This document shows, piece by piece, positions 1 to 64,000 of a stretch of DNA of 64,000 nucleotides. The first letter of the stretch is position 1. Each line of letters begins with the position of its first letter. The notes beneath the pieces were generated by a model, which saw only the letters and a program-made list of their open reading frames with translations, did no database searches and was not told where the DNA came from. The stretch comes from Halothiobacillus sp. (GTDB lineage Bacteria; Pseudomonadota; Gammaproteobacteria; Halothiobacillales; Halothiobacillaceae), in assembly GCA_016278265.1 (NCBI GenBank), contig JADQCE010000001.1, positions 372,001 to 436,000 on the forward strand, given 5' to 3'. Both the position numbers and the translations under genes were made by a program.

Positions 1-39
1 CAGATCGAAACCGAATTGGAGGCCGCTCATGGTGGCTGA
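1..39 (+). CDS. tmk: C-terminal end of an upstream gene, probably thymidylate kinase (partial)
   Basis: The last 12 codons of a gene that begins outside the window are seen in frame 1, ending in TGA at 37-39. The stop overlaps the holB start by 11 bp, which indicates translational coupling. The tail itself carries no diagnostic motif. The name is inferred only from the common gammaproteobacterial order tmk-holB-pilZ-tatD, which the next three genes follow. Confidence 0.5.
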   Translation, partial: QIETELEAAHGG

Positions 40-1078
40 CACGACAGACGCCAACCTGTCGGGGCTGGCCGAGCAACGGCTGATCAGCGATCCGGCCACC
101 ATCCGCAGTGCCGGCTGGCTGAACGATGCCTGGTCGCAGCTCGAGCGGATGATTGTCGGCGGGCGCCTGCCGCACGGTCTGCTGCTGCACGGGCGTCTGG
201 GCGCGCCGATGACGGCCTTGCTCCAGACACTGGCGCGCCGCCTGATCTGTGAGGCACCGGTCGATGGCTGGCCCTGCGGCGAGTGTTCCGCCTGCCGTCA
301 GGCTGAACAGGGCAGCTTCCCCGACCTGCACCGACTGGCGGATGATCCCGAGCATCGCGATATCCCGGTGGATGCCATTCGGACTTTGATCGACGGGGCG
401 TTTATCACCCGTTATGGCCGCATGCGGCTGGTGCTGATCGAGCGCATCGAACGACTCAACCGGTCGTCGGGCAATGCCCTGCTCAAGCTCCTGGAAGAAC
501 CGCCGGAGTCGATGCAGTTTCTCTGCACGGTCGAGCAGGTCGACCGGTTGCTGCCCACGATCCGCTCGCGGTTGCAGCGCATTCGCCTGCGCGAGCCACG
601 TCCCGAGGAACTAGCTGCGTGGTGGCGTCAGGCCAGTGGGTGTTCGCCCGAGCGGGCCGAGCTGCTGGCGTTCATCGACGATCCCACCCTGGTCGATGGC
701 ACCGATCCCACGTTCGACTGGCAGGCCGTCACCAGTGCCTGGGTGCGGCTGGCCGAGCAACCCCAATCGCCGCTGGCGCCGATCGCGCCGTGGCTGGCGA
801 CACCCCGGCCGGTGCTCGCCCGTTGGCTGTTACGGCTCTGGCCGGCGGTGGCACGGCGCCAGGCCGGTCTGTCCGATGTGCTTCCGGCGGCGATCGTGCC
901 GATGATCGAGCGACTTGCCCGAGCCCACGACAGCGAGCGGTGGCTGGCAGTGCAGACCCGCCTGATCCAGTTCGCCCGCGAGGCCGGGCATCCGCTGCAT
1001 CCCGAGCTGTCGGTGGAGCATCTGGCGCTCGATCTGGTCGACCCACGGCTTGCCCGCCGCCTTGAGCCTGTCGGCTAA
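29..1078 (+). CDS. holB: DNA polymerase III delta-prime subunit
   Basis: This 349-residue protein is the delta-prime subunit of the clamp loader, which opens and loads the beta sliding clamp at replication forks. The AAA+ fold is recognisable: a degenerate P-loop at about residues 54-63, a four-cysteine zinc site C74-x8-C83-x2-C86-x2-C89 with the spacing of the E. coli protein, the LLKLLEEPP segment at 151-159 and the TIRSRLQ sensor segment at about 177-183. The degenerate P-loop is expected because delta-prime does not act as the motor. The ATG at 29 overlaps the previous gene. The stop codon TAA at 1076-1078 is supplied by the left end of a dispersed repeat that separates holB from pilZ, which are normally close neighbours in one operon. 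Confidence 0.95.
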   Translation: MVADTTDANLSGLAEQRLISDPATIRSAGWLNDAWSQLERMIVGGRLPHGLLLHGRLGAPMTALLQTLARRLICEAPVDGWPCGECSACRQAEQGSFPDLHRLADDPEHRDIPVDAIRTLIDGAFITRYGRMRLVLIERIERLNRSSGNALLKLLEEPPESMQFLCTVEQVDRLLPTIRSRLQRIRLREPRPEELAAWWRQASGCSPERAELLAFIDDPTLVDGTDPTFDWQAVTSAWVRLAEQPQSPLAPIAPWLATPRPVLARWLLRLWPAVARRQAGLSDVLPAAIVPMIERLARAHDSERWLAVQTRLIQFAREAGHPLHPELSVEHLALDLVDPRLARRLEPVG

Positions 1079-1345
1079 GGAAACCCTGCACGAAACGGAT
1101 ATCGCTCTGCGCGCCGGAGCCGGGTAGATGCAAGGCGCTCGCCCGCCGTGGAAGGGTGAGTCCCTTTCCAAGGACGACAACGCAGCAGATGCCCGGCTCA
1201 CGGCGCGCCCCGCGGGGCCTGCCGATCCGCCCGTGCTCCGCGTTGCATCGTCTTGACGTGACCACCGGCACGTCGGCGACAACGCGCCTTGATCACGAAC
1301 GGCTCGACAGGCCAGAGTGACATCCGTTTCGTGCCGAGTTTCCTA
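1076..1345. repeat. Structured dispersed element, full-length copy A
   Basis: This 270-bp element has near-perfect terminal inverted repeats starting TAAGGAAAC and ending GTTTCCTAA, and it aligns end to end with the copy at 49947-50218. Paired segments seen directly are 1088-1109 with 1313-1334 (long terminal stem), 1110-1124 with 1192-1207, 1150-1156 with 1162-1169, and a right-hand domain closed by GGCCTG/CAGGCC with an inner CGCGTTG/CAACGCG stem. Differences from copy B are mostly compensated within these helices. It encodes no convincing protein. TA at both outer ends is compatible with a MITE-like insertion at TA, but a duplication cannot be separated from the repeat itself. It supplies the holB stop. 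The remaining 1346-1455, up to pilZ, holds no gene; TTCGAC at 1348 and TAGACT at 1371 with 17-bp spacing is a weak promoter candidate. Confidence 0.85.
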
Positions 1346-1455
1346 ACTTCGACCGCTCCGCGATTGCCGGTAGACTGTCTAGTAGAATTTCCGCGTTCCG
1401 ATCCGGCGTACCTGATGGCCGGGCCGATCGATACACCGTGACGAGGTAGCGTGCA

Positions 1456-1809
1456 ATGGCAGCAGGAGGCGGCCTGGGTGGAGGCATGATCCACCACAAC
1501 ATCCCGGACAAGGACACGCTTTACAAGTCCTACATGCCGTTCGTGAAGAACGGCGGGCTGTTCATTCCGGGGCATACGCAGATCCCGATGGGCAAGGAGA
1601 TCTTCCTCACTCTGACTCTGATGGGCAGCCCCGAACGGCTGGCCGTGGCCGCCAAGGTGATCTGGGTCACCCCGCAAGGGGCGCAGGGTGGCAAGGCGGC
1701 CGGGATCGGCGTGCAGTTCGGCCGCATGGACCAGGGCCGCACGCGTCAGCAGATCGAGACCTACCTCGCCGGGGCGCTGGAAAAGGAAACGCCGACCTAC
1801 ACCATGTAA
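1456..1809 (+). CDS. pilZ: Type IV pilus assembly protein PilZ
   Basis: This 117-residue cytoplasmic protein is the founding PilZ type, needed for type IV pilus assembly and twitching, where it works with the extension ATPase PilB and the FimX receptor. The core YMPFVKNGGLF, the LTLMG segment, KVIWVTPQGAQ and AGIGVQF match this subfamily. The RxxxR and D/NxSxxG c-di-GMP-binding motifs are absent, as is usual for PilZ itself. A glycine-rich N-terminus precedes the domain. A FimX-like protein is encoded in the same window at 39538-41631, consistent with a type IV pilus. The gene keeps its usual place between holB and tatD, although a repeat element now lies between it and holB. Confidence 0.93.
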   Translation: MAAGGGLGGGMIHHNIPDKDTLYKSYMPFVKNGGLFIPGHTQIPMGKEIFLTLTLMGSPERLAVAAKVIWVTPQGAQGGKAAGIGVQFGRMDQGRTRQQIETYLAGALEKETPTYTM

Positions 1810-1866
1810 AGCTTCCTAAACGCGGGCGGTCTCCCGTCCTCCCACGTCCCATTCCCTCGGAGCACC

Positions 1867-2691
1867 ATGCAACTGTTCGATTCGCATTGCCACCTCGACC
1901 GGGTGGAACTTGACGCCTTCGGCAACGATTTCGACCGCTTCATGCATACCGCCTGGCTGGAATCGGTCACGCGGATGCTGTGCGTGTCGATCAAGCCGTC
2001 GACCTGGCCGGCAATGACCGAGCTGGTCGCGCCGTATCTCGCCGCCAACCCCGAGCGGCGCGCCGAACGCCCGGAGGTGTTCCTCTCTTACGGCCTGCAC
2101 CCCACCGACGATGCCGGCGCCGTCATTCCCACCGAGGAGCTGGTGCGCGCGATTCGCGAAGACCAGCACGCCGATTCGATCGTCGCGGTGGGCGAGACCG
2201 GGTTGGACTACTTCCACTGCGAGGAAGGCGAGCGCTGGCAGCACGACCGTTTCGTCAATCACATCGAGGCGGCCAAGGCGGTGGACAAACCCGTGATCAT
2301 CCACACGCGCGGGGCACCCGGGGACACCATGGACGTGCTGGAGCGAGAGCATGCCGAGGAGTGCGGCGGGGTGATGCACTGCTTCGCCGAGGACTGGGAG
2401 ACCGCGCGCCGGGCACTGGACCTGGGGTTCTATATCTCCTTCTCCGGCATCGTCACCTTCAAGTCGGCCGCCTCGTTGCGCGAGGTGGCGAAGAAGGTGC
2501 CTGGTGACCGGATCCTGGTCGAGACCGACTCCCCCTATCTTTCGCCGGTCCCGTTCCGCGGCAAGCCCAACAACCCCATTCGCGTTCGTCACGTCGCCGA
2601 GGTGTTGGCCGATCTGCGGGGCGAGAGCCTGCCGGAAATGGCGGCCCGGGCTCACGAGAACACACGGCGCTGGCTGAAGCTGGATAACTAA
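1867..2691 (+). CDS. tatD: TatD-family metal-dependent hydrolase (DNase)
   Basis: This 274-residue TIM-barrel hydrolase belongs to the TatD/YcfH family, which removes 3-prime nucleotides from DNA and RNA using divalent metal. Metal ligands are visible: HCHLD near the N-terminus (H7, H9), GETGLDYF with the bridging Glu, histidines in VIIHTRG and MHCFAE, and Asp in VETDSPYLSP, followed by the family hallmark PFRGKPNNP. Length fits the family. GGAG lies just upstream of the ATG. The gene ends the holB-pilZ-tatD run and is closed by a strong hairpin shared with convergent mltD. Which TatD paralogue this is cannot be decided from sequence alone. Confidence 0.9.
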   Translation: MQLFDSHCHLDRVELDAFGNDFDRFMHTAWLESVTRMLCVSIKPSTWPAMTELVAPYLAANPERRAERPEVFLSYGLHPTDDAGAVIPTEELVRAIREDQHADSIVAVGETGLDYFHCEEGERWQHDRFVNHIEAAKAVDKPVIIHTRGAPGDTMDVLEREHAEECGGVMHCFAEDWETARRALDLGFYISFSGIVTFKSAASLREVAKKVPGDRILVETDSPYLSPVPFRGKPNNPIRVRHVAEVLADLRGESLPEMAARAHENTRRWLKLDN

Positions 2692-2722
2692 GCGGCGGTC
2701 GTCGTTAGATTGACTGCCAATG

Positions 2723-2748
2723 AAAAAGGGGCCCGACGGGCCCCTTTT
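2723..2748. terminator. Bidirectional intrinsic terminator between tatD and mltD
   Basis: A perfect GGGGCCC/GGGCCCC stem with a short GAC-centred loop is preceded by AAAAA and followed by TTTT, so it can end transcription from both convergent genes. Confidence 0.85.
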
Positions 2749-2776
2749 CGCGTCCGGAAAGTCCGCTCACGGATGC

Positions 2777-4324
2777 TCAGTTGCTGGCGACCAACAGCTC
2801 CTGCCCGGGCTTGATGGCGGCATCCGGGCCGATGCGATTGAGCGCGGTGAGCTCGGCGACCGTGGTGGAGAACCGCTGCGCGAGCTGCCAGAGCGTATCA
2901 CCCGCCTGGACCACGTATTTCGAGGGGGCATCGCCGCTGCCACTGGCGACCTTGGCGCCGACGATCACCTTGTCGCCCGGGCGCAGCACCGGGTTGTCGC
3001 CGTAGGCGTTCATGCGTCGCAGTTCGGCGAGCTTGACGTCATGCTGGCGCGAGATGGCCCAGAGCGACTCGCCCGGCTGGACGGTGTGGGTGCGGGCATT
3101 GCCCGAGGCGATCGCGCGGTCCACGCGTCCCGTGGGGACGAGGATCTCTTGTCCGGGGCGGGCGACGGCCGACTGGCGGCGATTGATCGCCAGCAGTTCG
3201 TCGACCGAGCTGCCGTAGCGCTGCGCGACCCGATAGAAGCTGTCGCCACGCACGAAGGTATAGCGCTGCCAGTCCTCGGCGGCGGTGGCCGCGGAATTGA
3301 GCGTCTCGACGTCGAAACGCCCGCGTGCCTCGCGCGGCACCAGCAGTTGCCGCGGCGTGTCACCAGTGATCGACCGCCCGAAGCCGGGGTTGAGGCGGTA
3401 GAGCTCGTCGTGGTCCATCCCGGTCATGTCGGCGAGCTTGACCAGGCTGACGGAGCGTTCCAGTTCCACCTGTGCCAGGGCCGGTTGGTTCTCGATCGCG
3501 TGCGGGGTGAACCCGTATTTCGCGGGCTGGGAGAAAATCTTGACCAGGGCGAACAGGCGGGCCGGGTAGTCCTGGGTCTCCTGGCGAATCTGCTTGAGGC
3601 TCCAGAAATCCGTGGGCCGGCCGCGCTGCTCGTTTTGTCGAATGGCGTTGAGCAGGGTGCCCTGGCCACCGTTGTAGGCCGCGATCACCGTGGGCCAGTC
3701 ATCGTCGAACAAGCCACGCAATTGGCTGAAATAGGTCACGGCCGCGTCGGTGGAGGCCTCGATGTCCCGTCGGCCGTCGTAGAACGCGTCACGCTCCAGG
3801 CCAAAGTAGGTGCCGGTGGAGGGGATGAACTGCCAGATGCCCGCCGCCGAGCTCGACGACAGGGCCTGCGGGAGGTAGGCGCTCTCCACGATCGGCAGCA
3901 GGGTCAGCTCCAGTGGCAGGTTGGCCGCCTCCAGCTTCTCCACGATCATGTAGAGATAGGGTTCGGCACGTTCGCTGACCTCCCGCAGGTACTCCGGGTG
4001 GCGGGCGTAACGACGGATCTCCGCATCGACGCGGGCGTTGTCCGGTACCGGCAGGGTGAAACGATTGGCGACCGCGCCCCAGAGATCATGTTCGTGGTCC
4101 GTGGCCTGTGGCTCGTCACCGTCCTGGCGGCTGATCGCCGGCAGGGTGGAGAAGCCCGGCTGGCTACTTCCCTGCTCGTCGGCGCCTTGCCGGTCGGCCG
4201 GCGGTACCAGTCCGGCACAGCCATGCAGCAGCAGGACGGTCACGGGCAGGAGTAGGCCGCGCAGCAGTCTCGACGACACGGCGAGGCGCCGAGAGGAAAC
4301 CAGGTGAGTCGACAGTGTAGGCAT
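2777..4324 (-). CDS. mltD: Membrane-bound lytic murein transglycosylase D with three LysM domains
   Basis: This 515-residue protein cleaves the glycan strands of peptidoglycan, forming 1,6-anhydromuramyl ends, in the periplasm. The N-terminus has basic residues, a hydrophobic stretch and a lipobox LLHGC with Cys36, so it should be an outer-membrane lipoprotein. The SLT domain follows, with catalytic Glu147 in VESAY and the AAGIWQFIP segment. Three LysM peptidoglycan-binding repeats occupy roughly residues 345-390, 415-460 and 470-515, one more than in E. coli MltD. Gene gloB lies 44 bp upstream on the same strand, the mltD-gloB arrangement common in gammaproteobacteria. Confidence 0.94.
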   Translation of the reverse strand: MPTLSTHLVSSRRLAVSSRLLRGLLLPVTVLLLHGCAGLVPPADRQGADEQGSSQPGFSTLPAISRQDGDEPQATDHEHDLWGAVANRFTLPVPDNARVDAEIRRYARHPEYLREVSERAEPYLYMIVEKLEAANLPLELTLLPIVESAYLPQALSSSSAAGIWQFIPSTGTYFGLERDAFYDGRRDIEASTDAAVTYFSQLRGLFDDDWPTVIAAYNGGQGTLLNAIRQNEQRGRPTDFWSLKQIRQETQDYPARLFALVKIFSQPAKYGFTPHAIENQPALAQVELERSVSLVKLADMTGMDHDELYRLNPGFGRSITGDTPRQLLVPREARGRFDVETLNSAATAAEDWQRYTFVRGDSFYRVAQRYGSSVDELLAINRRQSAVARPGQEILVPTGRVDRAIASGNARTHTVQPGESLWAISRQHDVKLAELRRMNAYGDNPVLRPGDKVIVGAKVASGSGDAPSKYVVQAGDTLWQLAQRFSTTVAELTALNRIGPDAAIKPGQELLVASN

Positions 4325-4368
4325 GGTGTCGTTTGGCTATCCGCGGTTGGTGGCCAGTTTTTGGGAAG

Positions 4369-5178
4369 TCACAGACGCGTCAGGCCGTCAAAGTCGTCCT
4401 TCCAGTGGCGTAGCTGAGCGAACGCCTCGATGTCGTCCTCGATGCGCTCGCCGACGTAGGCCTCGATTGCCTTGCGCAGGGCCGGCACGCGGACGCGCAG
4501 GAACGGGTTGGTGCGTTTCTCAAGGTCCATCGAGGCGCTGGCCGTCGGTTCGCCATTCGATCGTTTGGCCGCCACCTCGCGTACCCGGGCGGCGATGTCG
4601 GGGTTGTCGGGTTCGGCATGCGCGGCGAAGCGCAGGCTGTCGGTGGTGTATTCGTGGCCGCAATAGATGGTCGCCTCCGGCCCGATCTCGTCACCAAGGG
4701 TGGCCAGCCGGTCGAGCGAGCGCAGCATCTGCGCCGCCGTGCCCTCGAACAGGCGTCCGCAACCGCCGGTGAACAACGTGTCGCCGCAGAAGATGGCCTG
4801 CCCAGTGACGTAACTCAGGTGATCTTGGGTGTGGCCGGGGGTGGCGGTGACCGCGAACTCGCCCACGCCGGGAACGCTGAACCGATCCCCTTCGCCCACA
4901 ACCGCCTCGACACCCACGCGTCGGCAACTGTCGGGGCCGTAGACCGTCATGGGAAAGCGCTGGTTCAGCTCGGCCAGACCCTGGACGTGGTCGCCATGGT
5001 GGTGCGTGATCAGCGTGGCCACGGGCTTGAGCCCGCGCGCCTCGATGGCATCGATCACCGGGCCGGCATCACCGGCATCGACGATCACCGTGGCGCGGTC
5101 ATCCCCCTCGATCAGCCAGACGTAGTTGTCCGAGAGGACGGGAATGCAATGGATGGTCGGCGCGGTTACAGTGCTCAT
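4369..5178 (-). CDS. gloB: Hydroxyacylglutathione hydrolase (glyoxalase II)
   Basis: This 269-residue enzyme hydrolyses S-lactoylglutathione to lactate and glutathione, the second step of methylglyoxal detoxification. It has the metallo-beta-lactamase fold with the dinuclear metal motif THHHGDH at 58-64, GHTQDHLSY, the bridging Asp in GDTLF and the late histidine in CGHEYT. The C-terminal extension with KRTNPFLR and the RxRRxK-like glutathione-binding region is typical of true GloB. It is divergent from comEC, leaving a 64-bp gap, and probably transcribed with mltD. Confidence 0.94.
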   Translation of the reverse strand: MSTVTAPTIHCIPVLSDNYVWLIEGDDRATVIVDAGDAGPVIDAIEARGLKPVATLITHHHGDHVQGLAELNQRFPMTVYGPDSCRRVGVEAVVGEGDRFSVPGVGEFAVTATPGHTQDHLSYVTGQAIFCGDTLFTGGCGRLFEGTAAQMLRSLDRLATLGDEIGPEATIYCGHEYTTDSLRFAAHAEPDNPDIAARVREVAAKRSNGEPTASASMDLEKRTNPFLRVRVPALRKAIEAYVGERIEDDIEAFAQLRHWKDDFDGLTRL

Positions 5179-5242
5179 GGCGGCATCTTAACGTAGTCGG
5201 ACTGGGGCAAGGAATGCCCGTGTGCCGAATGCGTATTGAGCG

Positions 5243-7762
5243 ATGGATCACCGCCCCTTATGGTACGTCGGCAGGGACGCGACAACGATGGACAGGGACG
5301 TCATTTCGCCGGGAGAGGGCTCGGCGTTCGGGGGAGCATGCGCACGCTCATCGCGGCGGCGTTTGGCCGCTCGCTGGCTGTTGCTGGCCTGGGCCGGCGC
5401 GGCGCTGTTGGCCTGGTTCATGCCGTGGCCGGTGCTGGTCGGCTCGGGGCTGGCCGCCGTGGGGAGCCCCGGGTACGGGGTTCTTGTGTTCGGTCTTGGC
5501 CTGCTGGCGCTGATCGCGTGGCGGCAGGGTCCCTCGGGCAGGGCCCTGCTGGCAATCGCCTTGGCCGGCGCGCTGCATACCCTGGTGCCGGTGGCGTCCC
5601 TCGTCGATCAAACGCCCGTGTTCGGCGATCGGGTGGATTGCCAGCTCAAGGGGGCGGTGGTCGGTCTGGTCGATGATCGGGCCGATCGCCGTCGTTTTAC
5701 CTTCGCGGTGCACGCCGCCCGCGCGGCACATCCGGATGACGGAGTCGCTAGCCGGGTTTGCCAGCAATTGCTTCCGAGCGGGCGCCTCGAGCTCAGCGAT
5801 TACACCCCGCCTGCCGAACGGGTCGAACTGGTTGCCGGCGTCACCTATGATCTCACCGCGCGCCTCAAGCCCCTGCGCGGTCACGCCAATCCCGGGGGAT
5901 TCGATTACCGCCGCTACCTGTTTCGTCACCAGATACTCGCCACGGGCTACCTGCGCGATCGCCAGCCGATAGAGCTCGGCAGGGCGGCTGGCTGGCGGGC
6001 GCAGATCGATCGTTGGCGGGATGCTGCACGCTCCCGGTTGCAGGAGTCCCTCGCGGTTGCGGAGACACGCACCGCAGGCGGACCGTTGTCGGCCGGGGCG
6101 GCGTTGCTCCACGGGCTGGCGCTGGGTGATCGCGGCGAGTTGAGCGACCGGCAATGGGAATGGCTGCTGGCCACCGGCACCAATCATCTGCTCGCGATCT
6201 CGGGGTTGCACGTCGGCATGGTGGCGGCACTCGCGTCCTGGCTGGTACGTGTCGGGTGGGGTCGGTTACCGATCAGCCGGGGCTGGCCGGCCCAGCGAGT
6301 GGCCGCCCTGGCGGCGGTGCTTGCCGCCTGGAGCTACGCGTTGATCGCCGGATTGTCGATTCCCACCCTGCGGGCGGCGCTGATGCTGACGATCCTGTTG
6401 CTCGGGGTGCTGATGCAGCGCCGGTGGCGGCTGCTCGATCTGTGGCTGATCGCCTTCGTGCTGGTGATGGTGATCGATCCATTCGCCCCGCTGGACATGG
6501 GGTTCTGGCTCTCGTTTGCCGCCGTGCTTCTGATCATCGTGATGATTCGCGGTCGCGATAAGCTCTGGCGGCCCTGGGAACTGCTGCGGCTGCAATGGCT
6601 GCTGACGCTCGGATTGCTGCCCCTGACCTGGGGGCTGTTCGACCGGGTCGCCTTTGCCTCGTTGCCGGCGAACCTCCTGGCCGTGCCGTTGGTCTCGATG
6701 CTGATTACGCCCCTGGCACTGCTCACCCTGTTTCTCGCGACCATCAGTCCCGCGGCGGCGGCTTGGCCCGCCTGGCTGATCGATGGTCTGGGGGAGGGGC
6801 TGTTTGCGGTGCTGGGTTGGCTGGTGGCGGTTTTTCCGGATTCCAATCACGCACCGCCCGGTCCCCTCGCGCTGCTCCTGTTTGCCTTCGGTGTGCTCTG
6901 GCTGGGATTGCCGCGGCGGTTTCCGGGTCGGGGGTTGGCAGTCCTGTTGTTGCTCCCGGCGTTGCTGGTGGGGTCATCGCGGCCCGCGCCCGGGCAGTTC
7001 GAGGCCGTGGTGCTGGACGTGGGGCAGGGCGCGGCCGTGCTGTTGCGGACCGCTCGCCACGACGTGTTGTATGACGCCGGGCCTCGGCATGGACGCTTCG
7101 ATACCGGCGAGGCGATCGTGCTGCCGGCCCTGCGAGCGCTGGATGTCTCGCACCTCGACCGGATCGTGATCAGCCATGCCGCCATGGATCACGCCGGCGG
7201 ACTCGCCTCGATCCGGCAGGCCTTTCCGCAGGCCGCGGTTGTCGGCCTGACGGAGGGCCAATTCGGTATCAGCGGGCAGGGTATGCCGTGCCGGCACGGT
7301 ACGGAGTGGCTGCTCGACGGGGTGCGGTTTGCGCTGCTGCGCGCCCCACGCGGCTCCGCCAACGATCGCTCTTGCGTGCTGCGCGTGGCGGGGCAGTCGG
7401 AGAGCCTTCTTTTGACCGGTGACATCGAGGCGGCCGCGGAGCACTGGCTGCTGCGGCATGCCCGCTTGGATGCCACGACCGTGCTGGTGCCGCATCACGG
7501 TTCGTCCAGTTCCTCGACTGCTGCCTTTATCGAGGCCACCGGCGCCCGGGGGGCGCTGGTCAGTGCCGGCTTTCTCAATCGCTGGGGGCACCCTCGAGAG
7601 CCGGTCTCGGCTCGTTGGCAGGCGGCGGGCGCCACGGTCTGGCGCACGGACCGAGATGGCGCGTTGTGGCTCGAGCGTGGTCGCGTGCATGCCGAGCGTT
7701 CCGGGCTGTGGCCGTTTGCCTGGCGTCGTTCTGCCTGGGTGCGTCCGCTCGTGGAGCCCTGA
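5243..7762 (+). CDS. comEC: DNA internalization protein ComEC/Rec2
   Basis: This 839-residue inner-membrane protein forms the channel through which single-stranded DNA enters during natural transformation. After an N-terminal hydrophobic pair of helices it has a soluble OB-like region (about 110-240), the Competence domain with multiple membrane helices, including LATGTNHLLAISGLHVGM, and a C-terminal metallo-beta-lactamase domain from about residue 590 (LDVGQGAAVLL, LVPHHGSSSS). In the domain's metal motif, usually SHxDxDHxGG, the sequence reads SHAAMDHAGG, so the first Asp is replaced by Ala. The start at 5243 is uncertain; an in-frame ATG at 5288 is an alternative. A type IV pilus, suggested by pilZ and the FimX-like gene, would supply the uptake machinery. 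Confidence 0.9.
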   Translation: MDHRPLWYVGRDATTMDRDVISPGEGSAFGGACARSSRRRLAARWLLLAWAGAALLAWFMPWPVLVGSGLAAVGSPGYGVLVFGLGLLALIAWRQGPSGRALLAIALAGALHTLVPVASLVDQTPVFGDRVDCQLKGAVVGLVDDRADRRRFTFAVHAARAAHPDDGVASRVCQQLLPSGRLELSDYTPPAERVELVAGVTYDLTARLKPLRGHANPGGFDYRRYLFRHQILATGYLRDRQPIELGRAAGWRAQIDRWRDAARSRLQESLAVAETRTAGGPLSAGAALLHGLALGDRGELSDRQWEWLLATGTNHLLAISGLHVGMVAALASWLVRVGWGRLPISRGWPAQRVAALAAVLAAWSYALIAGLSIPTLRAALMLTILLLGVLMQRRWRLLDLWLIAFVLVMVIDPFAPLDMGFWLSFAAVLLIIVMIRGRDKLWRPWELLRLQWLLTLGLLPLTWGLFDRVAFASLPANLLAVPLVSMLITPLALLTLFLATISPAAAAWPAWLIDGLGEGLFAVLGWLVAVFPDSNHAPPGPLALLLFAFGVLWLGLPRRFPGRGLAVLLLLPALLVGSSRPAPGQFEAVVLDVGQGAAVLLRTARHDVLYDAGPRHGRFDTGEAIVLPALRALDVSHLDRIVISHAAMDHAGGLASIRQAFPQAAVVGLTEGQFGISGQGMPCRHGTEWLLDGVRFALLRAPRGSANDRSCVLRVAGQSESLLLTGDIEAAAEHWLLRHARLDATTVLVPHHGSSSSSTAAFIEATGARGALVSAGFLNRWGHPREPVSARWQAAGATVWRTDRDGALWLERGRVHAERSGLWPFAWRRSAWVRPLVEP

Positions 7763-8013
7763 TCGATCTGCAGTCGGCTTGCCCGGCACCCGGGCGTCTC
7801 GGCGAAGGAGCGTGGCCTGTGGCGGGTTGATGGCATGACTTCTGCTACCCTTCCTATCTAAGGGACACTCCCCTGACGCACCCTGGATACAGAGGGCGTT
7901 GTTCGGATAACCACACCATCGACGTGGCAAATCCACGTACAGTGAGCGGCTAAGGCCAGGGAATTGGCTCAACGGGCAGGGATGCACGGCCCGAGAAATA
8001 AGACCGGCCTCTG

Positions 8014-8454
8014 ATGAAATCGACCAGCCTGTATTCCGAGGACCAGATCCGCGCCGCCGAGCAATACCTCAAGGAGGTAGGCGCCGAGGACATGAGCCTC
8101 GACAACCGCAATGGCCGCAATGGCCAGCCGGAGTCGGTGCGTGCACTGAATCCAGACGAGCGCGGTATTCGCATTCTCGAGGGTGTGTATCTCGACTTCT
8201 TCGCCAAGGATCGCCTGGCCCTGATTGTGCCGCGCTACGCCCAGCAATTGCCGCTGAGCTGGGCCAAGGAAGGCATGCGCCTGGTGGTCATGCGTCGCTA
8301 CGCCGACGAGCAGCTAGGCATCCGCCAGATCCTCGAAGGGCTGGTCGTCAAGACCACCGAGGCGCGACGCGACGACGATCCCAATCAGGCGCTGGTCCTG
8401 ATCATGCACATCAATCGACAGCGCGAGTTCGAACCGGGAGAGAATCCGGGGTGA
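8014..8454 (+). CDS. Conserved-looking protein of unknown function, 146 residues
   Basis: I do not recognise this protein. It is acidic overall, with no signal peptide, no membrane helix and no metal motif. The N-terminal half (YSEDQIRAAEQYLKEVGAED) looks helical; the middle contains a hydrophobic beta-rich stretch (RLALIVPRYAQQLPLSWA, RLVVMRRYADEQLG); the end alternates LVLIMHIN. Codon use and GC content match the neighbours, so it is probably real. There is no strong ribosome-binding site at the ATG. The 251 bp between comEC and this gene hold no other gene and no promoter that I can support. Confidence 0.7.
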   Translation: MKSTSLYSEDQIRAAEQYLKEVGAEDMSLDNRNGRNGQPESVRALNPDERGIRILEGVYLDFFAKDRLALIVPRYAQQLPLSWAKEGMRLVVMRRYADEQLGIRQILEGLVVKTTEARRDDDPNQALVLIMHINRQREFEPGENPG

Positions 8455-8612
8455 TCCATGGCGGCCGCCTCCATACCCGGGCGGTATCGCCTCGATTCCT
8501 GACTTGTTAATTCCATCCCTCTGGCCTATCTGTGAGTTTGGGGCTCTCGTTGATCGAGCGGTCACGGGTCGTGAGCCGTGGGCGGGACCCAGCACAGAGC
8601 GGAGGGATCGCC

Positions 8613-8954
8613 ATGAGCAGCCGGAATGACCTGATCGACAAGTACGCACAAGAGATCCAGGAGAAATGCGGCGAGTCGCCGGATCGCGACCTGCTGGGGC
8701 GCGTCGTCGCCGGTTTGGGGCCGGCGGTATACAACGCCGATGCCTCGGTCGTCGCGGCGAGTGATCCGAACGAGGTCGAAAGCATCAAGAAGAACTTCCT
8801 GGTCAAGAAGCTGGGGCTGACCGATGGGCCCGATCTGGACGCGGCGCTCGACAAGGTGTTCGATCAGTACGGCCGGTCCAATCGGCACAAGTACCGGGCG
8901 GTGATCTACTACCTGCTAACCCGGCATTTCGGCCGCGATGCCGCCTACCCCTGA
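8613..8954 (+). CDS. DUF2853 family protein
   Basis: This 113-residue small cytoplasmic protein belongs to the DUF2853 family, recognised by an N-terminal helix with DLIDKYAQ, the segment LGPAVYNADASVVAASDP, the motif NFLVKKLGL, and the C-terminal YGRSNRHKYRAVIYYLL. The function of the family is unknown. An earlier in-frame start at 8532 exists, but AGCGGAGGG is well placed before the ATG at 8613 and homologues start there. It stands alone, closed by a terminator shared with convergent ectC. Confidence 0.85.
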   Translation: MSSRNDLIDKYAQEIQEKCGESPDRDLLGRVVAGLGPAVYNADASVVAASDPNEVESIKKNFLVKKLGLTDGPDLDAALDKVFDQYGRSNRHKYRAVIYYLLTRHFGRDAAYP

Positions 8955-8981
8955 GCCTGCGGCCATAGGCCCGGCAAAAGG

Positions 8982-9017
8982 AAACCCGGCGCTCCTTGCG
9001 GAGGCCGGGTTTTTTTT
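8982..9017. terminator. Intrinsic terminator between DUF2853 gene and ectC
   Basis: The stem AACCCGGC-CTCC/GGAG-GCCGGGTT is followed on the plus strand by a run of eight T. On the minus strand the hairpin is followed by a weaker T-rich tract, so it may also close the ectABC operon. Confidence 0.85.
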
Positions 9018-9040
9018 CTGCCCGCTGCAGCAGTCGACGA

Positions 9041-9451
9041 TCAGTCGTCGATGCTCAGGGCGGGGTAGACACCGTTCTCGTCATGCACCTCGCGGCCGGT
9101 CAGCGGGGGATTGAACACGCAGATCAGGCGCATGTCCTCGCTGCCACCGCGCAGGTAGTGCTTGTCGGCATCCGGATCGTTGAGGAGGTACATCATCCCG
9201 TCGCGGATCGGGTAGGTGACATCATTGTTGATGTCATGAATCTCCCCGTTGCCCGCCACACAGTAAACCGCTTCGATGTGGTTCTGGTAGTGGATGAAGG
9301 TCTCCGTGCCGGCACGGATGATGGTGTCGTTGAACGAAAAGCCGACCCGGTCGTCGGCCAGGATCAGGCGACGGCTGACCCAATTGCCGCTCGCGGCTTC
9401 GACTTCGCGTTCGGTACCTTGGATGTCCCGGTCGAGATAACGTACGAGCAT
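9041..9451 (-). CDS. ectC: L-ectoine synthase
   Basis: This 136-residue cupin cyclises N-gamma-acetyl-diaminobutyrate to ectoine, the last step of synthesis of this compatible solute. The start MLVR, the region [18 protein letters not shown] and the C-terminal [19 protein letters not shown] are characteristic of EctC. The cupin metal ligands (Glu in HIEAVY, Tyr and His in DKHYLRG) are present. It is the third gene of ectABC, 62 bp after ectB. No ectD (hydroxylase) or dedicated aspartokinase follows; a terminator lies directly downstream. Confidence 0.96.
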
Positions 9452-9513
9452 AGTTTGTCTCCGTAGCTGGTGAAGGACCGCCCCGCGTTCAGCGGGGATG
9501 GTCCGATCGGTGA

Positions 9514-10791
9514 TCAGCCCTTGCGAGCGGCTGCCGCCGCGTCAACGGACTCGTCGAGCAGATCCAGACCTCGGTTCAGCTCGTCCTCGCTGATGGTCAG
9601 CGGGGCGAGGAACTTGATCACCTGGTCGTCGGCCCCGGCGGTTTCGGCCAACAGGCCGCGCTTGAACGCCTCGGCGGAAACCTCGTTGCAGAAGTCCTCG
9701 GCCTCGGATTGGAGGCCCCAGATCATGCCCAGCCCGCGCACGTCGGAAATCAGGTCCGGGTGGCGTTCGGCGATGGCGCGGAAGCGCGCCTCGACCTTCT
9801 TGCCCTTCTCGACGACTTCCTTGGAGAACTCGTCGGTCTCCCAACGCTCAAGGGCAGTCGCGCCGGCGACGAAGGCCAACGAGTTGCCGCGGAAGGTGCC
9901 GGTGTGCTCGCCCGGCGACCACTCGTCGATGTCCGGACGCATCAGCACGATCGCCATGGGCAGGCCGGTGCCGATCGACTTGGAGATGGTGACGATGTCG
10001 GGCGTGATACCGGCACGCTCGAAGCTGAAGAAGTTACCGGTGCGGCCGTTGCCGACCTGGATGTCGTCGACGATCAGCAGGATGTCGAGGTCCTTGCACA
10101 TCTTGTCGAGCTTCTTGAGCCACTCGACCGAGGCGACGTTGATGCCACCTTCGCCCTGAATCGTCTCGACGATGATGCCGGCCGGCAGGTCGTAGCCCGA
10201 GCTGGCGTCCTCGTAGTACTGGCGCATCATGTCGATGCTGTCCATCTGGCCTTCGCCGGTCGGGTCGAAGTAGTTGTCGTACGGCATCTTGGTGACGTTC
10301 AACGGCACGCCGTAGAAATCGTCGTGATAGAACTCGTTGCCGGTGACCGCGAGCGCGCCGAGGGTGTGGCCGTGGTAGGCGTTGGTGAAGGAGACGATCT
10401 TGGAGCGCTCCTTGACCTTGCGGGCCAGCTTCAGGGCCGTCTCGACTGCGTTGGTGCCGGTCGGGCCGACGAACTGGACCTTGTAGTCCAGGCCGCGCGG
10501 CTGAAGGATGGTTTCCTGCAGCTTCTTGATAAAGATGTACTTGGCGTCGGTCGCCTTGTCGAGCGCGTTAGTGACGCCATCACGCTCGATGAAGTCGATG
10601 ATTGCTCGATTGATGGCCGGATCATTGTGGCCGTAGTTCAGGGAGCCGGCGCCACCGAAGAAGTCGATGAAGGCCGTGCCATCCTGATCCCACATGGTGG
10701 CGTTCTTGGATTTGACGAAAATGGTCGGGAACGAGCGGATGTAACCGCGCACGTTGGACTCGTATTTCTCGAACAGGTCGATGTTCATCAC
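9514..10791 (-). CDS. ectB: Diaminobutyrate-2-oxoglutarate transaminase
   Basis: This 425-residue pyridoxal-phosphate class III aminotransferase converts aspartate semialdehyde to 2,4-diaminobutyrate with glutamate as donor, the first committed step of ectoine synthesis. Visible features are the start [14 protein letters not shown] typical of EctB, the cofactor-binding [30 protein letters not shown], Asp in [15 protein letters not shown], and the Schiff-base lysine in [13 protein letters not shown]. Length equals the family norm. It is the second gene of the ect operon. Confidence 0.96.
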
Positions 10792-10881
10792 AGGTCCTCG
10801 TCTTGAGCTTGAAAAGGAAATCGGGATCGAAAGGAAAATAGCACCGCCGGCGGAATTCGCACCGGACGGCGATGCCGTTGA

Positions 10882-11355
10882 TCAGAGATCGATGACGTAG
10901 AGGTCTTCCGGCTGATGGCCATCGCCGAGAAGTTCGCTGGAGAGATAGGGCTCTTTGCGGATCGAGCGACCCAGCTTTTCCGCCCAGCGGGTGAACAGGG
11001 CCTGGGAGGCCGGGTTGTCCGGGGCGATCGTTAGTTCGATGCGCTTGATGTCGCTGAACCAGTCGCGCTCCTGGAGCGCGCTCAGCAGGCGGGAGGCGAC
11101 GCCCTGGCCGCGTGCCGAGGCATCGACGCCGATCTGCCAGACAAACAGCGAGTCGGGATTGTCCGGCAGGCGGTAGGCAGTGACGAAACCGACAAGGTCA
11201 TCACCGTTTTCCGCGATGGCGCAGGTCGAGCGGAAATGGTCCGCAAGCAGGAAGTAGAGGTAGGCCGAGTTGAGGTCGAGCGTGCCCGCTCGCTGGATCA
11301 GCTGGTGAATCCGACCCCCATCCTCGAGGCGCGGTTCACGAAAATGAATCGTCAT
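10882..11355 (-). CDS. ectA: L-2,4-diaminobutyrate acetyltransferase
   Basis: This 157-residue GNAT acetyltransferase makes N-gamma-acetyl-diaminobutyrate from acetyl-CoA. LDLNSAYLYFLLADHF, the sequence VWQIGVDASARGQGVASRLL with the acetyl-CoA loop, and LTIAPDNPASQALFTRWA identify EctA. The frame stays open to an ATG at 11418, but that ATG overlaps the TATAAT of the operon promoter and would precede the transcript, so the ATG at 11355 (MTIHFREP) is chosen. It is the first gene of ectABC. Confidence 0.93.
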   Translation of the reverse strand: MTIHFREPRLEDGGRIHQLIQRAGTLDLNSAYLYFLLADHFRSTCAIAENGDDLVGFVTAYRLPDNPDSLFVWQIGVDASARGQGVASRLLSALQERDWFSDIKRIELTIAPDNPASQALFTRWAEKLGRSIRKEPYLSSELLGDGHQPEDLYVIDL

Positions 11356-11416
11356 GCTTTTTTGCCTGTCCGCGTTCAGTTTCCAGCCGCGATCAGGTCC
11401 GTATAAGTGAGCGCCC

Positions 11417-11444
11417 ATTATAGGGCATGAGGCGAAAAGCTCAA
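11417..11444 (-). promoter_or_regulatory. Sigma70-type promoter of ectABC
   Basis: On the minus strand TTGAGC (11444-11439), a 16-bp spacer and a perfect TATAAT (11422-11417) precede ectA. Transcription would start near 11410, about 55 bp before the chosen ectA ATG. Osmotic control is expected for this pathway but is not visible in the sequence. Confidence 0.7.
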
Positions 11445-11664
11445 CCGTGCACCCTGGCCGGATCGGCCTGTCGACCAGGCTGTGATGGCGCTGCGATGCG
11501 GTTCATGGTGCCCACGCCTCGCCTTCATAAGGCCATGAATGCGGCAGGAGGATCGTTGTCGGCTGGGTTGAGCGAGGCGAGCCAGAAGACGGCATGGCGG
11601 GACCGTGTCGTGTAGGGGCGGCCGTCTGCCCATGACACGGCGCTTCCTCGACCGCGACGGGGTG

Positions 11665-12165
11665 CTATTGCGTTCGTTGCGGGCGATTCCTGTGGAAGGT
11701 CAATGGGGTGTCACCGGGTGGCAGGTGGGCGATATCGGCCAGGGTGTAGCGGTCGAGTACCGCCCAGAAGGCCTCCAGGGCCTCACCGAGAATCGGTGCC
11801 AACCGGCAGCTTGCCGTGATCCGGCAATCGCCGGTCTCTCCAAAGCACTCGACCAGTTCCCAATGGCCTTCCATGTCGCGGGCAACGGCGCCCAGCGAGA
11901 TGCATGACTCGGAGCGGGCCAGAGCGAGGCCGCCGCCCTTGCCGCGCCGCGCCTTGACGTAGCCGCGCGCGGCCAGCGTGTTCGCCACCTTCATCAGGTG
12001 GTTGTAGGAGATGTCGAAGTAGTCGGCGATCTCGCGGATCTTCGGCAGGGCCGTCGTTGCCGTGGCCCCTTCCGTGGAGGCCTCCATCGCGGCGTTCCTG
12101 GCGGCATGGTCGGCCAGATACATCAGGAGTCGAAAGGCGAAATCGGTCTGCTGGTTGAGCTGCAT
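11665..12165 (-). CDS. nsrR: Rrf2-family repressor, NsrR-like
   Basis: This 166-residue iron-sulfur regulator belongs to the Rrf2 family. The N-terminal winged helix has TDFAFRLLMYLA and the recognition region FDISYNHLMKVANTLAARGYV with RGKGGGLALA. Three cysteines, C107, C114 and C120 in ECFGETGDCRITASC, are placed as in nitric-oxide-sensing NsrR. About 15 extra residues, rich in Ala and Thr, sit between the first helix and the helix-turn-helix. The frame extends upstream, but the ATG at 12165 gives the normal family start. It is divergent from a hemerythrin and nnrS, with an NsrR-type operator between them, which supports an NO-responsive autoregulated role. About 250 bp to ectA hold no other gene. 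Confidence 0.85.
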   Translation of the reverse strand: MQLNQQTDFAFRLLMYLADHAARNAAMEASTEGATATTALPKIREIADYFDISYNHLMKVANTLAARGYVKARRGKGGGLALARSESCISLGAVARDMEGHWELVECFGETGDCRITASCRLAPILGEALEAFWAVLDRYTLADIAHLPPGDTPLTFHRNRPQRTQ

Positions 12166-12208
12166 GGCGTCCGTTCTCAGAGTTGGCTCAGGGGGATCAA
12201 GGGTTTGT

Positions 12209-12231
12209 AATATGCAAGCAGTATGCATATT
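12209..12231. promoter_or_regulatory. Putative NsrR operator
   Basis: AATATGCAAGC and GTATGCATATT form an 11-1-11 imperfect palindrome with TGCA cores, the architecture of NsrR sites. It lies 43 bp upstream of nsrR and 35 bp upstream of the hemerythrin gene. TTGGCT (12183) and TGTAAT (12206), 17 bp apart, could be the rightward promoter, with the operator over its -10 region. Confidence 0.72.
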
Positions 12232-12266
12232 CTGGCCTACCAGTGCTAGCCATGCGAGGAACCCCG

Positions 12267-12674
12267 ATGCAACGTCATGAAAGCCTGCAGCCCCTCTCTC
12301 GCGAGCACCATCACACCCTGAAGATCGCACGGCGATTGCAGCGAGGCGAGTCGGATGCCGACCTCATTCGGGATCTGGCCCAACATCGCGGCGAGCTCGA
12401 GGCGCATTTTGCGGTCGAGGAGTTCATGGGTCGTCAGGCCCTGTTGCAATGCCCGGCGGATACGACTCTGTCGGGGCAGCTTGATCGCATGCAACGCGAA
12501 CACCGCCAGATCGAACAGCTACTCGTCGAGATGCTCGACGAGGCCGGCGATTCGGTCACCGGCCATCGCCTGGGTGAGTTGCTGGTGGCCCACATACGGT
12601 TCGAGGAACGCGAGTTGTTCAACCGCTTGCAGGAAGGCTGTCTGCCAGGTCAGGCGGGGAGCCGGCATGAGTGA
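12267..12674 (+). CDS. Hemerythrin-domain protein
   Basis: This 135-residue four-helix-bundle protein should carry a non-haem di-iron centre that binds O2 or NO. Candidate ligands appear in order: SREHHHTLK, HFAVEE, EHRQIE and HIRFEERELF. The ATG at 12267 is preceded by GAGGAA at good spacing; an ATG 15 bp earlier is less likely. The gene overlaps nnrS by 8 bp and sits behind an NsrR-type operator, so a role in nitric oxide or nitrosative stress response is inferred. It is a single-domain protein, unlike the two-domain RIC/YtfE repair proteins. Confidence 0.85.
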   Translation: MQRHESLQPLSREHHHTLKIARRLQRGESDADLIRDLAQHRGELEAHFAVEEFMGRQALLQCPADTTLSGQLDRMQREHRQIEQLLVEMLDEAGDSVTGHRLGELLVAHIRFEERELFNRLQEGCLPGQAGSRHE

Positions 12675-13875
12675 CTGGCGTCACTGGCCTCTGCTCTCAA
12701 TCGGTTTCCGCCCCTGGTTTCTGTTGATGCTGGGGTTCGCGACGCTAGCGACGACCCTCTGGGCCGGCGTCTGGATCGTCGGCGGCTGGGGTGCCGCCAC
12801 GCAAGGGCTCTTCGACGGGGGGCAGCTTGACTGGCGCTGGCACGCCCATGAGATGACCTTCGGCGTCGGCGTGGCCCTGGTTGCCGGTTTTCTGACCACC
12901 GCGGCGCAGAACTGGACCGGTCGGCGCGCCTGGCATCCGGCCGGTCTGCTGGTGGTGCTGGGGGTCTGGCTCGCCGCGCGGCTCGCCTTTCTGTTCATGG
13001 GGGCCAATCCGCTCTGGCCCTATCTCCTTTCGATTGCCGCCGAGCTGGGCATCCTGTTCGTCGTCGCCAGACTGATCCTGCTTTCCCGGCAATGGCACAA
13101 CCTGTTGTTCGTCCTTGCGCTGAGCGGGATTGTCTTGGCGGATGCGCTGTTCGCCCTGCAACGGCATGACGGTGGATTGGCCAGCATCCACGGTTGGCTG
13201 GGGCTGTTGCCGATCGTCGCGATGCTGCTGTTCATCGCCCAGCGGGTGGTGCCGCCGTTTTCAGCCAACCGACTGGGCATACCCCCCAGGCGCACCGGGC
13301 GTTACGTGGCAACCATTCTTGGTGGCGGCCCGTTGCTGCTTTTCCTTGCCTTGCTTGTCGCGCCGATGTGGCCGAACACGTTGCCGCTGATTGGGGCTGT
13401 GATCGCTGCCGTGGTTGCCGGGACGGGTGGTTATGCCCTCATGCGCTGGTGGCACCGAAAGGTGCTCAGCGAGCCGATGCTGTGGCTGCTGTTCCTGGGC
13501 GCTTCCGTGGTGCTTATCGGACTGGCGTGGATGGCGGCGGTCTTGATTGATCTGCCGGTCGGCGGGCTGGATGGGCCGGTGCATGCCCTGGGTCTCGGCA
13601 TGCTCGCGGTGATGGCGATGGGCATGATGACGCGCGTGAGCGCCGGGCACACCGGGCGCCCCATCCATCTGCCCAGGTGGTTGTGGCCGGTGCTGGTGTT
13701 GTTGCTGGTCGTGGTGGCCGGTCGATTGCTGTTGCCGATCTGGCCGGGCCTCGAGCCGGTCTGGCTCGCGATCACGGCCGGCGGGCTGGCCCTGGTCTAT
13801 CTGGCGCTGCTGATCGTCATCGGCCCGTGGCTGATCGCCGAGCGCGCTGATGCCCGGCCGGGCGTGCGACGCTAG
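12667..13875 (+). CDS. nnrS: NnrS family membrane protein
   Basis: This 402-residue integral membrane protein has about twelve hydrophobic helices. NnrS proteins contain haem and copper and protect against nitric oxide stress, often under NsrR or Nnr control. Conserved elements include FRPWFLL at the N-terminus, RWHAHEMTFG with the paired histidines, HGWLGLLPIVAM, RVVPPF, HALGLGMLAVMAMGMMTRVSAGHTGRP with further histidines. The ATG at 12667 lies inside the end of the hemerythrin gene, which implies coupling. It converges on hemN with only 7 bp between the stop codons and no obvious terminator. Confidence 0.92.
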   Translation: MSDWRHWPLLSIGFRPWFLLMLGFATLATTLWAGVWIVGGWGAATQGLFDGGQLDWRWHAHEMTFGVGVALVAGFLTTAAQNWTGRRAWHPAGLLVVLGVWLAARLAFLFMGANPLWPYLLSIAAELGILFVVARLILLSRQWHNLLFVLALSGIVLADALFALQRHDGGLASIHGWLGLLPIVAMLLFIAQRVVPPFSANRLGIPPRRTGRYVATILGGGPLLLFLALLVAPMWPNTLPLIGAVIAAVVAGTGGYALMRWWHRKVLSEPMLWLLFLGASVVLIGLAWMAAVLIDLPVGGLDGPVHALGLGMLAVMAMGMMTRVSAGHTGRPIHLPRWLWPVLVLLLVVVAGRLLLPIWPGLEPVWLAITAGGLALVYLALLIVIGPWLIAERADARPGVRR

Positions 13876-13882
13876 GCGCGAT

Positions 13883-15268
13883 TCAGATCACCTTCGAGAA
13901 GCGTTGGCCGTTGTGGGTGCCGTGGTACTCGTCGAAGGCCATGCAGACATTGCGGATCAGCAGACGACCGCGCGGTTGAACCTCGATCGAGTCGGGCGTG
14001 ATGGTGATCAGCTCGTCGGCCGCCATGTCGGCCAGCTCACTCAGTGCATCGGCAAAGTGGCTGGCGAAGTCGATGTCGAAGCGCTGCTCCACCTCACGGA
14101 TCGACAGTCGGAAGTGGCAGATCAACTCGGTGATCACGTGGCGGCGCAGGACGTCCTCCTCGGTGATCACCACGCCCTTCTCGATCGGTAGCCGGCCGGC
14201 CGTCACCGCCTCGTGGTAACGGTCGAGTTCCTTGACGTTCTGGCTGAACGCCCCGCCCACCTGGCTGATCGACGAGGCGCCCATGGCCACCATGTCGCAC
14301 TCGGCGTGGGTGGAATAGCCCTGGAAATTGCGTTGTAGCGTGCCCTCGCGCTGGGCGATGGCCAGCGGGTCGTCGGGCTTGGCGAAGTGGTCCATGCCGA
14401 TCAGCACGTAGCCGGCCTGTTGCAGGTAGCCGATGGTCGAGCCGAGGATGTCGAGCTTTTCCGCCGGGCTGGGCAGATCGTCGCCGGCGATCCGCCGCTG
14501 CGGCTTGAAGCGTTGCGGCAGGTGGGCGTAGTTGAAGATCGACAGCCGGTCGGGGTCGAGTTCGATCACCCGGTCGAGGGTCTGCATGAAACGCTCGCGC
14601 GTCTGAAAGGGCAGGCCGTAGATGAGATCGATGCTCACCCCGTGGAAGTTCTGCTCGCGGGCCGTGTCGACCACCTCGCGCGTCTCCTCGAAGCTCTGCA
14701 CGCGGTTGACCGCCTTCTGCACGTCCGGATCGAAGTCCTGCACCCCGAGACTGATGCGGTTGAAGCCAATCTCGCGCAGCAGGCGGATGGTGGCCGCGTC
14801 GGCCTCGCGTGGGTCGATCTCGATCGAGTACTCGCCGGTGTCGTCGGTCTTGAGGGCGAAGTGCTCGCCGGTCTTGGCCATCAGCTCGCGCATCTCATCG
14901 TGCGAGAGGAAGGTGGGCGTGCCGCCGCCCCAGTGGAGCTGGTCGACCGGCCGGCCGTCGTCGAACAGCGCTGCCTGCAGTGCCATCTCGCGGTAAACGT
15001 CGTCGAGGTAGGGGCGCGCCTTGGCGCGATCCTTGGTGACTACCTTGTTGCAGGCGCAGTAGTAGCAGACCGTGTCGCAGAACGGGATGTGCACGTACAG
15101 CGACAGCGGCCCACCGGTGGCGTTGGAGCGCGCTGCGGCCTCGCGGTAGTCGTCTGCCGTAAAGCCGTCGTGGAACTGCACCGCGGTCGGGTAGGAGGTG
15201 TACCGTGGGCCGCTGGTGTCGTAGCGGCGGATCAGGTCGGCGTCGAAGGGGATTGCAATCTGGCTCAT
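13883..15268 (-). CDS. hemN: Oxygen-independent coproporphyrinogen III dehydrogenase
   Basis: This 461-residue radical SAM enzyme decarboxylates coproporphyrinogen III to protoporphyrinogen IX in anaerobic haem synthesis. The cluster motif CDTVCYYCAC matches the HemN pattern CxxxCxxCxC and lies in YVHIPFCDTVCYYCACN. HWGGGTPTFL, EIDPREAD, GFNRISLGVQDFD and IDLIYGLPFQ are the further signature segments. The frame remains open far upstream, but MSQIAIPFDADLIRRYD at 15268 is the normal HemN start. It neighbours the NO-response genes, consistent with low-oxygen growth, but no convincing FNR box is seen in the 240-bp upstream gap. Confidence 0.96.
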   Translation of the reverse strand: MSQIAIPFDADLIRRYDTSGPRYTSYPTAVQFHDGFTADDYREAAARSNATGGPLSLYVHIPFCDTVCYYCACNKVVTKDRAKARPYLDDVYREMALQAALFDDGRPVDQLHWGGGTPTFLSHDEMRELMAKTGEHFALKTDDTGEYSIEIDPREADAATIRLLREIGFNRISLGVQDFDPDVQKAVNRVQSFEETREVVDTAREQNFHGVSIDLIYGLPFQTRERFMQTLDRVIELDPDRLSIFNYAHLPQRFKPQRRIAGDDLPSPAEKLDILGSTIGYLQQAGYVLIGMDHFAKPDDPLAIAQREGTLQRNFQGYSTHAECDMVAMGASSISQVGGAFSQNVKELDRYHEAVTAGRLPIEKGVVITEEDVLRRHVITELICHFRLSIREVEQRFDIDFASHFADALSELADMAADELITITPDSIEVQPRGRLLIRNVCMAFDEYHGTHNGQRFSKVI

Positions 15269-15508
15269 GGGCGGCTGTCGGCGATTGGTTGAACGGGTAG
15301 CATCATCCTCGAAGTCTAGCGTCACCCGCATCGGCTCGTCCTCCGAGTAGAATGCTGGGGAATTTGGGGCCGGGCAGTGGCCCCTGGCAGCGATTTGCGG
15401 CAGAGGGACTTTTTTCGTAGCCGCCGACTGGCTATCCTCCGCGATCGTCCGCACCAGGGGGTGGGCCGGATGGTCGGGTGTGGGACAGGGTGGACACGGG
15501 AGACGGGC

Positions 15509-16117
15509 ATGATCGGCGTGATGCTGCAGGGGCTGGATTACTTTGGGACGGCGGTCTTCGCCGTCACGGGCGCCCTGGTGGCCGATCGAAAGCGCATGGA
15601 CCTGATGGGATTCCTGATCCTGGCGACCGTCACCGGCATCGGTGGCGGCACGTTGCGGGATCTTTTGCTCGACCGCCCGGTCTTCTGGTTGACCCAGTGG
15701 GAGTACCTGGTGATTGCCGCGGTGACGGCGATCATCACCTTCTACGTCAGCAAGCCGTTTCATCAGCGGGCCAACTGGCTGCCCTGGGCCGATGCCGTCG
15801 GGCTGGCGGCCTTCTGCGTGATCGGCACCCAGATCGCGCTGTCGATGGATGCCAATCCCATGATCGCGGTGATGATGGGCATCATGACCGCCGCCTTCGG
15901 CGGGCTGATCCGCGACGTGCTCGCCGGCGAGCCGCCGTTGCTGCTGCACCGCGAGATCTACGCCTCGGCCGCGTTGGCCGGGGGGATCGTCTATGTTCTG
16001 TTCGCCCATTGGCTGGACTGGTCGATTGCCGCGGTGATCCTCGGCTTCGCCGTTACCCTGGTCGTGCGCGGGCTGGGTATTCGCTATCACTGGCACCTGC
16101 CGTCGGCAAACCGCTGA
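15509..16117 (+). CDS. TRIC-type cation channel family protein (UPF0126, YicG-like)
   Basis: This 202-residue inner-membrane protein has about seven hydrophobic helices and two internally related halves, each with a glycine-rich motif: GIGGGTLRDLLLDR in the first and AAFGGLIRDVLAG in the second. This is the bacterial trimeric intracellular cation channel fold (UPF0126/YicG). The physiological role in bacteria is unclear. GGAG precedes the ATG at 15509; an ATG at 15521 is an alternative. It is followed after 46 bp by the ABC exporter genes on the same strand. Confidence 0.88.
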   Translation: MIGVMLQGLDYFGTAVFAVTGALVADRKRMDLMGFLILATVTGIGGGTLRDLLLDRPVFWLTQWEYLVIAAVTAIITFYVSKPFHQRANWLPWADAVGLAAFCVIGTQIALSMDANPMIAVMMGIMTAAFGGLIRDVLAGEPPLLLHREIYASAALAGGIVYVLFAHWLDWSIAAVILGFAVTLVVRGLGIRYHWHLPSANR

Positions 16118-16163
16118 GGGCAGGCCCGGGTTTACTACACGCTTCACGAATCACGAGTGCTTC

Positions 16164-17108
16164 ATGAGCAACGCCGTCGAGATCTACGAACTCGAGAAGA
16201 CCTACGAAGGGGGCACCCGTGCCCTCAAGGGCATCGAGCTTGCCATCGAGGAGGGGGATTTCTTCGCCCTGCTGGGCCCCAACGGGGCGGGCAAGTCGAC
16301 CACCATCGGCATCCTCTGTTCGCTGGTCAACAAGACCGCCGGCAGCGTGCAGGTATTCGGCCACGATCTCGATCGCGATCGCGCCTGGGTGAAGGCCCAG
16401 ATCGGCGTGGTCCCGCAGGAATTCAACTTCAACCAGTTCGAGCCGGTCGAGGAAGTCGTCATCAACCAGGGCGGCTTCTACGGCATGACCCGCAAGGCGG
16501 CGAAAAAGCGCGCCCACGAGTTGCTGAAGCAGCTGGGGCTGTACGACAAGCGCGAGGGCATGGCCCGGGCGCTGTCGGGCGGCATGAAACGGCGGCTGAT
16601 GATCGCCCGCGCGCTGGTGCACGACCCGAGGATGCTGATTCTCGACGAGCCCACCGCCGGGGTGGACATCGAGCTGCGCCGCGGCATGTGGGACTTCCTC
16701 ACTCGGATCAACAAGCAGGGCACCACCATCATCCTGACCACGCACTACCTCGAGGAAGCCGAGGCCCTGTGCCGCAACATCGCGATCATCAACGAGGGCC
16801 GCATCGTCGAACACAACTCGATGCGCAACCTGTTGGCCAAGCTTTCGCAGGAGACCTTTGTCCTCTATGCCCGCGAGCCGGTGGAATCCCTGCCGGAGAT
16901 GCCGGTGATCGGTTCGCGCCTGATCGACGACGAGACCATCGAGGTCGACCTGAACCGCGACCAGGAGCTGACCGGGGTGTTCGACGTGCTGCGCGGCCAC
17001 GGCATCGTGATCGAGCGCATGAAGAACAAGACTAGCCGCCTCGAGGAGTTGTTCCTGCGCCTGGTGCAGGATGACGATGCCGCCACCGATGCCGAGGAAC
17101 GTTCATGA
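16164..17108 (+). CDS. yadG: ABC transporter ATP-binding protein (YadG-like)
   Basis: This 314-residue nucleotide-binding subunit of an ABC-2 exporter shows Walker A GPNGAGKST, Q-loop VPQEFNFN, signature LSGGMKRR, Walker B MLILDEPTAG and the switch histidine in TTHYLEEAE. A C-terminal extension of about 80 residues follows the core. Its stop overlaps the permease start (ATGA at 17105), so the two are translated together. The pairing and sequence resemble E. coli YadG-YadH. The substrate is unknown. Confidence 0.9.
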   Translation: MSNAVEIYELEKTYEGGTRALKGIELAIEEGDFFALLGPNGAGKSTTIGILCSLVNKTAGSVQVFGHDLDRDRAWVKAQIGVVPQEFNFNQFEPVEEVVINQGGFYGMTRKAAKKRAHELLKQLGLYDKREGMARALSGGMKRRLMIARALVHDPRMLILDEPTAGVDIELRRGMWDFLTRINKQGTTIILTTHYLEEAEALCRNIAIINEGRIVEHNSMRNLLAKLSQETFVLYAREPVESLPEMPVIGSRLIDDETIEVDLNRDQELTGVFDVLRGHGIVIERMKNKTSRLEELFLRLVQDDDAATDAEERS

Positions 17109-17941
17109 GTATCCGTTCGCAGAGCGATGCATTCGATCACCAGGGACCGGGCGAGAAGGCGGTTGGCCTGACGCCGCGAGGGGCATGGAATGCCTTCCTC
17201 ATGCTGCTGACCCGCGAGGTCCTGCGCTTCGGCCGCATCTGGGTGCAGACCGTGCTGCCGCCGATGATCATGACCGCGCTGTACTTCGTGGTCTTCGGTC
17301 ACCTGATCGGCCCGCGCATCGGCGAGATCGACGGGGTGCCCTACATCCAGTACCTGGTGCCGGGCCTGATCCTGATGTCGGTGATCACGCAGAGCTACGC
17401 CAACTCGGTGTCCTCGTTCTTCGGCGCGAAGTTCGCCCGACACGTGGAGGAACTGCTGGTCTCGCCCATGCCCAACTGGCTGATCATCGTCGGTTACGTG
17501 GCCGGCGGCGTGGCACGCGGGCTTACGGTCGGCGCGGCGGTCACTATCGTCGCGCTGTTGTTCGCCGAGCTGTCGGTGCATAGCGTGCTGAACCTGTTCG
17601 GCGTCGCGCTGATGACATCGATCCTGTTCGCCCTGGGCGGGCTGATCAACGCGGTCTACGCCACGCACTTCGACCACATCTCGATCGTGCCGACGTTCGT
17701 GCTCACGCCGCTGACCTATCTCGGCGGGGTGTTCTACTCGATCAACATGCTCTCGGAGTTCTGGCAGCAGGCCTCGCTCTACAACCCGATCCTCTACATC
17801 ATCAACGGCTTTCGCTACGCCATGCTCGGCATCAGCGACGTGCCCATCTGGAGCACCTACGCCATCCTCGCCGTCGGGATCCTGATCGCCTATTTCTATC
17901 TGCTGCGGCTGTTCAACAAGGGTATTGGTCTACGCGGCTGA
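17105..17941 (+). CDS. yadH: ABC-2 type transporter permease (YadH-like)
   Basis: This 278-residue membrane subunit has six hydrophobic helices in the ABC-2 arrangement. Characteristic segments are TVLPPMIMTALYFVVFG, the cytoplasmic coupling region with FARHVEELLVSPMP, the helix around GLINAVYATHFD, and LTPLTYLGGVFYSI. The extended hydrophilic N-terminus of about 25 residues starts at the ATG that overlaps yadG. No substrate is inferable. The 341 bp downstream hold only a pair of inverted REP-like hairpins and no gene. Confidence 0.9.
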   Translation: MSIRSQSDAFDHQGPGEKAVGLTPRGAWNAFLMLLTREVLRFGRIWVQTVLPPMIMTALYFVVFGHLIGPRIGEIDGVPYIQYLVPGLILMSVITQSYANSVSSFFGAKFARHVEELLVSPMPNWLIIVGYVAGGVARGLTVGAAVTIVALLFAELSVHSVLNLFGVALMTSILFALGGLINAVYATHFDHISIVPTFVLTPLTYLGGVFYSINMLSEFWQQASLYNPILYIINGFRYAMLGISDVPIWSTYAILAVGILIAYFYLLRLFNKGIGLRG

Positions 17942-18051
17942 CGTGGCTGCCTAGGTAATCGCCTTGACCGTTCTCGTCCAGCGGAGAGCGGCGGGCCGCC
18001 CCATAGCCATGTCGCGCTCCTGCGCAGTGGCAAATTCCAGCACCACGCTAT

Positions 18052-18079
18052 CGTCATTCCCGCGCAAGCGGGAATCCAC
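18052..18079 (+). repeat. REP-like hairpin 1
   Basis: CATTCCCGC/GCGGGAAT stem with a GCAA loop and flanks CGT and CCAC. It forms an inverted pair with hairpin 2, about 100 bp away. Confidence 0.85.
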
Positions 18080-18180
18080 CGAACGGAGCCACGGTATGCT
18101 CGGCCGGCAGTGGCGTAGGAGAGGTCCATGGTGCGCCTGCTGGAAGGCGATGGGCGCATGGGCTTCGTGCCAAACTTTAT

Positions 18181-18206
18181 GGATTCCCGCTTGCGCGGGA
18201 ATGACG
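18181..18206 (-). repeat. REP-like hairpin 2
   Basis: Inverted copy reading GGATTCCCGC then GCGGGAATGACG, loop GCAA on the minus strand. Partner of hairpin 1 in the intergenic region after the ABC permease gene. Confidence 0.85.
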
Positions 18207-18282
18207 GGTGCCGAGTGCGCATCGACGGGAAATAGGCGGCTTTCCAGCCCATTTGCATAGCACCGGGTGCGGAGCAGCCGGC

Positions 18283-18642
18283 TCAACCCTTACCCAAATG
18301 CCCCTTGATAATGTCGACCAATACCCGCGCATGATTATGCTCACGGTCCTTGGCGGCATAGAGCAGGGTGACGGGGCGCTCGGCGGCAATTTCGGCCAGT
18401 CTTTCGACATCCTCGTTGCCTTCCAGCTCTTGGCGATAGCGCTCGGCGAACGCGTCGAACCGGTCCGGGTCATGCCCGAACCAGCGCCGCAGCGAGCCTG
18501 ACGGGGCGACCGTCTTGAGCCACTCATCGTGGCCAAGATCCGTCTTCTTCACGCCGCGCGGCCAGAGCCGATCGACCAGCACCCGATAGCCGTCGTCGCG
18601 CTTAGGCGGATCAAAGACCCGTTTTGTTTGCAGGCGGCTCAT
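18283..18642 (-). CDS. DUF488 family protein (YeaO-like)
   Basis: This 119-residue cytoplasmic protein is a DUF488 member, recognised by GYRVLVDRLWPRGVKK, the WLKTVAPSGSLRRWFGHDP segment and VTLLYAAKDREHNHA. The family is widespread in bacteria and lacks an assigned biochemical function. It lies just upstream of an inverted REP pair and just downstream, on the same strand, of a tiny membrane protein gene, with which it may be co-transcribed (7-bp gap). Confidence 0.88.
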   Translation of the reverse strand: MSRLQTKRVFDPPKRDDGYRVLVDRLWPRGVKKTDLGHDEWLKTVAPSGSLRRWFGHDPDRFDAFAERYRQELEGNEDVERLAEIAAERPVTLLYAAKDREHNHARVLVDIIKGHLGKG

Positions 18643-18649
18643 CGCTTGA

Positions 18650-18829
18650 TCACTTGGGGCCGAACAACCACCACAGGATCAGGCCGAGGATCGGCAGGAA
18701 CAGGATGATCACGATCCACAGCGCCTTCATGCCGGCCGAGGCCGAGCTTTGCGCCACCTTGATGATCGCGTAGATATCCAGGAACAGGATGATCAGGCCA
18801 ACTAGGCCACCGTAGGGAAAATCGAGCAT
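18650..18829 (-). CDS. Small membrane protein with PLDc_N-like domain, 59 residues
   Basis: A 59-residue protein is encoded from an ATG at 18829 preceded by AAGGAGAT, an excellent ribosome-binding site. It consists of two hydrophobic helices, GLVGLIILFLDIYAIIKV and ALWIVIILFLPILGLILW, ending WWLFGPK. The two-helix pattern with the final WWxFGP is that of the phospholipase D N-terminal (PLDc_N) family of small membrane proteins, whose role is unknown. It sits between msrA and the DUF488 gene on the same strand. Confidence 0.85.
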   Translation of the reverse strand: MLDFPYGGLVGLIILFLDIYAIIKVAQSSASAGMKALWIVIILFLPILGLILWWLFGPK

Positions 18830-18862
18830 CGCTATCTCCTTGTGCGTTGTCTTTTGGGGTGA

Positions 18863-19333
18863 TCAGAGCACGCCGGCGCGGCGCTTCTCCAAGTAACGTT
18901 GATGGTAGTCCTCGGCGGGCCAGAAGGCCGAAGCCGGCACGATCTCGGTGACGATCGGGCGGCCCAGCGTGGCCTGGTGTTCGTCGCGCACTCGTTCGGC
19001 GATTTCGCGCTGGTTGTCGCCATGCGTGAAGATCGCCGAGCGATACTGGGTGCCCACATCCGGGCCCTGTCGATCGGGGGTGGTGGGGTCGTGCATCGAG
19101 AAGAACGCCCGGGTCAACGTTTCGAAGCCGATCCGGTCGGGGTCGAAGCGCACCTCGACCGCCTCGGCATGCCCGGTGGTGCCGGTGCAGACCTGGCGGT
19201 AGCCCGGATGGTCGACCTGCCCGCCGGTATACCCCGAGATCACGTCGATCACGCCGGGTAACTGGCGGAATCGGTCCTCCACCCCCCAGAAGCAGCCCGC
19301 GGCAAAGGTGGCGATTTCGGTTTCGTGAATCAC
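18863..19333 (-). CDS. msrA: Peptide-methionine (S)-S-oxide reductase
   Basis: This 156-residue enzyme reduces S-form methionine sulfoxide in proteins. The catalytic motif GCFWG is near the N-terminus, followed by GVIDVISGYTGG, TGHAEAVEV and the C-terminal EDYHQRYLEK. No resolving cysteines remain near the C-terminus, which is unusual but found in short MsrA forms. The chosen start is GTG at 19333, preceded by GGAGG; a longer frame from 19435 would run into the divergent gene. It is divergent from the endonuclease III-like gene. Confidence 0.9.
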   Translation of the reverse strand: MIHETEIATFAAGCFWGVEDRFRQLPGVIDVISGYTGGQVDHPGYRQVCTGTTGHAEAVEVRFDPDRIGFETLTRAFFSMHDPTTPDRQGPDVGTQYRSAIFTHGDNQREIAERVRDEHQATLGRPIVTEIVPASAFWPAEDYHQRYLEKRRAGVL

Positions 19334-19412
19334 GGTCGTGCCTCCGGTTTGTTTACCATCCGGTGACAATAGCGCATCCGTCGTCGATTCGAGCCAACCG
19401 TGGAGATACCCC

Positions 19413-20177
19413 GTGACCAACGCCGACAACGGCACCGCTCATCCCCCGTCCTTCGCCTCTCTGTCCGAGTGTCTCGACTGGGTCGAGCCCCGGTTGATCG
19501 AGGCCCATGAGCACCACCTCGAGCAAGGCGAGCCGGCCGAGATGCCGTGGTGGCCGGCCGGCTACGCGCACGATGCCGAAGGGCGTGCCTTCGAAATCGC
19601 CGTCGGCGCCGTGCTGACCCAGAACACCAACTGGAACAACGTCGAGAAGGCACTGGCGAATCTGCACGCGGCCGAAGCGCTGGATGCCGCTCGCATCCTG
19701 GATCTCGACGACGAATCCCTGGCCGAACTGATCCGCCCGTCGGGCTTTTTCCGCATCAAGACCCGTCGCCTGCGGGCCATGACCACGGCCTGGCATGAGG
19801 CAGGCGGGCTTCATGGCTTGCAGAAACACCCGACGCCCGGATTGCGTGACTGGCTACTCGGCATCCATGGGGTGGGCTTTGAGACCGCCGACGACATCCT
19901 GCTCTACGCCCTCGAGCGCCCCGTCTGGGTGATCGACACCTATACCCGCCGCCTGTTCCATCGCCTCGGCTTCCCCGATACCGCAGCGCGCAAATACGAT
20001 CACTTCGCCAACGACCTGCTGACCGACACCCGTGAGCCCACGGCCACACGACTCGCCTGCTGGCACGGGCTGATCGTCGAGCACGCCAAGGCGCATTGCC
20101 GGGTCAAACCGGCCTGTGGTGAATGCCCGTTGCTTGAGCGATGTGCTCATGGGAATGGTCTGGAAGAGGGCGGGTGA
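19413..20177 (+). CDS. Endonuclease III-like HhH-GPD DNA glycosylase
   Basis: This 254-residue base-excision repair glycosylase has the helix-hairpin-helix LLGIHGVGFETADDILLYAL, the catalytic Asp in VWVIDTYTRRLF and a C-terminal four-cysteine cluster loop, C-x5-C-x2-C-x5-C. In Nth the hairpin carries a catalytic lysine (GVGRKTA); here it reads GVGFETA, so lyase activity is probably absent and a monofunctional glycosylase of the MagIII type is more likely. The N-terminal region is longer than in Nth. GTG at 19413 with GGAG upstream is chosen; an upstream start at 19338 would abut msrA. The substrate base is unknown. Confidence 0.82.
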   Translation: MTNADNGTAHPPSFASLSECLDWVEPRLIEAHEHHLEQGEPAEMPWWPAGYAHDAEGRAFEIAVGAVLTQNTNWNNVEKALANLHAAEALDAARILDLDDESLAELIRPSGFFRIKTRRLRAMTTAWHEAGGLHGLQKHPTPGLRDWLLGIHGVGFETADDILLYALERPVWVIDTYTRRLFHRLGFPDTAARKYDHFANDLLTDTREPTATRLACWHGLIVEHAKAHCRVKPACGECPLLERCAHGNGLEEGG

Positions 20178-20268
20178 CTGTCTGCGGCTCGCCCCAGCGG
20201 AGCCGCCTGGGTGCCGTTGCGAGTGGCAGGTGGTGCGCGCGGTGTTTGGTGCCGTCCTTGACGCTCCT

Positions 20269-20294
20269 GGATTCCCGCTTCCGCGGGAATGACG
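20269..20294 (-). repeat. REP-like hairpin 3
   Basis: GGATTCCCGC/GCGGGAATGACG with a GGAA loop on the minus strand, in the 408-bp region between the glycosylase gene and glgP, which holds no gene. Confidence 0.8.
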
Positions 20295-20442
20295 ATCTGG
20301 GGGCCTCGTTAAGCGAGAGGCGGCAGAGATCAGGCGCCCCTTCAATCAGCGTGCACCGTTGTTCCGGCTGAGATCCCCGCTTCAACGGCTCTTGCCCTGC
20401 CGAGGAATAGGAACCTTCACCAGCTTCTCGATAGCCACCACG

Positions 20443-20468
20443 CATCATCCCCGCGCAAGCCGGAATCG
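20443..20468 (+). repeat. REP-like hairpin 4, degenerate
   Basis: ATCATCCCCGC-GCAA-GCCGGAATC shows the same layout with stem mismatches and a shifted left flank; an eroded copy next to an intact one. Confidence 0.55.
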
Positions 20469-20488
20469 AGTGAACGAGGCCACCACCC

Positions 20489-20516
20489 CGTCATTCCCGC
20501 GAAAGCGGGAATCCAG
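20489..20516 (+). repeat. REP-like hairpin 5
   Basis: CGTCATTCCCGC/GCGGGAATCCAG with a GAAA loop, intact, about 70 bp from the end of glgP. Confidence 0.85.
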
Positions 20517-20585
20517 AGAACGAAGCGACCAGAACTCAGACGCCAGCCCAACACCAATCGCGAGAACGCGGTAAAGCCAACCCCA

Positions 20586-23141
20586 CTACAACCAAACCAT
20601 CCGCCCCAACTCGTAAGGGTGCAGCAATGTCTCGTGTGTCGGCACGACCCGCAGCCGATAATCGACTTCCCCAGCCAGATCCGCGGGCAACGCAATTCGA
20701 TGCCGCCCTCGCGCCTGCTCGTCCACCGACTCGACCAGCTCGCCCACGACCACTCGCCGAGAGGCACCATCATCCAGCACCGCTTCACAACGAAGCGAGT
20801 GGGGCGGCAGGCCCGGGCTGGTGATGTCGATTTCGATGCTTGAGGGTTCCCCTTGGCGCATGATCGACTCGGGCGTACTGACCACCTCTGCCTCGACCTG
20901 CGCCCAGTTGGCGTCAAGCGTCTGCTCGAACTCGGCCCGCTCAACAGCGGCGCGGTAATTGTCCCGCGCCAACAGTCGACCGGCATCGATCGCCCGGCGG
21001 TAATGACGCTCGGCATAGTCCCGCACCATCCGCGAGGCGTTGAACCGCGGCAGGATGGTGGCGATGGCGTGGCGCTGCCAGGCGATCCACTCGACCGGCA
21101 GGCCCTTGGTATCGCTAGTGGCAGGCGCCTGGCGGCGATCGAACAGCGGAATCACCTCGGTCTCCAGCAGCGTCAGCAGGTCGTCGGCCTCGCGATCGTC
21201 GCGCTCGGCGCTCTCCGGGGTAGGTAAGAGCGACCAACCGTTGGCGACGCCCTTCTGATGATCGTGCCCTTCCGCCCACCAGCCATCGGCCACCGAGAGG
21301 TTGAGCACGCCATTGACACCCGCCTTCTGCCCGGAGGTGCCCGAGGCCTCCATGGGGTATTCCGGCGTATTCAGCCAGACGTCGCAGCCAGCCACCAGCC
21401 GCCGTGCCAGGCCCATGTCGTAGCCCTCGATCAGCAGGACATGCCCGGCGAAGCGTGGCTCGCCGCTCAACTCGTGAATGGTCTGCAACAGCGCCTGCCC
21501 CGGCTGGTCGGCGGGGTGGGCCTTGCCGGCGAAGACGAATACCAGCGGCCGCGGGCTGGTCTCGATCAAGCGGGCGAGCCGTTCACGGTCGTGAAAAAGC
21601 AGGGCGGCGCGCTTGTAGGTGGCGAACCGCCGCGCAAAGCCCACCAGCAGGAACTCGTCGACCGGCTGATCCAGTACCCGGCAGCGCTGCTTGAGGCGCA
21701 CGTGCCCTTGGCCGAATCGCTCCGTTTGTCGCTCGAGTCGCGCCTTGAGGTCGTTGACCAGATGCGTCTTGGCCGACAGGTGCATCGACCAGAGGCGACT
21801 GGGCTCGGTGTTTCTGACCAACTCACCGATGCCCGCCTCGTGCAGGTGATCGCGCCAATCGCGGCGGTTGGCGTCGAACAGCCGGGTCAGATCCCGGTTG
21901 AGAAAAGTTTCCACATGCACGCCGTTGGTGACGTGGGTCAGCGGGTTTTCCTCGGCCGGCACCTCCGGCCAGAAGGCCTGGCTCATCTGCGCAGCGACCC
22001 CGCCATGTACCCGGGAGACGCCGTTGTGCTGCCGCGAGCCGCGCAGGGCCAGGGCGGTCATATTGAATTGCTTGCCGTCGTGAGCCGGGTCGGCACCCAG
22101 CGCCAGCAGTCGGGAGGCATCGATGCCCAGAGTTGGCAGATGCGGCTGCCAGTGCGCCTCGACCAAATCGCGGGCAAAGGTATCGTGCCCGGCCGGCACC
22201 GGCGTGTGGGTGGTGAACAGGGTCGCGGCGGCGACGGCATTCAAGGCCGGGTCGAATGGCAGGCCGTCGGCGGTGAGCTCCCTCACCCGTTCGAGAATCG
22301 AGAAGGCCGCGTGGCCCTCGTTGATATGCCAGGCCGATGGTTCGATTCCCAGGGCCCGCAAGGCCCGCACGCCGCCCACGCCGAGCAGCACTTCCTGCTC
22401 CAGTCGCCGGCGTCGGTCGCCGCCGTAGAGCCGGTGCGTGATCTCGCGATCGGCGGCGGTGTTTTCGTCCACATCGGTATCGAGCAGATAAACGGATACC
22501 CGCCCAACCCGCGCCTCCCAGACTTGCGCCGTCACCACGCGTCCCGGGAATTCCAGGCTTATGTGGACCGGTTGCTCATCCCGCGTAGCTGGCTGGATGG
22601 GCAGGTGCGAGAAATCCAGATCCTCGAAGTGCGCATGCTGGCGCCCGTCGGCGTCGATGCATTGCTGGAAATAGCCTTGCCGGTAAAGCAGCCCCACGCC
22701 CACCAGTGATAGACCGAGGTCCGATGCCGCCTTGCAATGATCCCCTGCCAGAATCCCCAGCCCGCCGGAATAGATGGGCAGCGACTCGTGGAAGCCGAAC
22801 TCCGCGCAAAAATAGGCCACCGTCTCCTGCGGATCGATTACCGGCTCGAGCACGTCCATGCGTTCATCGGAGCAATGCACCTCGAACTCGCGCCAGACCG
22901 CCGCCAGTTCCGCCAGAAACGCCGAATCGCCCGCCGCCTCGTCCAGCCGCGCCTGTGGCGCCAGTTGCAGGAAACGCACCGGGTTGCCCTCCACCTGCGC
23001 CCAGGTGTCCGCATCGACGCGCTCAAACAGATCCCGCACCGCCCGCGACCGGCTGTAATACAGATTGCCGGCCAGCTCGTTCAATCGGGCAAGTGCCGTT
23101 GGCAGGGAAGGGCGGAGTTCCAAGTGGTGCATGGTGGGCAT
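20586..23141 (-). CDS. glgP: Alpha-glucan (glycogen/maltodextrin) phosphorylase
   Basis: This 851-residue enzyme phosphorolyses alpha-1,4-glucans to glucose 1-phosphate. It belongs to the compact bacterial and archaeal alpha-glucan phosphorylase branch rather than the E. coli GlgP type. The N-terminal domain has LAGNLYYSRSRAVRDLF and YFCAEFGFHESLPIYSGGLG; AWHINEGHAAF and FTTHTPVPAGHD follow; the pyridoxal-phosphate lysine is K606 in EASGTSGQKAGVNGVLNLS. A C-terminal beta-rich region of about 130 residues completes it. It is a single gene, flanked on both sides by REP-like hairpins. An in-frame ATG nine bases downstream of the chosen start is possible. Confidence 0.92.
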   Translation of the reverse strand: MPTMHHLELRPSLPTALARLNELAGNLYYSRSRAVRDLFERVDADTWAQVEGNPVRFLQLAPQARLDEAAGDSAFLAELAAVWREFEVHCSDERMDVLEPVIDPQETVAYFCAEFGFHESLPIYSGGLGILAGDHCKAASDLGLSLVGVGLLYRQGYFQQCIDADGRQHAHFEDLDFSHLPIQPATRDEQPVHISLEFPGRVVTAQVWEARVGRVSVYLLDTDVDENTAADREITHRLYGGDRRRRLEQEVLLGVGGVRALRALGIEPSAWHINEGHAAFSILERVRELTADGLPFDPALNAVAAATLFTTHTPVPAGHDTFARDLVEAHWQPHLPTLGIDASRLLALGADPAHDGKQFNMTALALRGSRQHNGVSRVHGGVAAQMSQAFWPEVPAEENPLTHVTNGVHVETFLNRDLTRLFDANRRDWRDHLHEAGIGELVRNTEPSRLWSMHLSAKTHLVNDLKARLERQTERFGQGHVRLKQRCRVLDQPVDEFLLVGFARRFATYKRAALLFHDRERLARLIETSPRPLVFVFAGKAHPADQPGQALLQTIHELSGEPRFAGHVLLIEGYDMGLARRLVAGCDVWLNTPEYPMEASGTSGQKAGVNGVLNLSVADGWWAEGHDHQKGVANGWSLLPTPESAERDDREADDLLTLLETEVIPLFDRRQAPATSDTKGLPVEWIAWQRHAIATILPRFNASRMVRDYAERHYRRAIDAGRLLARDNYRAAVERAEFEQTLDANWAQVEAEVVSTPESIMRQGEPSSIEIDITSPGLPPHSLRCEAVLDDGASRRVVVGELVESVDEQARGRHRIALPADLAGEVDYRLRVVPTHETLLHPYELGRMVWL

Positions 23142-23282
23142 GTCAGGGGCTCAAGGGAATGAGCTAACGAGTGTAAGGCTGAATCATGTCGGTGGTGTAA
23201 CAGGAAGGTTGCCGACCGAGGCGGCAGTGGCATTGCTGTGCCCCTGGAGGCGTCACCAGCCGGGCTGGGCTCGCCCCCCATC

Positions 23283-23308
23283 CGTCATTCCCGCGGACGC
23301 GGGAATCT
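23283..23308 (+). repeat. REP-like hairpin 6
   Basis: CGTCATTCCCGC/GCGGGAATC with loop GGAC, upstream of glgP. Confidence 0.85.
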
Positions 23309-23409
23309 CGAGAACGCAGCCACCAGGAGCCTCGGTTGGCAGCAGCGTAGAAGACATCTCATGACACAGGCCGGGAGAGTCTGCCCAGCGGCTCCGTCGA
23401 ACCAGCTAT

Positions 23410-23435
23410 GGATTCTCGCATCCGCGGGAATGACG
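23410..23435 (-). repeat. REP-like hairpin 7
   Basis: GGATTCTCGC/GCGGGAATGACG with one stem mismatch; inverted relative to hairpins 6 and 8. Confidence 0.8.
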
Positions 23436-23537
23436 ATGAGGTGCGTAAAGACGTCGTGGTGCCTATGTAGGCCGGTGCCATCGCTCGTATTACCCGCTGC
23501 CAGGGGCTGCTCTCTTGAGGCCCGCGAGCCCCCACAC

Positions 23538-23565
23538 CGTCGTTCCCGCGAAAGCGGGAACCCAG
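23538..23565 (+). repeat. REP-like hairpin 8
   Basis: CGTCGTTCCCGC/GCGGGAACCCAG with a GAAA loop. The T-to-G change in the left flank arm (GTTCCC) is matched by A-to-C on the right (GGGAAC), so pairing is kept. Confidence 0.82.
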
Positions 23566-23713
23566 CCATCGAACACACCAATACCCACCGGCAACCCCAA
23601 CACCAACAGAGCCCAACGCACCCCCTGGCATCACCACCCACCCCGTCATACACTCGGCAACAACGCCGCAGCACGCCTCCCGGCCACCAACCAAAAATTT
23701 TTCGCCCAAGGCC

Positions 23714-23740
23714 TAAAGGTCTGATCAGACACGCCGATAA
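23714..23740 (+). promoter_or_regulatory. Sigma28 (FliA) promoter of fliC
   Basis: TAAAGGTC, an 11-bp spacer and GCCGATAA match the sigma28 consensus TAAAGTTT-N11-GCCGATAA, with a perfect -10. It lies about 65 bp upstream of the fliC start and should drive the late flagellar genes. Confidence 0.9.
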
Positions 23741-23804
23741 GGGAACCGTAACCAAGAGAAAACGCCCCAAGATCGGGGCCCGTCTGTAAAGAGGAGACGA
23801 CATC

Positions 23805-25253
23805 ATGGTAATGGGCGTAAACACGAACATCATGGCGCTGAACGCGCAAAACCAGCTTCAATCGAGCCAGAGCGAGATGGGCAAGGCGATGGAGCGTCTG
23901 TCTTCCGGCCTGCGCATCAACAGCGCGGCGGACGACGCGGCCGGCCTGGCCATCTCCGAGCGATTGACCTCGCAGATCAACGGCCTGAACCAGGCGACGC
24001 GTAATGCCAACGACGGCATTTCCATCGCCCAGACCGCCGAAGGCGCCATGCAGGAATCCACCAACATCCTGCAGCGCATGCGTGAGCTGTCCATCCAGTC
24101 CGCCAACGGTTCCAACGCGTCTTCCGACCGCGCTGCCCTGCAAAAGGAAGTCTCGGCCCTGCAGGACGAACTGACCCGTATCGCCGACACCACCGCCTTC
24201 GGTACCCAGAAGCTGCTCGACGGCACCTTCGGCTCCCAGGCGCTGCAGGTCGGTGCCGAGGCCAACCAGACCATCGATATCTCGCTGCGCAATGTCTCGG
24301 CCGGTTCGATCGGCGGGCAACGCATTGATGGCGCGGGGTCTGCAGCCGGGACGACCGCCGCTGCGGCCGCCAACGACATCACTGCAGACACCCTCACCAT
24401 CACCAACTCGACGTCCTTGCAGGTCGCAAACGTCGATGTGGCTGCTGCTGACGAAGCGGACGACATCGCTGCCGCTATCAATGCCGTGTCCAGCGACACC
24501 GGGGTGAACGCGACTGCCTACACCGAGGTAGAGATCGCTTCAGACTACGCTGCTGGGATTACCGCAGGCACAATAGCGACCGACCAGGGCTCGACCGATC
24601 TGACGGGTGTTACCAGTGCCCAAGAGTTGGTGGATACCATCAACGCCGACAGCTCGAACACTGGGCTGAGTGCCTCGATCGACGCCGAGTCGGGCAATGT
24701 GCGGGTCGCCTCCAGCGACGGCCAGGATATCGACACCACGACCGTGACCAACGGTGCGGCCACCTTCACGGTTGACTCGGTTGTGGACGGCACTGCTGCC
24801 GGCTCTGCTGTAGACGCCACTGCCCAGGCCACAGCCACCATGGGCACGGTACAGCTCGATTCGATCGACTCCTTCACGGTTGCGGATGGTGGTGCCGGCG
24901 CCGCTGCGGAGATCTTCTCTGGAACGGCTTCTACCCTGAACGCGGTGGATCAGGTCGATATCGGCACGGCAGCTGGTGCGCAGAGCGCCATCTCGGTCAT
25001 TGACGGGGCCTTGGCCTCGATCAACTCCTCGCGGGCCGATCTGGGTGCGATCCAGAACCGGCTGGACTCCACGATCTCCAACCTGAACAATATCTCGGAG
25101 AACGCCACTGCGGCCCGCTCCCAGATCCAGGATGCGGATTTCGCCCAGGAGACCTCCAACCTGAGCCGCTCGCAGATCCTGCAGCAGGCCGGCACCGCGA
25201 TGCTCTCGCAGGCCAACGCGGCCCAGCAGAACGTACTGAGCCTGCTCGGCTAA
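23805..25253 (+). CDS. fliC: Flagellin
   Basis: This 482-residue protein polymerises into the flagellar filament after export by the flagellar type III system. Conserved D0/D1 ends are clear: [33 protein letters not shown] and [16 protein letters not shown] at the start, [20 protein letters not shown] and QQNVLSLLG at the end. The middle, about residues 175-385, is a low-complexity Ala, Thr, Asp and Ser-rich surface domain with beta-strand-like repeats. GAGGAGA is correctly spaced for the ATG at 23805. It is the only flagellin gene here and the first gene of the run fliC-flaG-fliD-fliS-fliT. Confidence 0.96.
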
Positions 25254-25266
25254 TCCGGGCTAACGA

Positions 25267-25293
25267 GATGACGTCCAGCGGACGGGCGTCATC
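25267..25293 (+). terminator. Hairpin between fliC and flaG
   Basis: GATGACG and CGTCATC form a stem extended by CC/GG, 14 bp after the fliC stop. There is no T run, so it is more likely an mRNA-stabilising or partial terminator structure that lets fliC be made in excess over downstream genes. Confidence 0.5.
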
Positions 25294-25318
25294 ACTTTGC
25301 ATATAAGGGGGTGGCATT

Positions 25319-25741
25319 ATGAGCGACATCAGCGCCTCGAATGCCTTTGGCAAGATGCCAAGCCTTTATGCGGCAACCGCTCGCACGGCCCAGGGTTCCA
25401 CCCCGGGTGGCGAGCGGTCTGTCGAATCCGGTCGACAGGTCAATGTCGAGGCCGCGAACTCCCAGGGGGGCAAGAATGCCTCCGGGGCCGCGGCCGAGAC
25501 GGCGTCGTCGGGTCTGGACCGGAAAGCACTCGAGCAGAAGGTCGAGGAGCTTTCCGACATGGTCCAGGGCCGCCAGCGTGACCTGTCGTTTTCGGTCGAC
25601 GATGACACCGGGCGCACCGTCGTCAAGGTGATCAACGCGCAGACCGAGGAAGTGGTTCGGCAAATCCCGATGGAGGAAGTCCTCGAGATTGCCCGACGGA
25701 TTGAAAGTGGGGAGGGCGGCATGCTCAAGCTGGAGGCTTGA
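25319..25741 (+). CDS. flaG: Flagellar protein FlaG
   Basis: This 140-residue protein belongs to the FlaG family, small accessory proteins that influence filament length. The first 60 residues are low-complexity. The FlaG core is C-terminal: LSFSVDDDTGRTVVKVINAQ, then EEVVRQIPMEEVLEIARRI, followed by a short tail. A strong GGGGGTGG ribosome-binding site precedes the ATG. It sits between fliC and fliD, its usual place in gammaproteobacteria with polar flagella. Confidence 0.92.
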   Translation: MSDISASNAFGKMPSLYAATARTAQGSTPGGERSVESGRQVNVEAANSQGGKNASGAAAETASSGLDRKALEQKVEELSDMVQGRQRDLSFSVDDDTGRTVVKVINAQTEEVVRQIPMEEVLEIARRIESGEGGMLKLEA

Positions 25742-25806
25742 GCAACGCCCCGCCGGGCTCAGGCCCATCCAAAGCAAACGGTTAACTTCTTCAGGAGTTT
25801 TTGACA

Positions 25807-27213
25807 ATGGCGATTACAAGCACAGGCATCGGCTCCGGCATTGATGTGGGCGGCATCGTCAGTCAGCTGGTTGCCGCGGAGGGTCGACCCGCCCAAAATC
25901 GCCTGGACCGGCGGGAAGCCGAGGCCCAGGCCACTATTTCTGCATTGGGTTCGCTCAAGAGCGTGCTCAACGAGTTCAAGGCGTCGCTGGCAGGGTTAAC
26001 GGACCTGGATGCGTTCCAGGCCCGCAAGGCCACCAGCGGCGACACGTCGATCTTCACGGCCACGGCCGACCAGACGGCCAGCGCCGGCAGCTACCAGATC
26101 GAGGTCGAGCGCCTCGCCCAGGGGCAGAAGCTGCGTAGCGGCGACTTCGCTACTGCCGACACCGCCGTGGGTACCGGCACCCTGACCATCGGCACCGGTG
26201 GCAACAGCTTCGATATCGCCGTCGATGCCGGCAACAACACGCTCGCCGGCATCCGCGATGCCATCAACGCCTCGCCGGACAATACCGGCGTGACCGCCAC
26301 CACGGTGAACGTGGATGACGGCGCCGGTGGCACGGTCAGTCGCTTGATCTTGACCGCCGACGAGACGGGGAAGGCTAACGAAATCACCGTGTCGACGGCG
26401 GACGATGACGGCAACAATATCGACGCCGCGGGCCTGTCCCAGTTGGCCTCCGGCAACCTTACCCAGTTGCAGGCGGCGGAAGATTCTTTGATCCGTATCG
26501 ACGGTCAGGCCGTGACCCGCTCGAGCAACACCATCGACGATGCCATCGACGGGGTGACATTGAGCCTAAAGAATGCCGAGGTGGGGGCGACAAATACCCT
26601 GGACGTGGCGCTCAACACGGGGGCGGTGAAGGCCAAGGTCAATGCGTTCGTCAAGTCGTACAACGAACTGATCAACACCACCAACCAGTTGCAGGGCTAT
26701 GACTCGGAGACGGGTCGGGCCGGCCCGCTGCAGGGGGATTCCACCCTGCGCACGGTGATGAACCAGTTGCGCCGCGAGATCGGCGGTTCGGTGGAAGGCG
26801 TCGCGGGGGCTTTCCAGTCGCTGGGGGCCATCGGGATCGAGACCCAGCGCGACGGCACGCTGGCCGTGGATGATGGCAAGCTCAATGACGCCATGGACGC
26901 GGACTTTGCCTCCATCGGCGAGATGTTCGCCTCGGGGAACGGCGTGGCCAACAAGCTGGATGATTTGCTTAAAGGCTACGTGGGATTCAACGGCATCCTG
27001 TCGAGCCGCACCGACAGCCTGAACAACCGGATCGACGGCATCAACGACGATCGCGAAAGCCTCAGTCGGCGTCTGCAAAGCTTGGAGTCACGCCTGCTGG
27101 ACCAGTTCAATGCCATGGATCAGCTGGTGGGCCAACTCAACTCGACTGGGAATTATCTTTCCCAGCAACTGAACAACCTGCCTTTCAATAACCTGGCAGG
27201 CGGCAACAAATAA
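25807..27213 (+). CDS. fliD: Flagellar filament-capping protein FliD
   Basis: This 468-residue protein forms the cap that guides flagellin folding at the filament tip. The N-terminus ITSTGIGSGIDVGGIVSQLVAAE is typical; the middle has Ala, Asp and Thr-rich hook-IN-like motifs (LAGIRDAINASPDNTGVTA); the C-terminal coiled region contains VKSYNELINTTNQL, LRREIGGSV and the final RRLQSLESRLLDQFNAMDQL. AGGAG lies nine bases before the ATG at 25807. It probably shares the sigma28 transcript with fliC. Confidence 0.94.
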   Translation: MAITSTGIGSGIDVGGIVSQLVAAEGRPAQNRLDRREAEAQATISALGSLKSVLNEFKASLAGLTDLDAFQARKATSGDTSIFTATADQTASAGSYQIEVERLAQGQKLRSGDFATADTAVGTGTLTIGTGGNSFDIAVDAGNNTLAGIRDAINASPDNTGVTATTVNVDDGAGGTVSRLILTADETGKANEITVSTADDDGNNIDAAGLSQLASGNLTQLQAAEDSLIRIDGQAVTRSSNTIDDAIDGVTLSLKNAEVGATNTLDVALNTGAVKAKVNAFVKSYNELINTTNQLQGYDSETGRAGPLQGDSTLRTVMNQLRREIGGSVEGVAGAFQSLGAIGIETQRDGTLAVDDGKLNDAMDADFASIGEMFASGNGVANKLDDLLKGYVGFNGILSSRTDSLNNRIDGINDDRESLSRRLQSLESRLLDQFNAMDQLVGQLNSTGNYLSQQLNNLPFNNLAGGNK

Positions 27214-27247
27214 AAAGCCGGCCTGACCTGAAAAGAGGGGATAAGCC

Positions 27248-27676
27248 ATGTACGCCAATGCCGCATTCGGTGCCCAGCAATATGCCAACGTCGGAGTGCG
27301 TTCCGGTATCGAGGATGCCTCGCCGCACCGCCTGATCCAGATGCTGTTCGAGGGCGGCCTGCAGCGTCTGGCTACCGCCAAGGGCGCTATCCAGCGTGAA
27401 GACCGCGCCGCCAAGGGCGAGCAGATCGGCAAGGCCATCGGCATTATCGGTGGTCTGCGCGAGTCGCTCCGGCCGGAGGGCGGCGAGCTCTCCGAGAACC
27501 TGGAAAGCCTGTATGCCTACATGCAGCGTCGCTTGCTGGAGGCCAACATCGAGTCGAGCATCGAGAAGCTCGAGGAAGTATCGGGTTTGCTGCGCGACCT
27601 CAAGGAAGCCTGGGACGGCATCGCGCCGGAAAAGGTTACCGATTCGGCTGGTGCTGATGTTCGCCAATCTGCCTGA
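27248..27676 (+). CDS. fliS: Flagellin export chaperone FliS
   Basis: This 142-residue four-helix chaperone binds the C-terminus of flagellin and keeps it from polymerising in the cytoplasm. Hallmarks are YANVGVRSGIEDASPHRLIQMLFEGGLQRL near the start (given here as two adjoining segments, the second from LIQMLF), and a helical second half ending with LRDLKEAWDGI. AGAGGGG precedes the ATG. It overlaps the next frame by 20 bp. Confidence 0.94.
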   Translation: MYANAAFGAQQYANVGVRSGIEDASPHRLIQMLFEGGLQRLATAKGAIQREDRAAKGEQIGKAIGIIGGLRESLRPEGGELSENLESLYAYMQRRLLEANIESSIEKLEEVSGLLRDLKEAWDGIAPEKVTDSAGADVRQSA

Positions 27677-27977
27677 CAACGCGCAGAACCTGCTCGCCCT
27701 GAGCGAAGGCATGCTCGCCTCCGCGAAGGCCGATGACTGGGAAGCCGTGATCGAGGCCGATGCGATGCGCCGGCCCATGATCGACCAGGTCATTGCCGAG
27801 GGCGCCCCCAACGATGCACCGCCCGCTGAATGGATACGCGAGTTCCTGGAGGAACTGCAGGCCATCAACGATCGGGTGGTCAAGCTGGGCGAAGAACGCA
27901 AGACCGTGATCCGCTCGGACCTGGGCGAGATACAGACCGGCAGCAAGGCAGTGAAGGCGTACGATCCGGAGCGGTGA
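27657..27977 (+). CDS. fliT: FliT-like flagellar protein
   Basis: This 106-residue, mostly helical protein follows fliS directly. FliT proteins are chaperones for FliD and, in enterics, regulate FlhDC. The N-terminal LLALSEGMLASAKADDWEAV, with the Trp-Glu pair typical of FliT, and the following ADAMRRPMIDQV support the assignment; identity in this family is always low. The ATG at 27657 overlaps fliS by 20 bp; a GTG two codons earlier is an alternative. It is the last gene before a terminator. Confidence 0.8.
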   Translation: MFANLPDNAQNLLALSEGMLASAKADDWEAVIEADAMRRPMIDQVIAEGAPNDAPPAEWIREFLEELQAINDRVVKLGEERKTVIRSDLGEIQTGSKAVKAYDPER

Positions 27978-28003
27978 TGTTCGTCGGTCAGGAGACTGAG
28001 ATT

Positions 28004-28026
28004 GGGGGCCGGGAGGCCCCTTTCTT
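28004..28026 (+). terminator. Intrinsic terminator after the flagellar operon
   Basis: GGGGCC-GGGA-GGCCCC followed by TTTCTT, 27 bp after the fliT stop. Confidence 0.8.
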
Positions 28027-28066
28027 GTGTCTGGCCGGTCTGTAGGCTCGTGTGGCTTCGGTCTCT

Positions 28067-28092
28067 GGATTCCCGCTTGCGCGGGAATGACG
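28067..28092 (-). repeat. REP-like hairpin 9
   Basis: GGATTCCCGC/GCGGGAATGACG, loop GCAA on the minus strand; inverted relative to hairpin 10, about 90 bp away. Confidence 0.85.
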
Positions 28093-28181
28093 GGTTTTTT
28101 TATCCGGGGTGTGTGCAACCCACATCGCTGCCCCGCGTCGAGCGGCCCTAAGGCCTGAATTCATCAATGCGCCTTCAGAGC

Positions 28182-28208
28182 CGTCATTCCCGCGTCCGCG
28201 GGAATCCA
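28182..28208 (+). repeat. REP-like hairpin 10
   Basis: CGTCATTCCCGC/GCGGGAATCCA with loop GTCC. Confidence 0.85.
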
Positions 28209-28270
28209 TGTCCGCCTGCCGATAGCAACGAACGTCGATCTTCGACCCCGCGTCAAACGATCGACTCATA

Positions 28271-28539
28271 TCAATCCTGCCAACCGGGATTGAACCCTTC
28301 GATCAATTCAACCTTCCATGCCCGCCGCCACTTCTTGATGGCCTTCTCCCGGGCAATGGCGCCTTCCATGGTCGGATGCATCTCGTGCCAGACCAGCGTA
28401 TGCACGCCGTAGCGACGGGTAAAACCTGCGACTAGATCGTTTTTGTGTTGCCAGACGCGCTGAACAAGGTCGCTGGTGAAGCCGACATAGAGCGTACCGT
28501 GTCGCCGGCTGGCGAGGAGGAGACGCCGGGTTGTTTCAT
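28271..28539 (-). pseudogene. GIY-YIG nuclease superfamily gene with a frameshift near its start
   Basis: The body encodes a small single-domain GIY-YIG protein (UPF0213/YhbQ-like): GTLYVGFTSDLVQRVWQHK, the RYGVHTLVWHE segment, and AIAREKAIKKW. The natural start is the ATG at 28539, preceded by AGGAG, which encodes MKQPGV; the next codons should give YLLASRR, but one base is missing at about 28520-28521 (GTC-TC-CTC-CTC), shifting the frame. Without the shift the protein would have 89 residues. The frame that stays open upstream of the lesion reads through a REP hairpin and is not a real N-terminus. A recent inactivating deletion or a sequencing error are both possible. Confidence 0.75.
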
Positions 28540-28643
28540 TCCGTTGAAACTCCTGGGTTTGGTTTTGTTGTCTCCTAAATGAAGCGATTCGTGCTCCATT
28601 GGGAAGACAAGTTATTCGGTTGTTTCTGGTGGCTCCGTTTCCT

Positions 28644-28669
28644 GGATTCCCGCTTTCGCGGGAATGACG
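28644..28669 (-). repeat. REP-like hairpin 11
   Basis: GGATTCCCGC/GCGGGAATGACG, loop GAAA on the minus strand. Confidence 0.85.
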
Positions 28670-28730
28670 ATCAGGGGGCAATCAAGCCCATTACGCCTTT
28701 ACTAAATGGGGTGTAACCAACTCAAAACGC

Positions 28731-28757
28731 CGTCATTCCCGCGGAAGCGGGAATCCA
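28731..28757 (+). repeat. REP-like hairpin 12
   Basis: CGTCATTCCCGC/GCGGGAATCCA with loop GGAA. Confidence 0.85.
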
Positions 28758-28854
28758 TCAAGTCCTCAGTGGTCCACGACATGTTAACTAGTGGTACAGC
28801 CTGGCCACGTGGTACTGACACTCGTCTCAGATAACCAAAACACACCACCAAAAC

Positions 28855-28881
28855 CGTCATTCCCGCGCACGCGGGAATCCA
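28855..28881 (+). repeat. REP-like hairpin 13
   Basis: CGTCATTCCCGC/GCGGGAATCCA with loop GCAC, same orientation as hairpin 12. Confidence 0.85.
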
Positions 28882-28958
28882 TGGAGTCATCGGTAAGCCA
28901 CGATAGGCTGGAGGTGGGTTCAGCCCGATCAAGTGGTGGCGTCGCCCGGCTCAAACAA

Positions 28959-29738
28959 TCACCCCTGCTTCGCTGCAACCGCCTTGATCGCCGGCATATC
29001 CACGCCCAGTTCTTCGGCCTGCGCCAACGCACGAGCCATACGCTGCGGCGCCGAGCGGCCCATGCACTGGTGCTGCGGGTCACCATCGAAGCCCTTCACC
29101 ATCCCGTCGATCAGGCGCTGGGGGTCGAATGCCTTCCCCACTTTCGCTTCCTGCAAGGCGATGACGTCCGCCGCAATGTCGCGAGCCAGTGCCTGGTGGT
29201 TGGCCCAGAGATCCTCGACATCACCACCGGTCTCGAGCCCGGCGATATTGGTGGTCAGGATGTAGACGTTCTTGATCACCAGTTCCTTGAGCATCTCGTC
29301 GGCATCAGCTACCGGGTGGGCGGGGATGTCGAGCGACTGCATCGCGGCGACCAGGGCATCGACCTTCGGCCCGTGGACGGGTGAGGAGATCAGCGGCTTG
29401 ACAGGCTTGCCCGGTTTTTTCTCGAACCAGATCGAGGCCACGGTCGGTGTCTCGATGCCGTACTTGCGCCAGTCGTCAGGGAGCAGTTCGTTCTGGATCA
29501 GCACGACGCGGTCGTGCCACGCGGACGGGATCTGCTCGAGCACCGAATCGAGGTCCTTTTCGCCGACGGCCACCAGCAGGCCATCGAGAAAGGGACGGGC
29601 GGACAGGGCGGCCTGGATGTTGGTGTCACGGCTGATGGGAAAGACCGGGTGGCCGGTCTTCAACAGGCCGTGGGCCAGTACCCCGCCGATCTCGCCGGTG
29701 CCGATCAGGCCCCATTCGGTGGCAAACGGTTGCGACAT
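28959..29738 (-). CDS. NAD(P)-binding dehydrogenase of the ketopantoate-reductase/6PGDH-like superfamily
   Basis: This 259-residue protein begins with a Rossmann fold, WGLIGTGEIGGVLAHGLL, followed by an all-helical C-terminal half. It has LLVAVGEKDLDSVLEQIP in place of a typical cofactor-site loop and the segment ASIWFEKKPGKPVK. No specific catalytic motif of ketopantoate reductase or proline biosynthesis enzymes is obvious, so the substrate is left open. AGGAGAG lies before the ATG at 29738. It starts 10 bp after roxA ends and is probably co-transcribed with it. Confidence 0.7.
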   Translation of the reverse strand: MSQPFATEWGLIGTGEIGGVLAHGLLKTGHPVFPISRDTNIQAALSARPFLDGLLVAVGEKDLDSVLEQIPSAWHDRVVLIQNELLPDDWRKYGIETPTVASIWFEKKPGKPVKPLISSPVHGPKVDALVAAMQSLDIPAHPVADADEMLKELVIKNVYILTTNIAGLETGGDVEDLWANHQALARDIAADVIALQEAKVGKAFDPQRLIDGMVKGFDGDPQHQCMGRSAPQRMARALAQAEELGVDMPAIKAVAAKQG

Positions 29739-29748
29739 CAATCTCTCC

Positions 29749-30951
29749 TCAGTCTTGTTCGTCTTCGTCGGGGATCAGCAGCTGCCCCGCGGTGAGTATC
29801 CTTTCCAGCAGGATGCGCGCGCTGGCGTTGCTGGCGCGTTCGGCGAGCGCCTCGCCGGGGACATGGACGTGTTGGGTCAAGAAGCGCGCGAGCGGCAGGG
29901 ACTCGGCATCCAACTCCTGGCTCTGCCCGTCGATGCACAGGTGGCCCGGGTCATCATCGTTCGGTTCCAGCAGCAGCCAGCGCGAGGCCGGAGTGCGTTG
30001 CAGTTCGCTGATCTCGTGCAGGTGGTCGAGGATGCCGACGATCTCCTCGTCGTGGTAGCGCGGGTAGAGGTCGGCGTGGTCGACGGGGCGCTCGGTCAGC
30101 GTTTCGGCGATCAGGCGGTCGAGCTGGTTGGCATCGGCCGTCATGGTCTCAAGGACCCACTCGCGCAGTCGCTGGCGGGTGGCTGGATCGAGTTCTCCGG
30201 GGTTGTCCCCGACCTTCAGGTCCGGGTCGCGGTAGCGCTCTTCGGGCGCCAGCGTGGCCAGTCGGTCACAGATGCCGCCGACAAGGTCGGCCTGCGTCGG
30301 GGCGCGGAAACCGATCGACCAGGTCATGCAGTCATCAACGGCGACGCCGTGGTGAGGAATGCCGGGCGGCAGATAGAGCATGTCGCCCGGCTCGAGCACC
30401 CATTCGTCCGTCGGGGTGAAGTCGGTCAGGATGCGGACATCCAGCCCCTCGCGGTAGGCAGTGTGCACGGGCGGGTTCTCGATCTGCCAGCGGCGTTGGC
30501 CGTGCGCCTGCAGCAGGAAGACGTCGTAGTCGTCGATATGCGCGCCGACCGAGCCGCCCGGCGGGGCGTAGGAGATCATCAGGTCGTCGATGCGCCAATC
30601 GGGCACGAAGCGGAAGCGCTCGACGATCTCCATCAGCTCGGGCACCAGCTTCTCGCAGTCGGTCACCAGCAAGGAGTAGCCGTCTTTCGGCAGGGCGCGG
30701 AAGTCCTCCTCGGTGAACGGGCCCATCTTGAGTTGCCAGTCGCGCTCCTCACCGTGCTCCAGGATCAGGCGCGACGGTGCATCCGCCTCGCAGGCCAACC
30801 CGGCCAGCTCCTCGGGGGCGATCGGGCTCTCGAAGCCCGGGAGGGCGCCGCGGATCAGTACGGGCTTTTTCTGCCAGTACTCGCGCAGGAACGTCTCGAC
30901 GGAGAGATCGCCGAGGACGTGATCGATGGGGGTGTTCGTCGATGCGGTCAT
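29749..30951 (-). CDS. roxA: Ribosomal protein L16 arginine 3-hydroxylase (cupin JmjC, YcfD type)
   Basis: This 400-residue 2-oxoglutarate/Fe(II) oxygenase hydroxylates an arginine of ribosomal protein uL16. The double-stranded beta-helix carries the iron ligands H138 and D140 in SVGAHIDDYDVFLLQAHG and a third histidine at 200/201 in PPGIPHHGVAVDD. FWQKKP-like YWQKKPVLIRGALPGF at the N-terminus and the C-terminal winged-helix region fit YcfD. It is the first gene of a two-gene minus-strand unit. Upstream (30952-31396) lie only REP-like repeats and the sqr terminator. Confidence 0.9.
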   Translation of the reverse strand: MTASTNTPIDHVLGDLSVETFLREYWQKKPVLIRGALPGFESPIAPEELAGLACEADAPSRLILEHGEERDWQLKMGPFTEEDFRALPKDGYSLLVTDCEKLVPELMEIVERFRFVPDWRIDDLMISYAPPGGSVGAHIDDYDVFLLQAHGQRRWQIENPPVHTAYREGLDVRILTDFTPTDEWVLEPGDMLYLPPGIPHHGVAVDDCMTWSIGFRAPTQADLVGGICDRLATLAPEERYRDPDLKVGDNPGELDPATRQRLREWVLETMTADANQLDRLIAETLTERPVDHADLYPRYHDEEIVGILDHLHEISELQRTPASRWLLLEPNDDDPGHLCIDGQSQELDAESLPLARFLTQHVHVPGEALAERASNASARILLERILTAGQLLIPDEDEQD

Positions 30952-31051
30952 GGCCGTTTCCCTGCGATTGAGTGCGTGTCCCCAAGTCTAACGGATAAGG
31001 AGGAAGGGGGAGAGTGTGGACGATCGCTGTGCGGGGATAACGTTCTCGGTT

Positions 31052-31078
31052 CGTCATTCCCGCGAAGACGGGAATCCA
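31052..31078 (+). repeat. REP-like hairpin 14
   Basis: CGTCATTCCCG/CGGGAATCCA with a CGAAGA loop; the inner stem pair is lost. Confidence 0.75.
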
Positions 31079-31168
31079 CACCCATATCATCGGCAGGACT
31101 CAGCGGTTCGTTTGCCGTCACTCCTTTTCCGCGGACGGTCTTTCGGGAATCAATGGGCTCCGTTCACT

Positions 31169-31194
31169 GGATTCCCGCCTTCCCGGGAATGACG
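31169..31194 (-). repeat. REP-like hairpin 15
   Basis: GGATTCCCG/CGGGAATGACG with an altered loop region; inverted relative to hairpin 14. Confidence 0.75.
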
Positions 31195-31327
31195 ACCTGT
31201 GGGCGGGGTGTCGGCGCCGGGCGTGGGTTCTCGCTCCGAGTTGTCGGGGAATGACGGGCTTGGAGGCTCGGGCGGCGCGGGGTTGAGGTGTTGTGCCCAC
31301 AAGGCAGTCCGCCACGATAGCGGGATG

Positions 31328-31360
31328 AAAAAAAACGGCGCGCCCGGAGGTGCGCCGTTG
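31328..31360 (-). terminator. Intrinsic terminator of sqr
   Basis: On the minus strand a CGGCGC/GCGCCG stem flanked by AA/TT is followed by eight T, 36 bp after the sqr stop. Confidence 0.88.
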
Positions 31361-31396
31361 ATGGTTTTGCATGCGGCCCCGCATCGGAGCGATCCG

Positions 31397-32743
<1,347 letters not shown>

Positions 32744-32822
32744 TCATCGACGGGCTGGGAAAAACAAGGGTTGGTCGACAAGAAACACAGTTTTGCTGAT
32801 CGGGTGGATTTTAAGCCTATGA

Positions 32823-32849
32823 ATAATAGATGAGTTCCTCTGATGTCAG
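32823..32849 (-). promoter_or_regulatory. Candidate promoter of sqr
   Basis: On the minus strand CTGACA, a 15-bp spacer and TATTAT lie in an AT-rich block (about 32800-32880) that stands out from the GC-rich surroundings. The spacer is short, so this is a weak assignment. Confidence 0.3.
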
Positions 32850-32896
32850 TATATTAGAAAACAATAAACCGGCGGCAGGACTTGTTTCGGATTTCC

Positions 32897-33865
32897 CTAG
32901 CCGCGCCAATCGGCCAGTTGCTCACGGGGGAAGCCGACGATCGATGACGGCGCCGGCGAGAGGTCGACCCACAGACCGCGGTGCTCGGGCCAGCGCTGGT
33001 CGAACCAATGCCGGCCGTTGCCCATCTCGATGAAGATCCACCCACCTGGGACAAGGCGCTCGGCGGCCTGATCAAGCAGCCGCTCGACCAGCGCCAGGCC
33101 CTGGTCGGGGGCGAACAGCGCGGCGGCCGGTTCGTGGTGGTATTCGTCGGGCAGGTCCTCGGCTTCGTCGGGATCGACGTAGGGTGGATTGCTGACGATC
33201 AGGTCGAAGACCAGCGGCTGGTCGTCGGCATCCAGCAGCTGGTCGAAGCCGTCGGACTGGATGAGTTCGACACGCTCGGCGAGTTGGTAATCGGCCACGT
33301 TATGCGAGGCGACTGCCAAGGCGCCGAAGTCGATATCACTGCCGACGACGTCGGCCTCGGGGAAATGCTCGGCCAGGGCGATGGCGATGCAGCCCGAGCC
33401 GGTGCCGATGTCCAGGATGCGTTCCGGTGCCGGACCGCGGTCGAGCAGTCCCTTGAAATCATCGCGAATCAGATCGCCGAAGGGCGAACGCGGGATCAGC
33501 ACGCGTTCGTCGACGTAGTAGGGCTGGCCCAGGAACCAGGCCCGGTTGAGCAGGTAGGCGGTGGGCACGTGGTCCAGGCAGCGCCGCCGGATCAGTTCGA
33601 CCAGGGAGCTCCGCTCGTCGGCCGTTAGGCGGGCCTGCCACCAGTCCGGCCCCAGACTCGGCGGCAATCGCAGACCTTCGAGCACCAGCCACGCCGCCTC
33701 GTCCAGGTAGCTGTGGGTACCGTGGCCGAGAAACACCCCGTGCTCGTCCATGCGGCTGGCGGCCCAGCGGATGAAATCGAGGATGGTCTCCAGATGGTCG
33801 TGGTTGCCAAGTGTTTCGGGGGCGGCATCGGACGGGGCGTTGGCGTGGCGCATGCGGTGGCTCAT
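32897..33865 (-). CDS. prmB: Ribosomal protein L3 N5-glutamine methyltransferase
   Basis: This 322-residue SAM-dependent methyltransferase modifies a glutamine of ribosomal protein uL3. The Rossmann motif ILDIGTGSGCIAIALAEHFP and the catalytic NPPY in IVSNPPYVDPDE are intact, and the PrmB-specific segments RCLDHVPTAYLLNRAWFLG and ERVLIPRSPFGDLI distinguish it from PrmC. The frame continues upstream, but the ATG at 33865 gives the normal length. No good ribosome-binding site is visible. It is divergent from psd. Confidence 0.93.
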   Translation of the reverse strand: MSHRMRHANAPSDAAPETLGNHDHLETILDFIRWAASRMDEHGVFLGHGTHSYLDEAAWLVLEGLRLPPSLGPDWWQARLTADERSSLVELIRRRCLDHVPTAYLLNRAWFLGQPYYVDERVLIPRSPFGDLIRDDFKGLLDRGPAPERILDIGTGSGCIAIALAEHFPEADVVGSDIDFGALAVASHNVADYQLAERVELIQSDGFDQLLDADDQPLVFDLIVSNPPYVDPDEAEDLPDEYHHEPAAALFAPDQGLALVERLLDQAAERLVPGGWIFIEMGNGRHWFDQRWPEHRGLWVDLSPAPSSIVGFPREQLADWRG

Positions 33866-34002
33866 CGGGAAGGAATGGGTAAGGACGTATGGGCGATTCA
33901 CTGCTCTGGCACAATAGTAACTGAGAGAACCTCTGCACGACCGATGCCGGGGGACGCGCCGGCGATGACCCAAGGCGATCACCCAGGCCACCACGAGGCG
34001 AT

Positions 34003-34917
34003 ATGACAAGCTCAAGCAATGCCGTGAAATGGCAATCGCGCCTGTGGGCGCGCATTCAGTACATCCTGCCGCACCACCTGATTTCCGGACTGGTGTTCCG
34101 GGTGACGCGTTGGCGGGCACCCTGGACGGAGTGGCTGATCCGGCGCTTCGTCAAGGCCTTCGGGGTGAATCTCGGCGAGGCGGCCCAGACCGATCCGGCC
34201 GACTACCCGACCTTCAATGCCTTCTTCACCCGGCCGCTGGCCGAGGGCGCCCGGCCGATCGAAGGGGCGGACACCACCTGGGTCAGTCCGGTCGATGGCG
34301 GGATCAGCCAGATCGGTCACATCCAGTCGGGCAATATCTTCCAGGCCAAGGGCCGGGCCTACACGGCCACCGAATTGCTGGGGGGCGACAAGTCCCTGGC
34401 CGAGCCCTTCAAGGACGGCTCGTTTGCCACGCTCTACCTCTCGCCGTCGGACTATCACCGCATCCACATGCCGGTGACCGGCACTTTGCGCGAGATGATC
34501 CACGTGCCGGGTCGACTGTTCTCGGTTTCGACCGGGACGGTGGCCGAAGTGCCGCGCCTGTTCGCCCGCAACGAGCGCCTGGTGTGCCTGTTCGACACCG
34601 CCGACGGCCCCATGGCGATGGTGCTGGTCGGGGCGATCAACGTCTCGGCCATCGAGACCGTCTGGGCCGGCCTGGTCACGCCCTCACCGCAGCGCCAGAT
34701 CGGGCGCTGGAGCTATGGCGGTGACACGGGGCTGTCGATCCGCCTCGAGCGCGGCGCCGAGATGGGGCGCTTCAACATGGGGTCGACCGTGATCTTGCTG
34801 GCGGCCAAGGGCGTCGAGTTCGATACCTCGTGGCAGGCGGAGATGCCGATCAAGCTGGGGCAGCGGTTGCAGGCGTCTGATTCCGGTGCCGAGGAAGAGG
34901 CGAAGCCCGAAGGCTAG
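34003..34917 (+). CDS. psd: Phosphatidylserine decarboxylase proenzyme
   Basis: This 304-residue membrane-associated enzyme makes phosphatidylethanolamine. It self-cleaves at the Gly-Ser bond of the MGST motif in FNMGSTVILL, around residue 258, turning the serine into the pyruvoyl cofactor. Other marks are FFTRPLAEGARPI, SPVDGGISQIG and LYLSPSDYHRIHMPVTG. GAGG precedes the ATG. It stands alone; downstream lie 300 bp with two REP-like hairpins and no gene. Confidence 0.95.
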   Translation: MTSSSNAVKWQSRLWARIQYILPHHLISGLVFRVTRWRAPWTEWLIRRFVKAFGVNLGEAAQTDPADYPTFNAFFTRPLAEGARPIEGADTTWVSPVDGGISQIGHIQSGNIFQAKGRAYTATELLGGDKSLAEPFKDGSFATLYLSPSDYHRIHMPVTGTLREMIHVPGRLFSVSTGTVAEVPRLFARNERLVCLFDTADGPMAMVLVGAINVSAIETVWAGLVTPSPQRQIGRWSYGGDTGLSIRLERGAEMGRFNMGSTVILLAAKGVEFDTSWQAEMPIKLGQRLQASDSGAEEEAKPEG

Positions 34918-34990
34918 GGCACCCCGTCTCGTGGCAGGGTTGGCCTAGATCGGTTTGGCGGCTCGTTCGAGAGCCGTGCCGTGGATCGCT

Positions 34991-35016
34991 GGATTCCCGC
35001 TTTCACGGGAATGACG
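34991..35016 (-). repeat. REP-like hairpin 16
   Basis: GGATTCCCGC/ACGGGAATGACG; one base pair of the inner stem is lost, and the loop is GAAA on the minus strand. Confidence 0.8.
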
Positions 35017-35140
35017 GTTTCTTTCGGGCTTGTTGGTTAACCGCTCGTGAAGTTCAGTCGCGGTGGTGACTGCAGCTGTCGTAACCGGATGGCAGCGGGG
35101 GGCAAAGGTAGCCGTCAAACGTCGAAAGTCCCCCACCCGG

Positions 35141-35168
35141 CGTCATTCCCGCGAAAGCGGGAATCCAG
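35141..35168 (+). repeat. REP-like hairpin 17
   Basis: CGTCATTCCCGC/GCGGGAATCCAG with loop GAAA. Last member of the family in the window; none is seen from here to 64 kb. Confidence 0.85.
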
Positions 35169-35217
35169 TAATCGAAGCCGCCCGGCTCTGCTGTGATCCA
35201 CGTGCCTCTTGTGGCCC

Positions 35218-36213
35218 CTAAACCCGCCGCGCCGAGAATGGCAGGACGGCGTCGATGTTCTCGGCGTCCGTCAGCCACATCAGCAATCGATCCACGCCCA
35301 TGGCCACGCCGCTGCAATCCGGCAGGCCATGTGCCAGTGCGGCGAGGAAGCGTTGCTGACTCGGTGACGGTGGCCGCGAACCGGTTGGCTCTAGGCGGCG
35401 GGCCTGTTCGTCGGGGTCGAGGAGTTCGTGGTAGCCGTTCGCCAGTTCGAGTCCGCCGCCGTAGATCTCGAAGCGCGCCGCCGTACGGATTGCCCGACCC
35501 TCGAACTGGGTGGTCTCTAGACGTGCCATCGCCGCCTGGCTGGCCGGGTAACCCGTCACCACCGTGAGGGCTGCCGTATCGAGCTGCGGTTCGATCACCA
35601 GGCTCATCAGCAGATCCAGCCAGTCGTCGTGGCCCATGTCGGCCGGGTCGGCGACATCGATGCCGTGATGCTTGGCCGCCTGAGCCAGGGTGTCGGTGTC
35701 GGTGTCGGCGTGGTAGGGGTCGAGGGCGCAGTGTCGGCGGAAGAGCGCGCCGTAATCGTGGTGTTCGATCGCTGCCGGCGGCAGGCCAAGGGCCTCCCGG
35801 GCCGACTGGATCAGGCTGATCGTGGTGTCGATGGCCGTCTCGAGCGTGGCGCCGTTGTCGTACCACTCGAGCATGGTGAACTCGGGATTGTGCCGCCGGC
35901 CGGCCTCAAAGGCGCGGAAGACCGGGCCGAGGTAGTAGGCGCCGGGCAGGTCGGGGTAGGCACAGAGCAGGCGCTTCATCGACAGCTCGGGCGAGCTGTG
36001 CAGGCTGCCGGCGGGCGTACCGTCGGGGAGGGTCGCCCGGAACAGGGCGATGTTGGGCTCGAAATCGGGGCTGTCGATCAGGACGGGGGCGTCGATCTCC
36101 AGCCAGTCACGCGCATCCAGTGACTCGCGCAGCAGGCGCTTGAGCCGGGCGCGTTGGCGGAGCGTATCCATACTGGCACCGGGGCGCCAGCACTCGTGCT
36201 CCGGGTCGGTCAC
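35218..36213 (-). CDS. epmA: Elongation factor P-(R)-beta-lysine ligase
   Basis: This 331-residue protein is a truncated class II lysyl-tRNA synthetase catalytic core that attaches (R)-beta-lysine to Lys34 of EF-P. Class II motifs are visible: RAFEAGRRHNPEFTMLEWY (motif 2), SLHSSPELSMKRLL, and GVAMGVDRLLMWL (motif 3); no anticodon-binding domain is present. The start is taken as the GTG at 36213, 11 bp after the efp stop, because WRPGASMDTLRQRARL aligns with the N-terminus of E. coli EpmA; the ATG at 36171 would truncate this. It forms a unit with efp. Confidence 0.93.
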   Translation of the reverse strand: MTDPEHECWRPGASMDTLRQRARLKRLLRESLDARDWLEIDAPVLIDSPDFEPNIALFRATLPDGTPAGSLHSSPELSMKRLLCAYPDLPGAYYLGPVFRAFEAGRRHNPEFTMLEWYDNGATLETAIDTTISLIQSAREALGLPPAAIEHHDYGALFRRHCALDPYHADTDTDTLAQAAKHHGIDVADPADMGHDDWLDLLMSLVIEPQLDTAALTVVTGYPASQAAMARLETTQFEGRAIRTAARFEIYGGGLELANGYHELLDPDEQARRLEPTGSRPPSPSQQRFLAALAHGLPDCSGVAMGVDRLLMWLTDAENIDAVLPFSARRV

Positions 36214-36224
36214 GTCGCCCTGTA

Positions 36225-36794
36225 TCAGGTCTTGACGCGCGAGAGGTATTCGCCGGTACGGGTGTCGCAGCGCAGCACCTCGCCTTCCTCGATGAACAGC
36301 GGCACCTTGACCACGGCGCCGGTCTCGAGCTTGGCTGGCTTGGTGCCGCCGGTGGCGGTGTCGCCGCGCAGGCCCGGATCGGTCTCGACCACCGCGAGCT
36401 CGACGTGGTTGGGCGGCAGCACCTGGATCGGCGCGCCATTGAACAGGGTCACCTGGCACATGTCCTGTTCCTTGAGCCACTGGGCCGAGTCACCGACGGC
36501 ATCCTTGGTCGCCATGATTTGCTCGAACGACTCGGGGTCCATAAAGTGCCACTCCTCGCCGTCGGAGAAGAGATACTGCATTTCCTGCTCGTGGATGTCG
36601 GCCGCCTCGAGGGAATCGCCCGACTTGAAGGTGCGCTCGATGGTCTTGCCGGTCTTGAGGTTCTTGATCTTGACCCGGCTGAATGCCTGGCCCTTGCCGG
36701 GTTTGACGAACTCGTTCTCGACGATGTTGGCCGGATCGCCATCCAGCATGACCTTGAGACCGGCGCGGAATTCGTTGGTGCTGTAACTAGCCAT
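36225..36794 (-). CDS. efp: Translation elongation factor P
   Basis: This 189-residue three-domain factor rescues ribosomes stalled at polyproline. The modification site is Lys34 in [10 protein letters not shown], at the tip of domain I. Length and the start [20 protein letters not shown] are typical. Because epmA lies immediately downstream and epmB is divergent, the lysine is expected to be beta-lysylated. Confidence 0.97.
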
Positions 36795-36826
36795 GGGAAC
36801 CTGTAAGTCAATCGAAGACGTTGGAA

Positions 36827-37759
36827 ATGGCCGCGATCATACCCGATAACCCGTCATCGTCCCAGCCTGCCGCGCGGCCTCGTCGAGACGCCGATTTCGG
36901 CGAGCTGACCACCCCGATCGTCGAGTCGCAGATCGACTCGCGCGACCCGGACGACCCCGTTGCGCGCCAGTTTCGAGTCGACCCGCGCGAGGCGCTCGAG
37001 GTGCCCGGTTTCGACGCCGACCCGGTGGGTGATCTGGCCGCCAATGCCGTGCCGGGCGTGCTGCACAAGTATCGCGGCCGGGCTTTGCTGGTGCTGACCG
37101 GCGCCTGTGCCGTGCATTGTCGTTACTGTTTTCGGCGCCATTTCCCCTACGGCGACCAGCGGCTCGACGAGCCCGCGCTCGAGCAGGCACTGGCCTATCT
37201 GGCCGCCGACCCGGAGATGACCGAGGTGATCCTCTCCGGCGGCGATCCGTTGGTGCTCAGTTCCCGCCGCCTGACGACGGTGGTAGAGCGTCTCGCTGCC
37301 TTGCCCCATCTGCGTCGCTTGCGTATCCACAGCCGCATTCCCACGGTCTCGCCCGAGCGGATCGACGAGGCGCTGTGCCGGACGCTGGCCACCTTTCCCG
37401 GCCAGGTGGTGCTGGTGGCGCACGTCAATCATCCGCGGGAACTGGGTGCCGAGAGCGCGGCGGCATTCGGGCGATTGCGCGATGCCGGGGTGACCTTGCT
37501 CAACCAGGCCGTGCTGCTGGAAGGGGTGAACAACGACACCGACGTGCTCGCCGAGTTGTCCGAGACCCTGTTCGAACAGGGGGTGTTGCCGTACTACCTG
37601 CACCAGCTCGACCCGGTGGCGGGCGCCGCCCACTTTGCAGTGGATGCCGACACCGGTCGAGAACGGATCGAGGCGCTGCGGGCGCGCCTGCCCGGTTATC
37701 TCGTGCCGCGATTCGTGGTCGAGCAGGCGGGCGAACCCAGCAAGACCCCGATCTCATGA
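36827..37759 (+). CDS. epmB: EF-P lysine 2,3-aminomutase
   Basis: This 310-residue radical SAM, pyridoxal-phosphate enzyme converts (S)-lysine to (R)-beta-lysine for EF-P. The cluster motif is C94-x3-C98-x2-C101 in [17 protein letters not shown]; the PLP-binding region is near the C-terminus, with [18 protein letters not shown]. The ATG at 36827 is preferred over a TTG six bases upstream. It is divergent from efp-epmA across 32 bp, so the complete modification set is in one place. Confidence 0.94.
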
Positions 37760-37897
37760 CCCTCTGAGCGTGCCCTCGGGCGCGTCAAACGTGGATTCGA
37801 GCGGTTGCACTGAATACAGTATGATCGACGTTTGGCCCGGTTTTGCGGGGCGCATGGAGGCAACGTCCCCGCACGGGGACGAGAAAGGAGTTCGTCG

Positions 37898-39541
37898 ATG
37901 GCCGAATCACTTCAGCCACCCCGGTCACCCGCCGTGGGTGATCTCGAGACCTTGCTCGATCGAGTCGCGATCGCCGGCCCGACCGAGGCCGCCAGCCTGC
38001 TGGCTGGCTTTCTCGGTCGTACGGATCTCGAGGAGATCAGCGATGAGGCCCTTAGTGGCCTGATCGCCCAGCTCGGCCCCCAGGTCGAACGAACAGCCAA
38101 GGCACTGCGTCGCAGCCTGCGACAAAGCCCGTTGCCCATGTCGTCGCAGGCGCGAGGGCAGTTGACAGCACTGTTTACCCTGTATCGAGCGGCGCAGTCG
38201 CTCGCCAACCTGCGGTTGGGCCTTCCCCAGGGCGGCGATGTCGGACAAGCGCAGGCGACCGCCCATCGGCAGCGGGTCGAATGGGCCGCGAGTCTCATCG
38301 TCGATTGCTATCAGCTCTACGTGGGGGTGCCGCAGCCGCTGTACGCGGACCTGCACCAGTTCGCCCGCGCGGCCTGTCGTGATCTGGAGGCATCGCAGCC
38401 GGAGGCCTGGGACGCGATACGCGACGTCTACGTGGCAGTTTTGCTTCTGGGAATGGTCAATCCCTACGCACTGACCGTCGAGGAGATGGCGGTGCTCGAC
38501 CCCTGCCTGCGCGAAGTGGCCGGGGTCGTGGAGATCACGGCCGATCGGCCTTCCGGATCGGCCCGCTTTATCGACATGACCGGCCGACTTGCGCCGCACA
38601 TCGCCATCAGCGGCGGTAGAGCGAACCCGGACGGTGCCGTGTACCTGGGGGTCGATGCCCTCTATCAGCGTGAGACGATCGAGGGACTCGCGGCCGAGTG
38701 TCGGGTGGCCCTGCGGGGATTCCTGCACCGGCTGCAGTTTTTCCTGAGTTCGCGCGAGGCGCGCCGCCACGACTACCTCGAGCAGGAGATCGGCGAGCGG
38801 TCATTGATCACCATCGGTTTTCACAGCGTGCATCACCGGCTGCTCGATGACATGCTCTACAGCCTGCGCGCCTCGCAGCACCTGACCTTCTCGGGGCTGG
38901 ACTGGGAAGGGCTGGAACGGCCGGTTCATGGCCAGGTGAAGGAAGGGCCGAGCATCCATGACTTCAAGCTCGAAATCGACTCGGGGGGGCGGAACGATGT
39001 CGACTGGGAGGCCATGCCGGGCGCCGAAGGCCGACCGGCGACGCCACGCCTCAACGAGCCGGCCACCTGGGATGTGGTCAACCTTTCCGAGCGCGGGCTG
39101 CGACTTCACTGGCGGCTGGCCGACAACAGCCGGGCGGCGGTCGACGAACTGATCCTCATCGAGCGGGACCCAGACGAGGAGGTCGGTGGTCTGGCCGCCG
39201 TCATCGGGGTAGGTATCATTCGCTGGGTGCGCCACCTCGATCACGACAACCGCACGATCGACATGGGCGTCGAGCGTCTGCCGGGCAACTGGATGGCGTA
39301 TTTCGCCCATCCGGCCGAGGAGACGTTGCATGGCGCCGGAACCTGGCCGGTGCTCGCCTGCATCGACGGTGAGCAGATCGATCGACTTATCCTACCGCCG
39401 GCTCTTGCCGATCGTGGTCGCCGCGTGACCGTGATCCGCGAGCAGGGTGCGGACATGCACGTCAACTTGGAGCGGATCGTGATGGTGGGTTCCCATCTGC
39501 TCGTGATGGAAACAAGCCCCGACAAGGGAGGCAATTCGTGA
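37898..39541 (+). CDS. PilZ-like protein coupled to a FimX-like receptor
   Basis: This 547-residue cytoplasmic protein has a long helical N-terminal region (about 1-400) without a motif I can name, containing FHSVHHRLLDDMLYSL, and a C-terminal beta-rich domain with VVNLSERGLRLHWRL. The NLSERG element resembles the D/NxSxxG half of a PilZ c-di-GMP site, but the RxxxR half is not evident. Its stop overlaps the GTG start of the next gene, a FimX-like protein, so the two are translationally coupled. A c-di-GMP-related or pilus-related function is inferred only from this. The frame starts earlier at 37832, but the ATG at 37898 fits better. Confidence 0.7.
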   Translation: MAESLQPPRSPAVGDLETLLDRVAIAGPTEAASLLAGFLGRTDLEEISDEALSGLIAQLGPQVERTAKALRRSLRQSPLPMSSQARGQLTALFTLYRAAQSLANLRLGLPQGGDVGQAQATAHRQRVEWAASLIVDCYQLYVGVPQPLYADLHQFARAACRDLEASQPEAWDAIRDVYVAVLLLGMVNPYALTVEEMAVLDPCLREVAGVVEITADRPSGSARFIDMTGRLAPHIAISGGRANPDGAVYLGVDALYQRETIEGLAAECRVALRGFLHRLQFFLSSREARRHDYLEQEIGERSLITIGFHSVHHRLLDDMLYSLRASQHLTFSGLDWEGLERPVHGQVKEGPSIHDFKLEIDSGGRNDVDWEAMPGAEGRPATPRLNEPATWDVVNLSERGLRLHWRLADNSRAAVDELILIERDPDEEVGGLAAVIGVGIIRWVRHLDHDNRTIDMGVERLPGNWMAYFAHPAEETLHGAGTWPVLACIDGEQIDRLILPPALADRGRRVTVIREQGADMHVNLERIVMVGSHLLVMETSPDKGGNS

Positions 39542-41631
39542 CGCCCATCGAAACCGTTGAAAACACCCCGTTTTCCATCCTGCATATCATCGGCTCGGTC
39601 AACGACTCGATCGCCCTGCGCGGCGAGTTGCGCAACGCCGGTCTGCAGGCATCCGTGCACAACGCCGCCGATTTCGATGGCGCGCGCCACGAAATCACAC
39701 GCACTCCGGTCGACATCATCTACATCGAGTACGGCGCCAATGCCGCCGAGATGCTGACCGCGCTCCGCGAACTGGCCGCCCGCGAGCCGGCACTGGCCGG
39801 TGTGCCGATGGTTGTCTACGACGACATCGGCGGGGTCGAGGAGGTCGAGGCGTTTCTCGAGGCCGGCGCGTTCTCGGTGATCACCCACGAGTCGTTGGTC
39901 GAACCGCTGCTGGTGCGCGCCGTCGCCTTCGCGTTGCTCTACCAGGATCGCGAGCGCAAGGCCGCCCAGCTTTCCAAGTCCGAGCTGCGCTGTCAGAAGC
40001 TGATCGACGGCTCGTCCGAGGCGGTTGCCTACCTGCAGGATGGGCTGCACATCTACGCCAACCAGACCTACCTCGACCTGCTGGGCTTCACCAGTATCGA
40101 CGAGTTGCGCGAGGAGCCCATTCTCGACCTGGCTGCCGGCGATTCGGCCCAGCGTCTGAAGACCTTTCTCAAGACCGAGGACGCCGAGGACACCTTTACC
40201 CTCAAGACCAACGGCGGTCACGAGATCGAGGTGCGGATTCACAGCACCGCCGCCTCCTTTGATGGCGAGCCCTGCCTGCAGATCTTCGCCACGCAGATAA
40301 AGGAAGACGTGGCCGACATCTCCGAGCAACTCGAGTACTTCGCCCGCCGCGACTTGCTCACCGGCCTGTACAACCGCAACTACCTGTTCGAGCAGATCGA
40401 GGCGCGCCGTGGCGAGATCGTCAACGGTGACGAGCAGGAGACCGGGGCGTTGCTGCTGTTCGAGATCCTCAACCACGACGAGATCAAGCGCCATATCGGT
40501 ACCACCGGCATGGACAACCTGCTGACCGAATTCGGCAAGAAGGTCGAGGAGCGGGTCGGCGGCCAGGGCCTGGTGGCGCGCCATGGCGCGTTCTCTTTCC
40601 TGATATTGCTGGGCAGGCTCGACCGCCACCGGACCGCTGATCTGGCCAATGCGCTCAACGAACTCGCCCGCGAGTATGTCTACACCCAGGGCACCACCTC
40701 GGTGACCGTCTCGACGTCGGCCGGCTACCTGGTGCTCGACGAGAATTCCCCGCCGAATGCCGCCGAACTGGTCGACCGGGTGGAGCGCGCCTCCAACCGC
40801 TCGGCCCAGGAGGGGCAGTACCAGTCGCGCCTGTACGAGCCCGATCTCAAGACCGCCTCCGAGCGGGAACAGGACGAGACCTGGGCGCGCAAGATCAAGA
40901 CGGCCCTACGCGAAAGCCGCTTCTCGCTGGTGTTCCAGCCGATTGTCTCGCTGACGGGTGATCGCGAGATCAGTCGCTACGAGGTGTTCGTGCGGATGCT
41001 CGACGAGGACGGCAGCCTGATCTCGCCGGCTGAGTTCCTCTCGCAGGCCGAACGCGGCGATCTGATCCAGTCGATCGACCGCTGGGTCGTGCTCTCGGCG
41101 GTCAAGCAGATTCACAACGGCGTCAAGAACGGCGAAAAACCCAAGCTCTACATCCGCATCAGCGACGCCTCGCTCCACGATCCCGAGTTCACCAAGTGGC
41201 TCACCCAGCGGCTGCAGATGACCCGCCTGCCGGACACCTTGCTCGCCATTCAGGTCTCGGTCGACAAGGCCGGCCACGCCCTGAGGCACCTGTCCGACAT
41301 GCAGGAGGCGCTGAGTCCGCTGGGTGGAGAGCTGATCCTGGATGGCCTCGGCTCCGGTGAAGATGGCTTTCGCATCCTGGACCATCTGCCGGTGTCGACG
41401 ATCAAGATCTCTCGGCCGTTGCTGGAGAATTTCGCCCAGGAGAGCGCCAACCAGGAGCGGGTCGGCGAGGTGGTGCAGCACGCCAAGCAGGAGGGCATGG
41501 CGGTAATCGTGCCCAACGTCGAGAACGCGGCCAGCCTGCAGATCCTCTGGCCGATGGGCGTGGATTTCGTGCAAGGCGACTTTATCCAGGCACCACAGGA
41601 AAGCCTTGAGTTCGATTTCGCGCAGTTCTGA
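39538..41631 (+). CDS. fimX: FimX-like c-di-GMP receptor (REC-PAS-GGDEF-EAL, degenerate)
   Basis: This 697-residue protein has a receiver-like domain (about 1-135) without a clear phosphoacceptor, a PAS domain (about 150-255), a GGDEF domain (about 265-430) and an EAL domain (about 445-690). Both output domains are degenerate: the GGDEF signature reads HGAFS at 349-353 and the EAL signature reads EVF at 482-484. This matches P. aeruginosa FimX, which binds c-di-GMP without making or degrading it and controls type IV pilus assembly through PilZ and PilB. GTG start at 39538 with GGGAGG upstream, overlapping the preceding PilZ-like gene. pilZ itself is at 1456. Confidence 0.85.
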   Translation: MTPIETVENTPFSILHIIGSVNDSIALRGELRNAGLQASVHNAADFDGARHEITRTPVDIIYIEYGANAAEMLTALRELAAREPALAGVPMVVYDDIGGVEEVEAFLEAGAFSVITHESLVEPLLVRAVAFALLYQDRERKAAQLSKSELRCQKLIDGSSEAVAYLQDGLHIYANQTYLDLLGFTSIDELREEPILDLAAGDSAQRLKTFLKTEDAEDTFTLKTNGGHEIEVRIHSTAASFDGEPCLQIFATQIKEDVADISEQLEYFARRDLLTGLYNRNYLFEQIEARRGEIVNGDEQETGALLLFEILNHDEIKRHIGTTGMDNLLTEFGKKVEERVGGQGLVARHGAFSFLILLGRLDRHRTADLANALNELAREYVYTQGTTSVTVSTSAGYLVLDENSPPNAAELVDRVERASNRSAQEGQYQSRLYEPDLKTASEREQDETWARKIKTALRESRFSLVFQPIVSLTGDREISRYEVFVRMLDEDGSLISPAEFLSQAERGDLIQSIDRWVVLSAVKQIHNGVKNGEKPKLYIRISDASLHDPEFTKWLTQRLQMTRLPDTLLAIQVSVDKAGHALRHLSDMQEALSPLGGELILDGLGSGEDGFRILDHLPVSTIKISRPLLENFAQESANQERVGEVVQHAKQEGMAVIVPNVENAASLQILWPMGVDFVQGDFIQAPQESLEFDFAQF

Positions 41632-41731
41632 CGGTCGGTTCTCCGCGCTGCAAACGGGCGCATATCCGGGCTACCATTGTCGCCGCCCGGCACGCGTCCG
41701 GGTCATCCATCCACACCCGAGAGCCGACGCC

Positions 41732-42178
41732 GTGACGGACGCCGACCAACCGCTTGCCCCGCCCCTGCCCACCACGTTGTCCACCGACCGGATCCTGGTG
41801 CAGGGGCTCGAGTTCGAGACCATCATCGGCATCCTGCCCGGCGAGCGGGAAACCCCGCAGCCGCTGCGGGTCGACCTAGTGCTCGAGGTCGACTCCTTCC
41901 GGCAGGCCGTAGTCAGCGAGCACATTGACCAGACGGCCGATTACGCCGCCGTCTCGCGTCGTGTGATTGAAATCGCCCGCGAGGGCCGCTTCCAGCTGGT
42001 CGAAACACTGGCCGAGCGCTGCTGTCAGGCCTTGTTGGACGAATTCCCCGTCCGCCGGGTCACGTTGCGCGCGATCAAGCCTCATGCGCTGGCCGAGGCG
42101 GCGGGCGTAGGGGTGGAGATCACCCGCGAGGCGGCCAGCCACACTGCCCGGGAGGCGGCGGCCGGGGAGGGCGCATGA
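41732..42178 (+). CDS. folB: Dihydroneopterin aldolase
   Basis: This 148-residue enzyme of folate synthesis cleaves dihydroneopterin to 6-hydroxymethyl-dihydropterin and glycolaldehyde. The core starts DRILVQGLEFETIIGILPGE, with DYAAVSRRVIEIA, the catalytic Glu in FQLVETLAERC and the lysine in AIKPHAL. GTG at 41732 is the best start, giving a short proline-rich N-terminus. It overlaps the next gene by ATGA at 42175. Confidence 0.92.
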   Translation: MTDADQPLAPPLPTTLSTDRILVQGLEFETIIGILPGERETPQPLRVDLVLEVDSFRQAVVSEHIDQTADYAAVSRRVIEIAREGRFQLVETLAERCCQALLDEFPVRRVTLRAIKPHALAEAAGVGVEITREAASHTAREAAAGEGA

Positions 42179-43359
42179 GCCCCGGTTCACGCCAGGAAGG
42201 ATTCGAGCTGCCGACACCCAGCTCGGCGGATCAGGCCAAGAGCCTCGAGCTGATCGAGCAGCTTGTCGAGCGGATGCACGACGGCCCCCTAACGTTCGCC
42301 GATTACATGGCCACCGTCCTGTATCACCCCACGCTGGGTTACTACGGCAGCGGCCAGGTCGCCTTCGGTGCGGACGGCGATTTCATCACCGCCCCGGAGC
42401 GCTCGCGGTTCTTCACGGCCGGGCTGGCCTATGAGTGGCACCAGGCGCACGCGGCCGACCTGGGCGGCGAGATCCTCGAGATTGGCGCCGGCTCCGGGCG
42501 ATTGGCCATCGATCTCCTCGAACGGCTGGCCGCGGACGACGCGCTGCCCGAGCGTTACACCATCCTCGAGATCTCGCCGGCACTCGCCGCCCGCCAGGCA
42601 CAGAACCTGCGCGAATCGCTGCCCCCCGCACTGGTCGAGCGCGTGCGCTGGATCGATGCCTGGTCGCAACTCGATTGGTCGGGCGGCATCGTGGTCGCCA
42701 ACGAGGTGCTCGACGCCATGCCGGTGGAGCGATTCCGCTGGTGGCCGGGCCAGCCGGAGACGGCCGAACGCTTGATGGTGGGCTTCGACGGCCAGCGGTT
42801 CGTCTGGAACCATCAGCCGGCCGACGCACCATTGCAGGCGGCGGTCGAGGCGATCAGCGCGCGTGTCGAGCAGCCCATCGTCACCCCCCGCCAAACGGTG
42901 CTCGCGGAATACAATCCCGATCTCGCCGTCTGGTTGGGCGAGATGAGCGCGGCGCTCGGGGTCGGCGGGGAAACCTGGGTCTACCTGTTCGACTACGGTG
43001 GCCACACCGCCGACATCTACCGGGGTGACCGGACCGAGGGCACGCTCAAGTGTCATTACCGGCACCTGGCCCACGAAGACCCCTTCGTGTATCCGGGGTT
43101 GCAAGACATCACCGCCTGGGTGGACTTTCAGGCCGTTGAACAGGCCGCGCGCGAGGCCGGTTTCGCCATCGACGGCGAGCGCAGCCAAGCCCAGTGGCTG
43201 CTGGGCACCGACGTGCCTACACTGGTCGAGCGCGAATTGCAGGCATGTGATTCGCTGACCGATCAGGCCCGCCTGGCGCAGGAATTCCGCGAGCTGGTCA
43301 TGCCCACCGAGATGGGCGAGCGCTTTCGCGTGATGCGACTGCGACTAGGGAAAGTCTGA
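42175..43359 (+). CDS. MidA/NDUFAF7-family SAM-dependent methyltransferase (DUF185)
   Basis: This 394-residue protein belongs to the DUF185 family, whose mitochondrial member NDUFAF7 methylates an arginine of complex I. Signature segments are PLTFADYMATVLYHPTLGYY, FITAPERSRFFTAGLA, the SAM motif EILEIGAGSGRLAIDLLE, and NEVLDAMPVERF. The last codons and the TGA lie inside a dispersed repeat fragment (43346-43405), so the C-terminus LGKV may differ from that of relatives. It is translationally coupled to folB. Confidence 0.9.
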   Translation: MSPGSRQEGFELPTPSSADQAKSLELIEQLVERMHDGPLTFADYMATVLYHPTLGYYGSGQVAFGADGDFITAPERSRFFTAGLAYEWHQAHAADLGGEILEIGAGSGRLAIDLLERLAADDALPERYTILEISPALAARQAQNLRESLPPALVERVRWIDAWSQLDWSGGIVVANEVLDAMPVERFRWWPGQPETAERLMVGFDGQRFVWNHQPADAPLQAAVEAISARVEQPIVTPRQTVLAEYNPDLAVWLGEMSAALGVGGETWVYLFDYGGHTADIYRGDRTEGTLKCHYRHLAHEDPFVYPGLQDITAWVDFQAVEQAAREAGFAIDGERSQAQWLLGTDVPTLVERELQACDSLTDQARLAQEFRELVMPTEMGERFRVMRLRLGKV

Positions 43360-43405
43360 ACGAATGCCATACCACTCTGGCTTGGCGAGTCGTTCAGAGT
43401 TTCCC
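43346..43405. repeat. Internally deleted derivative of the structured element, copy C
   Basis: TAGGGAAAGTCTGAACGA at the left pairs with TCGTTCAGAGTTTCCC at the right. The left 32 bp after TA match copy B at 28 positions, including ATGCCATACC and CTCTG, but almost the whole interior is missing. Relative to copy B two base pairs in the stem have changed on both arms (C-G to A-T and A-T to G-C). It carries the stop codon of the preceding gene and could act as a terminator-like hairpin between convergent genes. Confidence 0.8.
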
Positions 43406-43416
43406 CGGGCGACTGA

Positions 43417-44199
43417 TCAGGTCGGCGTGGACGTCCCGTCGAGGCGTTGAATCGCGCCCGACTCGCCCTTTTCCAGCCAATCGAGGAGTGCCGGCATCAC
43501 GGCGCACGGTGGTTGGCGATCGTCTGGGCGTTCGCCGGGGAAGCGCGCATGGCGAAGGCGACTGTTGACCGCGCCGGGGTCAAAGCCGGTAATCCACACC
43601 TTCGGCGTTTCCGCCGCCCATTGCCGGATCATCCGTTCGACCCCGGCGTGCGCAATGTCGTGGGCGCTGCCGTAGGCCTCGGTGCCGCGGTCGGTGAAGA
43701 ACAGCACCCGCGGCCGCTCCGATTGCTCCAGCAGTGGCCACGCACTGCGGGTCAGGGCAAACGGCGCGGTCAGGTTGACGTGCAGGCTTTCCTGGAACTT
43801 CATCAGGTCGGCCTGGGCGAGCGGGGCGAGTTCACCGGCGGTGCCCATGGCATGGACCAGCATGTCCAGGCGGCCGAAGGCCTGCTCGATGCCCTCGACG
43901 AGGGTGGCGTAGTCCTCCGGCGCGGCGCCCGAGAAATCCACCGGCTGGATGACGGGTGGCTCGCCGCGGGCCTCGGCGGGCACCTCGGGCAGCACTCGCT
44001 GGTTGATGTCATCGGCCAGCCGGTCGAGCTGATCGAGCTTGCGGCCCAGCAGGATCACCGTCGCGCCGCGGGCGGCCAGCGTCTGGGCGGTGGCGGTGCC
44101 CAGCGCACCGGTCGCGCCATTGATCAGCACGACCTGGCCGGCGAACGAGGTGTCTGTCGACGAATCGGCGGCCGTATTGGGGGAGAGGGAGTCGGTCAT
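43417..44199 (-). CDS. Short-chain dehydrogenase/reductase family protein lacking the YxxxK motif
   Basis: This 260-residue protein has the SDR cofactor site NGATGALGTATAQTLAARG at 27-45, the LVHAMGTAGELAPL region in place of NNAG, and a YciK-like overall order. At the catalytic position it reads AYGSAHDIAHAG, so neither the Tyr nor the Lys of YxxxK is in place. It may bind a dinucleotide without catalysing a standard SDR reaction, or use other residues. It follows the squalene/phytoene synthase-like gene by 58 bp on the same strand. Confidence 0.8.
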   Translation of the reverse strand: MTDSLSPNTAADSSTDTSFAGQVVLINGATGALGTATAQTLAARGATVILLGRKLDQLDRLADDINQRVLPEVPAEARGEPPVIQPVDFSGAAPEDYATLVEGIEQAFGRLDMLVHAMGTAGELAPLAQADLMKFQESLHVNLTAPFALTRSAWPLLEQSERPRVLFFTDRGTEAYGSAHDIAHAGVERMIRQWAAETPKVWITGFDPGAVNSRLRHARFPGERPDDRQPPCAVMPALLDWLEKGESGAIQRLDGTSTPT

Positions 44200-44257
44200 C
44201 GGGATGTCTCGGGAGTGTGAGCCCGTGATGATCGGGCTGGAGGGTCGATGGTTCGGG

Positions 44258-45133
44258 TTACCAGGAGGCGCGCCAGGCAAGCCACCATTGGCGCACGGGA
44301 CTGATTTCAACGCGGCCTCCGGTGAGTTCCGCGGGCGCCTCCTGCATTAGCCGCAGATGCTCGCGGTCGATGGCGCGCAAGATGCGGAACAGGCGCGGCG
44401 GGCGGCCGCTCGCCTGCCAGTCGCTCAAGCCTGCGTGAATGGTGTCGAGCTCGTCGCGGAACAGGGCTTGGCGATCGGCTGGTGCCGGTTCGCGGTACAG
44501 GTCGGCCTCGTCCAGCCCGAAGCGATTGAGGGTGTCCTGCGGCAGGTAGACCCGCCCGATGCGCGCGTGGCGCCCCAGCAGCCGGGCGCGGTCGAGGCGC
44601 CCATGCCAGCGCCCTAACTGGGCCGCGGCCTCGATCTGCTCGTCGGGCAGGTCGAGCAGGCGACCGTACAGGGCAAACAGGCTGGCGTAGCGCGCGTCGA
44701 GAAAGGCCTCCAGATCCGCCTCGGCGGCAAAGCCCTCGTATTCGAGCTCGATGCGCGCCGCACCCAGCCGCTCTTCCAGTCGGGCGATCAGCGGTGAGTC
44801 CTGGCGCCGCGCTTCCTCGCCCAGGCCGATCTCGTCGAGCCCCGCGGCGAGGGACTGGATCACCGGATGCTCGGCTCGCCCCTTGGTCATACCGAGTAGT
44901 GCCTCGCGCCACCAGTCGAGCTTGGCCATGGCTACCTGCGGCTCGCTGACGGTTTCCGGGATCTCGGCCAGCGAGACATCCAGCGCGCGCAGGGCCGTGA
45001 CCGCCCGCTGCCGAGCAGGTGGCAGTTTGAGGCTGGCCAGCCGGAAGGCGCTGCCCACCGGGCGGGCGAGGCGCTCGCATTCGGCGGCCGCCAGATGGGG
45101 CTCGACCGACGGGCGGGAGGATTCGTCATTCAT
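44258..45133 (-). CDS. Squalene/phytoene synthase-family protein
   Basis: This 291-residue, all-helical protein belongs to the squalene/phytoene synthase superfamily. [23 protein letters not shown] and KLDWWREAL correspond to the N-terminal part of the family, and [34 protein letters not shown] to the C-terminal part. The two Asp-rich DxxxD substrate motifs of true synthases are not clear, so it resembles the non-enzymatic NDUFAF6-type branch as much as a synthase. The ATG at 45133 gives a natural start. Confidence 0.75.
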
Positions 45134-45274
45134 GGGTCGGATTCTACCAGTTCCCTTGCGCCTCCAGCCGGGGATCGGGTTCCCCTCGACCCTCAAGAAA
45201 TGGTTCGTCCGACCGATACAGGTGTCAGCGTCTATTCTTTCCCGCCATCAATCTCGAGCAAGGTGCCATCCACC

Positions 45275-46456
45275 ATGAGCCAACCCAGCATCCTGCGTCG
45301 CCTGAAATGGTCCTTTGTCGGCATGGGCGTCGTCATGGGAGCGATCTTCCCGGTGTTCGCGTCGTTCTTCGTTGAATTTCGCCAGGGCATGCTGGGCTGG
45401 TTCGTGGTCGGCTGTCTCGGGGCGGGCCTGACCGTGGGGTTCGTCAACTACGAGCTCGCGCACCTGATCCTGCTGCGGCGGATGGGCGCCCTGGCGCGCC
45501 TGGCCGGTGCCGTGCGTGACGGCAATCTCACCGAGAAATGCCAGATCGTGAGCCACGACTCGCTCGGCGAGATCGTGACCAGCGTCAACGGCATGATCGA
45601 CCAGTTGCATGCGCAGATGGGAGATCTCAATCGCAGCAGCGATTCGCTGTCCGCCGCCGCCGGCAGTCTCGACGAGAGCGTCTCCAGCGTGATGTCGGCA
45701 CAGGGCCGGGTTCAGGCGCAGCGCGAGCGCACCCTCGGCGAGGCCCGTGAGGTGGCCGACGGCGGCGGGCGGTTGGTTGATGCAATCCACGAGGCCGGAC
45801 ACCAGGCCGGCGAATTGCAGTCGCGAGCCGAGCAGACCCGTGGCCAGGTCGGCGATAGCGTGGACTCGATTACCCGGTCACAGGAGCGCGTCAAGGAAAC
45901 CGCCGGGCTGATCACCTCGCTGGTGGCGGCGCGCGATCGGATCAGCGGGATGACCGCGACCATCGACGCGGTCGCCCAGCAGACCAACCTGCTGGCATTG
46001 AATGCCGCAATCGAGTCGGCGCGTGCCGGTGAACACGGTCGTGGTTTTGCGGTGGTCGCCGATGAGGTGCGCAAGCTCGCCGGGCGCAGTGGCGAGGCCG
46101 CCCAAGAGATCGGTCTGGTGATGGAAACTCTGGGGCGTGACGTGACCGCTGCCGACGAGAAGATGCAGGAGGCCAGCCGCTACTCCGCGGATGCCGAGCG
46201 GTCGTTGCAAACCGCTTCCGGGGGACTGTCCGGGATGCTCGAATCGGTGGCGGACACGGTCAAGCTCACCGAGGAGGCGGCCAGCCACGGCCAGCGTCAC
46301 CAGACGGCCATCGAGCAACTGACCGCGGATCTCAACTCGCTGATCGAGGTGGTCGAACGCAATGGCGAAACCATGCAGACGGCCAACGCGGCGGTTGACT
46401 CGGTCAATCGCGAGGCGGATCGCCTGGCCAGCCAGGTGGCGCGCTTCCGTCTTTGA
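45275..46456 (+). CDS. Methyl-accepting chemotaxis protein without periplasmic sensor domain
   Basis: This 393-residue chemoreceptor has two closely spaced membrane helices (about 13-33 and 40-58) with a loop of only a few residues, a HAMP-like linker with [18 protein letters not shown], and a coiled-coil signalling domain. The hairpin tip that contacts CheA and CheW reads [20 protein letters not shown], then [20 protein letters not shown]. With no periplasmic ligand domain it probably senses a membrane or cytoplasmic cue. It may feed the flagellum encoded at 23-28 kb. Confidence 0.92.
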
Positions 46457-46474
46457 CCCCTGACTGCGGCTGGT

Positions 46475-47056
46475 TCAGCCGCGGCCGGTGAGCACTCGCC
46501 ACGCGATGCGAGCCGACGCCGTCGCCTGAGCCACGGGCGAGCGGCTGGCCTCGGTCTCGAACCAGAGAGACGGGTCGACCTGCCGTTCGCGCAGGATCTG
46601 CTCGACCCGCACGATTGTCAGCCGGTAACGCCAGCCACGCAGCCACGGGCGCCCCAGCGGGGCGGCACCCTGCAGGACGCCGCGGATGCGTCCGGCGAAG
46701 CGTTCATTGAAGCGCCGGAAGGCGAAGTCGACCCGCTTTGCATTCCAGTGGGCCTCGGTCACCCCCAGTTGTGCCAGTTCGTCGGCCGGCAAACGCAAGG
46801 CGTGCCCGGTCTGGCGGTCGGTCGCCGCGTCCAGCCAGCCGTCGACCAGGAGCACGGCGGTGATCAGCCCGTCGACACGGGACTGGTCGGCGGGGGAGAG
46901 GCGCTTGAACCACGGTGGGCGAAAGGCGGCCAGGCGTTCGCGGTAGAAGGTGACCAGTTCACCCATGTTTTCCGGCATGCTGGCGGGTGCCAGCGGGGCA
47001 TTGCGCAGCCGGGCGTCCACGGGCCAGCCGAGCAGGGAGGCGACTCGCGGGATCAT
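46475..47056 (-). CDS. Protein resembling the C-terminal half of squalene/phytoene synthases
   Basis: This 193-residue protein starts at an ATG that overlaps the gph stop (ATGA), so it is coupled to the mtaD-ubiG-gph unit. LRLPADELAQLGVTEAHWNAK and FRRFNERFAGRIRGVLQGAAPL are reminiscent of the C-terminal part of squalene/phytoene synthases, but the N-terminal half with the first Asp-rich motif is missing. It could be a small divergent family of its own. No signal peptide or membrane helix is seen. Low confidence in the family; good confidence that it is a gene. Confidence 0.6.
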   Translation of the reverse strand: MIPRVASLLGWPVDARLRNAPLAPASMPENMGELVTFYRERLAAFRPPWFKRLSPADQSRVDGLITAVLLVDGWLDAATDRQTGHALRLPADELAQLGVTEAHWNAKRVDFAFRRFNERFAGRIRGVLQGAAPLGRPWLRGWRYRLTIVRVEQILRERQVDPSLWFETEASRSPVAQATASARIAWRVLTGRG

Positions 47057-47754
47057 TTCACGTCCACCGCGTCAGGGCTTGTGGCATTTTCTGCCGACTG
47101 AGTCAGCAGGTCGGCGATGTCCTCGGGCCGATCGATCACCACCGTGGCCCCCCAGGTCTCGATGGGGCGCTCGCCGTCGAGGTAGCCCCATCGCCCGGCG
47201 ACGGTAGGCATGTGGGCGGCATTGCCAGCGATGATGTCGCGCTCATGGTCACCGATGTACCAGATTGCGGCCGGCGGCAGGCGCAGCTTGCCGGCGGCGA
47301 ACAGCAGCGGGTCCGGGTGGGGCTTGGCGCGCTTTAGATCGTCACCGCAAACCACCACCGCCGGTGTGATTTCCAGTGCCTCGAGTAGCCGTCGCGTCAA
47401 CTCGCCGGGCTTGTTGGTTACCACGCCCCAAGGCAGGGCGCGTTGCTCGAGCGAGTCGACCAGCGCGTCGAGCCCCGGGAACAGGCAGGTATGCACGGCC
47501 AGGTCCTCGGCGTAGAGCGCCAGGAAACGATCACGCAGCTGGTCGTAGGTCTCGTGGTCCGGGGTGATGCCCAGCCCGATCCCCAGCAGCCCGCGTGCAC
47601 CGTTGGAGACATGCGGTCGAATCTCGTCGAACGCCATCGGCTCGAGCCCCTGTTCGGCACGTACGCGGTTGAGCGCAGCGGCCATGTCGGGGGCGGTATC
47701 GAGCAGCGTGCCGTCGAGATCGAACAGGATGGCTTGCGGGGCGGAAAGCGGCAT
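47053..47754 (-). CDS. gph: Phosphoglycolate phosphatase
   Basis: This 233-residue HAD-superfamily enzyme hydrolyses 2-phosphoglycolate, produced by Rubisco oxygenation or DNA repair. The nucleophile motif FDLDGTLLDT is at 11-20, motif II in GVVTNKPG, and the late motif in IWYIGDHERDIIAGNAA. It follows ubiG by 9 bp and overlaps the next gene, an order (ubiG-gph) usual in gammaproteobacteria. Confidence 0.92.
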   Translation of the reverse strand: MPLSAPQAILFDLDGTLLDTAPDMAAALNRVRAEQGLEPMAFDEIRPHVSNGARGLLGIGLGITPDHETYDQLRDRFLALYAEDLAVHTCLFPGLDALVDSLEQRALPWGVVTNKPGELTRRLLEALEITPAVVVCGDDLKRAKPHPDPLLFAAGKLRLPPAAIWYIGDHERDIIAGNAAHMPTVAGRWGYLDGERPIETWGATVVIDRPEDIADLLTQSAENATSPDAVDVK

Positions 47755-47763
47755 CGGGGTTCC

Positions 47764-48492
47764 TTAACTGTCCTTCACGAAGGCCATTAGATAATTGACG
47801 TCGAGATCGCGGTCGTTGAGCGAGAACTCGCGGATGATGGGGTTGTAGACGATGCCGGTCGAGGCGATCGGCTTGAGGCCGGCCGCCCGGCCCATCCGCG
47901 CAAGCTCACCTGGACGAATGAACTGGCGATGGTCGTGTGTACCGCGTGGCACCATCCCGAGCAGGTATTCGGCCGCGACGATGCCGAGCAGCCAGGACTT
48001 GGCGTTGCGGTTGAGCGTCGAGAGGAACACGTGGCCGCCGGGGCGTACCGCTTCGGCAAGCGCCTGGATGATGCGCGCGGGCTCTTCGACGTGTTCGAGC
48101 ATTTCCATGCAGGTGACCACGTCGAACGCCCCGGTATGTTCGGCGGCAAAGCGCGTAATGTCGGCGACCTGGTAGTCGATATCCAGATAGTCCGGGGCAT
48201 GGTCTCGGGCCACCGCGATGACGTCCTCGGCGAGATCCAGCGCGGTGACCGTTGCCCCGCTGCGGGCCAGCGCCTCGGCGAGGATGCCGCCGCCGCAACC
48301 CACGTCCAGCACGCGGCTGTCGCCGGCGTCGCTGTAGCGCTCGACAAAGGACATGCGCAACGGGTTGATCGCGTGTAGCGAGGCGAACGGGCCGTCGCTG
48401 TCCCACCATTGCTGGGCGAGACGGTTGAAATGCGCCAGTTCGTCGGGCGAGGCGCTGGATGAGCGGTCAACGGTGTCGGTGGTCGAAGTCAT
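47764..48492 (-). CDS. ubiG: Ubiquinone biosynthesis O-methyltransferase
   Basis: This 242-residue SAM-dependent enzyme performs both O-methylations of ubiquinone synthesis. FNRLAQQWWDSDGPFASLHAINPLR at the N-terminus (seen in two adjoining parts, WWDSDGPF and LHAINPLR), VLDVGCGGGILAEALAR, TCMEMLEHVEEP and the C-terminal DVNYLMAF define UbiG. The open frame runs 380 bp further upstream, but the ATG at 48492 is the natural start, 49 bp after mtaD. Confidence 0.95.
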   Translation of the reverse strand: MTSTTDTVDRSSSASPDELAHFNRLAQQWWDSDGPFASLHAINPLRMSFVERYSDAGDSRVLDVGCGGGILAEALARSGATVTALDLAEDVIAVARDHAPDYLDIDYQVADITRFAAEHTGAFDVVTCMEMLEHVEEPARIIQALAEAVRPGGHVFLSTLNRNAKSWLLGIVAAEYLLGMVPRGTHDHRQFIRPGELARMGRAAGLKPIASTGIVYNPIIREFSLNDRDLDVNYLMAFVKDS

Positions 48493-48541
48493 CGCGGTGT
48501 CCCGGCGATTGCAGGCGATTGAAGGGGTAGGCGGCGAGCGA

Positions 48542-49888
48542 TCACGTTTGTGGCTTGGCCCGCAGGATCGGCTCGCGCCAGCGGTTGGCTCGATCGATGA
48601 TGGCCCCGCAGTCCAGTCCGCGCAACCGCCCGCTGCGCAGTAGTGCGCGGCCATCGACCCAGACATCGCTGACTTGGCGTCGGGAGGCGCTGTAAACCAA
48701 CGTCGAGACGGCATCGTAGACCGGCTGGGTTTCCGGGACGTCCAGGTTGACGGCCACCAGGTCGGCTTGCTTGCCCGGTTCGATCGAGCCGATGCGCTCG
48801 TCCAATCCGAAGGCACGCGCGCCGCCCAGGGTCGCCATGTGCAGGGCCTGGTGGGCGCTGACCGCCGCGGCATCGCCAGCCACGGGTTTTGCGATCAGCG
48901 CGGCGGTGCGCATTTCGTCGAACATGTCGAGATCGTTGTTGCTCGCCGCGCCGTCGGTGCCCAGCCCGACATTGACGCCGGCCTCCAGCAACTTGGCCAC
49001 CGGGCAAAAGCCCGAGGCGAGCTTGAGGTTCGATTGCGGCGAGTGCAGCACATGGGTGCCGGTGACGGCCAGCCGGGCGATCTCCGCGTCGGTCAGCTGG
49101 GTCATGTGCACGGCGACCAGGCGCTCGTTGAGCAGGCCCAGGCGGTCGAGCCGCGCCAGCGGTCGCTCGCCGGTGGCGGCGAGGGCCGACTCGACCTCGT
49201 GGGCGGCCTCGTGGACATGCATATGGACGGCCAAGTCCAGCTGGTCGCTGATGGTGCGCACCCGCTCGAGCGCGGCGTCGCCGACGGTGTAGGGCGCGTG
49301 CGGGGCGAGCGTGAATTCGATGCGCGGATGATGGCGCCAGTCGTTGACCAGATCGACGCCTTTGGCCAGCGCCTCCTCGGCGTTGGCCGACCAGCGATTG
49401 GGCGCATCGATCACCACGATGCCGAATATGCCGCGCAGTCCGGCGGCCTGCACGGCCTCGATCGCTGCCTCGGGGAAGAAATACATGTCCGAGAGCGTCG
49501 TCGTGCCACCGCGGATCATCTCGACGGCTGCCAGCATCGAGCCGTCATAAACAAAATCGTGACTCAACATCTGTCCCTCGACCGGCCAGATGTGTTCCTC
49601 GAGCCAGGTCATTAGCGGCAGGTCGTCGGCCAGCCCGCGCATCAGGCTCATCGCGGCGTGGGTGTGGCCGTTGACCAGCCCCGGTATCAGGGCGTGGGTG
49701 GGCAGGTCGACCCATTCGGTCGACTCGCTGGTCGCCTGCTGGCGTTCGCGGGCCTGCTTGCGGGTCAGGATGGCCTCGATGCGGCCGTCGCGAACCCACA
49801 CCGCGTGATCTTCGAGCACCTCGTCGCGCGGGGCGACGGGGATCAGCCAGCGGGGGGCGAGGATCTGGATGGGGAGGTCGGTTGCCAT
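48542..49888 (-). CDS. mtaD: 5-methylthioadenosine/S-adenosylhomocysteine deaminase
   Basis: This 448-residue amidohydrolase deaminates methylthioadenosine and S-adenosylhomocysteine. Zinc ligands are seen in GLVNGHTHAAM, VHMHVHEAAHEV and GLGTDGAASNN; SPQSNLKLASG is the substrate-binding segment. Length and the mtaD-ubiG-gph order support the assignment over other TRZ/ATZ hydrolases. It is the first gene of the unit; 58 bp upstream begins dispersed repeat copy B. Confidence 0.9.
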   Translation of the reverse strand: MATDLPIQILAPRWLIPVAPRDEVLEDHAVWVRDGRIEAILTRKQARERQQATSESTEWVDLPTHALIPGLVNGHTHAAMSLMRGLADDLPLMTWLEEHIWPVEGQMLSHDFVYDGSMLAAVEMIRGGTTTLSDMYFFPEAAIEAVQAAGLRGIFGIVVIDAPNRWSANAEEALAKGVDLVNDWRHHPRIEFTLAPHAPYTVGDAALERVRTISDQLDLAVHMHVHEAAHEVESALAATGERPLARLDRLGLLNERLVAVHMTQLTDAEIARLAVTGTHVLHSPQSNLKLASGFCPVAKLLEAGVNVGLGTDGAASNNDLDMFDEMRTAALIAKPVAGDAAAVSAHQALHMATLGGARAFGLDERIGSIEPGKQADLVAVNLDVPETQPVYDAVSTLVYSASRRQVSDVWVDGRALLRSGRLRGLDCGAIIDRANRWREPILRAKPQT

Positions 49889-49946
49889 GACGGATGAGCG
49901 GTGCCGGTGAGGGTGAATTGAAGGGCTGTTTGATTGCGTGGAAGCT

Positions 49947-50218
49947 TAGGGAAACTCTGCACAAATGCCATACCGCTCTGCGAGCCTTGAGCCGGGTAAA
50001 TGCAAGGCGTTCGTCCGCCGCGGAAGAGTGGTTCTCTTTCCAAGGACGACAACGTAGCAGATGCCCGGCTCAAGGCTCGCCCTGCGGGGCCTGACGAGCC
50101 GTCCGTGCTCGGTGTCGCGTCGTCTTGACGTGGCCGCCGGCACGCCGGTGGCGACGCGCCTGGATCACGAACGGCTCGACAGGCCAGAGTGGCATGCCAT
50201 TTGTGCAGAGTTTCCCTA
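49947..50218. repeat. Structured dispersed element, full-length copy B
   Basis: This 272-bp element aligns end to end with copy A. The outer 21 bp are perfectly inverted, starting TAGGGAAACTCTGCAC and ending GTGCAGAGTTTCCCTA. Helices: 49959-49980 with 50185-50206, 49981-49996 with 50064-50079 (16 perfect pairs), 50022-50028 with 50034-50041, and a right-hand domain closed by GGCCTG/CAGGCC that also pairs CGAGCCGT with ACGGCTCG. It lies between divergent mtaD and argD. No protein frame is convincing. Confidence 0.87.
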
Positions 50219-50375
50219 TCATGCCGCGCCGTGGCGGCCTTTGTCGAAATCGATTCGATTCGTGATATGCTCCAGCGCTTGCCCCTCCGAACTCGTGTCA
50301 ATCGATCTTAACCAATCGATCCGGCTAGGCGCGTCGTTGTTCGTCGAGTGGGCACAAAACGCAATGGATTCAATG

Positions 50376-50404
50376 CGCTCGTCGTTCCGGGGAGCGCTTT
50401 TTTG
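50376..50404 (+). terminator. Terminator-like hairpin in the argD leader
   Basis: GCGCTC and GAGCGC form a GC-rich stem followed directly by TTTTTT, 51 bp upstream of the argD start. It could attenuate argD-argF transcription or end a short upstream transcript. A second perfect hairpin, CGCCCGG-AAATA-CCGGGCG at 50414-50432, lies just before the ribosome-binding site. Confidence 0.55.
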
Positions 50405-50454
50405 GTTTTGTATCGCCCGGAAATACCGGGCGAAATCGGTTTTCGAGGAACGCC

Positions 50455-51633
50455 GTGAGCGACTTTCTGCTGCCCACCTACAACCGTCAGCCCGTCCGCT
50501 TCGTTCGGGGCGAAGGCCCGTACCTCTGGGACGAGTCGGGCGTGCAATACCTCGATGCGGTCAGCGGCATTGCGGTGACCGGTCTGGGGCACGCCCACCC
50601 GGACATCGCCGAGGCCCTTTGCGACCAGGCCAAGACCCTGATCCACACCTCCAACCTCTACGGCATTCCGTGGCAGGAGCGTCTGGGCGAACGGCTCGCC
50701 GCGCTCTCGGGGATGGAAAAGGTGTTCTTCGGTAACTCCGGCTCGGAGGCCAACGAGGCGGCGATCAAGCTCGCGCGTCTGCATGGTCGTCGCCGCGAGA
50801 TCGACAACCCCAAAATCGCGGTCATGGAGCACAGCTTTCACGGCCGCACGCTGGCCGCGCTGGCCGCCACCGGCAACGCCGCCATCCAGAAGGGCTTCGA
50901 GCCGTTGCTCGATGGCTTCGTGCGTGTTCCCTACGGCGACGTGGACGCCCTCGAGCAGGTAGCGGCCGACCCGCAAATCGTCGCCGTGCTGCTCGAGCCG
51001 GTGCAGGGCGAGGGCGGTGTGCGCCCGGCACCGACCGGCTATCTGGCCGCGGTGCGTGCCCTGTGCGACCAGCACGACTGGCTGATGATGGTCGACGAGG
51101 TACAGACCGGCATCGCGCGCACCGGTCGCTGGTTCGGCTTTCAGCACGAGGCCGAGGTGCTGCCCGATGTGATGAGCCTGGCCAAGGGGCTGGGCAACGG
51201 CGTGCCGATCGGCGCCTGCCTGACCGCCGGCCGGGCCACCGACCTGTTCGGCCCGGGCAGCCACGGCTCGACCTTCGGCGGCAACCCGCTGGTCTGCCGC
51301 GCGGCGGCGACCGTACTCGAGGTAATCGAGCGTGACGGGCTGGTGATGCGGGCCGAGAAGCTGGGCCGGTCCATCGCCGAGCGCATCCGCGCCGGGCTGG
51401 CCGATCTCGATGGCTTTCTCGAGGTGCGCGGTCGCGGCCTGATGATTGGCATCGAGCTGGACCGTCCGGCCGGTGAACTGGTGGCCCGTGCATTGGAGCA
51501 GGGCCTGCTGATCAACGTCACTGCCGGCTCGGTGGTGCGCCTGCTGCCGCCGCTGATCCTGAGCGAATCGCAGGCCGACCTGATCGCCGATCGGGTGATC
51601 GGCGTCATCCGCGACTGGTACGCGGCCAACTGA
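50455..51633 (+). CDS. argD: Acetylornithine aminotransferase
   Basis: This 392-residue class III PLP enzyme transaminates N-acetylglutamate semialdehyde in arginine synthesis. GNSGSEANEAAIKLAR, EHSFHGRTLAALAATGN, VDEVQTGIARTGRWF, and the Schiff-base lysine in MSLAKGLGNGVPIGA are present. The start is GTG at 50455 with GAGGA upstream. argF follows after 66 bp on the same strand. Confidence 0.94.
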   Translation: MSDFLLPTYNRQPVRFVRGEGPYLWDESGVQYLDAVSGIAVTGLGHAHPDIAEALCDQAKTLIHTSNLYGIPWQERLGERLAALSGMEKVFFGNSGSEANEAAIKLARLHGRRREIDNPKIAVMEHSFHGRTLAALAATGNAAIQKGFEPLLDGFVRVPYGDVDALEQVAADPQIVAVLLEPVQGEGGVRPAPTGYLAAVRALCDQHDWLMMVDEVQTGIARTGRWFGFQHEAEVLPDVMSLAKGLGNGVPIGACLTAGRATDLFGPGSHGSTFGGNPLVCRAAATVLEVIERDGLVMRAEKLGRSIAERIRAGLADLDGFLEVRGRGLMIGIELDRPAGELVARALEQGLLINVTAGSVVRLLPPLILSESQADLIADRVIGVIRDWYAAN

Positions 51634-51699
51634 GTTTTCGGGGTTTTCCCTGGGTTTGATCCTGGGTGCGCCCCTCCAACCGACAGAATCGATACCGTT

Positions 51700-52620
51700 A
51701 TGTCCACACGTCACTTTCTGAGCCTGTTCGACCTCAACGCGGACGAGTACCGCGGCCTGTTCGAGCGCGCGGGACAACTGCAAGCCGCCCGCGAGCGCGG
51801 CGAGCGCCCCGAGACCCTGGCCCGTCGCGTACTGGGCATGATCTTCGAGAAGGCCTCCACGCGCACCCGGCTGTCGTTCGAGTCGGGCATGGCACAACTG
51901 GGCGGCTCGGCGATCTTCCTCTCGCCGCGCGACACGCAGCTCGGCCGCGGTGAGCCGGTCGAGGACTCCGCCCGTGTGATGTCGCGGATGGTCGACGCGA
52001 TCATGATCCGCGCCAACGATCACGGCATGGTCGAGGCCTTCGCCGCCAACAGCCGCGTGCCGGTGATCAACGCGTTGACCGACCGCAGCCACCCCTGCCA
52101 GCTGCTCGCCGACATCTACACCTACGAGCGTCATCGTGGCTCGATCGCCGGCAAGCGCGTCGCCTGGGTAGGGGATGGCTTCAATATGTGCCACTCCTAC
52201 ATCAATGCCGCACGCACCTTTGACTTCGAGTTGGTGATCGCCGCCCCGCGTGGCTATGAGCCCGACCCGTCCGTGGTCGAAGCGGCCAAGGATCGCGTCG
52301 AGCTGGTCGGCACGGCGGCCGAGGCGGTGGAAAACGCCGATCTGGTGGTCACCGACGTCTGGGCCTCGATGGGCCAGGAAGAAGAGCGGCTGCGTCGCTT
52401 GCGCGACTTCCACGACTATCAGATCAACGCCGAGCTGATGGCTCGCGCCCAGAGCAATGCGCTGTTCATGCACTGCTTGCCGGCCCACCGTGGTGAGGAA
52501 GTCACCGCCGATGTCATCGATGGCGCACAGAGTGTCGTCTGGGACGAGGCCGAGGCGCGGATGTTCACGCAGCAGGCATTGGTCGAATTCCTAATCCTGG
52601 GCGAGTTTCCCAAGGGCTGA
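51700..52620 (+). CDS. argF: Ornithine carbamoyltransferase
   Basis: This 306-residue enzyme makes citrulline from ornithine and carbamoyl phosphate. The carbamoyl-phosphate motif [13 protein letters not shown], the [11 protein letters not shown] segment, and the ornithine-binding [11 protein letters not shown] are intact. It is the second gene of argD-argF and is closed by a strong terminator. Confidence 0.96.
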
Positions 52621-52648
52621 GCTACCCACGCCCCAAGCCCCTTTCGAG

Positions 52649-52685
52649 AGACCGGTTTCCCCTTGGCGGGGCCCGGTCTTTTTTT
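52649..52685 (+). terminator. Intrinsic terminator of argD-argF
   Basis: AGACCGG pairs with CCGGTCT, with an inner CCCC/GGGG stem, followed by seven T, 28 bp after the argF stop. Confidence 0.88.
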
Positions 52686-52855
52686 CGGACTATTCTCCTG
52701 GATAGCCGTTGCCCAACCGGCCGGTCCGTTTTTTCGCCTGTCAACGCCAGGTTCGCCATGTCATCGTCATTCGCCCCGGCCGGGCAGCGGGGGTGGTGCA
52801 TCCGGTGACGGATCTCAGCGGGCTGCCTGGCAGGCAACTACACGGGGGTGGAATC

Positions 52856-53242
52856 ATGCATATTGCAAAAGCAGACGTTCCGGTCCGGATCGATGTGCCC
52901 GGGGCCACGGTGCGTCAGCAGACCGGCTTCGGGGATGTGAGCGGCTACGGCACGATGGGGGCGGAGTACTTTTCCTTTGGTGCCGGCACTGATATCACCG
53001 AGTTGCTGCACGGCCTCGAGGGCGATCTCTGTCAGAGTCCTCACTGGGGTTACGTGGTCAACGGGGCGATTACCGCCCTGTACGCCGACGGTGAGGAAGA
53101 GACGTCACACACCGGCGATCTCTTCTACTGGCCACCGGGCCACAGCGTCCGGGCCGAGGAAGACACCGACATCGTGATGTTCAGCCCACAGCACGAGCAC
53201 GGGCAGGTGATCGAGCACGTCGCCGGGAAAGTCGGCGCCTGA
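52856..53242 (+). CDS. Cupin-domain protein
   Basis: This 128-residue single-domain cupin has SPHWGYVVNGAITALYADGEEE and DLFYWPPGHSVRAEEDTDIV, with candidate metal ligands His in PHWGY and His in PPGHS. Close relatives are annotated only as cupins. The ATG at 52856 follows GGTGGA; earlier starts in the frame overlap the argF terminator region and are unlikely. It stands alone between argF and argA and its substrate is unknown. Confidence 0.82.
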   Translation: MHIAKADVPVRIDVPGATVRQQTGFGDVSGYGTMGAEYFSFGAGTDITELLHGLEGDLCQSPHWGYVVNGAITALYADGEEETSHTGDLFYWPPGHSVRAEEDTDIVMFSPQHEHGQVIEHVAGKVGA

Positions 53243-53371
53243 CCGGCGGTCACCGACAGGCCCCGCCCCGCGGACGCCATTCGCCGAGCGGGGTCATTTC
53301 ATGTTCGGGGTCGCGACCGGTATCCTGCTCCCATCGTCAACCCCGCCCCAAAGCGGCTTCGGAGACCATTC

Positions 53372-54718
53372 GTGAGCGACAGCAAGGACACTGCCCTCAA
53401 TGCCACCTGTCAGCCGAGCGGCGAGGCGCGGGTGCTGGTGCAGGGACTGCGCGATGCCGTCCCGTATATCCGCGAGCACGAGGACCATGTCTTCGTGGTC
53501 GCCTTCGGCGGCGAGGCGCTCGATGAGCCGGCCAGCTTCGAGCGGCTGATCCGCGACATCGTGCTGATCGCCGATCTCGGCGTGCGCCTGGTGCTGGTGC
53601 CCGGGGCGCGTCCGCAGATCAACCGCCGCTTCCAGGAAGCCGGTTTCGAAGAGCGGTTCCACCAAGGGCTGCGCGTCACCGAACCGGCAATGATCGACCC
53701 GCTGACCGAGGCGGTCGGCGCGGTGCAGTTCGACGTGATTTCCTGGCTGTCGGCGCGCTTGAGCCTGGCCTCGGGCTCGGGGCTGGCGCAACGGGTGCTG
53801 ACCGGCAATTTCGTCACGGCGCGCCCGATGGGCGTGATCGACGGCGTGGATCTGGGGCATACCGGCGCGGTGCGCCGGGTCGACGTCGACGGTGTGCGCG
53901 ATGCGCTGGGCGACGGCTCGATCGTGGTGCAGTCGAATATCGGCTATTCGCCCACGGGCGAGCTGTTCAACCTGCGCGCCGAGGACGTCGCCGAGAGCAT
54001 GGCCGTCGCGCTGGGCGCGGATAAGCTGATCTTTCTCACCGACCCGCTCGATGACCTGCCCACCGCCATGAGCCTCACGGAGGTCGAGGGGCTGCTGGAG
54101 CGCCAGGGCGACAATCTGTCGACCGAGTTCCAGTTGCACCTGCACAGCGCCGTGCGGGCCTGCTCGAAGGGCGTGGATCGGATTCACCTGGTCGATCGCG
54201 AGGTCGACGGGGCGCTGTTGGTCGAGCTCTACACGCGTGACGGCTGCGGCACGTTGATCACCAGCGAGCCCTACGAGCGCATCCGCTCGGCGACCCTCGA
54301 CGACATCGGCGGGATATTGGCCCTGATCGAGCCGATGGAGCAGGCCGGCGTGTTGGTACGCCGCTCGCGCGAGCAGTTGGAACTGGAGACCGACCGCTTC
54401 GTGGTGATTGACCGCGACGGCGACATCATCGCCTGCGCCGCACTCTATCCCTTTCCCGAGGACGGTTCGGCCGAACTGGCCGCGCTGGTGGTGCATCCCG
54501 CCTACCAGGGCGGCGGCCGGGCGGCACGTCTGCTTGGTTTCATGGAAAGCCGGGCGCGCTCGCTGGGTCTCAAATCGCTGTTCCTGCTCTCGACCCAGAC
54601 CATGGCCTTCTTCCGCGAGAAGGGCTTCGCCGATGAAAGCCTGGATCGACTGCCTGCCGAGCGGCGCGCGTTCTACAACCTCAAGCGCAATTCGCGGATC
54701 TTCCGCAAGTGGCTATAG
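53372..54718 (+). CDS. argA: Amino-acid N-acetyltransferase (N-acetylglutamate synthase)
   Basis: This 448-residue enzyme makes N-acetylglutamate, the first step of arginine synthesis. The N-terminal amino-acid-kinase-like domain (about 1-290) includes LVLVPGARPQINRRF and the arginine-sensing region; a GNAT domain (about 295-448) has ELAALVVHPAYQGGGRAARL. This is the classical two-domain ArgA. GTG start at 53372 with GGAG upstream. It is near but not in one unit with argD-argF. Confidence 0.94.
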   Translation: MSDSKDTALNATCQPSGEARVLVQGLRDAVPYIREHEDHVFVVAFGGEALDEPASFERLIRDIVLIADLGVRLVLVPGARPQINRRFQEAGFEERFHQGLRVTEPAMIDPLTEAVGAVQFDVISWLSARLSLASGSGLAQRVLTGNFVTARPMGVIDGVDLGHTGAVRRVDVDGVRDALGDGSIVVQSNIGYSPTGELFNLRAEDVAESMAVALGADKLIFLTDPLDDLPTAMSLTEVEGLLERQGDNLSTEFQLHLHSAVRACSKGVDRIHLVDREVDGALLVELYTRDGCGTLITSEPYERIRSATLDDIGGILALIEPMEQAGVLVRRSREQLELETDRFVVIDRDGDIIACAALYPFPEDGSAELAALVVHPAYQGGGRAARLLGFMESRARSLGLKSLFLLSTQTMAFFREKGFADESLDRLPAERRAFYNLKRNSRIFRKWL

Positions 54719-54869
54719 CCCGAACATTCCATGAATTGCCCACGCCCTCGCTTGTCTCTTGTCCGCACAAGGAATTTTCTTCAGTCGGCCGTAATCACCG
54801 ATACGCCGCTCCTTCAAAAAATCCCATGTGCAGCCAATATCCTGCGCGATCATCGCGGGAGTTCATGAA

Positions 54870-55655
54870 ATGTTCGGGCTAGCCTCGCTGCCGGTCGTTG
54901 CCTGTCGTCCTGAGGGGGACAGCCCGGCCGTCGTGCGACTGCAGGCGTTTGCCGAGGAGTGGGGGTTGGGTTGGGTGGACGCACCCGGTGACGATCCGGC
55001 CCGCTTCACGCTGGCGGTGGAGGATGGGCGCATTGGCCTGATTCCTCCCCCCGATCGACCGGATCTCGGTTCGCACCCGCTGGTGATCGACTTTGCCGCC
55101 GACCCGCGATTCGCCCGTCCGCTGGCGCGCAAGGATGCCCTGGCGCGGGCGACCGGCTGGAAGCCGGGGTATCGGCCACCGGTGATCGATCTCACCACCG
55201 GGCTGGGTCGTGATGCCTGGGCGTTGGCCAGTGGTGGCTGCGAGGTGACGGCAGTCGAGCGCCATCCGGTCGTCTGGCTGCTGCTGACCGATGCCCTCGA
55301 CCGGGCGATGGCCGAACCAGAACTGGCGGCCATCGCCGCACGGATCCATCCCGTCTTTGGTGATGTGCTCGGTGCGCATCCGCCGGCGATTGCCGGTAAT
55401 AAGGACACGGTCTGGTACGTCGATCCGATGTTCCCCGAACGCAAGAAATCCGCGCTGGTGAAAAAGCCCATGCGCATCTTCCATCACCTGGTCGGTGACG
55501 ATCCGGATAGCGAGGCCCTGTTTGCCTGGGCCCGTCGGCAGACGGGTGCCCGCTGGGTGGTCAAGCGCCCGCCGAGCGCTCCCGGCATCGATACGACCAC
55601 CCCGGCGATTGACTACCGCTCCGGGCGTCTGCGCTTCGACGTCTACCTGGGCTAA
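54870..55655 (+). CDS. rsmJ: 16S rRNA (guanine1516-N2)-methyltransferase
   Basis: This 261-residue SAM-dependent methyltransferase modifies G1516 of 16S rRNA. DLTTGLGRDAWALAS is the SAM-binding motif; AVERHPVVWLLLTDAL and YVDPMFPERKKSALVKKPM are diagnostic of RsmJ. GGGAG sits ten bases before the ATG at 54870; an alternative start 42 bp upstream adds an unlikely N-terminus. It converges on the unknown 679-residue gene with 10 bp between stops. Confidence 0.92.
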   Translation: MFGLASLPVVACRPEGDSPAVVRLQAFAEEWGLGWVDAPGDDPARFTLAVEDGRIGLIPPPDRPDLGSHPLVIDFAADPRFARPLARKDALARATGWKPGYRPPVIDLTTGLGRDAWALASGGCEVTAVERHPVVWLLLTDALDRAMAEPELAAIAARIHPVFGDVLGAHPPAIAGNKDTVWYVDPMFPERKKSALVKKPMRIFHHLVGDDPDSEALFAWARRQTGARWVVKRPPSAPGIDTTTPAIDYRSGRLRFDVYLG

Positions 55656-55665
55656 TCAGGCGAGG

Positions 55666-57705
55666 TCAGGCCTCGGTGCCGATGGTCGGGTCGTCGAGGT
55701 TGAGCGTCAGATGCTCTTCGGGGATGCGATCCGCGCCCCAGGTGCGGTGCACCATCGCGATCACGCGGTCGAGGGATTCCTGCGGCACGGAGGCGAGTTC
55801 GCCGTGCTCCAGCGGATCGTAGTGGAAGATGTACAGGCGTGAGGCGAATTCCTCGAAGGGCAGGGAAGCTTCGCCGAAGCGCTCGCCGTGCCCGGAGGTG
55901 CTTACCTGAACGCCATCGCCCCAGTTCTGGCCGCTGTCGTTGTTGGGGTTGTAGAAGTACGCCCGCATCACGTCCTTGGGATCAAGCGTCACTCGCAGCA
56001 ATGTGATCGCGTGCCAGCCGATAAAGCGTGCCGCGCTGTCAGTCGCCGCGACGCCGATGGGCTGCGGGTGGATCAACGGCTGGTTGCCGTTGTAGTACGG
56101 GTGATAACTGGCGTAGAAATGCCGCAGGAAGTCTTCCAGCGCCTCGAGCTTGCCGGTGGCGACATCCACGTTGATGCGAAAGCCGCGGCCGGCCCACCAG
56201 CCATGGAATTCCGGGTTGATCCAGCGGTGGGGGTCGCCCTCGCGGCCAATGCAGCGGCGCCCCATTTCGGCGTAGATGCGATCGAGGTGCGGCACCACCA
56301 GCAACGAGACGGCGTCGAGGTCGATCGGCAGCGTCTGGGCCACACCGCTGAGCGAGGCCATCGAAGAGATCGGCTGACCCTCGAAGTGAATGATGATCTC
56401 GTCGTCGCGTGCCGCCCAGGCCACCATCTGCAGCATGTAATCGGGGTCGTTGTACGCCCACATCGACAGGGCTCGGGCCGACTGGCAGGTGGGGTTGTTG
56501 CCCTGGCCCACGCCGAGCGGCTGGCCCAGCATGCAAAGCACACCTTCCAGCAGGCGGGTCCGCGGCGGTACCGTCTCACCGAAGGCAATCGCTAGGCGCT
56601 CGCGCGACCAGGCCGACAGCGGCAGGCTCAGTTGCCGCCACAGCGCCGGGGCCATTGGCGACTGGTAAAGCATGCCGCGCTCGAGCAACAGCGCCAGACC
56701 GTAGACGGACTGGGCCGTCTCGGGAAACACGGACTGGTCGATCAGCGCATGCACCAGTTCGCTGTAGCAGAGCAGGCAGTCCCGCCCGGTCGATGAGAGC
56801 CCCATGGCCTCCGAGAGCAAATGGTCGCCGTGGTCGGTCAGGTGGCGCAGCAGGGTCGCGTGATAAGGCGAGACCAAGCCGGTGTCGTGCATGGCGCGCG
56901 CGAAGCCGGTTGCCTCGTTCTGTCGCGCCGCGCTATCCATTCTTTCCAGCCGTTCCTTGTAAACCGGCACGCCAGGATCTTCGCGGCAGGCTTGGGTCGG
57001 GCCGAATAGGCTGCTGACCAGACGGTCGGCACCCTGACCGCTGCTGCCCAGATCGATGTCCGGGCTGCTCTGGCAGATGGCGATCTGGGTGATCATCTGC
57101 TTGACCGGCTCGGTCTGGATCGGTCGCTGCTGCAGGATCCGCCAGATCTCGTCGATCAACTGATCGATGATGTGCTCGTAGCCGATCCCCTCGGCCAGGT
57201 GGCCGAGCAGGGCGCGTGACAGCAGCGCGAGACGCCCCTGCGTCTCGCGCTCGGCCTCGGTCGGCGGCATGAACAACCGCTGCAAGTTGATCGCGAGCAC
57301 CTGGGTCAGGTGATGGTGGGCATTCTCGGCAGAAAGCCTCGGATGCCGATAGGCACCCCGGGCCACCGCGAGCAGGCGCAGGTCGCTCAGCGCTTCGATC
57401 ACCACGGTGTCGGCGTTCGCGCTACCCAGCGCGTGAGCGGACAGCGACGGGATCAGGGTCTCGGGATAGGCCCAATCCGAGCCGTTGAAGGTTCCGGCGA
57501 CCTCGATCGCCTGTGCGCGCGCCTCAATGGCGGCCGCCCCCCCCTCCTGGAGCAGGACCCGCTTGGCTCCGTCCAGCACCCGGCGCAGCCGAGCCGGCTT
57601 GGAGAAATCGGGGGCGCTGTCGAGGGCCTCGAGCGCCTCGTCGAGTCGCTGCAGAAGTCCGGGAAGGAGGACCCCGGCCGCTTGTTCGTCGGCTTCACTG
57701 CTCAC
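55666..57705 (-). CDS. Large protein of unknown function partnered with an ATP-grasp enzyme
   Basis: I do not recognise this 679-residue protein. It has no signal peptide and no membrane helix. The first 230 residues are helical with leucine-rich stretches; the middle contains GRDCLLCYSELVHALID; the C-terminal third is rich in aromatic residues and motif-like segments: HRWINPEFHGWWAGRGF, YASYHPYYNGNQPL and YFYNPNNDSGQNWGDG. These conserved-looking Trp, His and Asn clusters suggest an enzymatic or ligand-binding domain. GTG start at 57705 with AGGAG upstream, 33 bp after an ATP-grasp gene. The two are very probably one operon and one function. Confidence 0.8.
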   Translation of the reverse strand: MSSEADEQAAGVLLPGLLQRLDEALEALDSAPDFSKPARLRRVLDGAKRVLLQEGGAAAIEARAQAIEVAGTFNGSDWAYPETLIPSLSAHALGSANADTVVIEALSDLRLLAVARGAYRHPRLSAENAHHHLTQVLAINLQRLFMPPTEAERETQGRLALLSRALLGHLAEGIGYEHIIDQLIDEIWRILQQRPIQTEPVKQMITQIAICQSSPDIDLGSSGQGADRLVSSLFGPTQACREDPGVPVYKERLERMDSAARQNEATGFARAMHDTGLVSPYHATLLRHLTDHGDHLLSEAMGLSSTGRDCLLCYSELVHALIDQSVFPETAQSVYGLALLLERGMLYQSPMAPALWRQLSLPLSAWSRERLAIAFGETVPPRTRLLEGVLCMLGQPLGVGQGNNPTCQSARALSMWAYNDPDYMLQMVAWAARDDEIIIHFEGQPISSMASLSGVAQTLPIDLDAVSLLVVPHLDRIYAEMGRRCIGREGDPHRWINPEFHGWWAGRGFRINVDVATGKLEALEDFLRHFYASYHPYYNGNQPLIHPQPIGVAATDSAARFIGWHAITLLRVTLDPKDVMRAYFYNPNNDSGQNWGDGVQVSTSGHGERFGEASLPFEEFASRLYIFHYDPLEHGELASVPQESLDRVIAMVHRTWGADRIPEEHLTLNLDDPTIGTEA

Positions 57706-57738
57706 GTAGGCTCCTCGTGCCCGGGATATGGCGCGAGA

Positions 57739-58962
57739 TTATACATAGAAGTCGAGGTCCTCTTGGCGCTTGAGCAGATCGCGCATCTTGTGCGGGTCGT
57801 CGCCGAAGAAGTAGACCAAGCCCCAGTGCGTGCCGAAGGCCGTGCGCTTGGTGACGGTTTCTTCCAGCGGCGCGGTCAGTTCGTGCGACTCGAAGTAGGG
57901 GTGATTCTCCGTCTCTTCCGGGATCTCCAGGTGGCTGACGACGCGGCGACGCGGATAGACGCCGAAGCAGCCGGCCACGCCCTTCGCATCCACGACCTCC
58001 TTGGGGAAGAAGTTCGTGATCTCCTCCTCGGTGGTCTTGGGATCGAACGACAGGATCAGCCCCTGGTAGGCGTTGAAGCCGTAGGCGCGCTCGAGCAGCT
58101 CGAACACCTTGAAGCCCGGCGGGCGATAGGCCACCTCGCCGAAGTACATCTCGCCGTCGTTGGTGACGAAGTATTCGGGGTGGACGAAACCGAACTCGAT
58201 GTCGAAGGTCTTGATCAGCTTCTCGATCTGGGCGGTGATCTCTGGCCGGTAGCGCTCCAGCTCCGGGGTGGCCGGCACGAACACCGAGTAGCCGAGGGTC
58301 ACGTACTCCGAGATGTTCAGGAAGCGGATCTTGCCGTTGTGGATCCAGGCCTCGACCGCGAATTCCCATCCGTCGAGGTGAGATTCCATCAGTACCGGGA
58401 ATTCCTCATCCGGGATGGTGTCGACCTCGTCGGGCGTGCGGATGACGCGATGCCCCAGACAGCCGGCCTTGTCGAAGGCCTTGAGGTGGATCGGGTCGTT
58501 GGGATCGCCGTCGAGCTTGAGTAGGGTCTGGTTGACCCGCTTGAGAAAGCGCACCACGTCTTCCTTGTCATGCGCCTCCTCGAAGATGCCCACGCGAATG
58601 CCGCCGAGCTGGGCGCGGCGCTTCATCAGCGCCTTGTCGCGCAGCAACATCGCCTGGCCGAAGAGCTTGGGCTTGTTCATCAGCACGGAGTTGATGGCCC
58701 CGGCCCATTCGACCGTCTCCTCGTACAGTGGAATGGCCACGTCGACGCCCTTTTCCTGCAGGGTGTGCGCGATTTCCAAGGAGCGATCATTGAGCCGCTC
58801 GAAGTTCCACGGGATATAGGGAATGTCGTGCGTCTCGCAGTATTCCTCGGCCCAGTCGGGGGCAACCACGACGTAGCGGCGATCGAACGTTTCCGCAGCC
58901 TCGACGGCATTGAGCGACCAGCCCAGCAGCGCGACAAAACCTTTCTCGGGATTCTTCTTCAT
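57739..58962 (-). CDS. ATP-grasp superfamily ligase of unknown substrate
   Basis: This 407-residue protein has a pre-ATP-grasp Rossmann-like domain (VALLGWSLNAVEAAETFDRR; about 1-95) with DVAIPLYEETVEWAG, then an ATP-grasp fold with a lysine in LLKLDGDPND or HLKAFDKAG, and the metal-binding end VHPEYFVTNDGEMYFGEVAY followed by RPPG. Such enzymes join a carboxylate to an amine, thiol or similar through an acyl phosphate. AGAGGTG precedes the ATG at 58962. A 679-residue unknown protein follows after 33 bp. The substrate cannot be inferred. Confidence 0.82.
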   Translation of the reverse strand: MKKNPEKGFVALLGWSLNAVEAAETFDRRYVVVAPDWAEEYCETHDIPYIPWNFERLNDRSLEIAHTLQEKGVDVAIPLYEETVEWAGAINSVLMNKPKLFGQAMLLRDKALMKRRAQLGGIRVGIFEEAHDKEDVVRFLKRVNQTLLKLDGDPNDPIHLKAFDKAGCLGHRVIRTPDEVDTIPDEEFPVLMESHLDGWEFAVEAWIHNGKIRFLNISEYVTLGYSVFVPATPELERYRPEITAQIEKLIKTFDIEFGFVHPEYFVTNDGEMYFGEVAYRPPGFKVFELLERAYGFNAYQGLILSFDPKTTEEEITNFFPKEVVDAKGVAGCFGVYPRRRVVSHLEIPEETENHPYFESHELTAPLEETVTKRTAFGTHWGLVYFFGDDPHKMRDLLKRQEDLDFYV

Positions 58963-59948
58963 GGGGCACCTCTGATTCGGGCGAAATAAATGGTTGGGTC
59001 GACTCGGTCTTAGCAACACCTTCGTCTGTGCCGCACGAATCGGGAAAGTTATGGATAGAGCCTAGACAACGCGAGCCGGATATGTGGCTGCTCGCCGAGC
59101 GGCATCCGAGGGCGCCTTCTTGGCACGCTGTTTCTGGCAGCCTCTGGGTCTCATCCTGGTTGCACTGGTCCGGATGGCTATCGAGGCCATGCCAACGGGC
59201 CGGCCACTCCGAGTGTCAACGTCAAGTGAGGGGAGATCGACCGAACGGGGGCACCCGGTGGGTGACGGTGGGAATCAACGATCTGTTGTGGTGCCGAGGT
59301 CGGGGTTCGGCCGAACGCCACCTTGTCGCCCTGAAGGCGGTCTGCGCTCCATCGAGAGAGCGGTGCCGGGGCGGGCCGGTTGCTGGCTGCCCTCTCTTTG
59401 TCACATGGAGGCGACGGAGGCCGTCGTGTGCGGAGATGATTTGGCGCGGCTAGGGAATCGACTACGCATCGCCGTAGCGCAAGAAGTCGGCGCTGGTGGA
59501 AAAGCGACGTGCGCCCCTGCCTAACAGATGGGCGCGGATAGAGTCGCTTTGGTGCTGCTCGACACTGCCAGGCTCACCCCGGGCCCTTAATAATCACTCG
59601 TCCAGAGACCTTTCATGCTCTTCTGGGTGCAAAGGCGGTGGGGCGCTACGTCGCAGTCGTGCACGTTTAAAGTGCAGTCTCTCTCCGCGTGCTGGGTCGT
59701 TTGGAGTGGGGCAAATGTTCTCTGGGAAGGCCTATCATTGAGCCTATAGATGACGGCTCGCCGATCGATCAGGCCGCCAGCGGTTGAGTGTGCTAAAGCA
59801 TCCGACTGGCGGATGCTTGGTCGCACCGCACAAAGAGTCCGGCCCTATGCGCTTCGGCGTACACATCGGTCGACTTGGGCCGGGGCAGTCTCTTGCAGTA
59901 CGGGGGCGGCTTCGGGCTTTCTGCATGGCTGACTGGGGAAGTAAGGCA
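58963..59948. other. Region of 986 bp without a convincing gene
   Basis: Open frames here (for example 59028-59453 on the plus strand) have compositions rich in Trp, Arg and Cys unlike real proteins of this genome. A perfect hairpin AAGCATCC-GACTGGC-GGATGCTT at 59796-59818 lacks a T run. I see no tRNA, repeat copy or mobile element. It may be a decayed gene or hold regulatory RNA. Confidence 0.6.
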
Positions 59949-60200
59949 ATGACCAAGAACCACGGCAAGAGCATCAAAGACGACGAACAGTACGAAGCGC
60001 TGCGTGATGAGGGAATGAGCAAGGAAAAGGCGGCGCGGATTGCGAACAGCGACCGCACCCAGGCCGCTCGCCGCGGTGGCGAGAGCGACCGTTACGAGAA
60101 CTGGACCAAGGAAGAGCTATACGACAAGGCCCAGGAAGTGGGCATCGAGGGACGCTCAAAGATGGACAAGGACGAGTTGATCCGCGCCTTGAGGGAGTAG
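59949..60200 (+). CDS. Small Rho-N-domain-like protein (DUF7218 type)
   Basis: This 83-residue, highly charged protein has an N-terminal part with KDDEQYEALRDEGMSKEKAARIAN, followed by a Rho-termination-factor N-like helix-loop-helix, WTKEELYDKAQEVGIEGRSKM ending DELIRALRE (quoted in parts). The latter fold binds nucleic acid or peptides; small stand-alone versions are common and uncharacterised. Ribosome-binding GGGGAAG and TAAGG lie before the ATG. It follows a long gene-free region and no co-transcribed partner is evident. Confidence 0.8.
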   Translation: MTKNHGKSIKDDEQYEALRDEGMSKEKAARIANSDRTQAARRGGESDRYENWTKEELYDKAQEVGIEGRSKMDKDELIRALRE

Positions 60201-60445
60201 GGGAACGGGCTGCTGGTACCCCAGCACGCGCCCTACATGGGCGTTAGGGTCGATAACGGCACCTTGCGGCTGAGCATCGAGTCGTTGCGCTTGCGTTTCC
60301 TCTTGTTGATGGGCTGCCAGAACGACGGCCAGCCCTGACCCCGGTGTACGATTGATCGGCAGGGACGGGGCTGCGCGCATGCCATGGCACGTTCGCTCGT
60401 CAAGCCCCGCGGACTGTCCCAGGGCACGACATGTCTGAAACACCA

Positions 60446-60467
60446 CCCGCCACAGAGGCGGGTTTTT
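60446..60467 (+). terminator. Intrinsic terminator just upstream of the patatin gene
   Basis: CCCGCC-ACAGA-GGCGGG followed by TTTTT ends only 26 bp before the ATG of the next gene. It may end the Rho-N gene transcript; the patatin gene would then need a promoter overlapping the hairpin, or be attenuated by it. The rest of 60201-60492 holds no gene. Confidence 0.8.
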
Positions 60468-60492
60468 CGCTGAAAGCACAGGAAACGAAACG

Positions 60493-61434
60493 ATGATCGA
60501 CGGCAAACCCACAATCGGCCTGGCGCTGGGTAGCGGAGCGGCCCGCGGCTGGGCGCACATCGGCGTCATCCACGCCCTGGAAGAGGCCGGTATCCGCCCG
60601 GCGATGGTGGCCGGCTGCTCCTTCGGCGCGCTGATCGGGGCCGGTTATGCCGGGGAATCCCTGGACAAGCTCGAGGCCTGGGCGCGCGGCATACGCTCCC
60701 TGGACGTGATGCGTCTGCTGGATATCCGGTTGGGTGGCGGGCTGATCGAGGGTGACGACCTGATGCGCTCGTTGGCCAAGCAGGTCGAGCCGGTCGATAT
60801 CGAGAAGCTGCGGGTGCCGTTCGCGGCGGTCGCGACTGACCTCGAGGCGGGCCGTGAGGTATGGCTGCGCGAGGGCAGCCTGATTGACGCCGTGCACGCC
60901 TCGATTGCCGTGCCCGGGTTGATGTCGCCGGTGCGCAACCAGGGCCGTTGGCTGGTCGATGGCGGGCTGACTGACCCGGTGCCGGTGTCGCTGTGTCGGG
61001 CGTTGGGTGCGGACGTGGTGATCGCCGTGAACCTCAACAGCGATCTGGTCGGTCGGCACGTGCGTGACATCCGTGGCGCGGCGCGGCACGACACCGACAA
61101 CGAGAGCGGCTTGCGCAAGTGGGTCGACGACCTGGACGAGCGCCTGCTCGATGGCCGGATCGGTAAGTGGCTGGAAGAACGCGACAAGGACGAGCCCACG
61201 CCCGGCATGCTTGACGTGATGGCCGGCGCGATCAACATCATGCAGGACCGCATCACCCGCAGCCGCATGGCCGGAGACCCGCCCGAACTGATGATTTCGC
61301 CGAGGCTATCGCACATCGGCCTGCTCGAATTCGAGCGTGCCGACGAGGCAATCGAGAAAGGCTATGAGGCGGCGCGTCGGGCGCTTGAGGATTCGAAATT
61401 GGTCGATGAGGTCGGCGAGAAGAACCGCTCGTGA
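60493..61434 (+). CDS. rssA: Patatin-like phospholipase, RssA family
   Basis: This 313-residue putative serine acyl hydrolase has the oxyanion-hole motif GSGAARGWAHIG, the nucleophile elbow GCSFG (GxSxG) and the catalytic Asp in DGGLTDPVP. RssA proteins form part of the bacterial patatin group; substrate is unproven. GGAAACG precedes the ATG. A C-terminal extension of about 100 residues follows the patatin core, with ISPRLSHIGLLEFERADEAI typical of the family. Confidence 0.9.
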   Translation: MIDGKPTIGLALGSGAARGWAHIGVIHALEEAGIRPAMVAGCSFGALIGAGYAGESLDKLEAWARGIRSLDVMRLLDIRLGGGLIEGDDLMRSLAKQVEPVDIEKLRVPFAAVATDLEAGREVWLREGSLIDAVHASIAVPGLMSPVRNQGRWLVDGGLTDPVPVSLCRALGADVVIAVNLNSDLVGRHVRDIRGAARHDTDNESGLRKWVDDLDERLLDGRIGKWLEERDKDEPTPGMLDVMAGAINIMQDRITRSRMAGDPPELMISPRLSHIGLLEFERADEAIEKGYEAARRALEDSKLVDEVGEKNRS

Positions 61435-61453
61435 TCACCTCTTCCTAGGGGCG

Positions 61454-62512
61454 TCAGTCTTCCAACAATTCCTCGAAGCGGATCCTGCCCTCCGTATCTC
61501 GCGTGAAGGCCTGACCAAAGGCATTGTCGAAGATGCTCAGGAAGGCGGCCCAGGTGCCTCGATCCGGGTCGTCCAGATTCCCCTCGATCGGGATGCTGAA
61601 GGCGAACTGGTCCTCCGGCTGGTTTTCGAAGACCTCCATGAACACGGAGACGGCCGATTCCCATAAGGTATTGATCGGGTTCTGGCCGCCTTTGCGCAGG
61701 TTGACCAGTGAAACGTCGGTGGCCACCACCTTTACATAACCGGTCAGTCTCGCGTCCGCTGCCGCCAGCTCAGAAAACAGGCCGACGGTGCCGCTTTCGA
61801 AGTCGACCGCGGCCGCGGCCCTGGTGTAGTCATTGAAGGCGGATAGCGAGGCGTCCTGCAGTTCAAGGTTAATGTCGAAATCGGGTATCGACTTGATTAC
61901 GTTCAGACGGCCGTCGACCGTCAACTCGCCGCCACCAATCGACTGGCCCGTGATGCTCAGGTCGGAAGGCAGGGCGGGACCACCCTTCTCGACGTTGCGG
62001 AGATTCGTCACCTGGGCGTCGATGCCATCGACATACAGGTGGATATTCGGCTCGGTGCTGTAATCGATGTACTCCACCCGGCCGGCATGCAGTGCGACCC
62101 GGTTGATGTCGAACGGCGACCAGGCGTTCACCACCTGTTCCCAATTTTCGCCTTGGCCGTGCTGGCGTTTGGAGAAATTGAAATCGGCGCCGTAGATGTC
62201 AATTTCGGCGACCACCGCGCCATCGAGTAGCGCGCTCCATTCCACTGATAGATCGATGGTCTCCGCGGCGACGAAGGGCTCGTTCCGTTCGCCCTGGTGC
62301 TTATGGATCTCGAGGCCGTGGACGACATAGGCGCCACGCCACAGATGAATGTCCACGTCCTGTATCGAACCACCGTAGCCGTTGAGGGCGGTGATCTGAG
62401 CATTCAGGTAGTCGGTGACCCAGTAAGGCAGGTAGGCGCGCCCGACGATCAGCAGGACCACGATTACCGCGATCAGGCTCAAGGCCACGCTTCTTTTCTT
62501 GATGCCATTCAT
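61454..62512 (-). CDS. AsmA-like/DUF748 envelope protein
   Basis: This 352-residue protein has one N-terminal membrane helix, SVALSLIAVIVVLLIVGRAYLP, and a long periplasmic beta-rich domain: WRGAYVVHGLEIHKHQG, TIDLSVEWSALLDG and LHAGRVEYIDYSTEP, as in DUF748/AsmA-like proteins. Such proteins are thought to form bridge-like grooves or lipid-handling repeats in the envelope; this one is short. The ATG at 62512, with GGGGAGG upstream, places the membrane helix at the start. It converges on rssA. Confidence 0.8.
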   Translation of the reverse strand: MNGIKKRSVALSLIAVIVVLLIVGRAYLPYWVTDYLNAQITALNGYGGSIQDVDIHLWRGAYVVHGLEIHKHQGERNEPFVAAETIDLSVEWSALLDGAVVAEIDIYGADFNFSKRQHGQGENWEQVVNAWSPFDINRVALHAGRVEYIDYSTEPNIHLYVDGIDAQVTNLRNVEKGGPALPSDLSITGQSIGGGELTVDGRLNVIKSIPDFDINLELQDASLSAFNDYTRAAAAVDFESGTVGLFSELAAADARLTGYVKVVATDVSLVNLRKGGQNPINTLWESAVSVFMEVFENQPEDQFAFSIPIEGNLDDPDRGTWAAFLSIFDNAFGQAFTRDTEGRIRFEELLED

Positions 62513-62679
62513 GGCGGTCCTCCCCGCGGGGTATACGGGGCGGGTGCGCGTCACCGGATCGTTCATCGCCCTCGTCGTCCGCCTCGTTGGACAGGCGGAT
62601 CGACGGTTCGGTTCGTTTCCGGGAGCTTGGTCTTTCCGGCAGGTGCCGAGAGGAAGGCGTGATCCAGGCGAGGGGAGAA

Positions 62680-63231
62680 TTACCAGATCAGGTCGTCGGG
62701 CACGGTGAACTCGGCATAGGCCGGATCGCGGATCTCGCCGCCGCTGGGGAGGGCGAGCAGAAAGGCCGGGTCGCGCTGGGCGATCTTCTCGGCCGTGGAT
62801 GCCGAGACGATGTAGTAGCGTTTTTCCCAGATCGCCAGGCGCAATTTTCGGGTGGCCAGGCCGCGTCGCAGACGGCCGTCGACCGGCAGGCTCAACACCC
62901 GTCCCTGATCGATGAAGTAGAACGGCTCGCCGTGGCTGGCCAGCCTTTCGGCGTGGTCGAGGATCAGTTGGCGGATCTCGGCACGCTGGGCACGACGCAG
63001 TTCTTCTCCGCGTTGGCGTGCGCTGGTTTCGCGTGCCTGCTCGCGCTCGCGCTCGAGTTTCTCGGCGGCCGCCTTCTTGGCCGCCTCGATTTCCGCGTGC
63101 GGTTTGGTGTTCGCGTCCTTGTCGTGGCGATTGACGCGCCCCCAGGCAGACTTCTTCTGCTTGGGCTGCTTGCCGCTCTTCTTGGCCAGGCCGGCCTTGA
63201 GTAACTGATCTTGAAGAGATGCCTTGCTCAT
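62680..63231 (-). CDS. DUF2058 family protein (YaiL-like)
   Basis: This 183-residue protein has a highly charged, coiled-coil N-terminal half (about 15-85, rich in Lys, Glu, Ala and Arg) and a compact C-terminal domain with FYFIDQGRVLSLPVD, LAIWEKRYYIVSA and DDLIW. This is the DUF2058/YaiL family, described as nucleoprotein or polynucleotide-associated, without defined function. The start SKASLQDQLLKAGL is typical. It is monocistronic. Confidence 0.88.
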   Translation of the reverse strand: MSKASLQDQLLKAGLAKKSGKQPKQKKSAWGRVNRHDKDANTKPHAEIEAAKKAAAEKLEREREQARETSARQRGEELRRAQRAEIRQLILDHAERLASHGEPFYFIDQGRVLSLPVDGRLRRGLATRKLRLAIWEKRYYIVSASTAEKIAQRDPAFLLALPSGGEIRDPAYAEFTVPDDLIW

Positions 63232-63608
63232 GAACCTGCCGTCTGTCGTGGTTTAGGTCTTGGAGTTTATCAGTTCGACCCGTCGGCCGACTTGGCGACC
63301 GCCTCGGGCGCGGCGATGGATGCGTGATCGAACATGCGCGACGATTGCCCTGCCAACGCCGCTGACGCGATGTTTCCCCACGTTGAGGGGAAAGGTGCTA
63401 TGCTCCGCGGCCTCGGTCTGACCAGTCCTGCCGATTTCATTACTGATGATGTGTCCACGACATGCCATCAACCCCGCGTTTTCCTTGCCGACTGGCGTGC
63501 GTCCCCTCCCGGGGCCGTGTGACGGGAAACGCCACGCCATTCGAGACGCCATTGTTTGTCATGGCCTCCATGCGCTAAGCGTTCTCGTCCCCAAGGAAAA
63601 TCATATCT
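63232..63608. other. Long leader region of the RhlE-type helicase gene
   Basis: These 377 bp hold a perfect hairpin TTTCCCC-ACGTTGA-GGGGAAA at 63373-63393 and no protein gene. Long 5-prime leaders are common for DEAD-box helicase genes, which are often controlled by their own mRNA structure; that is an inference here. Confidence 0.55.
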
Positions 63609-64000
63609 ATGTTGTTTTCAGAACTGGGCCTTCGCCCGGAACTCCAGCGCGCCATCGAAGAACGCGGCTACACCGAACCGACCCCCATCCAGGCTCAGGC
63701 TATCCCCGCCGTACTTTCCGGCAAGGATCTGCTCGCCGCGGCCCAGACCGGTACCGGCAAGACCGCCGGCTTTACCCTGCCGATGCTCGAACGCCTGATG
63801 GAGACGCACCCGGAAGGTGGCCAGAAGGGCGGCAAGCGTCCGATTCGCGCGCTGATCCTCACTCCGACACGTGAGTTGGCCGCCCAGGTCGAGCAGAGTG
63901 TGCTCGACTATGGTCACCACCTGCCGCTCAAATCGATGGTCATGTTCGGTGGCGTGGGCATCAACCCGCAGATCGACAAGCTCAAGAAGGGCGTCGACAT
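63609..64000 (+). CDS. rhlE: DEAD-box RNA helicase, RhlE type (N-terminal part)
   Basis: The first about 130 residues are present; the gene continues past the window. The Q motif is in [14 protein letters not shown], motif I reads [14 protein letters not shown] and motif Ia [28 protein letters not shown] and GGVGINPQ point to the RhlE subgroup, involved in rRNA and mRNA remodelling. Motif II (DEAD) lies beyond the end and cannot be checked. Confidence 0.9.

Follow-up and report, generated by a model that had tools for sequence, protein, structure and literature searches.

To our knowledge, there is no consensus on what moves ERIC and similar hairpin repeats or on what they do, more than 30 years after they became known. 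Correia/NEMIS and RUP have each been described in a single genus, RUP being tied to IS630-Spn1, and integron attC sites are imperfect palindromes in which the fold is conserved and the sequence is free. ERIC/IRU/RU-1 elements have TA at both ends with a target duplication, are non-autonomous, form a hairpin and are intergenic (PMC2229807). Correia/NEMIS and RUP, which belong to the TA-ended bacterial MITEs, have TA ends and a long hairpin, and their read-through RNA is processed or affects mRNA (PMC2229807). REPs are 20–50 nt long and carry a GTAG tag (PMC8266576), and REPINs are inverted doublets of structured units that spread in trans with single-strand recognition (PMC3116915, PMC8266576).

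The DNA analysed here (the window) is a stretch of 64,000 nucleotides, positions 372001–436000 of a 919,563-base contig in a genome of 2.73 Mb. It contains three copies, A, B and C, of a structured repeat that had been noted in a preliminary description. The features are listed below, where R1 is a covariance model built from modules found across phyla.

49947–50218, + strand: element B, full length (272 bp), TA at both flanks; homologous empty sites have a single TA
49947–49980, + strand: P1, left arm of the terminal stem (terminal inverted repeat), pairing with 50185–50218; covarying columns 8-265, 9-264, 21-252 and 23-250
49978–50087, + strand: P2, the conserved module in sense orientation; R1 score 73.3 bits, E 8e-20
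50002–50009, + strand: motif GCAAGGCG in P2 of element B
50050–50063, + strand: motif CAACGTAGCAGATG in P2 of element B
50080–50089, + strand: P4, a small CCC/GGG hairpin, CCCTGCGGG, separating P2 and P3; CCCNNNGGG in the consensus of 25 elements
50088–50184, − strand: P3, the second module, placed from the fold given by a mutual-information scan; in B it scores below the R1 cut-off
50185–50218, + strand: P1, right arm of the terminal stem, pairing with the left arm
1076–1345, + strand: element A, with R1 matches at 1107–1215 (+) and 1210–1314 (−)
about 43346–43406, + strand: element C, a deletion derivative of about 61 bp in which the P1 ends are fused via a piece of P3

Elements A and B align end to end, as claimed, with 84% identity, many differing sites and the compensated changes that had been described. 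The proposed extent of 270 bp was correct, save that the outermost TA on each side is target duplication; copy C is indeed related, but as the 61-bp deletion derivative listed above. The nested helices were likewise confirmed, although the small fourth arm (CCCTGCGGG, 50080–50089) and the nature of P3 had been overlooked. The fold has four arms, P1, P2, P4 and P3, and P3 is P2 copied in inverted orientation. With R1, both A and B match on the plus strand; a further module is detected on the minus strand of A, where the P3-equivalent domain scores 30.3 bits, and of many other elements, where scores reach 60.6 bits. The element is therefore quasi-palindromic, the CCC/GGG hairpin linking two modules in inverted orientation. 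As had been stated, it encodes no protein, and it is far more than a simple IS deletion. Like a MITE, element B has inverted ends and a target duplication and lacks an ORF. In element A, the TA and the A that follows it form the TAA stop codon of the upstream ORF (29–1078), which is holB-like by reading.

The repeat is dispersed, as had been proposed: a DNA search of its own genome gave 29 matches, 11 of them full length, and the family was found in 10 of the 11 genomes of the host genus (probably Guyparkeria), the eleventh being just 64% complete. The end pattern gave 103 ends in the same genome versus 4 in the control, R1 gave 60 modules, and genomes of the genus carry tens of copies each. 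Outside the genus, a search by DNA sequence returned a marginal match only.

Comparison with related genomes showed that the element inserts at TA and duplicates it. At the site of B, the homologous loci in four genomes are empty and have one TA, whereas the filled site has TA on both sides. One member of the genus has two full elements in direct tandem with one TA in common (L115). Streptomyces copies (n = 40 examined) are flanked by CTA/TAG (35), TTA/TAG (2), ATA/TAA (1) or CTG/TAG (2), and in acidobacterial copies TTA or TAA is apparently duplicated, as judged by reading. Copies lie mainly 3′ of genes, and the element's TAG or TAA is often the stop codon of the upstream gene. Streptomyces sp. 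NBRC 110028 has about 50 nearly identical copies at CTAG sites (L379–L418), 161 bp long or, in the search for pairs of ends, 165–192 bp, several of them identical and about half lending a TAG stop to the preceding gene; we interpret these as a recent burst with no transposase visible. We conclude that mobility of the element is well supported.

Several loci are of separate interest. The TA upstream of an argD-like gene that holds B here holds a copy in the opposite orientation in another species (L067) and an apparent short derivative in a third (G004:C16:115141-115236), so that this TA is either a hot spot or a place of in-place inversion. Two genomes of a single genus carry, at what is apparently the same position, a single module of near-identical sequence (L364, L365) that is possibly domesticated. 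At another locus (L221) the module tops a palindrome whose arms, about 185 bp each, are 92% alike, and a class of 355–365 nt with the same ends has an additional helix within one module (L166, L167).

Selection on the fold, which the preliminary description had put forward, was examined in two alignments. Among 93 full copies from the host genus, a blind all-against-all scan for mutual information ranked helix pairs highest (columns 81-89, 8-265, 9-264, 21-252, 153-228 and 23-250); columns 81-89 are GC in 58 copies, AT in 34 and GT in one. Three pairs reached E<0.05 against a tree-based null, all three within the structure, in a family so shallow that this test by itself has low power. With 25 non-redundant two-module elements from many taxa, less than 72% alike, 15 pairs were significant and 13 of these lie within the structure; 23 of the 25 elements are 265–272 nt long. 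For the helices, parsimony on the copy tree gave 166 double changes leading directly from one pair to another, compared with 170 changes that produced wobble and 190 that produced an A-C mismatch. In the genome of B, other elements that carry these ends adopt an identical fold shape built from wholly different helices. Between subfamilies and phyla all long helices are rewritten, and total length and the unpaired or loop-flanking motifs around GCAAGGCG...AACGCCGCAGATG are kept. We conclude that a selected structure is well supported, the statistical covariation being found both in the 93 copies and in the 25 elements. For the outer ~20 bp of P1, however, the covariation needs no fold, because both ends must suit one transposase.

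The sharing of the module between phyla had escaped the first description. The genome collection was searched with a pattern of 21 bases in which GCAAGGCG and AACGCCGCAGATG flank a free gap of 28–56, and for which about 3 matches are expected at equal base frequencies; at least 121 were observed. Among the matches listed, 111 of 121 fall in a narrow length class of 59–63 nt, and they include named isolates of Streptomyces, Anaerobium, Microbulbifer, Thioalkalivibrio, Lampropedia and Guyparkeria. Others of the matches listed are in Lachnospiraceae and in assemblies of Acidobacteriota, Planctomycetota, Desulfobacterota and other groups; metagenome assemblies may be misbinned, but the isolates by themselves cover three phyla. 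In the basal stem of 35 modules that are less than 80% alike, 499 of 630 pairs are Watson-Crick, compared with 271 ± 12 after an exchange of partners among the modules. For 30 aligned cross-phylum modules, standard pairs fill 89.7% of the cells of the basal helix (65.5 ± 1.2% in shuffles, 33–44% when the arms are slid), and both sides have changed in 190 cells versus 60 ± 6 in shuffles.

The search of this and other genomes with R1 found further copies in many taxa. Within Pseudomonadota, 87 of 398 genomes have a match at E<=1e-5; any long perfect hairpin can reach about 25 bits with R1, so that only higher scores are to be trusted and the roughly 41 genomes with best matches at E<=1e-9 are the safer count. 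No Rfam 15 family matches at its gathering score, and relaxed thresholds gave no credible weak match. A phage collection contained no match, and the lone match in a viral contig (L317) does not have the fold and appears to be fortuitous. Exact motif strings occur in papers as unrelated matches only, and in the literature searched, with most subscription journals outside its scope, no description of the cross-phylum module was found.

The family of B resembles ERIC in having TA ends with a duplication, in being non-autonomous, in forming a hairpin and in its intergenic location. However, ERICs are 127 bp long with a single hairpin, whereas element B has 272 bp and two modules, and the ERIC terminal inverted repeat is TATACYC...TACTTCAAGYTGCA where element B instead has TAGGGAAACTCTGCACAAAT. 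The ends of members from Photobacterium, Pseudoalteromonas and Vibrio match those of ERICs from E. coli and Klebsiella at 16–20 of 25 bases (0 of 20000 shuffles), compared with at most 11 of 25 for 22 other members. The Photobacterium element has both modules, scoring 32.8 and 19.7 bits with R1. R1 does not recognise ERICs themselves, which score 2.5–5.1 bits, at the expected place and strand in three cases (L430, L433, L434), and AAGGCG and CAACGC motifs were noted in them by eye. Part of the superfamily therefore has ends in common with ERIC, but we do not call B itself an ERIC. It is possible, at somewhat less than even odds, that all these repeats form a pan-bacterial class of mobile element defined by its folded module and not by its ends or a transposase. 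Within this class, Pseudomonadota and Acidobacteriota would have a four-armed form with two modules, Streptomyces and Lachnospiraceae would have a form with one module, ERIC would be an offshoot, and one widely conserved host factor would read them all.

Other known repeats are more distant. Correia/NEMIS and RUP share TA ends and a long hairpin with the element but are without the cross-phylum module. Like attC, the element keeps its fold over its sequence; it is, however, a dispersed repeat inserted at TA, and no R-box or attC boxes were seen by reading. YPAL/RU-2 of Yersinia, at about 168 bp, is near the single-module class in size, and was rejected as a relative since its published sequence (PMC2759123) is, by reading, without the module motifs. 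REPs and REPINs with their RAYT (TnpA-REP) resemble the element as inverted doublets of structured units spreading in trans. Identity with them is ruled out by tag, size and RAYT association: the unit is about 110 nt with another motif and no GTAG/CGTC tag, TA is duplicated, and the RAYT of the genus has its own REPs. As a separate observation, more than 12 copies of a short palindrome, GTCATTCCCGCGNNNGCGGGAATCCA, lie in both orientations within 18043–35184 of the window (for example at 20489–20516, 23537–23564, 28066–28092, 28854–28881 and 35141–35173), and this palindrome fits the CGTC-tagged REP superfamily (PMC3733652).

A fold that acted solely as a double-stranded cruciform would show wobble as often as A-C mismatches. 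In Guyparkeria their ratio is 49:51 in P1, 83:62 in P2 on the sense strand and 77:38 in P3 on the minus strand, which is its sense strand (p=0.0002 for P2 and P3 together). Cross-phylum modules have 52 GU versus 22 AC, and in 28 of 35 the fold of the sense strand is the more stable one. In the 25-element alignment, several rows of which are both readings of one element, the ratio is 54:18 in P2 but 32:31 in P3, and the asymmetry of P3 is therefore not uniform. Part of the wobble excess could come from a strand-biased mutation process, and RNA and single-stranded DNA predict the asymmetry alike. Single-module elements are weakly biased in orientation relative to genes (11:6 in one genome; 18:9 with others, p=0.12, not significant), the bias running weakly in the direction expected for read-through RNA.

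No autonomous partner with these ends was found in the genome of B or in one Streptomyces genome, nor did the Streptomyces genome with about 50 copies contain a long pair of ends. About 100 inspected loci showed no IS-like element, and, leaving the L221 palindrome aside, no longer element with an internal gene was found. The tests for DDE transposases took in DDE_3 and DDE_Tnp_1: DDE_3 (IS630-type) occurs in none of the 11 genomes of the host genus and DDE_Tnp_1 in one, with no DDE_Tnp_1 in another module-rich genome and no DDE_Tnp_1 gene bearing the right ends in Streptomyces. Y1 transposases are present in 6 of the 11 genomes of the genus, whereas the element is in 10. Twelve Y1 loci had no convincing module alongside, and weak R1 matches at two of them are GTAG REP hairpins. 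Y1/RAYT was rejected as the partner on these grounds, the RAYTs of the genus being flanked by their own GTAG REPs and the weak matches being perfect hairpins. At L193 (about 1900–1980) and L194 (about 1227–1420), Y1 transposase genes are flanked by GTAGGTCGGGCTTCAGCCCGACA hairpins; this is an ordinary REPtron in two Guyparkeria species, distinct from the element. An autonomous partner could have been lost, be located elsewhere or match in a few terminal bases only.

We propose, with a probability of about 0.5, that B belongs to a superfamily not recognised before and is a non-autonomous mobile DNA element whose ends are used in trans and whose inverted modules act single-stranded, probably in read-through RNA. 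A transposase in trans would recognise the ends as double-stranded DNA and move the element by TA-inserting cut-and-paste with a DDE-like step; with one transposase recognising both ends, these would have to change together. The modules would act most likely within read-through transcripts, a reading favoured by the position of copies downstream of genes and by the inversion of the modules, which gives one sense copy whichever side transcription comes from. The sense module may be bound or processed by a widely conserved, still hypothetical host factor, whose action would make insertions near genes tolerable and so allow the element to spread. Mobilisation in trans, one of the possibilities first raised, fits the TA duplication and the finding of no autonomous copy. 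A second, movement as a mobile RNA, is not borne out: nothing indicates a reverse-transcribed intermediate, and the TA duplication argues for DNA cut-and-paste. It is improbable that B is simply a MITE derived from an IS5- or IS630-type transposon and that its good folding is incidental. The long inverted ends and the TA or TNA duplication would suit such a MITE, but no transposon of this type with these ends was found, and an internal module kept across phyla while its helices are rewritten would not be expected.

The main rival to action in read-through RNA is that a recombinase or HUH-type transposase reads the modules as folded single-stranded DNA, as integron integrases read attC and TnpA-REP reads REPs, the element being a mobile hairpin that moves when single-stranded in replication. 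Such a mode would account for structure being kept rather than sequence, for two inverted modules, as in REPINs (PMC3116915), and for the tolerance of wobble on the sense strand. We nevertheless consider it rather unlikely, since TA duplication is unexpected under single-strand transposition, Y1 is in 6 of 11 genomes and the element in 10, the two Guyparkeria Y1 genes inspected adjoin their own GTAG-type REPs and not the element, and replichore bias is absent in one complete genome (13 versus 8). Complementarity of the arms might instead arise from a DNA process such as template switching or quasi-palindrome correction, with no selection for a fold, as had also been suggested. Wobble and A-C mismatches in equal numbers, as in P1 (49:51), are expected of a strand-blind process, and double changes often occur in concert. 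The fixed unpaired motifs, the constant length, the inverted module and the strand asymmetry of P2 and P3 are left unexplained by it; this process is hard to hold for P2 and P3 and, for the element as a whole, we give it little credence.

A single folded module links repeats that formerly seemed unrelated, and what moves and binds them becomes testable. The sharing of the module across phyla makes the hunt for one binding partner a concrete one. Repeats catalogued genus by genus can be one family that is visible by structure only, because all helices are rewritten and searches by sequence fail beyond a genus, and the many copies that sit on stop codons offer a natural experiment in what gene 3′ ends tolerate.
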